A stretch of 64,000 bases of DNA from Siphonodentalium dalli (Eukaryota; Mollusca; Scaphopoda; Gadilida; Siphonodentaliidae), in the NCBI GenBank assembly GCA_032622095.1, contig CP136062.1:8893710-8957709 (forward strand), in the 5' to 3' direction. Below are positions 1 to 64,000 of this stretch, one piece after another. Position 1 is the stretch's first letter, and each line of letters opens with the position of its first letter. The notes beneath the pieces were generated by a model. It did no database searches and was not told where the DNA came from. It was given only the letters and a program-made list of their open reading frames with translations. The position numbers were made by a program, and so were the translations under genes.

Positions 1-209
1 GCTTCCAGATTTATCAGGATTCTATTACTGGTGTTATTTCTTACCCCAAAACAATTGTTAATTTTAAAACGGGGTATGTGGGTTAAATGACCGCTGGGAG
101 ATAATAGGATGCCCAATGACTCCTATATTTCTATTGTATCACGGTAAAGCTTTTTTTGTAAAATTGGCGCGGTTTACACGATAAAACTGCAATTTACTTT
201 TCAATTATA

Positions 210-661
210 GGTTACAAACAACTAATTATATAGAGTTACTCTTCTTGAATTTGTGTAGGGAAACTCGAGTCAGCATAAAAAAAAATTCTGGCTGCTGATT
301 GGTTGATTATCATTGAGGGAAATATCCCTAATCGGGAACAGAAAATCATAGCCTACGTAAATATGGCGATCGTGTATGTTTAGATGTCCAGGAAGAGTCT
401 GGTGGCGTCCAGAAGTTACGGAAGGGGTCTGGGTATTTTTATGCTGCTGATTTTTTTGCAGTAAATGGGGTAGTTGTGGAAATGCAAGATTATCGTTTGA
501 AAACAATACCGAAAAGGGCGCGTTTGTTGTCACATACTGGTGCAGAGGATGACGTTCTAAGGGAAAATTGACCACTTGAAGTTCAACTAGGTCAAACCCA
601 TGGCCGGCGGGACTTTTAGTTAACACTGTCGCCTATGGAAAATAATTAGTTGTGTGTAACC
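210..661 (+). mobile_element. MITE, 452 bp, complete
   Basis: The ends are inverted repeats: GGTTACAAACAACTAATTAT at 210-229 and its complement with one mismatch at 642-661 (19 of 20). TATA at 206-209 is repeated at 662-665, and MITE-free monomers have a single TATA there, so this is a filled site with a 4 bp target duplication (a TA duplication with slightly longer TIRs is also possible). No transposase is encoded. A 118-codon frame on the minus strand opens at GTG and looks fortuitous. I cannot assign a superfamily: a TA duplication would suit Tc1/mariner-like elements, TATA fits none clearly. Orientation is arbitrary. Confidence 0.88.
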
Positions 662-814
662 TATAGGCAAAAAATTCACATTTTTCAAATATCGTTCAGG
701 GCAGCGAATTTAGGAACACTGATAAACAAAGACTCACTCGTTTTGTTGAGTTATTATATTTTCACGCCCTACAGACCCATTTTCAGATTATGCGAGACAT
801 TTATTAACCCTCTG

Positions 815-845
815 TCGCCGGAACTTCAACTTTTTCCGGAGGCGA
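815..845 (+). other. Potential hairpin, once per S/L monomer
   Basis: TCGCCGGAA at 815-823 can pair with TTCCGGAGGCGA at 834-845 as nine base pairs with a 3-base bulge and a 10-base loop. It recurs in nearly every S, L and L' copy and is absent from D units, where the region is deleted. The units at 54592 and 56365 carry a G to T change in the TTCCGG arm. No function is implied. Confidence 0.5.
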
Positions 846-1000
846 AATTTTCTGAAAATCATCCATTTTGTGCATATGGGTGGACCTTTAATGTTCAAAA
901 TAGCACGGTCGAGGTGATGGAAGTTTCTCTGAGAGAAATTCGACTCAAACTCCTAAAAAGTACTAAAATTTAAAGGGACATCCGCCTATCATTGAACCAA

Positions 1001-1016
1001 ACCATCATCGGATGGT
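1001..1016 (+). other. Potential hairpin before the G tract
   Basis: ACCATC at 1001-1006 pairs with GATGGT at 1011-1016 across the loop ATCG. It lies just upstream of the G tract in all unit types except the truncated 579 bp unit. The units at 8850, 22979 and 25203 have a loop change (ATTG). Confidence 0.45.
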
Positions 1017-1026
1017 GAAATTTTGA

Positions 1027-1040
1027 GGGGGGGGGGGGGG
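1027..1040 (+). repeat. Variable G homopolymer (representative copy)
   Basis: Every monomer except the truncated 579 bp unit has a G-rich tract between TTTTGA and TCTAT. Uninterrupted tracts range from 9 to 17 G; an interrupted form, six G, one T and two G, is constant in length. The unit at 17194 is odd, with 15 G, a T and 5 G. Homopolymer lengths are also the likeliest place for base-calling error. Confidence 0.9.
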
Positions 1041-1151
1041 TCTATTTCAAATGCAATTAAACATTGTATTGTTCAAAATTAGATAAATTCCTTAAAACGT
1101 ATGGTTGATATACGTGACTAGTTTTCAAAACTTATACATATTACTTTCTAT

Positions 1152-1170
1152 CGTGTGCGTTATGCACGCG
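1152..1170 (+). other. Potential hairpin in the distal monomer
   Basis: CGTGTGC at 1152-1158 pairs with GCACGCG at 1164-1170 (seven pairs, one G-T wobble) around the loop GTTAT. It is present in every unit type including D and the 579 bp unit. The copies at 29602 and 33946 share a change in the G at the stem-loop border (GTGCTTTATGC). No CTRR-type Helitron end follows it. Confidence 0.45.
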
Positions 1171-1346
1171 AGTCGGTTTTTACAAATTAAATTATGATGA
1201 AAAACCATGAATTTGGGGTGTGGTCACATTTGTGGTCATAATATCCCCATTAGTGAGTGGATGGACATGGGACATGCGACACTGTGCAGTATATATGTCT
1301 ATGACAAGCCTAACATGAGACATTAGTATCTTTTCTACTAAACTGC

Positions 1347-2231
1347 GCTTCCAGATTTATCAGGATTCTATTACTGGTGTTATTTCTTACCCCAAAAAAA
1401 TTGTTAATTTTAAAACGGGGTATGTGGGTTAAATGACCGCTGGGAGATAATAGGATGCCCAATGACTCCTATATTTCTATTGTATCACGGTAAAGCTTTT
1501 TTTGTAAAATTGGCGCGGTTTACACGATAAAACTGCAATTTACTTTTCAATTATAGGCAAAAAATTCACATTTTTCAAATATCGTTCAGGGCAGCGAATT
1601 TAGGAACACTGATAAACAAAAACTCACTCGTTTTGTTGAGTTATTATATTTTCACGCCCTACAGACCCATTTTCAGATTATGCGAGACATTTATTAACCC
1701 TCTGTCGCCGGAACTTCAACTTTTTCCGGAGGCGAAATTTTCTGAAAATCATCCATTTTGTGCATATGGGTGGACCTTTAATGTTCAAAATAGCACGGTC
1801 GAGGTGATGGAAGTTTCTCTGAGAGAAATTCGACTCAAACTCCTAAAAAGTACTAAAATTTAAAGGGACATCCGCCTATCATTGAACCAAACCATCATCG
1901 GATGGTGAAATTTTGAGGGGGGTGGTCTATTTCAAATGCAATTAAACATTGTATTGTTCAAAATTAGATAAATTCCTTAAAACGTATGGTTGATATACGT
2001 GACTAGTTTTCAAAACTTATACATATTACTTTCTATCGTGTGCGTTATGCACGCGAGTCGGTTTTTACAAATTAAATTATGATGAAAAACCATGAATTTG
2101 GGGTGTGGTCACATTTGTGGTCATAATATCCCCATTAGTGAATGGATGGACATGGGACATGCGACACTGTGCAGTATATATGTCTATGACAAGCCTAACA
2201 TGAGACATTAGTATCTTTTCTACTAAACTGC
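1347..2231 (+). repeat. S monomer, unit 2
   Basis: This 885 bp copy has an empty MITE site (single TATAGG, then CAAAAAATTC) and the interrupted G tract. It shares the AACAAAAACTC variant with the S units at 7965, 22979 and 25203, which all follow an L unit. A private change is GAATGG for GAGTGG near 2140. Confidence 0.95.
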
Positions 2232-3071
2232 GCTTCCAGATTTATCAGGATTCTATTACTGGTGTTATTTCTTACCCCAAAACAATTGTTAATTTTAAAA
2301 CGGGGTATGTGGGTTAAATGACCGCTGGGAGATAATAGGATGCCCAATGACTCCTATATTTCTATTGTATCACGGTAAAGCTTTTTTTGTAAAATTGGCG
2401 CGGTTTACACGATAAAACTGCAATTTACTTTTCAATTATAGGTTACAAACAACTAATTATATAGAGTTACTCTTCTTGAATTTGTGTAGGGATACTCGAG
2501 TCAGCATAAAAAAAAATTCTGGCTGCTGATTGGTTGATTATCATTGAGGGAAATATCCCTAATCGGGAACAGAAAATCATAGCCTACGTAAATATGGCGA
2601 TCGTGTATGTTTAGATGTCCAGGAAGAGTCTGGTGGCGTCCAGAAGTTACGGAAGGGGTCTGGGTATTTTTATGCTGCTGATTTTTTTGCAGTAAATTTA
2701 AAGGGACATCCGCCTATCATTGAACCAAACCATCATCGGATGGTGAAATTTTGAGGGGGGGGGTCTATTTCAAATGCAATTAAACATTGTATTGTTCAAA
2801 ATTAGATAAATTCCTTAAAACGTATATGGTTGATATACGTGACTAGTTTTCAAAACTTATACATATTACTTTCTATCGTGTGCGTTATGCACGCGAGTCG
2901 GTTTTTACAAATTAAACTATGATGAAAAACCATGAATTTGGGGTGTGGTCACATTTGTGGTCATAATATCCCCATTAGTGAGTGGATGGACATGGGACAT
3001 GCGACACTGTGCAGTATATATGTCTATGACAAGCCTAACATGAGACATTAGTATCTTTTCTACTAAACTGC
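2232..3071 (+). repeat. D monomer (internal deletion), unit 3
   Basis: This 840 bp copy holds the proximal monomer and the first 257 bp of the MITE (2441-2697), joined directly to the TTTAAAGGGACATCC segment. It has an extra AT (GTATATGGTTG, near 2824), shared only with the D unit at 10190, which links the two as copies of one ancestor. Confidence 0.95.
2441..2697 (+). mobile_element. MITE left fragment, 257 bp (D unit)
   Basis: The left TIR and internal sequence are present up to GCAGTAAAT; the right half and right TIR are gone. The breakpoint shares AAAT with the distal side (ACTAAAATTT), so four bases of microhomology mark the deletion. The remnant has one end only and could not transpose on its own. 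Confidence 0.92.
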
Positions 3072-6000
3072 GCTTCCAGATTTATCAGGATTCTATTACT
3101 GGTGTTATTTCTTACCCCAAAAAAATTGTTAATTTTAAAACGGGGTATGTGGGTTAAATGACCGCTGGGAGATAATAGGATGCCCAATGACTCCTATATT
3201 TCTATTGTATCACGGTAAAGCTTTTTTTGTAAAATTGGCGCGGTTTACACGATAAAACTGCAATTTACTTTTCAATTATAGGCAAAAAATTCACATTTTT
3301 CAAATATCGTTCAGGGCAGCGAATTTAGGAACACTGATAAACAAAGACTCACTCGTTTTGTTGAGTTATTATATTTTCACGCCCTACAGACCCATTTTCA
3401 GATTATGCGAGACATTTATTAACCCTCTGTCGCCGGAACTTCAACTTTTTCCGGAGGCGAAATTTTCTGAAAATCATCCATTTTGTGCATATGGGTGGAC
3501 CTTTAATGTTCAAAATAGCACGGTCGAGGTGATGGAAGTTTCTCTGAGAGAAATTCGACTCAAACTCCTAAAAAGTACTAAAATTTAAAGGGACATCCGC
3601 CTATCATTGAACCAAACCATCATCGGATGGTGAAATTTTGAGGGGGGGGGGGGGTCTATTTCAAATGCAATTAAACATTGTATTGTTCAAAATTAGATAA
3701 ATTCCTTAAAACGTATGGTTGATATACGTGACTAGTTTTCAAAACTTATACATATTACTTTCTATCGTGTGCGTTATGCACGCGAGTCGGTTTTTACAAA
3801 TTAAATTATGATGAAAAACCATGAATTTGGGGTGTGGTCACATTTGTGGTCATAATATCCCCATTAGTGAGTGGATGGACATGGGACATGCGACACTGTG
3901 CAGTATATATGTCTATGACAAGCCTAACATGAGACATTAGTATCTTTTCTACTAAACTGCGCTTCCAGATTTATCAGGATTCTATTACTGGTGTTATTTC
4001 TTACCCCAAAAAAATTGTTAATTTTAAAACGGGGTATGTGGGTTAAATGACCGCTGGGAGATAATAGGATGCCCAATGACTCCTATATTTCTATTGTATC
4101 ACGGTAAAGCTTTTTTTGTAAAATTGGCGCGGTTTACACGATAAAACTGCAATTTACTTTTCAATTATAGGCAAAAAATTCACATTTTTCAAATATCGTT
4201 CAGGGCAGCGAATTTAGGAACACTGATAAACAAAGACTCACTCGTTTTGTTGAGTTATTATATTTTCACGCCCTACAGACCCATTTTCAGATTATGCGAG
4301 ACATTTATTAACCCTCTGTCGCCGGAACTTCAACTTTTTCCGGAGGCGAAATTTTCTGAAAATCATCCATTTTGTGCATATGGGTGGACCTTTAATGTTC
4401 AAAATAGCACGGTCGAGGTGATGGAAGTTTCTCTGAGAGAAATTCGACTCAAACTCCTAAAAAGTACTAAAATTTAAAGGGACATCCGCCTATCATTGAA
4501 CCAAACCATCATCGGATGGTGAAATTTTGAGGGGGGGGGGGGTCTATTTCAAATGCAATTAAACATTGTATTGTTCAAAATTAGATAAATTCCTTAAAAC
4601 GTATGGTTGATATACTTGACTAGTTTTCAAAACTTATACATATTACTTTCTATCGTGTGCGTTATGCACGCGAGTCGGTTTTTACAAATTAAATTATGAT
4701 GAAAAACCATGAATTTGGGGTGTGGTCACATTTGTGGTCATAATATCCCCATTAGTGAGTGGATGGACATGGGACATGCGACACTGTGCAGTATATATGT
4801 CTATGACAAGCCTAACATGAGACATTAGTATCTTTTCTACTAAACTGCGCTTCCAGATTTATCAGGATTCTATTACTGGTGTTATTTCTTACCCCAAAAA
4901 AATTGTTAATTTTAAAACGGGGTATGTGGGTTAAATGACCGCTGGGAGATAATAGGATGCCCAATGACTCCTATATTTCTATTGTATCACGGTAAAGCTT
5001 TTTTTGTAAAATTGGCGCGGTTTACACGATAAAACTGCAATTTACTTTTCAATTATAGGCAAAAAATTCACATTTTTCAAATATCGTTCAGGGCAGCGAA
5101 TTTAGGAACACCGATAAACAAAGACTCACTCGTTTTGTTGAGTTATTATATTTTCACGCCCTACAGACCCATTTTCAGATTATGCGAGACATTTATTAAC
5201 CCTCTGTCGCCGGAACTTCAACTTTTTCCGGAGGCGAAATTTTCTGAAAATCATCCATTTTGTGCATATGGGTGGACCTTTAATGTTCAAAATAGCACGG
5301 TCGAGGTGATGGAAGTTTCTCTGAGAGAAATTCGACTCAAACTCCTAAAAAGTACTAAAATTTAAAGGGACATCCGCCTATCATTGAACCAAACCATCAT
5401 CGGATGGTGAAATTTTGAGGGGGGGGGGGTCTATTTCAAATGAAATTAAACATTGTATTGTTCAAAATTAGATAAATTCCTTAAAACGTATGGTTGATAT
5501 ACGTGACTAGTTTTCAAAACTTATACATATTACTTTCTATCGTGTGCGTTATGCACGCGAGTCGGTTTTTACAAATTAAATTATGATGAAAAACCATGAA
5601 TTTGGGGTGTGGTCACATTTGTGGTCATAATATCCCCATTAGTGAGTGGATGGACATGGGACATGCGACACTGTGCAGTATATATGTCTATGACAAACCT
5701 AACATGAGACATTAGTATCTTTTCTACTAAACTGCGCTTCCAGATTTATCAGGATTCTATTACTGGTGTTATTTCTTACCCCAAAACAATTGTTAATTTT
5801 AAAACGGGGTATGTGGGTTAAATGACCGCTGGGAGATAATAGGATGCCCAATGACTCCTATATTTCTATTGTATCACGGTAAAGCTTTTTTTGTAAAATT
5901 GGCGCGGTTTACACGATAAAACTGCAATTTACTTTTCAATTATAGGCAAAAAATTCACATTTTTCAAATATCGTTCAGGGCAGCGAATTTAGGAACACCG

Positions 6001-6620
6001 ATAAACAAAGACTCACTCGTTTTGTTGAGTTATTATATTTTCACGCCCTACAGACCCATTTTCAGATTATGCGAGACATTTATTAACCCTCTGTCGCCGG
6101 AACTTCAACTTTTTCCGGAGGCGAAATTTTCTGAAAATCATCCATTTTGTGCATATGGGTGGACCTTTAATGTTCAAAATAGCACGGTCGAGGTGATGGA
6201 AGTTTCTCTGAGAGAAATTCGACTCAAACTCCTAAAAAGTACTAAAATTTATAGGGACATCCGCCTATCATTGAACCAAACCATCATCGGATGGTGAAAT
6301 TTTGAGGGGGGTGGTCTATTTCAAATGAAATTAAACATTGTATTGTTCAAAATTAGATAAATTCCTTAAAACGTATGGTTGATATACGTGACTAGTTTTC
6401 AAAACTTATACATATTACTTTCTATCGTGTGCGTTATGCACGCGAGTCGGTTTTTACAAATTAAATTATGATGAAAAACCATGAATTTGGGGTGTGGTCA
6501 CATTTGTGGTCATAATATCCCCATTAGTGAGTGGATGGACATGGGACATGCGACACTGTGCAGTATATATGTCTATGACAAACCTAACATGAGACATTAG
6601 TATCTTTTCTACTAAACTGC
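3072..6620 (+). repeat. Run of four S monomers
   Basis: Units start at 3072, 3961, 4849 and 5736 (889, 888, 887 and 885 bp). The third and fourth share ACACCGATAAAC for ACACTGATAAAC. The fourth also has TATAGGGAC for TAAAGGGAC (extending its frame to 91 codons) and the interrupted G tract. The same ordered markers recur in the S run at 17194-21637, evidence of a higher-order duplication. Confidence 0.95.
3187..3588 (+). pseudogene. Possible relic reading frame in the monomer (representative)
   Basis: From an ATG at 3187 (monomer position 116) the frame runs 22 codons to a TAA at 3253, then stays open for 110 codons to the TAA ending at 3588. In L' units the internal TAA is TCA, but there the MITE interrupts the frame after about 31 codons. 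No copy here has the frame intact. I recognise no domain; a phrase such as GWTFNVQNSTVEVMEV matches nothing I know. Copy differences are mostly amino-acid changing, and an A-tract length change (AAAAAG or AAAAG) shifts the C-terminus in many copies. It may be a degenerate fragment of an older gene or transposon, or chance. Confidence 0.25.
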
Positions 6621-7964
6621 GCTTCCAGATTTATCAGGATTCTATTACTGGTGTTATTTCTTACCCCAAAACAATTGTTAATTTTAAAACGGGGTATGTG
6701 GGTTAAATGACCGCTGGGAGATAATAGGATGCCCAATGACTCCTATATTTCTATTGTATCACGGTAAAGCTTTTTTTGTAAAATTGGCGCGGTTTACACG
6801 ATAAAACTGCAATTTACTTTTCAATTATAGGTTACAAACAACTAATTATATAGAGTTACTCTTCTTGAATTTGTGTAGGGAAACTCGAGTCAGCATAAAA
6901 AAAAATTCTGGCTGCTGATTGGTTGATTATCATTGAGGGAAATATCCCTAATCGGGAACAGAAAATCATAGCCTACGTAAATATGGCGATCGTGTATGTT
7001 TAGATGTCCAGGAAGAGTCTGGTGGCGTCCAGAAGTTACGGAAGGGGTCTGGGTATTTTTATGCTGCTGATTTTTTTGCAGTAAATGGGGTAGTTGTGGA
7101 AATGCAAGATTATCGTTTGAAAACAATACCGAAAAGGGCGCGTTTGTTGTCACATACTGGTGCAGAGGATGACGTTCTAAGGGAAAATTGACCACTTGAA
7201 GTTCAACTAGGTCAAACCCATGGCCGGCGGGACTTTTAGTTAACACTGTCGCCTATGGAAAATAATTAGTTGTGTGTAACCTATAGGCAAAAAATTCACA
7301 TTTTTCAAATATCGTTCAGGGCAGCGAATTTAGGAACACTGATAAACAAAGACTCACTCGTTTTGTTGAGTTATTATATTTTCACGCCCTACAGACCCAT
7401 TTTCAGATTATGCGAGACATTTATTAACCCTCTGTCGCCGGAACTTCAACTTTTTCCGGAGGCGAAATTTTCTGAAAATCATCCATTTTGTGCATATGGG
7501 TGGACCTTTAATGTTCAAAATAGCACGGTCGAGGTGATGGAAGTTTCTCTGAGAGAAATTCGACTCAAACTCCTAAAAAGTACTAAAATTTAAAGGGACA
7601 TCCGCCTATCATTGAACCAAACCATCATCGGATGGTGAAATTTTGAGGGGGGGGGGGGTCTAATTCAAATGCAATTAAACATTGTATTGTTCAAAATTAG
7701 ATAAATTCCTTAAAACGTATGGTTGATATACGTGACTAGTTTTCAAAACTTATACATATTACTTTCTATCGTGTGCGTTATGCACGCGAGTCGGTTTTTA
7801 CAAATTAAATTATGATGAAAAACCATGAATTTGGGGTGTGGTCACATTTGTGGTCATAATATCCCCATTAGTGAGTGGATGGACATGGGACATGCGACAC
7901 TGTGCAGTATATATGTCTATGACAAGCCTAACATGAGACATTAGTATCTTTTCTACTAAACTGC
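6621..7964 (+). repeat. L monomer, unit 8
   Basis: This 1344 bp copy has a complete MITE. A private change is TCTAATTC for TCTATTTC just after the G tract (near 7660). Its neighbours make it the counterpart of the L unit at 21638. Confidence 0.95.
6830..7281 (+). mobile_element. MITE, complete (L unit 8)
   Basis: It is 452 bp with both TIRs, flanked by TATA at 6826-6829 and 7282-7285. I see no difference from the 210-661 copy by eye, including GGGAAACTCGAG; the copies therefore spread as part of the monomer, not by separate transposition. Confidence 0.88.
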
Positions 7965-8849
7965 GCTTCCAGATTTATCAGGATTCTATTACTGGTGTTA
8001 TTTCTTACCCCAAAAAAATTGTTAATTTTAAAACGGGGTATGTGGGTTAAATGACCGCTGGGAGATAATAGGATGCCCAATGACTCCTATATTTCTATTG
8101 TATCACGGTAAAGCTTTTTTTGTAAAATTGGCGCGGTTTACACGATAAAACTGCAATTTACTTTTCAATTATAGGCAAAAAATTCACATTTTTCAAATAT
8201 CGTTCAGGGCAGCGAATTTAGGAACACTGATAAACAAAAACTCACTCGTTTTGTTGAGTTATTATATTTTCACGCCCTACAGATCCATTTTCAGATTATG
8301 CGAGACATTTATTAACCCTCTGTCGCCGGAACTTCAACTTTTTCCGGAGGCGAAATTTTCTGAAAATCATCCATTTTGTGCATATGGGTGGACCTTTAAT
8401 GTTCAAAATAGCACGGTCGAGGTGATGGAAGTTTCTCTGAGAGAAATTCGACTCAAACTCCTAAAAAGTACTAAAATTTATAGGGACATCCGCCTATCAT
8501 TGAACCAAACCATCATCGGATGGTGAAATTTTGAGGGTGGTGGTCTATTTCAAATGAAATTAAACATTGTATTGTTCAAAATTAGATAAATTCCTTAAAA
8601 CGTATGGTTGATATACGTGACTAGTTTTCAAAACTTATACATATTACTTTCTATCGTGTGCGTTATGCACGCGAGTCGGTTTTTACAAATTAAATTATGA
8701 TGAAAAACCATGAATTTGGGGTGTGGTCACATTTGTGGTCATAATATCCCCATTAGTGAGTGGATGGACATGGGACATGCGACACTGTGCAGTATATATG
8801 TCTATGACAAACCTAACATGAGACATTAGTATCTTTTCCACTAAACTGC
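7965..8849 (+). repeat. S monomer, unit 9
   Basis: This 885 bp copy has AGATCCATT for AGACCCATT, shared only with the S unit at 22979, and a unique G tract with two T interruptions (GAGGGTGGTGG). Confidence 0.95.
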
Positions 8850-10189
8850 GCTTCCAGATTTATCAGGATTCTATTACTGGTGTTATTTCTTACCCCAAAA
8901 CAATTGTTAATTTTAGAACGGGGTATGTGGGTTAAATGACCGCTGGGAGATAATAGGATGCCCAATGACTCCTATATTTCTATTGTATCACGGTAAAGCT
9001 TTTTTTGTAAAATTGGCGCGGTTTACACGATAAAACTGCAATTTACTTTTCAATTATAGGTTACAAACAACTAATTATATAGAGTTACTCTTCTTGAATT
9101 TGTGTAGGGATACTCGAGTCAGCATAAAAAAAAATTCTGGCTGCTGATTGGTTGATTATCATTGAGGGAAATATCCCTAATCGGGAACAGAAAATCATAG
9201 CCTACGTAAATATGGCGATCGTGTATGTTTAGATGTCCAGGAAGAGTCTGGTGGCGTCCAGAAGTTACGGAAGGGGTCTGGGTATTTTTATGCTGCTGAT
9301 TTTTTTGCAGTAAATGGGGTAGTTGTGGAAATGCAAGATTATCGTTTGAAAACAATACCGAAAAGGGCGCGTTTGTTGTCACATACTGGTGCAGAGGATG
9401 ACGTTCTAAGGGAAAATTGACCACTTGAAGTTCAACTAGGTCAAACCCATGGCCGGCGGGACTTTTAGTTAACACTGTCGCCTATGGAAAATAATTAGTT
9501 GTGTGTAATCTATAGGCAAAAAATTCACATTTTTCAAATATCGTTCAGGGCAGCGAATTTAGGAACACTGATAAACAAAAACTCACTCGTTTTGTTGAGT
9601 TATTATATTTTCACGCCCTACAGACCCATTTTCAGATTATGCGAGACATTTATTAACCCTCTGTCGCCGGAACTTCAACTTTTTCCGGAGGCGAAATTTT
9701 CTGAAAATCATCCATTTTGTGCATATGGGTGGAACTTTAATGTTCAAAATAGCACGGTCGAGGTGATGGAAGTTTCTCTGAGAGAAATTCGACTCAAACT
9801 CCTAAAAGTACTAAAATTTAAAGGGACATCCGCCTATCATTGAACCAAACCATCATTGGATGGTGAAATTTTGAGGGGGGTGGTCTATTTCAAATGCAAT
9901 TAAACATTGTATTGTTCAAAATTAGATAAATTCCTTAAAACGTATGGTTGATATACGTGACTAGTTTTCAAAACTTATACATATTACTTTCTATCGTGTG
10001 CGTTATGCACGCGAGTCGGTTTTTACAAATTAAATTATGATGAAAAACCATGAATTTGGGGTGTGGTCACATTTGTGGTCATAATATCCCCATTAGTGAG
10101 TGGATGGACATGGGACATGCGACACTGTGCAGTATATATGTCTATGACAAACCTAACATGAGACATTAGTATCTTTTCTACTAAACTGC
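8850..10189 (+). repeat. L monomer, unit 10
   Basis: This 1340 bp copy has a complete MITE, an interrupted G tract (rare for L), TTTTAGAACG near 8912 and the shorter CCTAAAAGTAC that shifts the distal frame. The CATCATTGG loop variant is shared with the units at 22979 and 25203. Confidence 0.95.
9059..9510 (+). mobile_element. MITE, complete (L unit 10)
   Basis: It is 452 bp, flanked by TATA. The last bases read GTAATC for GTAACC, a change inside the right TIR, and it carries GGGATACTCGAG, shared with the copy at 24070 and the D fragments at 2441 and 62782. Confidence 0.87.
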
Positions 10190-11030
10190 GCTTCCAGATT
10201 TATCAGGATTCTATTACTGGTGTTATTTCTTACCCCAAAACAATTGTTAATTTTAAAACGGGGTATGTGGGTTAAATGACCGCTGGGAGATAATAGGATG
10301 CCCAATGACTCCTATATTTCTATTGTATCACGGTAAAGCTTTTTTTGTAAAATTGGCGCGGTTTACACGATAAAACTGCAATTTACTTTTCAATTATAGG
10401 TTACAAACAACTAATTATATAGAGTTACTCTTCTTGAATTTGTGTAGGGAAACTCGAGTCAGCATAAAAAAAAATTCTGGCTGCTGATTGGTTGATTATC
10501 ATTGAGGGAAATATCCCTAATCGGGAACAGAAAATCATAGCCTACGTAAATATGGCGATCGTGTATGTTTAGATGTCCAGGAAGAGTCTGGTGGCGTCCA
10601 GAAGTTACGGAAGGGGTCTGGGTATTTTTATGCTGCTGATTTTTTTGCAGTAAATTTAAAGGGACATCCGCCTATCATTGAACCAAACCATCATCGGATG
10701 GTGAAATTTTGAGGGGGGGGGGTCTATTTCAAATGCAATTAAACATTGTATTGTTCAAAATTAGATAAATTCCTTAAAACGTATATGGTTGATATACGTG
10801 ACTAGTTTTCAAAACTTATACATATTACTTTCTATCGTGTGCGTTATGCACGCGAGTCGGTTTTTACAAATTAAATTATGATGAAAAACCATGAATTTGG
10901 GGTGTGGTCACATTTGTGGTCATAATATCCCCATTAGTGAGTGGATGGACATGGGACATGCGACACTGTGCAGTATATATGTCTATGACAAGCCTAACAT
11001 GAGACATTAGTATCTTTTCTACTAAACTGC
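10190..11030 (+). repeat. D monomer, unit 11
   Basis: This 841 bp copy has the same deletion junction as unit 3 and shares its extra AT (GTATATGG). It precedes the monomer split by the foldback element. Confidence 0.95.
10399..10655 (+). mobile_element. MITE left fragment, 257 bp (D unit)
   Basis: It has the left TIR and internal sequence up to GCAGTAAAT, the same end point as all other D copies. It carries GGGAAACTCGAG. Confidence 0.92.
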
Positions 11031-11673
11031 GCTTCCAGATTTATCAGGATTCTATTACTGGTGTTATTTCTTACCCCAAAAAAATTGTTAATTTTAAAAC
11101 GGGGTATGTGGGTTAAATGACCGCTGGGAGATAATAGGATGCCCAATGACTCCTATATTTCTATTGTATCACGGTAAAGCTTTTTTTGTAAAATTGGCGC
11201 GGTTTACACGATAAAACTGCAATTTACTTTTCAATTATAGGCAAAAAATTCACATTTTTCAAATATCGTTCAGGGCAGCGAATTTAGGAACACTGATAAA
11301 CAAAGACTCACTCGTTTTGTTGAGTTATTATATTTTCACGCCCTACAGACCCATTTTCAGATTATGCGAGACATTTATTAACCCTCTGTCGCCGGAACTT
11401 CAACTTTTTCCGGAGGCGAAATTTTCTGAAAATCATCCATTTTGTGCATATGGGTGGACCTTTAATGTTCAAAATAGCACGGTCGAGGTGATGGAAGTTT
11501 CTCTGAGAGAAATTCGACTCAAACTCCTAAAAAGTACTAAAATTTAAAGGGACATCCGCCTATCATTGAACCAAACCATCATCGGATGGTGAAATTTTGA
11601 GGGGGGGGGGGGTCTATTTCAAATGCAATTAAACATTGTATTGTTCAAAATTAGATAAATTCCTTAAAACTTA
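11031..11673 (+). repeat. S monomer, left part, split by foldback element
   Basis: These are the first 643 bases of an S unit, ending at AAAACTTA where the transposon begins. Its continuation is at 16946-17193. Without the insert and one TTA the unit would be about 888 bp, normal for S. Confidence 0.95.
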
Positions 11674-13487
11674 TAGTCGGGGAGCCAATAAGGTCCACCT
11701 GCACCCCCCCCGATGATTACAAATAACCTTATTTGTATTGTTCCCTATGGTATCCAGATAAAGAATCCGGAATTCTCCGAAAAATAAAGGTGGCCCTACT
11801 AGGTGCTAGATCCATTTGAATCCAAGATGGCCGCCATTTCCTCTAATTCCGACCAGCTGTATTTAATCGTTGTAATAGATCGGTTGTTAGCAAAAGACAC
11901 AGACAAAATATATGCCATTTGTTGGTATGATGTCCTTCTTCAAAATGACGGCAAAAAATTTCGAAAAAAAATTCAAAATGGCCGCCGAAAAATGACGTCA
12001 TCTGCACGAAAATAGGAAATTTAATTAATATTTCACCATATCTTCCATTTTTCTTCACATTAATCATTAGTAAATGGCAATGTTTTTGAGACAGTCATCA
12101 AGCGTGATATTATAGCGTCATTTTAAGACATTTGCCATTGACGAGGGTTCCGTAATAGATACAGAAAGAGGATTTGAAAAAGAGGGGTAAAATTTTCGAT
12201 TTTTTGCAAGACGATTTTGATAGTCATTTTATCGACAAACCACACAGGCTGTTAATAGAATGTCAACAACTATGTGCTTTATTTTATTGGACGGATGTTT
12301 TACTTCAATGGGAATGAAATTGGTGTAGAAAATTTCCAAAATGGCCGCCAAAAATATGAAAAATGGTAAATATTGCCCCAGGGTGTCCTGCAATGGCTTA
12401 CAAGTTGTGGTTAATATATAAAATTGGCTAATCTGTATTATATACATTGCATACTAACATGTCTGATGCACCATGGATCATTGTTTCTATTGTCACCACT
12501 GACATCACCAGAAATATTGGATTTTTCTCTCACAAACTTGACATAAATTTCGACAAAAATTCACTTTTCAGGGTTGGACAATTGTTTTAAGTAAAATGCA
12601 ACTATCATTGGTATCAAAGGTATTTATTGTATTGGTCTATCTTAAATGTGTCACACTACGGTGTTTATAGACCAAATTGCTCAAGATGGCTTCCAAAATG
12701 GCAACCAAATTTGTAAAAAGTTAATTTTTTACATATATCCCGAACATTATTCTCTGCGTTATCCGACAAGGTAGTAAATTGTGACTCACTTGGTTATTGT
12801 ACGTGTTAGTTAATTAACTGACAACTACGTTCTATTATGTTTGTCCCAGTTCCGTATGGGGCATGACAAATTCATTTTAAAGTTGCAGTATGGAATTTTG
12901 CGGAGAACCTCTTTTGTGTTTCTTGCCATATTATTGAAAGGAAATGGGCAGAACTTTGAAACGGAACTGAGATGAACCATAATATGTGGCTATTCTGGTC
13001 CATTATGATAAAACATATCAACTGGATACACGGTGGATGCCAAGATGGTAGCCAGGGAGTTACTATATGGTCATAGATGAGGTGAATAGGTATACAGGGA
13101 GTTATTGTATGGTCAACGGTGAGATGAGTACATGTATGTATACAATTAGTGACTGTATGATCATAAATGTAATGAATAGCTATACAGGGAGTGACTAAAT
13201 GGTCATGTGTCAGGTGTATGAGTATACCCGGTGTTCCTGCTTGGTGACGTGTAGGTCATGTGTAGGTTATACGGGTATACACATGTGTTGCTATATGGTC
13301 ATGGGCGAGGGGTATTTGTATATAGCGAGCGGCTATATGGACATGGATGATGTGCATATGCATACATGGAGTGAATATACTGACATGGCTGGGGAGTATT
13401 AGTATATCTTGAGTGGCTATTCTGCTATGGTGTGACAAATAGGGATACGGGGAGTGACATGGCCAAGGGTGAGGTGAATATATATAC
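11674..13487 (+). repeat. Left arm of the foldback palindrome
   Basis: It is the inverted counterpart of 15132-16945. The outer 1.35 kb is unique sequence and the rest minisatellite. By eye I count roughly a dozen differences over the outer 1.35 kb, including the cytosine tract near 11702 (8 against 11). It has ATGGCCGCC at 11827, 11978 and 12341 and the palindrome TGACGTCA at 11993-12000. Frames of 70-74 codons here are not credible genes. Confidence 0.88.
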
Positions 13488-13960
13488 AATGATTGACCAT
13501 AATCATGTACGAATGTTTTGAATAGGTACACACGGTGTGACTATATGGCCATAGGTCAGATGAAGGAGTATACCAGGTGCCATGGGTGAGGGTATGTGTA
13601 TGAAGCGAGTGGCTATATGACCATTGGTGAGGTGGATATGTATACCCGGGGTGACTCTATGGTCATTGTTGTGGTGTTGATGTATATATTGAATGTCTAT
13701 TTGACCATGTGTGTGTGGAGAATAGGTATACATGGGATGACCGTATGGCCAATAGTGAGGTGAATGGGTATACAAGGAGTGACTCTATGGTTATGGGTCA
13801 TGTTTAGGATTATACCCGGTGTGACTGCATTGTGACTCATGGCTGTATGGCCATCCATGGTCATGGGTCAGGTGTACGTTTATACAGTTGGTCACTATAT
13901 TGTTATGTCTGTAGTGTTTATGTATATATGGAATGACTGTGTGGTAATGGGTGGCTATCG
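13068..13960 (+). repeat. Minisatellite, left tract (about 42 bp period)
   Basis: Diverged copies of a unit of about 42 bp, typified by GTATACAGGGAGTGACTATA followed by TGGTCATGGGTGAGGTGAAT. Because 42 is a multiple of three, long frames appear on both strands (rich in Tyr, His, Met and Ile); they are a by-product of the repeat. I estimate about 20 copies. Confidence 0.8.
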
Positions 13961-14078
13961 CTTTTCACGTTTAAAGTTCCCCCATGTACACAAACACTAT
14001 CATGGTGGAGAACTCTTTGATATGACCTCTCTATTGATTAACATATCCTTGCGTTATTGTGGAAAGCGATAGCCACCC
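13949..14078. other. Centre of the foldback: inner stem and 90 bp spacer
   Basis: GGGTGGCTATCGCTTTTCAC at 13949-13968 is complementary to 14059-14078 with one mismatch, enclosing a spacer at 13969-14058 with no inverted partner. The repeat consensus switches strand here, so this is the structural axis, though it is not the midpoint of the element. Confidence 0.75.
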
Positions 14079-15545
14079 AAATTACACATGTACAACCCAC
14101 CATGACCTCATATGTACATAAACACCACACAAATGACAATATAGTCACCCACTCTATACACATACACCTGACCATACAGCCATATTTGGTTATACTGGTA
14201 CATGCCACAAATGACGATACAGCCATGAGTCACCATGCATGAACACCAGGTATACTCCTACACCTGACCATATAGTCACTATGTGTATACATATTCACCA
14301 CATTCACGATCATAAAGTCACTCATTGTATACCTATTCACCTCACAGTGGACCATACAGCCACTACATGTATATCTATTCGCCATACCCATGACCATAGA
14401 GTCAATCCAGATATACATATACACCTCATCAATGGTGAGCCCTTCCAAATATACCAATACCCGCACACACGACCACTCATAAGTTTAATACTTGCATATA
14501 CACCTCGCACATGACAATTCAGCAACTCAATGTATACTTATACACGCCATCCATGATCATTCATCTACACCCTATACACCACCGATGATAATACATCCAC
14601 AACATATATCAATATACGACCCACCCGTTACCAAAAGGGCACTCCCTATATAGCCACAGGTATGCATATAACTTCAATCTTGACCGTACAGGCATACCAG
14701 GTGCACCTATACACATTACCCATAACCATAAAATCACTCCCTATTTATCTACGCACTCCATCCATGATCATACAGACAGCACAAATATACATATACACCC
14801 ACATGTCACAATACAGCCACACACGTACGGTACACATATACATCCCACCACGACATTACAGTCACTCCATATATACATAAACAACTCACAGATGACCATG
14901 TAGCTACTCTCGTTATATCTATACACCACAGCAATGCCCATACGGTCACAACGGCCACACACAACAATACACCGTACAGTCACTACATGTATACCGATTC
15001 ACCTCACACATGCCCATACAGCCACTCCTTATATTCCTATGCATCTCACCATGGACACCCCACTCATAACCATATAGTCACTCCTTGTATACATATTCAC
15101 ACCATTCATGCCCATACAGTAACTCCCTGTATATATATATTCACCTCACCCTTGGCCATGTCACTCCCCGTATCCCTATTGTCACACCATAGCAGAATAG
15201 CCACTCAAGATATACTAATACTCCCCAGCCATGTCAGTATATTCACTCCATGTATGCATATGCACATCATCCATGTCCATATAGCCGCTCGCTATATACA
15301 CATACCCCTCGCCCATGACCATATGGCAACACATGTGTATACCCGTATAACCTACACATGACCTACACGTCACCAATCAGGAACACCGGGTATACTCATA
15401 CACCTGACACATGACCATTTAGTCACTCCCTGTATAGCTATTCATTACATTTATGATCATACAGTCACTAATTGTATACATACATGTACTCATCTCACCG
15501 TTGACCATACAATAACTCCCTGTATACCTATTCACCTCACCTATG
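14070..15545 (-). repeat. Minisatellite, right tract (about 42 bp period)
   Basis: The complementary orientation of the left tract, about 35 copies of the 42 bp unit (for example from CCATATAG near 15071 to CCATACAG 42 bases on). It is about 0.6 kb longer than the left tract: outer repeats match in order, inner ones do not, so copy number changed after the palindrome formed. The 124-codon frame at 14987-15361 has a 14-residue period and is not a gene. Confidence 0.8.
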
Positions 15546-16945
15546 ATAATATAGTAAGTCCCTGGCTACCATCTTGGCATCCACCCTGTATCCAGTTGAT
15601 ATGTTTTATCATAATGGACCAGAATAGCCACATATTATGGTTCATCTCAGTTCCGTTTCAAAGTTCTGCCCATTTCCTTTCAATAATATGGCAAGAAACA
15701 CAAAAGAGGTTCTCCGCAAAATTCCATACTGCAACTTTAAAATGAATTTGTCATGCCCCATACGGAACTGGGACAAACATAATAGAACGTAGTTGTCAGT
15801 TAATTAACTAACACGTACAATAACCAAGTGAGTCACAATTTACTACCTTGTCGGATAACGCAGAGAATAATGTTCGGGATATATGTAAAAAATTAACTTT
15901 TTACAAATTTGGTTGCCATTTTGGAAGCCATCTTGAGCAATTTGGTCTATAAACACCGTAGTGTGACACATTTAAGATAGACCAATACAATAAATACCTT
16001 TGATACCAATGATAGTTGCATTTTACTTAAAACAATTGTCCAACCCTGAAAAGTGAATTTTTGTCGAAATTTATGTCAAGTTTGTGAGAGAAAAATCCAA
16101 TATTTCTGGTGATGTCAGTGGTGAAAATAGAAACAATGATCCATGGTGCATCAGACATGTTAGTATGCAATGTATATAATACAGATTAGCCAATTTTATA
16201 TATTAACCACAACTTGTAAGCCATTGCAGGACACCCTGGGGCAATATTTACCATTTTTCATATTTTCGGCGGCCATTTTGGAAATTTTCTACACCAATTT
16301 CATTCCCATTGAAGTAAAACATCCGTCCAATGAAATAGAGCACATAGTTGTTGACATTCTATTAACAGCCTGTGTGGTTTGTCGATAAAATGACTATCAA
16401 AATCGTCTTGCAAAAAATCGAAAATTTTACCCCTCTTTTTCAAATCCTCTTTCTGTATCTATTACGGAACCCTCGTCAATGGCAAATGTCTTAAAATGAC
16501 GCTATAATATCACGCTTGATGACTGTCTCAAAAACATTGCCATTTACTAATGATTAATGTGAAGAAAAATGGAAGATATGGTGAAATATTAATTAAATTT
16601 CCTATTTTCGTGCAGATGACGTCATTTTTCGGCGGCCATTTTGAATTTTTTTCGAAATTTTTTGCCGTCATTTTGAAGAAGGACATCATACCAACAAATG
16701 GCATATATTTTGTCTGTGTCTTTTGCTAACAACCGATCTATTACAACGATTAAATACAGCTGGTCGGAATTAGAGGAAATGGCGGCCATCTTGGATTCAA
16801 ATGGCTCTAGCACCTAGTAGGGCCACCTTTATTTTTCGGAGAATTCCGGATTCTTTATCTGGATACCATAGGGAACAATAAAAATAAGGTTATTTGTAAT
16901 CATCGGGGGGGGGGGTGCAGGTGGACCTTATTGGCTCCCCGACTA
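15132..16945 (-). repeat. Right arm of the foldback palindrome
   Basis: The reverse complement of the left arm. GGCGGCCAT (complement of ATGGCCGCC) occurs at 16268, 16631 and 16791 and TGACGTCA at 16617-16624, mirroring the left arm. The terminal G tract near 16905 has 11 bases against 8 in the left arm. Confidence 0.88.
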
Positions 16946-17193
16946 TTATGGTTGATATACGTGACTAGTTTTCAAAACTTATACATATTACTTTCTATCG
17001 TGTGCGTTATGCACGCGAGTCGGTTTTTACAAATTAAATTATGATGAAAAACCATGAATTTGGGGTGTGGTCACATTTGTGGTCATAATATCCCCATTAG
17101 TGAGTGGATGGACATGGGACATGCGACACTGTGCAGTATATATGTCTATGACAAGCCTAACATGAGACATTAGTATCTTTTCTACTAAACTGC
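16946..17193 (+). repeat. S monomer, right part, split by foldback element
   Basis: It resumes with the duplicated TTA and TGGTTGATATACG and completes the unit begun at 11031. The sequence is otherwise ordinary S. Confidence 0.95.
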
Positions 17194-20100
17194 GCTTCCA
17201 GATTTATCAGGATTCTATTACTGGTGTTATTTCTTACCCCAAAAAAATTGTTAATTTTAAAACGGGGTATGTGGGTTAAATGACCGCTGGGAGATAATAG
17301 GATGCCCAATGACTCCTATATTTCTATTGTATCACGGTAAAGCTTTTTTTGTAAAATTGGCGCGGTTTACACGATAAAACTGCAATTTACTTTTCAATTA
17401 TAGGCAAAAAATTCACATTTTTCAAATATCGTTCAGGGCAGCGAATTTAGGAACACTGATAAACAAAGACTCACTCGTTTTGTTGAGTTATTATATTTTC
17501 ACGCCCTACAGACCCATTTTCAGATTATGCGAGACATTTATTAACCCTCTGTCGCCGGAACTTCAACTTTTTCCGGAGGCGAAATTTTCTGAAAATCATC
17601 CATTTTGTGCATATGGGTGGACCTTTAATGTTCAAAATAGCACGGTCGAGGTGATGGAAGTTTCTCTGAGAGAAATTCGACTCAAACTCCTAAAAAGTAC
17701 TAAAATTTAAAGGGACATCCGCCTATCATTGAACCAAACCATCATCGGATGGTGAAATTTTGAGGGGGGGGGGGGGGGTGGGGGTCTATTTCAAATGCAA
17801 TTAAACATTGTATTGTTCAAAATTAGATAAATTCCTTAAAACTTATGGTTGATATACGTGACTAGTTTTCAAAACTTATACATATTACTTTCTATCGTGT
17901 GCGTTATGCACGCGAGTCGGTTTTTACAAATTAAATTATGATGAAAAACCATGAATTTGGGGTGTGGTCACATTTGTGGTCATAATATCCCCATTAGTGA
18001 GTGGATGGACATGGGACATGCGACACTGTGCAGTATATATGTCTATGACAAGCCTAACATGAGACATTAGTATCTTTTCTACTAAACTGCGCTTCCAGAT
18101 TTATCAGGATTCTATTACTGGTGTTATTTCTTACCCCAAAAAAATTGTTAATTTTAAAACGGGGTATGTGGGTTAAATGACCGCTGGGAGATAATAGGAT
18201 GCCCAATGACTCCTATATTTCTATTGTATCACGGTAAAGCTTTTTTTGTAAAATTGGCGCGGTTTACACGATAAAACTGCAATTTACTTTTCAATTATAG
18301 GCAAAAAATTCACATTTTTCAAATATCGTTCAGGGCAGCGAATTTAGGAACACCGATAAACAAAGACTCACTCGTTTTGTTGAGTTATTATATTTTCACG
18401 CCCTACAGACCCATTTTCAGATTATGCGAGACATTTATTAACCCTCTGTCGCCGGAACTTCAACTTTTTCCGGAGGCGAAATTTTCTGAAAATCATCCAT
18501 TTTGTGCATATGGGTGGACCTTTAATGTTCAAAATAGCACGGTCGAGGTGATGGAAGTTTCTCTGAGAGAAATTCGACTCAAACTCCTAAAAAGTACTAA
18601 AATTTAAAGGGACATCCGCCTATCATTGAACCAAACCATCATCGGATGGTGAAATTTTGAGGGGGGGGGGGGTCTATTTCAAATGAAATTAAACATTGTA
18701 TTGTTCAAAATTAGATAAATTCCTTAAAACGTATGGTTGATATACGTGACTAGTTTTCAAAACTTATACATATTACTTTCTATCGTGTGCGTTATGCACG
18801 CGAGTCGGTTTTTACAAATTAAATTATGATGAAAAACCATGAATTTGGGGTGTGGTCACATTTGTGGTCATAATATCCCCATTAGTGAGTGGATGGACAT
18901 GGGACATGCGACACTGTGCAGTATATATGTCTATGACAAACCTAACATGAGACATTAGTATCTTTTCTACTAAACTGCGCTTCCAGATTTATCAGGATTC
19001 TATTACTGGTGTTATTTCTTACCCCAAAACAATTGTTAATTTTAAAACGGGGTATGTGGGTTAAATGACCGCTGGGAGATAATAGGATGCCCAATGACTC
19101 CTATATTTCTATTGTATCACGGTAAAGCTTTTTTTGTAAAATTGGCGCGGTTTACACGATAAAACTGCAATTTACTTTTCAATTATAGGCAAAAAATTCA
19201 CATTTTTCAAATATCGTTCAGGGCAGCGAATTTAGGAACACCGATAAACAAAGACTCACTCGTTTTGTTGAGTTATTATATTTTCACGCCCTACAGACCC
19301 ATTTTCAGATTATGCGAGACATTTATTAACCCTCTGTCGCCGGAACTTCAACTTTTTCCGGAGGCGAAATTTTCTGAAAATCATCCATTTTGTGCATATG
19401 GGTGGACCTTTAATGTTCAAAATAGCACGGTCGAGGTGATGGAAGTTTCTCTGAGAGAAATTCGACTCAAACTCCTAAAAAGTACTAAAATTTATAGGGA
19501 CATCCGCCTATCATTGAACCAAACCATCATCGGATGGTGAAATTTTGAGGGGGGTGGTCTATTTCAAATGAAATTAAACATTGTATTGTTCAAAATTAGA
19601 TAAATTCCTTAAAACGTATGGTTGATATACGTGACTAGTTTTCAAAACTTATACATATTACTTTCTATCGTGTGCGTTATGCACGCGAGTCAGTTTTTAC
19701 AAATTAAATTATGATGAAAAACCATGAATTTGGGGTGTGGTCACATTTGTGGTCATAATATCCCCATTAGTGAGTGGATGGACATGGGACATGCGACACT
19801 GTGCAGTATATATGTCTATGACAAACCTAACATGAGACATTAGTATCTTTTCTACTAAACTGCGCTTCCAGATTTATCAGGATTCTATTACTGGTGTTAT
19901 TTCTTACCCCAAAAAAATTGTTAATTTTAAAACGGGGTATGTGGGTTAAATGACCGCTGGGAGATAATAGGATGCCCAATGACTCCTATATTTCTATTGT
20001 ATCACGGTAAAGCTTTTTTTGTAAAATTGGCGCGGTTTACACGATAAAACTGCAATTTACTTTTCAATTATAGGCAAAAAATTCACATTTTTCAAATATC

Positions 20101-21637
20101 GTTCAGGGCAGCGAATTTAGGAACACTGATAAACAAAGACTCACTCGTTTTGTTGAGTTATTATATTTTCACGCCCTACAGACCCATTTTCAGATTATGC
20201 GAGACATTTATTAACCCTCTGTCGCCGGAACTTCAACTTTTTCCGGAGGCGAAATTTTCTGAAAATCATCCATTTTGTGCATATGGGTGGACCTTTAATG
20301 TTCAAAATAGCACGGTCGAGGTGATGGAAGTTTCTCTGAGAGAAATTCGACTCAAACTCCTAAAAAGTACTAAAATTTAAAGGGACATCCGCCTATCATT
20401 GAACCAAACCATCATCGGATGGTGAAATTTTGAGGGGGGGGGGGGGTCTATTTCAAATGAAATTAAACATTGTATTGTTCAAAATTAGATAAATTCCTTA
20501 AAACGTATGGTTGATATACGTGACTAGTTTTCAAAACTTATACATATTACTTTCTATCGTGTGCGTTATGCACGCGAGTCGGTTTTTACAAATTAAATTA
20601 TGATGAAAAACCATGAATTTGGGGTGTGGTCACATTTGTGGTCATAATATCCCCATTAGTGAGTGGATGGACATGGGACATGCGACACTGTGCAGTATAT
20701 ATGTCTATGACAAACCTAACATGAGACATTAGTATCTTTTCTACTAAACTGCGCTTCCAGATTTATCAGGATTCTATTACTGGTGTTATTTCTTACCCCA
20801 AAACAATTGTTAATTTTAAAACGGGGTATGTGGGTTAAATGACCGCTGGGAGATAATAGGATGCCCAATGACTCCTATATTTCTATTGTATCACGGTAAA
20901 GCTTTTTTTGTAAAATTGGCGCGGTTTACACGATAAAACTGCAATTTACTTTTCAATTATAGGCAAAAAATTCACATTTTTCAAATATCGTTCAGGGCAG
21001 CGAATTTAGGAACACCGATAAACAAAGACTCACTCGTTTTGTTGAGTTATTATATTTTCACGCCCTACAGACCCATTTTCAGATTATGCGAGACATTTAT
21101 TAACCCTCTGTCGCCGGAACTTCAACTTTTTCCGGAGGCGAAATTTTCTGAAAATCATCCATTTTGTGCATATGGGTGGACCTTTAATGTTCAAAATAGC
21201 ACGGTCGAGGTGATGGAAGTTTCTCTGAGAGAAATTCGACTCAAACTCCTAAAAAGTACTAAAATTTATAGGGACATCCGCCTATCATTGAACCAAACCA
21301 TCATCGGATGGTGAAATTTTGAGGGGGGTGGTCTATTTCAAATGAAATTAAACATTGTATTGTTCAAAATTAGATAAATTCCTTAAAACGTATGGTTGAT
21401 ATACGTGACTAGTTTTCAAAACTTATACATATTACTTTCTATCGTGTGCGTTATGCACGCGAGTCAGTTTTTACAAATTAAATTATGATGAAAAACCATG
21501 AATTTGGGGTGTGGTCACATTTGTGGTCATAATATCCCCATTAGTGAGTGGATGGACATGGGACATGCGACACTGTGCAGTATATATGTCTATGACAAAC
21601 CTAACATGAGACATTAGTATCTTTTCTACTAAACTGC
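17194..21637 (+). repeat. Run of five S monomers
   Basis: Units start at 17194, 18091, 18979, 19864 and 20753 (897, 888, 885, 889 and 885 bp). The first has the exceptional G tract (15 G, T, 5 G) and the AAAACTTATGG variant. The third and fifth share ACACCGATAAAC, TATAGGGAC, the interrupted G tract and GAGTCAGTTTT, so this looks like a duplicated two-unit step (18091-19863 to 19864-21637). Confidence 0.95.
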
Positions 21638-22978
21638 GCTTCCAGATTTATCAGGATTCTATTACTGGTGTTATTTCTTACCCCAAAACAATTGTTAATT
21701 TTAAAACGGGGTATGTGGGTTAAATGACCGCTGGGAGATAATAGGATGCCCAATGACTCCTATATTTCTATTGTATCACGGTAAAGCTTTTTTTGTAAAA
21801 TTGGCGCGGTTTACACGATAAAACTGCAATTTACTTTTCAATTATAGGTTACAAACAACTAATTATATAGAGTTACTCTTCTTGAATTTGTGTAGGGAAA
21901 CTCGAGTCAGCATAAAAAAAAATTCTGGCTGCTGATTGGTTGATTATCATTGAGGGAAATATCCCTAATCGGGAACAGAAAATCATAGCCTACGTAAATA
22001 TGGCGATCGTGTATGTTTAGATGTCCAGGAAGAGTCTGGTGGCGTCCAGAAGTTACGGAAGGGGTCTGGGTATTTTTATGCTGCTGATTTTTTTGCAGTA
22101 AATGGGGTAGTTGTGGAAATGCAAGATTATCGTTTGAAAACAATACCGAAAAGGGCGCGTTTGTTGTCACATACTGGTGCAGAGGATGACGTTCTAAGGG
22201 AAAATTGACCACTTGAAGTTCAACTAGGTCAAACCCATGGCCGGCGGGACTTTTAGTTAACACTGTCGCCTATGGAAAATAATTAGTTGTGTGTAACCTA
22301 TAGGCAAAAAATTCACATTTTTCAAATATCGTTCAGGGCAGCGAATTTAGGAACACTGATAAACAAAGACTCACTCGTTTTGTTGAGTTATTATATTTTC
22401 ACGCCCTACAGACCCATTTTCAGATTATGCGAGACATTTATTAACCCTCTGTCGCCGGAACTTCAACTTTTTCCGGAGGCGAAATTTTCTGAAAATCATC
22501 CATTTTGTGCATATGGGTGGACCTTTAATGTTCAAAATAGCACGGTCGAGGTGATGGAAGTTTCTCTGAGAGAAATTCGACTCAAACTCCTAAAAAGTAC
22601 TAAAATTTAAAGGGACATCCGCCTATCATTGAACCAAACCATCATCGGATGGTGAAATTTTGAGGGGGGGGGTCTATTTCAAATGCAATTAAACATTGTA
22701 TTGTTCAAAATTAGATAAATTCCTTAAAACGTATGGTTGATATACGTGACTAGTTTTCAAAACTTATACATATTACTTTCTATCGTGTGCGTTATGCACG
22801 CGAGTCGGTTTTTACAAATTAAATTATGATGAAAAACCATGAATTTGGGGTGTGGTCACATTTGTGGTCATAATATCCCCATTAGTGAGTGGATGGACAT
22901 GGGACATGCGACACTGTGCAGTATATATGTCTATGACAAGCCTAACATGAGACATTAGTATCTTTTCTACTAAACTGC
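21638..22978 (+). repeat. L monomer, unit 18
   Basis: This 1341 bp copy has a complete MITE and a short G tract of 9. It is the counterpart of the L unit at 6621, both being preceded by an S unit with TATAGGGAC. Confidence 0.95.
21847..22298 (+). mobile_element. MITE, complete (L unit 18)
   Basis: It is 452 bp with both TIRs and flanking TATA, with GGGAAACTCGAG. It is indistinguishable by eye from the 210-661 copy. Confidence 0.88.
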
Positions 22979-23860
22979 GCTTCCAGATTTATCAGGATTC
23001 TATTACTGGTGTTATTTCTTACCCCAAAAATTGTTAATTTTAAAACGGGGTATGTGGGTTAAATGACCGCTGGGAGATAATAGGATGCCCAATGACTCCT
23101 ATATTTCTATTGTATCACGGTAAAGCTTTTTTTGTAAAATTGGCGCGGTTTACACGATAAAACTGCAATTTACTTTTCAATTATAGGCAAAAAATTCACA
23201 TTTTTCAAATATCGTTCAGGGCAGCGAATTTAGGAACACTGATAAACAAAAACTCACTCGTTTTGTTGAGTTATTATATTTTCACGCCCTACAGATCCAT
23301 TTTCAGATTATGCGAGACATTTATTAACCCTCTGTCGCCGGAACTTCAACTTTTTCCGGAGGCGAAATTTTCTGAAAATCATCCATTTTGTGCATATGGG
23401 TGGACCTTTAATGTTCAAAATAGCACGGTCGAGGTGATGGAAGTTTCTCTGAGAGAAATTCGACTCAAACTCCTAAAAGTACTAAAATTTAAAGGGACAT
23501 CCGCCTATCATTGAACCAAACCATCATTGGATGGTGAAATTTTGAGGGGGGTGGTCTATTTCAAATGCAATTAAACATTGTATTGTTCAAAATTAGATAA
23601 ATTCCTTAAAACGTATGGTTGATATACGTGACTAGTTTTCAAAACTTATACATATTACTTTCTATCGTGTGCGTTATGCACGCGAGTCGGTTTTTACAAA
23701 TTAAATTATGATGAAAAACCATGAATTTGGGGTGTGGTCACATTTGTGGTCATAATATCCCCATTAGTGAGTGGATGGACATGGGACATGCGACACTGTG
23801 CAGTATATATGTCTATGACAAACCTAACATGAGACATTAGTATCTTTTCTACTAAACTGC
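22979..23860 (+). repeat. S monomer, unit 19
   Basis: This 882 bp copy is the shortest full S unit, with CCCCAAAAATTG (two A fewer than most). The AGATCCATT variant ties it to the S unit at 7965. It also has CATCATTGG, the shorter CCTAAAAGTAC and the interrupted G tract. Confidence 0.95.
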
Positions 23861-25202
23861 GCTTCCAGATTTATCAGGATTCTATTACTGGTGTTATTTC
23901 TTACCCCAAAACAATTGTTAATTTTAAAACGGGGTATGTGGGTTAAATGACCGCTGGGAGATAATAGGATGCCCAATGACTCCTATATTTCTATTGTATC
24001 ACGGTAAAGCTTTTTTTGTAAAATTGGCGCGGTTTACACGATAAAACTGCAATTTACTTTCCAATTATAGGTTTCAAACAACTAATTATATAGAGTTACT
24101 CTTCTTGAATTTGTGTAGGGATACTCGAGTCAGCATAAAAAAAAATTCTGGCTGCTGATTGGTTGATTATCATTGAGGGAAATATCCCTAATCGGGAACA
24201 GAAAATCATAGCCTACGTAAATATGGCGATCGTGTATGTTTAGATGTCCAGGAAGAGTCTGGTGGCGTCCAGAAGTTACGGAAGGGGTCTGGGTATTTTT
24301 ATGCTGCTGATTTTTTTGCAGTAAATGGGGTAGTTGTGGAAATGCAAGATTATCGTTTGAAAACAATACCGAAAAGGGCGCGTTTGTTGTCACATACTGG
24401 TGCAGAGGATGACGTTCTAAGGGAAAATTGACCACTTGAAGTTCAACTAGGTCAAACCCATGGCCGGCGGGACTTTTAGTTAACACTGTCGCCTATGGAA
24501 AATAATTAGTTGTGTGTAACCTATAGGCAAAAAATTCACATTTTTCAAATATCGTTCAGGGCAGCGAATTTAGGAACACTGATAAACAAAGACTCACTCG
24601 TTTTGTTGAGTTATTATATTTTCACGCCCTACAGACCCATTTTCAGATTATGCGAGACATTTATTAACCCTCTGTCGCCGGAACTTCAACTTTTTCCGGA
24701 GGCGAAATTTTCTGAAAATCATCCATTTTGTGCATATGGGTGGACCTTTAATGTTCAAAATAGCACGGTCGAGGTGATGGAAGTTTCTCTGAGAGAAATT
24801 CGACTCAAAATCCTAAAAAGTACTAAAATTTAAAGGGACATCCGCCTATCATTGAACCAAACCATCATCGGATGGTGAAATTTTGAGGGGGGGGGGTCTA
24901 TTTCAAATGCAATTAAACATTGTATTGTTCAAAATTAGATAAATTCCTTAAAACGTATGGTTGATATACGTGACTAGTTTTCAAAACTTATACATATTAC
25001 TTTCTATCGTGTGCGTTATGCACGCGAGTCGGTTTTTACAAATTAAATTATGATGAAAAACCATGAATTTGGGGTGTGGTCACATTTGTGGTCATAATAT
25101 CCCCATTAGTGAGTGGATGGACATGGGACATGCGACACTGTGCAGTATATATGTCTATGACAAGCCTAACATGAGACATTAGTATCTTTTCTACTAAACT
25201 GC
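23861..25202 (+). repeat. L monomer, unit 20
   Basis: This 1342 bp copy has a complete MITE. Private changes are TTTCCAATTATAG near 24060 and CAAAATCC for CAAACTCC near 24808. Confidence 0.95.
24070..24521 (+). mobile_element. MITE, complete (L unit 20)
   Basis: It is 452 bp. The left TIR reads GGTTTCAAAC for GGTTACAAAC. It carries GGGATACTCGAG like the copy at 9059. Confidence 0.87.
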
Positions 25203-26086
25203 GCTTCCAGATTTATCAGGATTCTATTACTGGTGTTATTTCTTACCCCAAAAAAATTGTTAATTTTAAAACGGGGTATGTGGGTTAAATGACCGCTGGG
25301 AGATAATAGGATGCCCAATGACTCCTATATTTCTATTGTATCACGGTAAAGCTTTTTTTGTAAAATTGGCGCGGTTTACACGATAAAACTGCAATTTACT
25401 TTTCAATTATAGGCAAAAAATTCACATTTTTCAAATATCGTTCAGGGCAGCGAATTTAGGAACACTGATAAACAAAAACTCACTCGTTTTGTTGAGTTAT
25501 TATATTTTCACGCCCTACAGACCCATTTTCAGATTATGCGAGACATTTATTAACCCTCTGTCGCCGGAACTTCAACTTTTTCCGGAGGCGAAATTTTCTG
25601 AAAATCATCCATTTTGTGCATATGGGTGGACCTTTAATGTTCAAAATAGCACGGTCGAGGTGATGGAAGTTTCTCTGAGAGAAATTCGACTCAAACTCCT
25701 AAAAGTACTAAAATTTAAAGGGACATCCGCCTATCATTGAACCAAACCATCATTGGATGGTGAAATTTTGAGGGGGGTGGTCTATTTCAAATGCAATTAA
25801 ACATTGTATTGTTCAAAATTAGATAAATTCCTTAAAACGTATGGTTGATATACGTGACTAGTTTTCAAAACTTATACATATTACTTTCTATCGTGTGCGT
25901 TATGCACGCGAGTCGGTTTTTACAAATTAAATTATGATGAAAAACCATGAATTTGGGGTGTGGTCACATTTGTGGTCATAATATCCCCATTAGTGAGTGG
26001 ATGGACATGGGACATGCGACACTGTGCAGTATATATGTCTATGACAAACCTAACATGAGACATTAGTATCTTTTCTACTAAACTGC
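25203..26086 (+). repeat. S monomer, unit 21
   Basis: This 884 bp copy has AACAAAAACTC, CCTAAAAGTAC, CATCATTGG and the interrupted G tract, matching the distal half of the L unit at 8850 and so perhaps a MITE-free relative of it. Confidence 0.95.
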
Positions 26087-26929
26087 GCTTCCAGATTTAT
26101 CAGGATTCTATTACTGGTGTTATTTCTTACCCCAAAACAATTGTTAATTTTAAAACGGGGTATGTGGGTTAAATGACCGCTGGGAGATAATAGGATGCCC
26201 AATGACTCCTATATTTCTATTGTATCACGGTAAAGCTTTTTTTGTAAAATTGGCGCGGTTTACACGATAAAACTGCAATTTACTTTTCAATTATAGGTTA
26301 CAAACAACTAATTATATAGAGTTACTCTTCTTGAATTTGTGTAGGGAAACTCGAGTCAGCATAAAAAAAAATTCTGGCTGCTGATTGGTTGATTATCATT
26401 GAGGGAAATATCCCTAATCGGGAACAGAAAATCATAGCCTACGTAAATATGGCGATCGTGTATGTTTAGATGTCCAGGAAGAGTCTGGTGGCGTCCAGAA
26501 GTTACGGAAGGGGTCTGGGTATTTTTATGCTGCTGATTTTTTTGCAGTAAATTTAAAGGGACATCCGCCTATCATTGAACCAAACCATCATCGGATGGTG
26601 AAATTTTGAGGGGGGGGGGGGGGTCTATTTCAAATGCAATTAAACATTGTATTGTTCAAAATTAGATAAATTCCTTAAAACGTATGGTTGATATACGTGA
26701 CTAGTTTTCAAAACTTATACATATTACTTTCTATCGTGTGCGTTATGCACGCGAGTCGGTTTTTACAAATTAAATTATGATGAAAAACCATGAATTTGGG
26801 GTGTGGTCACATTTGTGGTCATAATATCCCCATTAGTGAGTGGATGGACATGGGACATGCGACACTGTGCAGTATATATGTCTATGACAAGCCTAACATG
26901 AGACATTAGTATCTTTTCTACTAAACTGC
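26087..26929 (+). repeat. D monomer, unit 22
   Basis: This 843 bp copy has the standard D junction but lacks the extra AT of the D units at 2232 and 10190. Its G tract is 14 bases. Confidence 0.95.
26296..26552 (+). mobile_element. MITE left fragment, 257 bp (D unit)
   Basis: It has the left TIR through GCAGTAAAT, with GGGAAACTCGAG. Confidence 0.92.
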
Positions 26930-29900
26930 GCTTCCAGATTTATCAGGATTCTATTACTGGTGTTATTTCTTACCCCAAAAAAATTGTTAATTTTAAAACG
27001 GGGTATGTGGGTTAAATGACCGCTGGGAGATAATAGGATGCCCAATGACTCCTATATTTCTATTGTATCACGGTAAAGCTTTTTTTGTAAAATTGGCGCG
27101 GTTTACACGATAAAACTGCAATTTACTTTTCAATTATAGGCAAAAAATTCACATTTTTCAAATATCGTTCAGGGCAGCGAATTTAGGAACACTGATAAAC
27201 AAAGACTCACTCGTTTTGTTGAGTTATTATATTTTCACGCCCTACAGACCCATTTTCAGATTATGCGAGACATTTATTAACCCTCTGTCGCCGGAACTTC
27301 AACTTTTTCCGGAGGCGAAATTTTCTGAAAATCATCCATTTTGTGCATATGGGTGGACCTTTAATGTTCAAAATAGCACGGTCGAGGTGATGGAAGTTTC
27401 TCTGAGAGAAATTCGACTCAAACTCCTAAAAAGTACTAAAATTTAAAGGGACATCCGCCTATCATTGGACCAAACCATCATCGGATGGTGAAATTTTGAG
27501 GGGGGGGGGGGGGGTCTATTTCAAATGCAATTAAACATTGTATTGTTCAAAATTAGATAAATTCCTTAAAACGTATGGTTGATATACGTGACTAGTTTTC
27601 AAAACTTATACATATTACTTTCTATCGTGTGCGTTATGCACGCGAGTCGGTTTTTACAAATTAAATTATGATGAAAAACCATGAATTTGGGGTGTGGTCA
27701 CATTTGTGGTCATAATATCCCCATTAGTGAGTGGATGGACATGGGACATGCGACACTGTGCAGTATATATGTCTATGACAAGCCTAACATGAGACATTAG
27801 TATCTTTTCTACTAAACTGCGCTTCCAGATTTATCAGGATTCTATTACTGGTGTTATTTCTTACCCCAAAAAAATTGTTAATTTTAAAACGGGGTATGTG
27901 GGTTAAATGACCGCTGGGAGATAATAGGATGCCCAATGACTCCTATATTTCTATTGTATCACGGTAAAGCTTTTTTTGTAAAATTGGCGCGGTTTACACG
28001 ATAAAACTGCAATTTACTTTTCAATTATAGGCAAAAAATTCACATTTTTCAAATATCGTTCAGGGCAGCGAATTTAGGAACACTGATAAACAAAGACTCA
28101 CTCGTTTTGTTGAGTTATTATATTTTCACGCCCTACAGACCCATTTTCAGATTATGCGAGACATTTATTAACCCTCTGTCGCCGGAACTTCAACTTTTTC
28201 CGGAGGCGAAATTTTCTGAAAATCATCCATTTTGTGCATATGGGTGGACCTTTAATGTTCAAAATAGCACGGTCGAGGTGATGGAAGTTTCTCTGAGAGA
28301 AATTCGACTCAAACTCCTAAAAAGTACTAAAATTTAAAGGGACATCCGCCTATCATTGAACCAAACCATCATCGGATGGTGAAATTTTGAGGGGGGGGGG
28401 GGGGGGGTCTATTTCAAATGCAATTAAACATTGTATTGTTCAAAATTAGATAAATTCCTTAAAACGTATGGTTGATATACGTGACTAGTTTTCAAAACTT
28501 ATACATATTACTTTCTATCGTGTGCGTTATGCACGCGAGTCGGTTTTTACAAATTAAATTATGATGAAAAACCATGAATTTGGGGTGTGGTCACATTTGT
28601 GGTCATAATATCCCCATTAGTGAGTGGATGGACATGGGACATGCGACACTGTGCAGTATATATGTCTATGACAAGCCTAACATGAGACATTAGTATCTTT
28701 TCTACTAAACTGCGCTTCCAGATTTATCAGGATTCTATTACTGGTGTTATTTCTTACCCCAAAAAAATTGTTAATTTTAAAACGGGGTATGTGGGTTAAA
28801 TGACCGCTGGGAGATAATAGGATGCCCAATGACTCCTATATTTCTATTGTATCACGGTAAAGCTTTTTTTGTAAAATTGGCGCGGTTTACACGATAAAAC
28901 TGCAATTTACTTTTCAATTATAGACAAAAAATTCACATTTTTCAAATATCGTTCAGGGCAGCGAATTTAGGAACACTGATAAACAAAGACTCACTCGTTT
29001 TGTTGAGTTATTATATTTTCACGCCCTACAGACCCATTTTCAGATTATGCGAGACATTTATTAACCCTCTGTCGCCGGAACTTCAACTTTTTCCGGAGGC
29101 GAAATTTTCTGAAAATCATCCATTTTGTGCATATGGGTGGACCTTTAATGTTCAAAATAGCACGGTCGAGGTGATGGAAGTTTCTCTGAGAGAAATTCGA
29201 CTCAAACTCCTAAAAAGTACTAAAATTTAAAGGGACATCCGCCTATCATTGAACCAAACCATCATCGGATGGTGAAATTTTGAGGGGGGGGGGGGTCTAT
29301 TTCAAATGCAATTAAACATTGTATTGTTCAAAATTAGATAAATTCCTTAAAACGTATGGTTGATATACGTGACTAGTTTTCAAAACTTATACATATTACT
29401 TTCTATCGTGTGCGTTATGCACGCGAGTCGGTTTTTACAAATTAAATTATGATGAAAAACCATGAATTTGGGGTGTGGTCACATTTGTGGTCATAATATC
29501 CCCATTAGTGAGTGGATGGACATGGGACATGCGACACTGTGCAGTATATATGTCTATGACAAGCCTAACATGAGACATTAGTATCTTTTCTACTAAACTG
29601 CGCTTCCAGATTTATCAGGATTCTATTACTGGTGTTATTTCTTACCCCAAAAAAATTGTTAATTTTAAACGGGGTATGTGGGTTAAATGACCGCTGGGAG
29701 ATAATAGGATGCCCAATGACTCCTATATTTCTATTGTATCACGGTAAAGCTTTTTTTGTAAAATTGGCGCGGTTTACACGATAAAACTGCAATTTACTTT
29801 TCAATTATAGGCAAAAAATTCACATTTTTCAAATATCGTTCAGGGCAGCGAATTTAGGAACACCGATAAACAAAGACTCACTCGTTTTGTTGAGTTATTA

Positions 29901-32263
29901 TATTTTCACGCCCTACAGACCCATTTTCAGATTATGCGAGACATTTATTAACCCTCTGTCGCCGGAACTTCAACTTTTTCCGGAGGCGAAATTTTCTGAA
30001 AATCATCCATTTTGTGCATATGGGTGGACCTTTAATGTTCAAAATAGCACGGTCGAGGTGATGGAAGTTTCTCTGAGAGAAATTCGACTCAAACTCCTAA
30101 AAAGTACTAAAATTTAAAGGGACATCCGCCTATCATTGAACCAAACCATCATCGGATGGTGAAATTTTGAGGGGGGTGGTCTATTTCAAATGAAATTAAA
30201 CATTGTATTGTTCAAAATTAGATAAATTCCTTAAAACGTATGGTTGATATACGTGACTAGTTTTCAAAACTTATACATATTACTTTCTATCGTGTGCTTT
30301 ATGCACGCGAGTCGGTTTTTACAAATTAAATTATGATGAAAAACCATGAATTTGGGGTGTGGTCACATTTGTGGTCATAATATCCCCATTAGTGAGTGGA
30401 TGGACATGGGACATGCGACACTGTGCAGTATATATGTCTATGACAAGCCTAACATGAGACATTAGTATCTTTTCTACTAAACTGCGCTTCCAGATTTATC
30501 AGGATTCAATTACTGGTGTTATTTCTTACCCCAAAAAATTTGTTAATTTTAAAACGGGGTATGTGGGTTAAATGACCGCTGGGAGATAATAGGATGCCCA
30601 ATGACTCCTATATTTCTATTGTATCACGGTAAAGCTTTTTTTGTAAAATTGGCGCGGTTTACACGATAAAACTGCAATTTACTTTTCAATTATAGGCAAA
30701 ACATTCACATTTTTCAAATATCGTTCAGGGCAGCGAATTTAGGAACACTGATAAACAAAGACTCACTCGTTTTGTTGAGTTATTATATTTTCACGCCCTA
30801 CAGACCCATTTTCAGATTATGCGAGACATTTATTAACCCTCTGTCGCCGGAACTTCAACTTTTTCCGGAGGCGAAATTTTCTGAAAATCATCCATTTTGT
30901 GCATATGGGTGGACCTTTAATGTTCAAAATAGCACGGTCGAGGTGATGGAAGTTTCTCTGAGAGAATTTCGACTCAAACTCCTAAAAAGTACTAAAATTT
31001 AAAGGGACATCCGCCTATCATTGAACCAAACCATCATCGGATGGTGAAATTTTGAGGGGGGGGGGGGGTCTATTTCAAATGCAATTAAACATTGTATTGT
31101 TCAAAATTAGATAAATTCCTTAAAACGTATGGTTGATATACGTGACTAGTTTTCAAAACTTATACATATTACTTTCTATCGTGTGCGTTATGCACGCGAG
31201 TCGGTTTTTACAAATTAAATTATGATGAAAAACCATGAATTTGGGGTGTGGTCACATTTGTGGTCATAATATCCCCATTAGTGAGTGGATGGACATGGGA
31301 CATGCGACACTGTGCAGTATATATGTCTATGACAAGCCTAACATGAGACATTAGTATCTTTTCTACTAAACTGCGCTTCCAGATTTATCAGGATTCAATT
31401 ACTGGTGTTATTTCTTACCCCAAAAAATTTGTTAATTTTAAAACGGGGTATGTGGGTTAAATGACCGCTGGGAGATAATAGGATGCCCAATGACTCCTAT
31501 ATTTCTATTGTATCACGGTAAAGCTTTTTTTGTAAAATTGGCGCGGTTTACACGATAAAACTGCAATTTACTTTTCAATTATAGGCAAAACATTCACATT
31601 TTTCAAATATCGTTCAGGGCAGCGAATTTAGGAACACTGATAAACAAAGACTCACTCGTTTTGTTGAGTTATTATATTTTCACGCCCTACAGACCCATTT
31701 TCAGATTATGCGAGACATTTATTAACCCTCTGTCGCCGGAACTTCAACTTTTTCCGGAGGCGAAATTTTCTGAAAATCATCCATTTTGTGCATATGGGTG
31801 GACCTTTAATGTTCAAAATAGCACGGTCGAGGTGATGGAAGTTTCTCTGAGAGAATTTCGACTCAAACTCCTAAAAAGTACTAAAATTTAAAGGGACATC
31901 CGCCTATCATTGAACCAAACCATCATCGGATGGTGAAATTTTGAGGGGGGGGGGGGGTCTATTTCAAATGCAATTAAACATTGTATTGTTCAAAATTAGA
32001 TAAATTCCTTAAAACTTATGGTTGATATACGTGACTAGTTTTCAAAACTTATACATATTACTTTCTATCGTGTGCGTTATGCACGCGAGTCGGTTTTTAC
32101 AAATTAAATTATGATGAAAAACCATGAATTTGGGGTGTGGTCACATTTGTGGTCATAATATCCCCATTAGTGAGTGGATGGACATGGGACATGCGACACT
32201 GTGCAGTATATATGTCTATGACAAGCCTATCATGAGACATTAGTATCTTTTCTACTAAACTGC
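26930..32263 (+). repeat. Run of six S monomers
   Basis: Units start at 26930, 27821, 28714, 29602, 30486 and 31375 (891, 893, 888, 884, 889 and 889 bp). The second has a G tract of 17. The fourth has GTGCTTTATGC; the fifth and sixth share GATTCAATTACTGG, CAAAACATTC and GAGAATTTCG and are near-identical neighbours. The sixth also has CCTATCATGAG and AAAACTTATGG. This set of markers recurs at 33946-35721. Confidence 0.95.
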
Positions 32264-32472
32264 GCTTCCAGATTTATCAGGATTCTATTACTGGTGTTAT
32301 TTCTTACCCCAAAACAATTGTTAATTTTAAAACGGGGTATGTGGGTTAAATGACCGCTGGGAGATAATAGGATGCCCAATGACTCCTATATTTCTATTGT
32401 ATCACGGTAAAGCTTTTTTTGTAAAATTGGCGCGGTTTACACGATAAAACTGCAATTTACTTTTCAATTATA

Positions 32473-32729
32473 GGTTACAAACAACTAATTATATAGAGTT
32501 ACTCTTCTTGAATTTGTGTAGGGAAACTCGAGTCAGCATAAAAAAATATTCTGGCTGCTGATTGGTTGATTAACATTGAGGGAAATATCCCTAATCGGGA
32601 ACAGAAAATCATAGCCTACGTAAATATGGCGATCGTGTATGTTTAGATGTCCAGGAAGAGTCTGGTGGCGTCCAGAAGTTACGGAAGGGGTCTGGGTATT
32701 TTTATGCTGCTGATTTTTTTGCAGTAAAT
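32473..32729 (+). mobile_element. MITE left fragment, 257 bp (D unit)
   Basis: Standard 257 bp remnant with the ATATTCTGG and TTAACATT variants, shared only with the copy at 35931. Confidence 0.92.
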
Positions 32730-33314
32730 TTAAAGGGACATCCGCCTATCATTGAACCAAACCATCATCGGATGGTGAAATTTTGAGGGGGGGGGGGGGT
32801 CTATTTCAAATGCAATTAAACATTGTATTGTTCAAAATTAGATAAATTCCTTAAAACGTATGGTTGATATACGTGACTAGTTTTCAAAACTTATACATAT
32901 TACTTTCTATCGTGTGCGTTATGCACGCGAGTCGGTTTTTACAAATTAAATTATGATGAAAAACCATGAATTTGGGGTGTGGTCACATTTGTGGTCATAA
33001 TATCCCCATTAGTGAGTGGATGGACATGGGACATGCGACACTGTGCAGTATATATGTCTATGACAAACCTAACATGAGACATTAGTATCTTTTCTACTAA
33101 ACTGCGCTTCCAGATTTATCAGGATTCTATTACTGGTGTTATTTCTTACCCCAAAACAATTGTTAATTTTAAAACGGGGTATGTGGGTTAAATGACCGCT
33201 GGGAGATAATAGGATGCCCAATGACTCCTATATTTCTATTGTATCACGGTAAAGCTTTTTTTGTAAAATTGGCGCGGTTTACACGATAAAACTGCAATTT
33301 ACTTTTCAATTATA

Positions 33315-33571
33315 GGTTACAAACAACTAATTATATAGAGTTACTCTTCTTGAATTTGTGTAGGGAAACTCGAGTCAGCATAAAAAAAAATTCTGGCTGC
33401 TGATTGGTTGATTATCATTGAGGGAAATATCCCTAATCGGGAACAGAAAATCATAGCCTACGTAAATATGGCGATCGTGTATGTTTAGATGTCCAGGAAG
33501 AGTCTGGTGGCGTCCAGAAGTTACGGAAGGGGTCTGGGTATTTTTATGCTGCTGATTTTTTTGCAGTAAAT
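33315..33571 (+). mobile_element. MITE left fragment, 257 bp (D unit)
   Basis: Standard remnant with no variant seen against the copy at 36772. Confidence 0.92.
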
Positions 33572-33945
33572 TTAAAGGGACATCCGCCTATCATTGAACC
33601 AAACCATCATCGGATGGTGAAATTTTGAGGGGGGGGGGGTCTATTTCAAATGCAATTAAACATTGTATTGTTCAAAATTAGATAAATTCCTTAAAACGTA
33701 TGGTTGATATACGTGACTAGTTTTCAAAACTTATACATATTACTTTCTATCGTGTGCGTTATGCACGCGAGTCGGTTTTTACAAATTAAATTATGATGAA
33801 AAACCATGAATTTGGGGTGTGGTCACATTTGTGGTCATAATATCCCCATTAGTGAGTGGATGGACATGGGACATGCGACACTGTGCAGTATATATGTCTA
33901 TGACAAGCCTAACATGAGACATTAGTATCTTTTCTACTAAACTGC

Positions 33946-35721
33946 GCTTCCAGATTTATCAGGATTCTATTACTGGTGTTATTTCTTACCCCAAAAAAAT
34001 TGTTAATTTTAAAACGGGGTATGTGGGTTAAATGACCGCTGGGAGATAATAGGATGCCCAATGACTCCTATATTTCTATTGTATCACGGTAAAGCTTTTT
34101 TTGTAAAATTGGCGCGGTTTACACGATAAAACTGCAATTTACTTTTCAATTATAGGCAAAAAATTCACATTTTTCAAATATCGTTCAGGGCAGCGAATTT
34201 AGGAACACTGATAAACAAAGACTCACTCGTTTTGTTGAGTTATTATATTTTCACGCCCTACAGACCCATTTTCAGATTATGCGAGACATTTATTAACCCT
34301 CTGTCGCCGGAACTTCAACTTTTTCCGGAGGCGAAATTTTCTGAAAATCATCCATTTTGTGCATATGGGTGGACCTTTAATGTTCAAAATAGCACGGTCG
34401 AGGTGATGGAAGTTTCTCTGAGAGAAATTCGACTCAAACTCCTAAAAAGTACTAAAATTTAAAGGGACATCCGCCTATCATTGAACCAAACCATCATCGG
34501 ATGGTGAAATTTTGAGGGGGGTGGTCTATTTCAAATGAAATTAAACATTGTATTGTTCAAAATTAGATAAATTCCTTAAAACGTATGGTTGATATACGTG
34601 ACTAGTTTTCAAAACTTATACATATTACTTTCTATCGTGTGCTTTATGCACGCGAGTCGGTTTTTACAAATTAAATTATGATGAAAAACCATGAATTTGG
34701 GGTGTGGTCACATTTGTGGTCATAATATCCCCATTAGTGAGTGGATGGACATGGGACATGCGACACTGTGCAGTATATATGTCTATGACAAGCCTAACAT
34801 GAGACATTAGTATCTTTTCTACTAAACTGCGCTTCCAGATTTATCAGGATTCAATTACTGGTGTTATTTCTTACCCCAAAAAATTTGTTAATTTTAAAAC
34901 GGGGTATGTGGGTTAAATGACCGCTGGGAGATAATAGGATGCCCAATGACTCCTATATTTCTATTGTATCACGGTAAAGCTTTTTTTTGTAAAATTGGCG
35001 CGGTTTACACGATAAAACTGCAATTTACTTTTCAATTATAGGCAAAACATTCACATTTTTCAAATATCGTTCAGGGCAGCGAATTTAGGAACACTGATAA
35101 ACAAAGACTCACTCGTTTTGTTGAGTTATTATATTTTCACGCCCTACAGACCCATTTTCAGATTATGCGAGACATTTATTAACCCTCTGTCGCCGGAACT
35201 TCAACTTTTTCCGGAGGCGAAATTTTCTGAAAATCATCCATTTTGTGCATATGGGTGGACCTTTAATGTTCAAAATAGCACGGTCGAGGTGATGGAAGTT
35301 TCTCTGAGAGAATTTCGACTCAAACTCCTAAAAAGTACTAAAATTTAAAGGGACATCCGCCTATCATTGAACCAAACCATCATCGGATGGTGAAATTTTG
35401 AGGGGGGGGGGGGGGTCTATTTCAAATGCAATTAAACATTGTATTGTTCAAAATTAGATAAATTCCTTAAAACTTATGGTTGATATACGTGACTAGTTTT
35501 CAAAACTTATACATATTACTTTCTATCGTGTGCGTTATGCACGCGAGTCGGTTTTTACAAATTAAATTATGATGAAAAACCATGAATTTGGGGTGTGGTC
35601 ACATTTGTGGTCATAATATCCCCATTAGTGAGTGGATGGACATGGGACATGCGACACTGTGCAGTATATATGTCTATGACAAGCCTATCATGAGACATTA
35701 GTATCTTTTCTACTAAACTGC
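33946..35721 (+). repeat. Two S monomers, copies of an earlier pair
   Basis: Units start at 33946 and 34831 (885 and 891 bp). The first has the GTGCTTTATGC variant of the unit at 29602. The second has GATTCAATTACTGG, CAAAACATTC, GAGAATTTCG, AAAACTTATGG and CCTATCATGAG, as at 31375, and one extra T in the tract after AAAGC. Confidence 0.95.
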
Positions 35722-35930
35722 GCTTCCAGATTTATCAGGATTCTATTACTGGTGTTATTTCTTACCCCAAAACAATTGTTAATTTTAAAACGGGGTATGT
35801 GGGTTAAATGACCGCTGGGAGATAATAGGATGCCCAATGACTCCTATATTTCTATTGTATCACGGTAAAGCTTTTTTTGTAAAATTGGCGCGGTTTACAC
35901 GATAAAACTGCAATTTACTTTTCAATTATA

Positions 35931-36187
35931 GGTTACAAACAACTAATTATATAGAGTTACTCTTCTTGAATTTGTGTAGGGAAACTCGAGTCAGCATAAA
36001 AAAATATTCTGGCTGCTGATTGGTTGATTAACATTGAGGGAAATATCCCTAATCGGGAACAGAAAATCATAGCCTACGTAAATATGGCGATCGTGTATGT
36101 TTAGATGTCCAGGAAGAGTCTGGTGGCGTCCAGAAGTTACGGAAGGGGTCTGGGTATTTTTATGCTGCTGATTTTTTTGCAGTAAAT
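35931..36187 (+). mobile_element. MITE left fragment, 257 bp (D unit)
   Basis: The variant remnant (ATATTCTGG, TTAACATT), the pair of the copy at 32473. Confidence 0.92.
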
Positions 36188-36771
36188 TTAAAGGGACATC
36201 CGCCTATCATTGAACCAAACCATCATCGGATGGTGAAATTTTGAGGGGGGGGGGGGTCTATTTCAAATGCAATTAAACATTGTATTGTTCAAAATTAGAT
36301 AAATTCCTTAAAACGTATGGTTGATATACGTGACTAGTTTTCAAAACTTATACATATTACTTTCTATCGTGTGCGTTATGCACGCGAGTCGGTTTTTACA
36401 AATTAAATTATGATGAAAAACCATGAATTTGGGGTGTGGTCACATTTGTGGTCATAATATCCCCATTAGTGAGTGGATGGACATGGGACATGCGACACTG
36501 TGCAGTATATATGTCTATGACAAACCTAACATGAGACATTAGTATCTTTTCTACTAAACTGCGCTTCCAGATTTATCAGGATTCTATTACTGGTGTTATT
36601 TCTTACCCCAAAACAATTGTTAATTTTAAAACGGGGTATGTGGGTTAAATGACCGCTGGGAGATAATAGGATGCCCAATGACTCCTATATTTCTATTGTA
36701 TCACGGTAAAGCTTTTTTTGTAAAATTGGCGCGGTTTACACGATAAAACTGCAATTTACTTTTCAATTATA

Positions 36772-37028
36772 GGTTACAAACAACTAATTATATAGAGTTA
36801 CTCTTCTTGAATTTGTGTAGGGAAACTCGAGTCAGCATAAAAAAAAATTCTGGCTGCTGATTGGTTGATTATCATTGAGGGAAATATCCCTAATCGGGAA
36901 CAGAAAATCATAGCCTACGTAAATATGGCGATCGTGTATGTTTAGATGTCCAGGAAGAGTCTGGTGGCGTCCAGAAGTTACGGAAGGGGTCTGGGTATTT
37001 TTATGCTGCTGATTTTTTTGCAGTAAAT
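36772..37028 (+). mobile_element. MITE left fragment, 257 bp (D unit)
   Basis: Standard remnant ending at GCAGTAAAT. Confidence 0.92.
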
Positions 37029-37406
37029 TTAAAGGGACATCCGCCTATCATTGAACCAAACCATCATCGGATGGTGAAATTTTGAGGGGGGGGGGGGGGG
37101 TCTATTTCAAATGCAATTAAACATTGTATTGTTCAAAATTAGATAAATTCCTTAAAACGTATGGTTGATATACGTGACTAGTTTTCAAAACTTATACATA
37201 TTACTTTCTATCGTGTGCGTTATGCACGCGAGTCGGTTTTTACAAATTAAATTATGATGAAAAACCATGAATTTGGGGTGTGGTCACATTTGTGGTCATA
37301 ATATCCCCATTAGTGAGTGGATGGACATGGGACATGCGACACTGTGCAGTATATATGTCTATGACAAGCCTAACATGAGACATTAGTATCTTTTCTACTA
37401 AACTGC

Positions 37407-38295
37407 GCTTCCAGATTTATCAGGATTCTATTACTGGTGTTATTTCTTACCCCAAAAAAATTGTTAATTTTAAAACGGGGTATGTGGGTTAAATGACCGC
37501 TGGGAGATAATAGGATGCCCAATGACTCCTATATTTCTATTGTATCACGGTAAAGCTTTTTTTGTAAAATTGGCGCGGTTTACACGATAAAACTGCAATT
37601 TACTTTTCAATTATAGGCAAAAAAATCACATTTTTCAAATATCGTTCAGGGCAGCGAATTTAGGAACACTGATAAACAAAGACTCACTCGTTTTGTTGAG
37701 TTATTATATTTTCACGCCCTACAGACCCATTTTCAGATTATGCGAGACATTTATTAACCCTCTGTCGCCGGAACTTCAACTTTTTCCGGAGGCGAAATTT
37801 TCTGAAAATCATCCATTTTGTGCATATGGGTGGACCTTTAATGTTCAAAATAGCACGGTCGAGGTGATGGAAGTTTCTCTGAGAGAAATTCGACTCAAAC
37901 TCCTAAAAAGTACTAAAATTTAAAGGGACATCCGCCTATCATTGAACCAAACCATCATCGGATGGTGAAATTTTGAGGGGGGGGGGGGGTCTATTTCAAA
38001 TGCAATTAAACATTGTATTGTTCAAAATTAGATAAATTCCTTAAAACGTATGGTAGATATACGTGACTAGTTTTCAAAACTTATACATATTACTTTCTAT
38101 CGTGTGCGTTATGCACGCGAGTCGGTTTTTACAAATTAAATTATGATGAAAAACCATGAATTTGGGGTGTGGTCACATTTGTGGTCATAATATCCCCATT
38201 AGTGAGTGGATGGACATGGGACATGCGACACTGTGCAGTATATATGTCTATGACAAGCCTAACATGAGACATTAGTATCTTTTCTACTAAACTGC
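37407..38295 (+). repeat. S monomer with one L'-type mark, unit 35
   Basis: This 889 bp copy is ordinary S, except for GCAAAAAAATCAC near 37618 and GGTAGATATACG near 38051, both typical of the L' block further on. It is the first sign of the mosaic border. Confidence 0.93.
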
Positions 38296-38874
38296 GCTTC
38301 CAGATTTATCAGGATTCTATTACTGGTGTTATTTCTTACCCCAAAAAAATTGTTAATTTTAAAACGGGGTATGTGGGTTAAATGACCGCTGGGAGATAAT
38401 AGGATGTCCAATGACTCCTATATTTCTATTGTATCACGGTAAAGCTTTTTTTGTAAAATTGGCGCGGTTTACACGATCAAACTTCAATTTTCTTTTCAAA
38501 TATATGTTACAAACAACTAATTATATATAGAGTTACTCTTCTTGAATTTGTGTAGGGAAACTCGAGTCAGCATAAAAAAAAATTCTGGCTGCTGATTGGT
38601 TGATTATCATTGAGGGAAATATCCCTAATCGGGAACAGAAAATCACTAGTTTTCAAAACTTATACATATTACTTTCTATCGTGTGCGTTATGCACGCGAG
38701 TCGGTTTTTACAAATTAAATTATGATGAAAAACCATGAATTTGGGGTGTGGTCACATTTGTGGTCATAATATCCCCATTAGTGAGTGGATGGACATGGGA
38801 CATGCGACACTGTGCAGTATATATGTCTATGACAAGCCTAACATGAGACATTAGTATCTTTTCTACTAAACTGC
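38296..38874 (+). repeat. Truncated 579 bp monomer with its own deletion
   Basis: The proximal part is L'-like (GATGTCCAATG, GATCAAACTTC, TATATATAGAG). A MITE fragment at 38505-38645 ends at AAAATCA and is joined to CTAGTTTTCAAAAC of the distal monomer. The 76-codon region, G tract and first hairpins are all missing. The junction occurs nowhere else in the window and shows at most one or two bases of microhomology, so it is separate from the D deletion. Confidence 0.93.
38505..38645 (+). mobile_element. MITE left fragment, 141 bp
   Basis: It starts TGTTACAAAC (first base T for G, as in the L' copies at 40854 and 42202) and stops at GAAAATCA. TATA precedes it. Confidence 0.9.
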
Positions 38875-40644
38875 GCTTCCAGATTTATCAGGATTCTATT
38901 ACTGGTGTTATTTCTTACCCCAAAAAAATTGTTAATTTTAAAACGGGGTATGTGGGTTAAATGACCGCTGGGAGATAATAGGATGCCCAATGACTCCTAT
39001 ATTTCTATTGTATCACGGTAAAGCTTTTTTTTGTAAAATTGGCGCGGTTTACACGATAAAACTGCAATTTACTTTTCAATTATAGGCAAAAAATTCACAT
39101 TTTTCAAATATCGTTCAGGGCAGCGAATTTAGGAACACCGATAAACAAAGACTCACTCGTTTTGTTGAGTTATTATATTTTCACGCCCTACAGACCCATT
39201 TTCAGATTATGCGAGACATTTATTAACCCTCTGTCGCCGGAACTTCAACTTTTTCCGGAGGCGAAATTTTCTGAAAATCATCCATTTTGTGCATATGGGT
39301 GGACCTTTAATGTTCAAAATAGCACGGTCGAGGTGATGGAAGTTTCTCTGAGAGAAATTCGACTCAAACTCCTAAAAAGTACTAAAATTTAAAGGGACAT
39401 CCGCCTATCATTGAACCAAACCATCATCGGATGGTGAAATTTTGAGGGGGGTGGTCTATTTCAAATGCAATTAAACATTGTATTGTTCAAAATTAGATAA
39501 ATTCCTTAAAACATTTGGTTGATATACGTGACTAGTTTTCAAAACTTATACATATTACTTTCTATCGTGTGCGTTATGCACGCGAGTCGGTTTTTACAAA
39601 TTAAATTATGATGAAAAACCATGAATTTGGGGTGTGGTCACATTTGTGGTCATAATATCCCCATTAGTGAGTGGATGGACATGGGACATGCGACACTGTG
39701 CAGTATATATGTCTATGACAAGCCTAACATGAGACATTAGTATCTTTTCTACTAAACTGCGCTTCCAGATTTATCAGGATTCTATTACTGGTGTTATTTC
39801 TTACCCCAAAAAAATTGTTAATTTTAAAACGGGGTATGTGGGTTAAATGGCCGCTGGGAGATAATAGGATGCCCAATGACTCCTATATTTCTATTGTATC
39901 ACGGTAAAGCTTTTTTTGTAAAATTGGCGCGGTTTACACGATAAAACTGCAATTTACTTTTCAATTATAGGCAAAAAATTCACATTTTTCAAATATCGTT
40001 CAGGGCAGCGAATTTAGGAACACTGATAAACAAAGACTCACTCGTTTTGTTGAGTTATTATATTTTCACGCCCTACAGACCCATTTTCAGATTATGCGAG
40101 ACATTTATTAACCCTCTGTCGCCGGAACTTCTACTTTTTCCGGAGGCGAAATTTTCTGAAAATCATCCATTTTGTGCATATGGGTGGACCTTTAATGTTC
40201 AAAATAGCACGGTCGAGGTGATGGAAGTTTCTCTGAGAGAAATTCGACTCAAACTCCTAAAAGTACTAAAATTTAAAGGGACATCCGCCTATCATTGAAC
40301 CAAACCATCATCGGATGGTGAAATTTTGAGGGGGGTGGTCTATTTCAAATGCAATTAAACATTGTATTGTTCAAAATTAGATAAATTCCTTAAAACGTAT
40401 GGTAGATATACGTGACTAGTTTTCAAAACTTATACATATTACTTTCTATCGTGTGCGTTATGCACGCGAGTCGGTTTTTACAAATTAAATTATGATGAAA
40501 AACCATGAATTTGGGGTGTGGTCACATTTGTGGTCATAATATCCCCACTAGTGAGTGGATGGACATTGGACATGCGACACTGTGCAGTATATATGTCTAT
40601 GACAAGCCTAACATGAGACATTAGTATCTTTTCTACTAAACTGC
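38875..40644 (+). repeat. Two S monomers, the second a mosaic with L'
   Basis: Units start at 38875 and 39761 (886 and 884 bp). The first has ACACCGATAAAC and the private AAAACATTTGG. The second has AAATGGCCGC and CTTCTACTTTT and the interrupted G tract, then changes to L' bases distally (GGTAGATATACG, CCCCACTAGTG, GACATTGGAC) while keeping AACCATGAA. The switch lies between about 40340 and 40410. Confidence 0.93.
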
Positions 40645-40853
40645 GCTTCCAGATTTATCAGGATTCTATTACTGGTGTTATTTCTTACCCCAAAAAATTT
40701 TTTAATTTTAAAACGGGGTATGTGGGTTAAATGACCGCTGGGAGATAATAGGATGTCCAATGACTCCTATATTTCTATTGTATCACGGTAAAGCTTTTTT
40801 TGTAAAATTGGCGCGGTTTACACGATCAAACTTCAATTTTCTTTTCAAATATA

Positions 40854-41307
40854 TGTTACAAACAACTAATTATATATAGAGTTACTCTTCTTGAATTTGT
40901 GTAGGGAAACTCGAGTCAGCATAAAAAAAAATTCTGGCTGCTGATTGGTTGATTATCATTGAGGGAAATATCCCTAATCGGGAACAGAAAATCATAGCCT
41001 ACGTAAATATGGCGATCGTGTATGTTTAGATGTCCAGGAAGAGTCTGGTGCCGTCCAGAAGTTACGGAAGGGGTCTGGGTATTTTTATGCTGCTGATTTT
41101 TTTGCAGTAAATGGGGTAGTTGTGGAAATGCAAGATTATCGTTTGAAAAAAATACCGAAAAGGGCGCGTTTGTTGTCACATACTGGTGCAGAAGATGACG
41201 TTCTAAGGGAAAATTGACCACTTGAAGTTCAACTAGGTCAAACCCATGGCCGGCGGGACTTTTAGTTAACACTGTCGCCTATGGAAAATAATTAGTTGTG
41301 GGTAACC
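40854..41307 (+). mobile_element. MITE, complete (L' unit 39)
   Basis: It is 454 bp: the first base is T instead of G and TATATATAGAG has an extra TA. It bears the L' marks GTGCCGTCC, CAGAAGATGAC and GTGGGTAACC. Confidence 0.85.
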
Positions 41308-42201
41308 TATAGGCAAAAAAATCGCATTTTTCAAATATCGTTCAGGGCAGCGAATTTAGGAACACTGATAAACAAAGACTCACTCGTTTTGTTGAGTTAT
41401 TATATTTTCACGCCCTACAGACCCATTTTCAGATTATGCGAGACATTTATTAACCCTCTGTCGCCGGAACTTCAACTTTTTCCGGAGGCGAAATTTTCTG
41501 AAAATCATCCATTTTGTGCATCTGGGTGGACCTTTAATGTTCAAAATAGCACGATCGAGGTGATGGAAGTTTCTCTGATAGAAATTCGACTCAAACTCCT
41601 GAAAAGTACTGAAATTTAAAGGGACATCCGCCTATCATTGAACCAAACCATCATCGGATGGTGAAATTTTGAGGGGGGGGGGGGGGTCTATATCAAATGC
41701 AATTAAACATTGTATTGTTCAAAATTAGATAAATTCCTTAAAACGTATGGTAGATATACGTGACTAGTTTTCAAAACTTATACATATTACTTTCTATCGT
41801 GTGCGTTATGCACGCGAGTCGGTTTTTACAAATTAAATTATGATGAAAAACCCTGAATTTGGGGTGTGGTCACATTTGTGGTCATAATATCCCCACTAGT
41901 GAGTGGATGGACATTGGACATGCGACACTGTGCAGTATATATGTCTATGACAAGCCTAACATGAGACATTAGTATCTTTTCTACTAAACTGCGCTTCCAG
42001 ATTTATCAGGATTCTATTACTGGTGTTATTTCTTACCCCAAAAAAAATTTTAATTTTAAAACGGGGTATGTGGGTTAAATGACCGCTGGGAGATAATAGG
42101 ATGTCCAATGACTCCTATATTTCTATTGTATCACGGTAAAGCTTTTTTTGTAAAATTGGCGCGGTTTACACGATCAAACTTCAATTTTCTTTTCAAATAT
42201 A

Positions 42202-42656
42202 TGTTACAAACAACTAATTATATATAGAGTTACTCTTCTTGAATTTGTGTAGGGAAACTCGAGTCAGCATAAAAAAAAATTCTGGCTGCTGATTGGTTGA
42301 TTATCATTGAGGGAAATATCCCTAATCGGGAACAGAAAATCATAGCCTACGTAAATATGGCGATCGTGTATGTTTAGATGTCCAGGAAGAGTCTGGTGCC
42401 GTCCAGAAGTTACGGAAGGGGTCTGGGTATTTTTATGCTGCTGATTTTTTTTGCAGTAAATGGGGTAGTTGTGGAAATGCAAGATTATCGTTTGAAAAAA
42501 ATACCGAAAAGGGCGCGTTTGTTGTCACATACTGGTGCAGAAGATGACGTTCTAAGGGAAAATTGACCACTTGAAGTTCAACTAGGTCAAACCCATGGCC
42601 GGCGGGACTTTTAGTTAACACTGTCGCCTATGGAAAATAATTAGTTGTGGGTAACC
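42202..42656 (+). mobile_element. MITE, complete (L' unit 40)
   Basis: It is 455 bp: like the copy at 40854 plus one T in the tract before GCAGTAAATG, which splits the minus-strand frame seen in other copies. That frame is therefore not maintained. Confidence 0.85.
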
Positions 42657-43552
42657 TATAGGCAAAAAAATCACATTTTTCAAATATCGTTCAGGGCAGC
42701 GAATTTAGGAACACTGATAAACAAAGACTCACTCGTTTTGTTGAGTTATTATATTTTCACGCCCTACAGACCCATTTTCAGATTATGCGAGACATTTATT
42801 AACCCTCTGTCGCCGGAACTTCAACTTTTTCCGGAGGCGAAATTTTCTGAAAATCATCCATTTTGTGCATCTGGGTGGACCTTTAATGTTCAAAATAGCA
42901 CGATCGAGGTGATGGAAGTTTCTCTGATAGAAATTCGACTCAAACTCCTGAAAAGTACTGAAATTTAAAGGGACATCCGCCTATCATTGAACCAAACCAT
43001 CATCGGATGGTGAAATTTTGAGGGGGGGGGGGGGGGGTCTATATCAAATGCAATTAAACATTGTATTGTTCAAAATTAGATAAATTCCTTAAAACGTATG
43101 GTAGATATACGTGACTAGTTTTCAAAACTTATACATATTACTTTCTATCGTGTGCGTTATGCACGCGAGTCGGTTTTTACAAATTAAATTATGATGAAAA
43201 ACCCTGAATTTGGGGTGTGGTCACATTTGTGGTCATAATATCCCCACTAGTGAGTGGATGGACATTGGACATGCGACACTGTGCAGTATATATGTCTATG
43301 ACAAGCCTAACATGAGACATTAGTATCTTTTCTACTAAACTGCGCTTCCAGATTTATCAGGATTCTATTACTGGTGTTATTTCTTACCCCAAAAAAATTG
43401 TTAATTTTAAAACGGGGTATGTGGGTTAAATGACCGCTGGGAGATAATAGGATGTCCAATGACTCCTATATTTCTATTGTATCACGGTAAAGCTTTTTTT
43501 GTAAAATTGGCGCGGTTTACACGATCAAACTTCAATTTTCTTTTCAAATATA

Positions 43553-44004
43553 GGTTACAAACAACTAATTATATAGAGTTACTCTTCTTGAATTTGTGTA
43601 GGGAAACTCGAGTCAGCATAAAAAAAAATTCTGGCTGCTGATTGGTTGATTATCATTGAGGGAAATATCCCTAATCGGGAACAGAAAATCATAGCCTACG
43701 TAAATATGGCGATCGTGTATGTTTAGATGTCCAGGAAGAGTCTGGTGCCGTCCAGAAGTTACGGAAGGGGTCTGGGTATTTTTATGCTGCTGATTTTTTT
43801 GCAGTAAATGGGGTAGTTGTGGAAATGCAAGATTATCGTTTGAAAAAAATACCGAAAAGGGCGCGTTTGTTGTCACATACTGGTGCAGAAGATGACGTTC
43901 TAAGGGAAAATTGACCACTTGAAGTTCAACTAGGTCAAACCCATGGCCGGCGGGACTTTTAGTTAACACTGTCGCCTATGGAAAATAATTAGTTGTGGGT
44001 AACC
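43553..44004 (+). mobile_element. MITE, complete (L' unit 41)
   Basis: It is 452 bp with a restored GGTTAC start and no extra TA. The ATG-initiated monomer frame from 43459 runs through its left end and stops inside it at 43641. Confidence 0.86.
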
Positions 44005-44897
44005 TATAGGCAAAAAAATCACATTTTTCAAATATCGTTCAGGGCAGCGAATTTAGGAACACTGATAAACAAAGACTCACTCGTTTTGTTGAGTTATTAT
44101 ATTTTCACGCCCTACAGACCCATTTTCAGATTATGCGAGACATTTATTAACCCTCTGTCGCCGGAACTTCAACTTTTTCCGGAGGCGAAATTTTCTGAAA
44201 ATCATCCATTTTGTGCATCTGGGTGGACCTTTAATGTTCAAAATAGCACGATCGAGGTGATGGAAGTTTCTCTGATAGAAATTCGACTCAAACTCCTGAA
44301 AAGTACTGAAATTTAAAGGGACATCCGCCTATCATTGAACCAAACCATCATCGGGTGGTGAAATTTTGAGGGGGGGGGGGGGTCTATATCAAATGCAATT
44401 AAACATTGTATTGTTCAAAATTAGATAAATTCCTTAAAACGTATGGTAGATATACGTGACTAGTTTTCAAAACTTATACATATTACTTTCTATCGTGTGC
44501 GTTATGCACGCGAGTCGGTTTTTACAAATTAAATTATGATGAAAAACCCTGAATTTGGGGTGTGGTCACATTTGTGGTCATAATATCCCCACTAGTGAGT
44601 GGATGGACATTGGACATGCGACACTGTGCAGTATATATGTCTATGACAAGCCTAACATGAGACATTAGTATCTTTTCTATTAAACTGCGCTTCCAGATTT
44701 ATCAGGATTCTATTACTGGTGTTATTTCTTACCCCAAAAAAATTGTTAATTTTAAAACGGGGTATGTGGGTTAAATGACCGCTGGGAGATAATAGGATGT
44801 CCAATGACTCCTATATTTCTATTGTATCACGGTAAAGCTTTTTTTGTAAAATTGGCGCGGTTTACACGATCAAACTTCAATTTTCTTTTCAAATATA

Positions 44898-45349
44898 GGT
44901 TACAAACAACTAATTATATAGAGTTACTCTTCTTGAATTTGTGTAGGGAAACTCGAGTCAGCATAAAAAAAAATTCTGGCTGCTGATTGGTTGATTATCA
45001 TTGAGGGAAATATCCCTAATCGGGAACAGAAAATCATAGCCTACGTAAATATGGCGATCGTGTATGTTTAGATGTCCAGGAAGAGTCTGGTGCCGTCCAG
45101 AAGTTACGGAAGGGGTCTGGGTATTTTTATGCTGCTGATTTTTTTGCAGTAAATGGGGTAGTTGTGGAAATGCAAGATTATCGTTTGAAAAAAATACCGA
45201 AAAGGGCGCGTTTGTTGTCACATACTGGTGCAGAAGATGACGTTCTAAGGGAAAATTGACCACTTGAAGTTCAACTAGGTCAAACCCATGGCCGGCGGGA
45301 CTTTTAGTTAACACTGTCGCCTATGGAAAATAATTAGTTGTGGGTAACC
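44898..45349 (+). mobile_element. MITE, complete (L' unit 42)
   Basis: It is 452 bp and matches the copy at 43553 by eye. Confidence 0.86.
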
Positions 45350-46246
45350 TATAGGCAAAAAAATCACATTTTTCAAATATCGTTCAGGGCAGCGAATTTA
45401 GGAACACTGATAAACAAAGACTCACTCGTTTTGTTGAGTTATTATATTTTCACGCCCTACAGACCCATTTTCAGATTATGCGAGACATTTATTAACCCTC
45501 TGTCGCCGGAACTTCAACTTTTTCCGGAGGCGAAATTTTCTGAAAATCATCCATTTTGTGCATCTGGGTGGACCTTTAATGTTCAAAATAGCACGATCGA
45601 GGTGATGGAAGTTTCTCTGATAGAAATTCGACTCAAACTCCTGAAAAGTACTGAAATTTAAAGGGACATCCGCCTATCATTGAACCAAACCATCATCGGA
45701 TGGTGAAATTTTGAGGGGGGGGGGGGGGGGGTCTATATCAAATGCAATTAAACATTGTATTGTTCAAAATTAGATAAATTCCTTAAAACGTATGGTAGAT
45801 ATACGTGACTAGTTTTCAAAACTTATACATATTACTTTCTATCGTGTGCGTTATGCACGCGAGTCGGTTTTTACAAATTAAATTATGATGAAAAACCCTG
45901 AATTTGGGGTGTGGTCACATTTGTGGTCATAATATCCCCACTAGTGAGTGGATGGACATTGGACATGCGACACTGTGCAGTATATATGTCTATGACAAGC
46001 CTAACATGAGACATTAGTATCTTTTCTACTAAACTGCGCTTCCAGATTTATCAGGATTCTATTACTGGTGTTATTTCTTACCCCAAAAAAATTGTTAATT
46101 TTAAAACGGGGTATGTGGGTTAAATGACCGCTGGGAGATAATAGGATGTCCAATGACTCCTATATTTCTATTGTATCACGGTAAAGCTTTTTTTGTAAAA
46201 TTGGCGCGGTTTACACGATCAAACTTCAATTTTCTTTTCAAATATA

Positions 46247-46698
46247 GGTTACAAACAACTAATTATATAGAGTTACTCTTCTTGAATTTGTGTAGGGAAA
46301 CTCGAGTCAGCATAAAAAAAAATTCTGGCTGCTGATTGGTTGATTATCATTGAGGGAAATATCCCTAATCGGGAACAGAAAATCATAGCCTACGTAAATA
46401 TGGCGATCGTGTATGTTTAGATGTCCAGGAAGAGTCTGGTGCCGTCCAGAAGTTACGGAAGGGGTCTGGGTATTTTTATGCTGCTGATTTTTTTGCAGTA
46501 AATGGGGTAGTTGTGGAAATGCAAGATTATCGTTTGAAAAAAATACCGAAAAGGGCGCGTTTGTTGTCACATACTGGTGCAGAAGATGACGTTCTAAGGG
46601 AAAATTGACCACTTGAAGTTCAACTAGGTCAAACCCATGGCCGGCGGGACTTTTAGTTAACACTGTCGCCTATGGAAAATAATTAGTTGTGGGTAACC
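46247..46698 (+). mobile_element. MITE, complete (L' unit 43)
   Basis: It is 452 bp and matches the copy at 43553 by eye. Confidence 0.86.
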
Positions 46699-47591
46699 TA
46701 TAGGCAAAAAAATCACATTTTTCAAATATCGTTCAGGGCAGCGAATTTAGGAACACTGATAAACAAAGACTCACTCGTTTTGTTGAGTTATTATATTTTC
46801 ACGCCCTACAGACCCATTTTCAGATTATGCGAGACATTTATTAACCCTCTGTCGCCGGAACTTCAACTTTTTCCGGAGGCGAAATTTTCTGAAAATCATC
46901 CATTTTGTGCATCTGGGTGGACCTTTAATGTTCAAAATAGCACGATCGAGGTGATGGAAGTTTCTCTGATAGAAATTCGACTCAAACTCCTGAAAAGTAC
47001 TGAAATTTAAAGGGACATCCGCCTATCATTGAACCAAACCATCATCGGATGGTGAAATTTTGAGGGGGGGGGGGGGTCTATATCAAATGCAATTAAACAT
47101 TGTATTGTTCAAAATTAGATAAATTCCTTAAAACGTATGGTAGATATACGTGACTAGTTTTCAAAACTTATACATATTACTTTCTATCGTGTGCGTTATG
47201 CACGCGAGTCGGTTTTTACAAATTAAATTATGATGAAAAACCCTGAATTTGGGGTGTGGTCACATTTGTGGTCATAATATCCCCACTAGTGAGTGGATGG
47301 ACATTGGACATGCGACACTGTGCAGTATATATGTCTATGACAAGCCTAACATGAGACATTAGTATCTTTTCTACTAAACTGCGCTTCCAGATTTATCAGG
47401 ATTCTATTACTGGTGTTATTTCTTACCCCAAAAAAATTGTTAATTTTAAAACGGGGTATGTGGGTTAAATGACCGCTGGGAGATAATAGGATGTCCAATG
47501 ACTCCTATATTTCTATTGTATCACGGTAAAGCTTTTTTTGTAAAATTGGCGCGGTTTACACGATCAAACTTCAATTTTCTTTTCAAATATA

Positions 47592-48043
47592 GGTTACAAA
47601 CAACTAAATATATAGAGTTACTCTTCTTGAATTTGTGTAGGGAAACTCGAGTCAGCATAAAAAAAAATTCTGGCTGCTGATTGGTTGATTATCATTGAGG
47701 GAAATATCCCTAATCGGGAACAGAAAATCATAGCCTACGTAAATATGGCGATCGTGTATGTTTAGATGTCCAGGAAGAGTCTGGTGCCGTCCAGAAGTTA
47801 CGGAAGGGGTCTGGGTATTTTTATGCTGCTGATTTTTTTGCAGTAAATGGGGTAGTTGTGGAAATGCAAGATTATCGTTTGAAAAAAATACCGAAAAGGG
47901 CGCGTTTGTTGTCACATACTGGTGCAGAAGATGACGTTCTAAGGGAAAATTGACCACTTGAAGTTCAACTAGGTCAAACCCATGGCCGGCGGGACTTTTA
48001 GTTAACACTGTCGCCTATGGAAAATAATTAGTTGTGGGTAACC
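47592..48043 (+). mobile_element. MITE, complete (L' unit 44)
   Basis: It is 452 bp, with AACTAAATATAT for AACTAATTATAT at the end of the left TIR, shared only with the next copy at 48936. Confidence 0.86.
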
Positions 48044-48726
48044 TATAGGCAAAAAAATCACATTTTTCAAATATCGTTCAGGGCAGCGAATTTAGGAACA
48101 CTGATAAACAAAGACTCACTCGTTTTGTTGAGTTATTATATTTTCACGCCCTACAGACCCATTTTCAGATTATGCGAGACATTTATTAACCCTCTGTCGC
48201 CGGAACTTCAACTTTTTCCGGAGGCGAAATTTTCTGAAAATCATCCATTTTGTGCATCTGGGTGGACCTTTAATGTTCAAAATAGCACGATCGAGGTGAT
48301 GGAAGTTTCTCTGATAGAAATTCGACTCAAACTCCTGAAAAGTACTGAAATTTAAAGGGACATCCGCCTATCATTGAACCAAACCATCATCGGATGGTGA
48401 AATTTTGAGGGGGGGGGGGGTCTATATCAAATGCAATTAAACATTGTATTGTTCAAAATTAGATAAATTCCTTAAAACGTATGGTAGATATACGTGACTA
48501 GTTTTCAAAACTTATACATATTACTTTCTATCGTGTGCGTTATGCACGCGAGTCGGTTTTTACAAATTAAATTATGATGAAAAACCCTGAATTTGGGGTG
48601 TGGTCACATTTGTGGTCATAATATCCCCACTAGTGAGTGGATGGACATTGGACATGCGACACTGTGCAGTATATATGTCTATGACAAGCCTAACATGAGA
48701 CATTAGTATCTTTTCTACTAAACTGC

Positions 48727-50156
48727 GCTTCCAGATTTATCAGGATTCTATTACTGGTGTTATTTCTTACCCCAAAAAAATTGTTAATTTTAAAACGGGG
48801 TATGTGGGTTAAATGACCGCTGGGAGATAATAGGATGTCCAATGACTCCTATATTTCTATTGTATCACGGTAAAGCTTTTTTTGTAAAATTGGCGCGGTT
48901 TACACGATCAAACTTCAATTTTCTTTTCAAATATAGGTTACAAACAACTAAATATATAGAGTTACTCTTCTTGAATTTGTGTAGGGAAACTCGAGTCAGC
49001 ATAAAAAAAAATTCTGGCTGCTGATTGGTTGATTATCATTGAGGGAAATATCCCTAATCGGGAACAGAAAATCATAGCCTACGTAAATATGGCGATCGTG
49101 TATGTTTAGATGTCCAGGAAGAGTCTGGTGCCGTCCAGAAGTTACGGAAGGGGTCTGGGTATTTTTATGCTGCTGATTTTTTTGCAGTAAATGGGGTAGT
49201 TGTGGAAATGCAAGATTATCGTTTGAAAAAAATACCGAAAAGGGCGCGTTTGTTGTCACATACTGGTGCAGAAGATGACGTTCTAAGGGAAAATTGACCA
49301 CTTGAAGTTCAACTAGGTCAAACCCATGGCCGGCGGGACTTTTAGTTAACACTGTCGCCTATGGAAAATAATTAGTTGTGGGTAACCATGACTCCTATAT
49401 TTCTATTGTATCACGGTAAAGCTTTTTTTGTAAAATTGGCGCGGTTTACACGATAAAACTGCAATTTACTTTTCAATTATAGGCAAAAAATTCACATTTT
49501 TCAAATATCGTTCAGGGCAGCGAATTTAGGAACACTGATAAACAAAGACTCACTCGTTTTGTTGAGTTATTATATTTTCACGCCCTACAGACCCATTTTC
49601 AGATTATGCGAGACATTTATTAACCCTCTGTCGCCGGAACTTCAACTTTTTCCGGAGGCGAAATTTTCTGAAAATCATCCATTTTGTGCATATGGGTGGA
49701 CCTTTAATGTTCAAAATAGCACGGTCGAGGTGATGGAAGTTTCTCTGAGAGAAATTCGACTCAAACTCCTAAAAGTACTAAAATTTAAAGGGACATCCGC
49801 CTATCATTGAACCAAACCATCATCGGATGGTGAAATTTTGAGGGGGGTGGTCTATTTCAAATGCAATTAAACATTGTATTGTTCAAAATTAGATAAATTC
49901 CTTAAAACGTATGGTTGATATACGTGACTAGTTTTCAAAACTTATACATATTACTTTCTATCGTGTGCGTTATGCACGCGAGTCGGTTTTTACAAATTAA
50001 ATTATGATGAAAAACCATGAATTTGGGGTGTGGTCACATTTGTGGTCATAATATCCCCATTAGTGAGTGGATGGACATGGGACATGCGACACTGTGCAGT
50101 ATATATGTCTATGACAAGCCTAACATGAGACATTAGTATCTTTTCTACTAAACTGC
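48727..50156 (+). repeat. Hybrid L'/S monomer, 1430 bp
   Basis: The left part (48727-49387) is L' up to the last base of the MITE. It is joined at 49387/49388 to S sequence that restarts at monomer position 116 (ATGACTCC), so about 94 bases of the proximal monomer are present twice. The rest is ordinary S with the interrupted G tract. This junction ends the L' block. Confidence 0.93.
48936..49387 (+). mobile_element. MITE, complete, abnormal right flank
   Basis: It is 452 bp with the AACTAAATATAT variant. The left side has the usual TATA; the right side ends GGGTAACC and is followed by ATGACTCC with no TATA. It is the only complete copy without the target duplication on both sides. Confidence 0.86.
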
Positions 50157-53100
50157 GCTTCCAGATTTATCAGGATTCTATTACTGGTGTTATTTCTTAC
50201 CCCAAAAAAATTGTTAATTTTAAAACGGGGTATGTGGGTTAAATGACCGCTGGGAGATAATAGGATGCCCAATGACTCCTATATTTCTATTGTATCACGG
50301 TAAAGCTTTTTTTGTAAAATTGGCGCGGTTTACACGATAAAACTGCAATTTACTTTTCAATTATAGGCAAAAAATTCACATTTTTCAAATATCGTTCAGG
50401 GCAGCGAATTTAGGAACACTGATAAACAAAGACTCACTCGTTTTGTTGAGTTATTATATTTTCACGCCCTACAGACCCATTTTCAGATTATGCGAGACAT
50501 TTATTAACCCTCTGTCGCCGGAACTTCTACTTTTTCCGGAGGCGAAATTTTCTGAAAATCATCCATTTTGTGCATATGGGTGGACCTTTAATGTTCAAAA
50601 TAGCACGGTCGAGGTGATGGAAGTTTCTCTGAGAGAAATTCGACTCAAACTCCTAAAAAGTACTAAAATTTAAAGGGACATCCGCCTATCATTGAACCAA
50701 ACCATCATCGGATGGTGAAATTTTGAGGGGGGGGGGGTCTATTTCAAATGCAATTAAACATTGTATTGTTCAAAATTAGATAAATTCCTTAAAACGTATG
50801 GTTGATATACGTGACTAGTTTTCAAAACTTATACATATTACTTTCTATCGTGTGCGTTATGCACGCGAGTCGGTTTTTACAAATTAAATTATGATGAAAA
50901 ACCATGAATTTGGGGTGTGGTCACATTTGTGGTCATAATATCCCCATTAGTGAGTGGATGGACATGGGACATGCGACACTGTGCAGTATATATGTCTATG
51001 ACAAGCCTAACATGAGACATTAGTATCTTTTCTACTAAACTGCGCTTCCAGATTTATCAGGATTCTATTACTGGTGTTATTTCTTACCCCAAAAAAATTG
51101 TTAATTTTAAAACGGGGTATGTGGGTTAAATGACCGCTGGGAGATATTAGGATGCCCAATGACTCCTATATTTCTATTGTATCACGGTAAAGCTTTTTTT
51201 GTAAAATTGGCGCGGTTTACACGATAAAACTGCAATTTACTTTTCAATTATAGGCAAAAAATTCACATTTTTCAAATATCGTTCAGGGCAGCGAATTTAG
51301 GAAAACCGATAAACAAAGACTCACTCGTTTTGTTGAGTTATTATATTTTCACGCCCTACAGACCCATTTTCAGATTATGCGAGACATTTATTAACCCTCT
51401 GTCGCCGGAACTTCAACTTTTTCCGGAGGCGAAATTTTCTGAAAATCATCCATTTTGTGCATATGGGTGGACCTTTAATGTTCAAAATAGCACGGTCGAG
51501 GTGATGGAAGTTTCTCTGAGAGAAATTCGACTCAAACTCCTAAAAAGTACTAAAATTTAAAGGGACATCCGCCTATCATTGAACCAAACCATCATCGGAT
51601 GGTGAAATTTTGAGGGGGGGGGGGTCTATTTCAAATGCAATTAAACATTGTATTGTTCAAAATTAGATAAATTCCTTAAAACGTATGGTTGATATACGTG
51701 ACTAGTTTTCAAAACTTATACATATTACTTTCTATCGTGTGCGTTATGCACGCGAGTCGGTTTTTACAAATTAAATTATGATGAAAAACCATGAATTTGG
51801 GGTGTGGTCACATTTGTGGTCATAATATCCCCATTAGTGAGTGGATGGACATGGGACATGCGACACTGTGCAGTATATATGTCTATGACAAGCCTAACAT
51901 GAGACATTAGTATCTTTTCTACTAAACTGCGCTTCCAGATTTATCAGGATTCTATTACTGGTGTTATTTCTTACCCCAAAAAAATTGTTAATTTTAAAAC
52001 GGGGTATGTGGGTTAAATGACCGCTGGGAGATAATAGGATGCCCAATGACTCCTATATTTCTATTGTATCACGGTAAAGCTTTTTTTTGTAAAATTGGCG
52101 CGGTTTACACGATAAAACTGCAATTTACTTTTCAATTATAGGCAAAAAATTCACATTTTTCAAATATCGTTCAGGGCAGCGAATTTAGGAACACCGATAA
52201 ACAAAGACTCACTCGTTTTGTTGAGTTATTATATTTTCACGCCCTACAGACCCATTTTCAGATTATGCGAGACATTTATTAACCCTCTGTCGCCGGAACT
52301 TCAACTTTTTCCGGAGGCGAAATTTTCTGAAAATCATCCATTTTGTGCATATGGGTGGACCTTTAATGTTCAAAATAGCACGGTCGAGGTGATGGAAGTT
52401 TCTCCGAGAGAAATTCGACTCAAACTCCTAAAAAGTACTAAAATTTAAAGGGACATCCGCCTATCATTGAACCAAACCATCATCGGATGGTGAAATTTTG
52501 AGGGGGGTGGTCTATTTCAAATGCAATTAAACATTGTATTGTTCAAAATTAGATAAATTCCTTAAAACGTATGGTTGATATACGTGACTAGTTTTCAAAA
52601 CTTATACATATTACTTTCTATCGTGTGCGTTATGCACGCGAGTCGGTTTTTACAAATTAAATTATGATGAAAAACCATGAATTTGGGGTGTGGTCACATT
52701 TGTGGTCATAATATCCCCATTAGTGAGTGGATGGACATGGGACATGCGACACTGTGCAGTATATATGTCTATGACAAGCCTAACATGAGACATTAGTATC
52801 TTTTCTACTAAACTGCGCTTCCAGATTTATCAGGATTCTATTACTGGTGTTATTTCTTACCCCAAAAAATTTGTTAATTTTAAAACGGGGTATGTGGGTT
52901 AAATGGCCGCTGGGAGATAATAGGATGCCCAATGACTCCTATATTTCTATTGTATCACGGTAAAGCTTTTTTTGTAAAATTGGCGCGGTTTACACGATAA
53001 AACTGCAATTTACTTTTCAATTATAGGCAAAAAATTCACATTTTTCAAATATCGTTCAGGGCAGCGAATTTAGGAACACTGATAAACAAAGACTCACTCG

Positions 53101-56100
53101 TTTTGTTGAGTTATTATATTTTCACGCCCTACAGACCCATTTTCAGATTATGCGAGACATTTATTAACCCTCTGTCGCCGGAACTTCAACTTTTTCCGGA
53201 GGCGAAATTTTCTGAAAATCATCCATTTTGTGCATATGGGTGGACCTTTAATGTTCAAAATAGCACGGTCGAGGTGATGGAAGTTTCTCTGAGAGAAATT
53301 CGACTCAAACTCCTAAAAGTACTAAAATTTAAAGGGACATCCGCCTATCATTGAACCAAACCATCATCGGATGGTGAAATTTTGAGGGGGGTGGTCTATT
53401 TCAAATGCAATTAAACATTGTATTGTTCAAAATTAGATAAATTCCTTAAAACGTATGGTTGATATACGTGACTAGTTTTCAAAACTTATACATATTACTT
53501 TCTATCGTGTGCGTTATGCACGCGAGTCGGTTTTTACAAATTAAATTATGATGAAAAACCATGAATTTGGGGTGTGGTCACATTTGTGGTCATAATATCC
53601 CCATTAGTGAGTGGATGGACATGGGACATGCGACACTGTGCAGTATATATGTCTATGACAAGCCTAACATGAGACATTAGTATCTTTTCTACTAAACTGC
53701 GCTTCCAGATTTATCAGGATTCTATTACTGGTGTTATTTCTTACCCCAAAAAAATTGTTAATTTTAAAACGGGGTATGTGGGTTAAATGACCGCTGGGAG
53801 ATAATAGGATGCCCAATGACTCCTATATTTCTATTGTATCACGGTAAAGCTTTTTTTGTAAAATTGGCGCGGTTTACACGATAAAACTGCAATTTACTTT
53901 TCAATTATAGGCAAAAAATTCACATTTTTCAAATATCGTTCAGGGCAGCGAATTTAGGAACACTGATAAACAAAGACTCACTCGTTTTGTTGAGTTATTA
54001 TATTTTCACGCCCTACAGACCCATTTTCAGATTATGCGAGACATTTATTAACCCTCTGTCGCCGGAACTTCTACTTTTTCCGGAGGCGAAATTTTCTGAA
54101 AATCATCCATTTTGTGCATATGGGTGGACCTTTAATGTTCAAAATAGCACGGTCGAGGTGATGGAAGTTTCTCTGAGAGAAATTCGACTCAAACTCCTAA
54201 AAAGTACTAAAATTTAAAGGGACATCCGCCTATCATTGAACCAAACCATCATCGGATGGTGAAATTTTGAGGGGGGGGGGGGGGGTCTATTTCAAATGCA
54301 ATTAAACATTGTATATTTCAAAATTAGATAAATTCCTTAAAACGTATGGTTGATATACGTGACTAGTTTTCAAAACTTATACATATTACTTTCTATCGTG
54401 TGCGTTATGCACGCGAGTCGGTTTTTACAAATTAAATTATGATGAAAAACCATGAATTTGGGGTGTGGTCACATTTGTGGTTATAATATCCCCATTAGTG
54501 AGTGGATGGACATGGGACATGCGACACTGTGCAGTATATATGTCTATGACAAGCCTAACATGAGACATTAGTATCTTTTCTACTAAACTGCGCTTCCAGA
54601 TTTATCAGGATTCTATTACTGGTGTTATTTCTTACCCCAAAAAAATTGTTAATTTTAAAACGGGGTATGTGGGTTAAATGACCGCTGGGAGATAATAGGA
54701 AGCCCAATGACTCCTATATTTCTATTGTATCACGGTAAAGCTTTTTTTGTAAAATTGGCGCGGTTTACACGATAAAACTGCAATTTACTTTTCAATTATA
54801 GGCAAAAAATTCACATTTTTCAAATATCGTTCAGGGCAGCGAATTTAGGAACACCGATAAACAAAGACTCACTCGTTTTGTTGAGTTATTATATTTTCAC
54901 GCCCTACAGACCCATTTTCAGATTATGCGAGACATTTATTAACCCTCTGTCGCCGGAACTTCAACTTTTTCCTGAGGCGAAATTTTCTGAAAATCATCCA
55001 TTTTGTGCATATGGGTGGACCTTTAATGTTCAAAATAGCACGGTCGAGGTGATGGAAGTTTCTCTGAGAGAAATTCGACTCAAACTCCTAAAAAGTACTA
55101 AAATTTAAAGGGACACCCGCCTATCATTGAACCAAACCATCATCGGATGGTGAAATTTTGAGGGGGGTGGTCTATTTCAAATGAAATTAAACATTGTATT
55201 GTTCAAAATTAGATAAATTCCTTAAAACGTATGGTTGATATACGTGACTAGTTTTCAAAACTTATACATATTACTTTCTATCGTGTGCGTTATGCACGCG
55301 AGTCGGTTTTTACAAATTAAATTATGATGAAAAACCATGAATTTGGGGTGTGGTCACATTTGTGGTCATAATATCCCCATTAGTGAGTGGATGGACATGG
55401 GACATGCGACACTGTGCAGTATATATGTCTATGACAAGCCTAACATGAGACATTAGTATCTTTTCTACTAAACTGCGCTTCCAGATTTATCAGGATTCTA
55501 TTACTGGTGTTATTTCTTACCCCAAAAAATTTGTTAATTTTAAAACGGGGTATGTGGGTTAAATGACCGCTGGGAGATAATAGGATGCCCAATGACTCCT
55601 ATATTTATATTGTATCACGGTAAAGCTTTTTTTGTAAAATTGGCGCGGTTTACACGATAAAACTGCAATTTACTTTTCAATTATAGGCAAAAAATTCACA
55701 TTTTTCAAATATCGTTCAGGGCAGCGAATTTAGGAACACTGATAAACAAAGACTCACTCGTTTTGTTGAGTTATTATATTTTCACGCCCTACAGACCCAT
55801 TTTCAGATTATGCGAGACATTTATTAACCCTCTGTCGCCGGAACTTCAACTTTTTCCGGAGGCGAAATTTTCTGAAAATCATCCATTTTGTGCATATGGG
55901 TGGACCTTTAATGTTCAAAATAGCACGGTCGAGGTGATGGAAGTTTCTCTGAGAGAAATTCGACTCAAACTCCTAAAAAGTACTAAAATTTAAAGGGACA
56001 TCCGCCTATCATTGAACCAAACCATCATCGGATGGTGAAATTTTGAGGGGGGGGGGGGTCTATTTCAAATGCAATTAAACATTGTATTGTTCAAAATTAG

Positions 56101-59100
56101 ATAAATTCCTTAAAACTTATGGTTGATATACGTGACTAGTTTTCAAAACTTATACATATTACTTTCTATCGTGTGCGTTATGCACGCGAGTCGGTTTTTA
56201 CAAATTAAATTATGATGAAAAACCATGAATTTGGGGTGTGGTCACATTTGTGGTCATAATATCCCCATTAGTGAGTGGATGGACATGGGACATGCGACAC
56301 TGTGCAGTATATATGTCTATGACAAGCCTAACATGAGACATTAGTATCTTTTCTACTAAACTGCGCTTCCAGATTTATCAGGATTCTATTACTGGTGTTA
56401 TTTCTTACCCCAAAAAAATTGTTAATTTTAAAACGGGGTATGTGGGTTAAATGACCGCTGGGAGATAATAGGATGCCCAATGACTCCTATATTTCTATTG
56501 TATCACGGTAAAGCTTTTTTTGTAAAATTGGCGCGGTTTACACGATAAAACTGCAATTTACTTTTCAATTATAGGCAAAAAATTCACATTTTTCAAATAT
56601 CGTTCAGGGCAGCGAATTTAGGAACACCGATAAACAAAGACTCACTCGTTTTGTTGAGTTATTATATTTTCACGCCCTACAGACCCATTTTCAGATTATG
56701 CGAGACATTTATTAACCCTCTGTCGCCGGAACTTCAACTTTTTCCTGAGGCGAAATTTTCTGAAAATCATCCATTTTGTGCATATGGGTGGACCTTTAAT
56801 GTTCAAAATAGCACGGTCGAGGTGATGGAAGTTTCTCTGAGAGAAATTCGACTCAAACTCCTAAAAAGTACTAAAATTTAAAGGGACACCCGCCTATCAT
56901 TGAACCAAACCATCATCGGATGGTGAAATTTTGAGGGGGGTGGTCTATTTCAAATGAAATTAAACATTGTATTGTTCAAAATTAGATAAATTCCTTAAAA
57001 CGTATGGTTGATATACGTGATTAGTTTTCAAAACTTATACATATTACTTTCTATCGTGTGCGTTATGCACGCGAGTCGGTTTTTACAAATTAAATTATGA
57101 TGAAAAACCATGAATTTGGGGGTGTGGTCACATTTGTGGTCATAATATCCCCATTAGTGAGTGGATGGACATGGGACATGCGACACTGTGCAGTATATAT
57201 GTCTATGACAAGCCTAACATGAGACATTAGTATCTTTTCTACTAAACTGCGCTTCCAGATTTATCAGGATTCTATTACTGGTGTTATTTCTTACCCCAAA
57301 AAATTTGTTAATTTTAAAACGGGGTATGTGGGTTAAATGACCGCTGGGAGATAATAGGATGCCCAATGACTCCTATATTTATATTGTATCACGGTAAAGC
57401 TTTTTTTGTAAAATTGGCGCGGTTTACACGATAAAACTGCAATTTACTTTTCAATTATAGGCAAAAAATTCACATTTTTCAAATATCGTTCAGGGCAGCG
57501 AATTTAGGAACACTGATAAACAAAGACTCACTCGTTTTGTTGAGTTATTATATTTTCACGCCCTACAGACCCATTTTCAGATTATGCGAGACATTTATTA
57601 ACCCTCTGTCGCCGGAACTTCAACTTTTTCCGGAGGCGAAATTTTCTGAAAATCATCCATTTTGTGCATATGGGTGGACCTTTAATGTTCAAAATAGCAC
57701 GGCCGAGGTGATGGAAGTTTCTCTGAGAGAAATTCGACTCAAACTCCTAAAAAGTACTAAAATTTAAAGGGACATCCGCCTATCATTGAACCAAACCATC
57801 ATCGGATGGTGAAATTTTGAGGGGGGGGGGGGGTCTATTTCAAATGCAATTAAACATTGTATTGTTCAAAATTAGATAAATTCCTTAAAACGTATGGTTG
57901 ATATACGTGACTAGTTTTCAAAACTTATACATATTACTTTCTATCGTGTGCGTTATGCACGCGAGTCGGTTTTTACAAATTAAATTATGATGAAAAACCA
58001 TGAATTTGGGGTGTGGTCACATTTGTGGTCATAATATCCCCATTAGTGAGTGGATGGACATGGGACATGCGACACTGTGCAGTATATATGTGTATGACAA
58101 GCCTAACATGAGACATTAGTATCTTTTCTACTAAACTGCGCTTCCAGATTTATCAGGATTCTATTACTGGTGTTATTTCTTACCCCAAAACAATTGTTAA
58201 TTTTAAAACGGGGTATGTGGGTTAAATGACCGCTGGGAAATAATAGGATGCCCAATGACTCCTATATTTCTATTGTATCACGGTAAAGCTTTTTTTGTAA
58301 AATTGGCGCGGTTTACACGATAAAACTGCAATTTACTTTTCAATTATAGGCAAAAAATTCACATTTTTCAAATATCGTTCAGGGCAGCGAATTTAGGAAC
58401 ACCGATAAACAAAGACTCACTCGTTTTGTTGAGTTATTATATTTTCACGCCCTACAGACCAATTTTCAGATTATGCGAGACATTTATTAACCCTCTGTCG
58501 CCGGAACTTCAACTTTTTCCGGAGGCGAAATTTTCTGAAAATCATCCATTTTGTGCATATGGGTGGACCTTTAATGTTCAAAATAGCACGGTCGAGGTGA
58601 TGGAAGTTTCTCTGAGAGAAATTCGACTCAAACTCCTAAAAGTACTAAAATTTAAAGGGACATCCGCCTATCATTGAACCAAACCATCATCGGATGGTGA
58701 AATTTTGAGGAGGGTGGTCTATTTCAAATGCAATTAAACATTGTATTGTTCAAAATTAGATAAATTCCTTAAAACGTATGGTTGATATACGTGACTAGTT
58801 TTCAAAACTTATACATATTACTTTCTATCGTGTGCGTTATGCACGCGAGTCGGTTTTTACAAATTAAATTATGATGAAAAACCATGAATTTGGGGTGTGG
58901 TCACATTTGTGGTCATAATATCCCCATTAGTGAGTGGATGGACATGGGACATGCGACACTGTGCAGTATATATGTCTATGACAAACCTAACATGAGACAT
59001 TAGTATCTTTTCTACTAAACTGCGCTTCCAGATTTATCAGGATTCTATTACTGGTGTTATTTCTTACCCCAAAACAATTGTTAATTTTAAAACGGGGTAT

Positions 59101-62100
59101 GTGGGTTAAATGACCGCTGGGAGATAATAGGATGCCCAATGACTCCTATATTTCTATTGTATCACGGTAAAGCTTTTTTTGTAAAATTGGCGCGGTTTAC
59201 ACGATAAAACTGCAATTTACTTTTCAATTATAGGCAAAAAATTCACATTTTTCAAATATCGTTCAGGGCAGCGAATTTAGGAACACTGATAAACAAAGAC
59301 TCACTCGTTTTGTTGAGTTATTATATTTTCACGCCCTACAGACCCATTTTCAGATTATGCGAGACATTTATTAACCCTCTGTCGCCGGAACTTCTACTTT
59401 TTCCGGAGGCGAAATTTTCTGAAAATCATCCATTTTGTGCATATGGGTGGACCTTTAATGTTCAAAATAGCACGGTCGAGGTGATGGAAGTTTCTCTGAG
59501 AGAAATTCGACTCAAACTCCTAAAAAGTACTAAAATTTAAAGGGACATCCGCCTATCATTGAACCAAACCATCATCGGATGGTGAAATTTTGAGGAGGGT
59601 GGTCTATTTCAAATGCAATTAAACATTGTATTGTTCAAAATTAGATAAATTCCTTAAAACGTATGGTTGATATACGTGACTAGTTTTCAAAACTTATACA
59701 TATTACTTTCTATCGTGTGCGTTATGCACGCGAGTCGGTTTTTACAAATTAAATTATGATGAAAAACCATGAATTTGGGGTGTGGTCACATTTGTGGTCA
59801 TAATATCCCCATTAGTGAGTGGATGGACATGGGACATGCGACACTGTGCAGTATATATGTCTATGACAAACCTAACATGAGACATTAGTATCTTTTCTAC
59901 TAAACTGCGCTTCCAGATTTATCAGGATTCTATTACTGGTGTTATTTCTTACCCCAAAACAATTGTTAATTTTAAAACGGGGTATGTGGGTTAAATGACC
60001 GCTGGGAGATAATAGGATGCCCAATGACTCCTATATTTCTATTGTATCACGGTAAAGCTTTTTTTGTAAAATTGGCGCGGTTTACACGATAAAACTGCAA
60101 TTTACTTTTCAATTATAGGCAAAAAATTCACATTTTTCAAATATCGTTCAGGGCAGCGAATTTAGGAACACTGATAAACAAAGACTCACTCGTTTTGTTG
60201 AGTTATTATATTTTCACGCCCTACAGACCCATTTTCAGATTATGCGAGATATTTATTAACCCTCTGTCGCCGGAACTTCAACTTTTTCCGGAGGCGAAAT
60301 TTTCTGATAATCATCCATTTTGTGCATATGGGTGGACCTTTAATGTTCAAAATAGCACGGTCGAGGTGATGGAAGTTTCTCTGAGAGAAATTCGACTCAA
60401 ACTCCTAAAAGTACTAAAATTTAAAGGGACATCCGCCTATCATTGAACCAAACCATCATCGGATGGTGAAATTTTGAGGGGGGGGGGGGGTCTATTTCAA
60501 ATGCAATTAAACATTGTATTGTTCAAAATTAGATAAATTCCTTAAAACGTATGGTTGATATACGTGACTAGTTTTCAAAACTTATACATATTACTTTCTA
60601 TCGTGTGCGTTATGCACGCGAGTCGGTTTTTACAAATTAAATTATGATGAAAAACCATGAATTTGGGGTGTGGTCACATTTGTGGTCATAATATCCTCAT
60701 TAGTGAGTGGATGGACATGGGACATGCGACACTGTGCAGTATATATGTCTATGACAAGCCTAACATGAGACATTAGTATCTTTTCTACTAAACTGCGCTT
60801 CCAGATTTATCAGGATTCTATTACTGGTGTTATTTCTTACCCCAAAAAATTTGTTAATTTTAAAACGGGGTATGTGGGTTAAATGACCGCTGGGAGATAA
60901 TAGGATGCCCAATGACTCCTATATTTATATTGTATCACGGTAAAGCTTTTTTTGTAAAATTGGCGCGGTTTACACGATAAAACTGCAATTTACTTTTCAA
61001 TTATAGGCAAAAAATTCACATTTTTCAAATATCGTTCAGGGCAGCGAATTTAGGAACACCGATAAACAAAGACTCACTCGTTTTGTTGAGTTATTATATT
61101 TTCACGCCCTACAGACCCATTTTCAGATTATGCGAGACATTTATTAACCCTCTGTCGCCGGAACTTCAACTTTTTCCGGAGGCGAAATTTTCTGAAAATC
61201 ATCCATTTTGTGCATATGGGTGGACCTTTAATGTTCAAAATAGCACGGTCGAGGTGATGGAAGTTTCTCTGAGAGAAATTCGACTCAAACTCCTAAAAGT
61301 ACTAAAATTTAAAGGGACATCCGCCTATCATTGAACCAAACCATCATCGGATGGTGAAATTTTGAGGAGGGTGGTCTATTTCAAATGCAATTAAACATTG
61401 TATTGTTCAAAATTAGATAAATTCCTTAAAACGTATGGTTGATATACGTGACTAGTTTTCAAAACTTATACATATTACTTTCTATCGTGTGCGTTATGCA
61501 CGCGAGTCGGTTTTTACAAATTAAATTATGATGAAAAACCATGAATTTGGGGTGTGGTCACATTTGTGGTCATAATATCCCCATTAGTGAGTGGATGGAC
61601 ATGGGACATGCGACACTGTGCAGTATATATGTCTATGACAAACCTAACATGAGACATTAGTATCTTTTCTACTAAACTGCGCTTCCAGATTTATCAGGAT
61701 TCTATTACTGGTGTTATTTCTTACCCCAAAACAATTGTTAATTTTAAAACGGGGTATGTGGGTTAAATGACCGCTGGGAGATAATAGGATGCCCAATGAC
61801 TCCTATATTTCTATTGTATCACGGTAAAGCTTTTTTTGTAAAATTGGCGCGGTTTACACGATAAAACTGCAATTTACTTTTCAATTATAGGCAAAAAATT
61901 CACATTTTTCAAATATCGTCCAGGGCAGCGAATTTAGGAACACTGATAAACAAAGACTCACTCGTTTTGTTGAGTTATTATATTTTCACGCCCTACAGAC
62001 CCATTTTCAGATTATGCGAGATATTTATTAACCCTCTGTCGCCGGAACTTCAACTTTTTCCGGAGGCGAAATTTTCTGATAATCATCCATTTTGTGCATA

Positions 62101-62572
62101 TGGGTGGACCTTTAATGTTCAAAATAGCACGGTCGAGGTGATGGAAGTTTCTCTGAGAGAAATTCGACTCAAACTCCTAAAAGTACTAAAATTTAAAGGG
62201 ACATCCGCCTATCATTGAACCAAACCATCATCGGATGGTGAAATTTTGAGGGGGGGGGGGGGGGGGTCTATTTCAAATGCAATTAAACATTGTATTGTTC
62301 AAAATTAGATAAATTCCTTAAAACGTATGGTTGATATACGTGACTAGTTTTCAAAACTTATACATATTACTTTCTATCGTGTGCGTTATGCACGCGAGTC
62401 GGTTTTTACAAATTAAATTATGATGAAAAACCATGAATTTGGGGTGTGGTCACATTTGTGGTCATAATATCCCCATTAGTGAGTGGATGGACATGGGACA
62501 TGCGACACTGTGCAGTATATATGTCTATGACAAGCCTAACATGAGACATTAGTATCTTTTCTACTAAACTGC
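50157..62572 (+). repeat. Run of fourteen S monomers
   Basis: Units start at 50157, 51044, 51931, 52817, 53701, 54592, 55477, 56365, 57251, 58140, 59024, 59909, 60797 and 61681 (884-892 bp). Markers repeat in steps: CTTCTACTTTT at 50157, 53701 and 59024; TTTCCTGAGG plus GACACCCGCC at 54592 and 56365; ATTTATATTG at 55477, 57251 and 60797; GAGGAGGGTGG at 58140, 59024 and 60797; GAGATATTTATT plus CTGATAATC at 59909 and 61681. This is the longest stretch free of MITE sequence in the window. Confidence 0.95.
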
Positions 62573-63415
62573 GCTTCCAGATTTATCAGGATTCTATTAC
62601 TGGTGTTATTTCTTACCCCAAAAAAATTGTTAATTTTAAAACGGGGTATGTGGGTTAAATGACCGCTGGGAGATAATAGGATGCCCAATGACTCCTATAT
62701 TTCTATTGTATCACGGTAAAGCTTTTTTTGTAAAATTGGCGCGGTTTACACGATAAAACTGCAATTTACTTTTCAATTATAGGTTACAAACAACTAATTA
62801 TATAGAGTTACTCTTCTTGAATTTGTGTAGGGATACTCGAGTCAGCATAAAAAAAAATTCTGGCTGCTGATTGGTTGATTATCATTGAGGGAAATATCCC
62901 TAATCGGGAACAGAAAATCATAGCCTACGTAAATATGGCGATCGTGTATGTTTAGATGTCCAGGAAGAGTCTGGTGGCGTCCAGAAGTTACGGAAGGGGT
63001 CTGGGTATTTTTATGCTGCTGATTTTTTTGCAGTAAATTTAAAGGGGCATCCGCCTATCATTGAACCAAACCATCATCGGATGGTGAAATTTTGAGGGGG
63101 GGGGGGGGTCTATTTCAAATGCAATTAAACATTGTATTGTTCAAAATTAGATAAATTCCTTAAAACGTATGGTTGATATACGTGACTAGTTTTCAAAACT
63201 TATACATATTACTTTCTATCGTGTGCGTTATGCACGCGAGTCGGTTTTTACAAATTAAATTATGATGAAAAACCATGAATTTGGGGGTGTGGTCACATTT
63301 GTGGTCATAATATCCCCATTAGTGAGTGGATGGACATGGGACATGCGACACTGTGCAGTATATATGTCTATGACAAGCCTAACATGAGACATTAGTATCT
63401 TTTCTACTAAACTGC
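62573..63415 (+). repeat. D monomer, unit 60
   Basis: This 843 bp copy has the standard D junction followed by AAAGGGGCATCC (A to G). It also has TTTGGGGGTGTGG, one G more than usual, also seen in the S unit at 56365. Confidence 0.95.
62782..63038 (+). mobile_element. MITE left fragment, 257 bp (D unit)
   Basis: Standard remnant with GGGATACTCGAG, as in the D copy at 2441. Confidence 0.92.
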
Positions 63416-64000
63416 GCTTCCAGATTTATCAGGATTCTATTACTGGTGTTATTTCTTACCCCAAAAAAATTGTTAATTTTAAAACGGGGTATGTGGGTTA
63501 AATGACCGCTGGGAGATAATAGGATGCCCAATGACTCCTATATTTCTATTGTATCACGGTAAAGCTTTTTTTGTAAAATTGGCGCGGTTTACACGATAAA
63601 ACTGCAATTTACTTTTCAATTATAGGCAAAAAATTCACATTTTTCAAATATCGTTCAGGGCAGCGAATTTAGGAACACTGATAAACAAAGACTCACTCGT
63701 TTTGTTGAGTTATTATATTTTCACGCCCTACAGACCCATTTTCAGATTATGCGAGACATTTATTAACCCTCTGTCGCCGGAACTTCAACTTTTTCCGGAG
63801 GCGAAATTTTCTGAAAATCATCCATTTTGTGCATATGGGTGGACCTTTAATGTTCAAAATAGCACGGTCGAGGTGATGGAAGTTTCTCTGAGAGAAATTC
63901 GACTCAAACTCCTAAAAAGTACTAAAATTTAAAGGGACATCCGCCTATCATTGAACCAAACCATCATCGGATGGTGAAATTTTGAGGGGGGGGGGGGGGT
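63416..64000 (+). repeat. S monomer, cut by window end
   Basis: 585 bases of an S unit with an empty MITE site. The sequence stops just after a G tract of at least 14. The array evidently continues past the window. Confidence 0.93.

Follow-up and report, generated by a model that had tools for sequence, protein, structure and literature searches.

Satellite segments bounded by complete copies of a 452-bp mobile element in Siphonodentalium dalli and their probable macrotransposition

The satellite array and its element E

The window analysed here is a stretch of 64,000 nucleotides (C2:8893710-8957709) from an assembly of 2.23 Gb in nine contigs, which could be searched genome-wide. It is occupied by a young head-to-tail satellite with a unit, S, of about 885 bp, and its whole length (1-64000, forward strand) lies within an array of about 194 kb (C2:8808522-9002288) whose outer limits are ends of the element E described below. 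Sequence of this array was read at its two limits and in the window, where BLAST of one reference unit against the window recovered 62 units or part units, mostly at about 99% identity and falling to about 97% in a block termed L'; such a long, homogeneous tandem array is typical of satellite DNA. The flanks of the 194-kb array, TATA and TGTA, are alike at three of four bases and form no exact duplication. The reference monomer of S (1346-2230, forward strand) is empty, that is, it carries a single TATA at unit positions 209-212 and no E. Differences in unit length are chiefly caused by a G run at S positions of about 570-580, the length of which is strongly variable. A search of the window against Rfam at gathering thresholds gave no match, and a Pfam search with two frames from the window, including one derived from E, returned nothing above the cut-off.

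The reference copy of E lies in an L unit at 210-661 (forward strand), is 452 bp long and has the ends GGTTACAAACAACTAATTAT and GGTTACACACAACTAATTAT, which match in inverted orientation at 19 of 20 positions, as the initial annotation had described, and at 23 of 24 when the flanking TATA is included. Recounting gave the same 12 complete and nine truncated copies as that annotation, all at the same TATA of the unit. The complete copies, on the forward strand, occupy 210-661, 6830-7281, 9059-9510 (ending in TC in place of CC), 21847-22298 and 24070-24521 (one change in the left inverted repeat), with seven further copies starting at 40854, 42202, 43553, 44898, 46247, 47592 and 48936; those at 40854 and 42202 have T as their first base and lengths of 454 and 455 bp. 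E is enclosed as TATA-E-TATA in filled units, and empty S units retain a single TATA at the same point, as had been claimed, with 40 exact empty junctions in the window; TATA on both sides, stated at first for the element in general, is found in 11 of the 12 complete copies and is missing on the right of the copy at 48936-49387. Eight of the nine fragments have a common breakpoint, E257/S511, E positions 1-257 being joined to S511 (an M unit) at 2441-2697 (forward strand) and in the same way at 10399-10655, 26296-26552, 32473-32729, 33315-33571, 35931-36187, 36772-37028 and 62782-63038. The remaining fragment (38505-38645, forward strand) stops at E139, is joined to S657 and has an L'-type left flank.

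E is thus short and non-coding with terminal inverted repeats, as in miniature inverted-repeat transposable elements (MITEs), and its copy number together with the copies elsewhere in the genome excludes chance. LTR retrotransposons and TRIMs have direct terminal repeats with TG...CA ends; direct repeats are present here, but the ends are GG...CC with long inverted repeats. A plasmid collection searched with E and viral contigs searched with two patterns gave no match.

The L' block (40854-49387, forward strand) consists of the last seven complete copies of E alternating with six L'-type bodies. At 49387/49388 the last base of the final E abuts ATGACTCC within an S unit, without TATA, and the simplest view is that this junction would mark the right-hand limit of an inserted block that has lost its left-hand one. 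L' and L are distinguished by 16 positions in the flanks and four in E; three of the flank differences recur in S38, at the edge of the block, and two in S35. Most of the 16 L' states are common to older blocks elsewhere, so that L' is no peculiarity of the window, and the S/L states are found elsewhere only in the C5:135-Mb, C5:244-Mb, C6 and C2:10.6-Mb copies, apart from one exception each at positions 190 and 453 among the C5:135-Mb bodies. In a tree of E, the L' copies group with those of loci L031, L036, L051, L052 and L034 (94/89). That E entered L and L' independently at one TATA was rated unlikely because the L' states recur in older E-carrying blocks.

A different insertion, of 5.3 kb and with inverted arms of about 2 kb that are 95.6% alike, occupies 11674-16945 in an S unit. 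It has TTA on each side, and CTTATGG is present in S alleles of the window, which fits a 3-bp duplication; diverged 42-bp tandem repeats lie within it at 14266-14425 and 15056-15138.

Copies of E, satellite blocks and a candidate transposase across the genome

Among the best 40 of 1846 candidates in the first DNA search, copies of E were full-length or nearly so and lay on C1, C2, C5 and C6. A search with the exact left end (23 exact letters, left ends without a preceding A), which favours young copies, gave 50 matches, seven of them within a satellite array. The remaining 43 comprised 22 that run into satellite, one of which (L081) was included because an S-S junction lies close by and its flank is also that of L044, and 21 that do not; counted by distinct flanks, the numbers were 18 and 20. 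Solo copies of E, such as that at C1:185056032 (AACT/AACT), had an exact 4-bp target duplication in 10 of the 17 cases with both ends readable and none in seven, four further copies being unreadable and outside the 17. Solo copy L046 lies within another copy of the window's inverted-arm element, and the window's own copy (11674-16945) shows that site unoccupied, with a single TAGT. Relatives of the solo E were 73-84% identical over the part read. E is therefore a mobile element with exactly these ends, dispersed, as MITEs are, with target duplications of constant length. The initial annotation had proposed a transposon insertion and had suggested looking for E outside the satellite, naming an absence of such copies, or ends that do not coincide, as grounds for abandoning the idea; the solo copies with the same ends and 4-bp duplications, one of them with its unoccupied site, mean that neither of these grounds applies.

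Outside the array, satellite also occurs in blocks (E-S-E, E-S-E-S-E, E-S-S-E and longer) whose limits are the outer ends of two E. A block on C6, for example, contains three E and two satellite bodies and is limited by the outer E bases between ATCT and ATCT, and one on C5, with four E and three bodies, is limited in the same manner between TACA and TACA. An exact 4-bp target duplication was present in all ten blocks with both flanks read (ATAT, TTCT, ATAT, AGAT, ATAT, TTAT, TCAT, AACT, ATCT and TACA); L036, L051, L052 and some further block starts, with the right flank unread, are outside this set. The ten comprise three E-S-E, four E-S-E-S-E, one with four E, one whose first E is truncated and one E-S-S-E, in which the first E carries an insert. 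Cross-pairing of the block flanks gave six matches in 90, and ten of ten was reached in none of 100000 trials with shuffled right flanks. A tandem repeat surrounds the C5 block, and a neighbouring unit of this repeat, 95% alike, represents the unoccupied site with a single TACA; such a site was seen for this one block. In ten of ten blocks the limits are set by the outward-facing ends of two E and accompanied by a single target duplication, which is the arrangement of a composite transposon or macrotransposon.

Within blocks, E is nearly uniform: four of the 11 blocks compared contain identical copies, and in the others the differences are mostly private to one copy, runs of A and gaps at E positions 50-55 and 71-74 being common to other lineages too. 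Copies of one block cluster in the E tree, in which many forks are weakly supported. Block L042 has two changes common to its second and third E and absent from the first, a pattern which fits a later local duplication and also a left-end E of other origin. Solo L046 and block start L086 have the same 12-base left flank, both in copies of the inverted-arm element, which shows that conversion from one form to the other can occur.

A search with the right end (right ends without a following T) gave 87 matches, among which outward pairs 4.9 kb apart were found on C9 and C6. These delimit structures of about 4.93 kb, E'-T-E', at C9:122249157-122254086 and C6:194437213-194442145, with ends like those of E and exact duplications in both cases (AACT on C9, AATT on C6). 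E' was read near the ends and at the inner junctions, the latter from C9 alone, where they read E'|TATAGCTACAG and GAGCTATA|E' with TATA adjoining E' at both. The C9 body, T, contains a frame of 607 amino acids, of which a 487-residue part matches PF20700, 'Mutator-like transposase' (E-value 3.4e-43), and a transposase frame lies at the C6 locus as well; E thereby has ends in common with a transposase-coding element, as expected of a MITE. A comparison of the transposase with solved structures at an E-value of 1 gave no match. Mutator (MULE) superfamily elements have target duplications of about 8-11 bp. The family of the transposase corresponds to that superfamily but the duplications at C9 and C6 are of 4 bp, and E'-T-E' is for that reason not filed as a member.

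Genome matches to the transposase numbered 89, of which 21 were almost full-length and stop-free with an identity of 95% or more; nine of the transposase copies lie on C7 at a spacing of about 4.48 kb and six on C5. At nine transposase loci, not all among the 21, hand comparison placed an E-type end at a distance of about 2.1-2.2 kb from the match start. Tandem arrays of transposase units occur at C7:202893750-202931064, C5:86807365-86842723, C1:248584081-248601257 and C6:97000530-97013587, and relatives about 60% and 52% identical are also tandem, for example at C3:153.39-153.48, C3:99.31, C6:79.18 and C6:135.96 Mb, which suggests a tendency to tandem growth throughout the enzyme family. The C1 and C6 arrays, with a period of 4.03 kb, were considered as T-T without E; this reading was dropped, as the matches there cover no more than 343 and 327 residues of the query and, by hand arithmetic, the length of the C1 array fits five shorter E-T units plus one E. 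Two other candidates were set aside, namely a 4.4-kb partner (L095 with L101) reached through the left inverted repeat, which is without a matching right end and without a long frame, and inverted pairs at C3:130.67 and 131.46 Mb, which on account of their mirror-image flanks are taken for inverted duplications and not for long elements.

Larger arrays raise the proposal that whole arrays are grown insertions. It stays a proposal in view of the match at three of four flank bases in the C2 array and of the situation on C4, where, 229 kb from a left end at 289735583 (TCAT), a right end on the same strand precedes TC, with other E ends between. At C2:33002753-33023572 nine copies of E lie exactly 2546 bp apart with another spacer, and the one E read there has the flanks AAAA and TTAT and no 4-bp duplication. 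Elsewhere, seventeen right ends followed by TG lie roughly 18-125 kb apart at C2:123.42-124.13 Mb, in a larger repeated segment carrying E. An array at L052 starts at C4:299181248, 42 kb before the contig end at 299223332, with S-S junctions to within 1 kb of that end, and is perhaps subtelomeric. Satellite units of opposite orientation meet at abrupt junctions at C2:10613500-10623400 (L025) and C5:131.19 Mb (L053).

Movement and history of the satellite

The explanation held to be probable, with good confidence and as read from the sequence of one assembly, is that a single transposase uses the ends of E, that satellite segments move as macrotransposons and that they then expand. In this mechanism E would be a double-ended mobile module of 452 bp, and the 'Mutator-like' transposase encoded by T would act on the satellite's E through the GGTTAC...GTAACC ends, making 4-bp target duplications. 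As E has the same orientation in every L unit, ends of different copies can be paired, and the enzyme would combine a left end from one E with a right end from an E further along and mobilize the whole intervening stretch, by cut-and-paste or by copying. E-S-E and longer blocks would seed new sites, which would presumably grow into arrays by unequal exchange. The ending of blocks in E, with their duplications, suggests one such route for the spread of the satellite. Points against it are the TATA/TGTA flanks of the C2 array, the seven of 17 solo copies without duplication, the changes of E in L042 and the AAAA/TTAT flanks at C2:33.0 Mb.

The initial annotation had the inserted element multiplying with its host monomer, which misses the main part, the travel of units between two E with duplications at ten of ten blocks. 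Taken alone, as one MITE insertion copied along with the array and dispersed by segmental duplication, that reading accounts for the constant position of E, always at one TATA, in the satellite units seen, and duplication does explain the flanks common to L070/L071/L072, to L078/L079 and to L044/L081; it is nevertheless highly improbable, given that 18 different flanks adjoin the outer E base exactly and that all ten blocks with both flanks read have the 4-bp duplication. Recombination of E-S circles or array ends into resident solo copies, the duplication being that of the old solo E, would yield the same outer ends and duplications and could draw on the L046/L086 pair and on the first E of L042, which lacks the two changes of the second and third. 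It predicts a mosaic outer E, however, whereas the copies in the 11 blocks are identical or carry mostly private changes and cluster by block as far as the weakly supported forks allow, and exact duplications are rarer in solo copies than in blocks (Fisher p 0.026, age uncontrolled). The uniformity of E speaks for block movement and is compatible with recombination between near-identical copies, which is considered unlikely overall.

A further alternative keeps movement as in the macrotransposition reading and differs from it in history alone. E-body-E would be the native form, with E as a terminal direct repeat and S as a non-coding body replacing T, solo E would be a collapse product like solo LTRs, and S-S would reflect loss of E at the TATA repeats. 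In its favour, TATA stands beside E at the limits of T (on C9) as well as of S, the C7 transposase period of 4.48 kb approximates 4.93 kb minus one E, and L046 and L086 represent solo and block forms at one target. It can also appeal to the age of most L' states and to the E-flanked bodies outside the window's clade. In a midpoint-rooted tree of 91 S bodies, 29 bodies with S on both sides lie in the clade that unites the window and the C5:135-Mb array, and older blocks are E-flanked, L044 excepted; the empty units in this young clade, together with the mostly older L' states, lean towards loss of E. A tree of monomers had been proposed at the outset as a check. A moving block must end in E, which biases the outgroups towards E-flanked bodies, and older-type S-S junctions are widespread, with 86 exact matches in the genome; of the 27 compared with left ends, 14 lie at most 23 kb behind one, at ten left ends. 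The tree was accordingly given up as proof of loss, and both unit types, filled and empty, are old. These 86 junctions and the S-S inside the old block L044 count against a native E-body-E, as do the solo relatives at 73-84% identity over the part read, which make E older than these blocks, and a comparison in which S had no similarity to the part of T read. This history is a serious possibility that is judged rather doubtful.

The macrotransposition reading can be extended into a joint picture, to which a little less than an even chance is given. It would define a class of transposons whose ends are complete two-ended modules in direct orientation at the body boundaries, the same ends moving the module alone, E'-T-E' or satellite segments of any length. 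The units would grow into arrays still bounded by E, the 194-kb array being the inside of one grown insertion, and satellite without E would be late.

Relation to known systems

By what route the units of a satellite come to occupy new chromosomal sites is a standing question. One genome here offers block sizes, ends, duplications, a candidate enzyme and a young array, and dispersal by a transposase thereby becomes directly testable. If the reading is true, the satellite would be a mobile element instead of passive freight, and the E spacers would mark which segments of an array can move.

The available text on several systems describes partial parallels. Xenopus miDNA4 (PMC12628747, PMC9659126) likewise links a MITE with a satellite whose arrays vary in copy number, but this Tc1/mariner-type element has its tandem repeats inside one MITE, whereas here whole MITEs alternate with and bound the units. 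The foldback element Tetris of Drosophila virilis (PMC4079207) is also a non-autonomous element with terminal inverted repeats that feeds a satellite; according to the part of that paper available, and unlike here, the satellite comes from repeats within the terminal inverted repeats and the target duplications are of 8-10 bp. Pearl-type MITEs of bivalves (PMC5139131) similarly tie dispersed satellite-like repeats to mobile elements, with short inner arrays in one element, and the accessible text describes no paired complete MITEs around satellite. In bacterial MITE-flanked integrons (PMC10969869), two MITEs surround a cargo and the enzyme is assumed to act in trans, as here, but the cargo is an integron, without satellite or tandem growth in the portion of the paper available. 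A literature search, in which subscription journals were sparsely covered, found no satellite moved between two complete MITEs.

The closest likeness is perhaps to the macrotransposons of maize Ac/Ds (PMC9910405), in which, in the available text, ends from two neighbouring elements act jointly and the intervening DNA is transposed, accompanied by a target duplication or a footprint, as is proposed here. In Ac/Ds, chromosomal DNA including an enhancer is carried and 8 bp are duplicated (PMC9910405), whereas in the present case the cargo is a satellite, ends are present in every L unit and the duplication is of 4 bp. As far as the accessible literature goes, composite transposons and macrotransposons are thus a known kind, for which a satellite as cargo is new.
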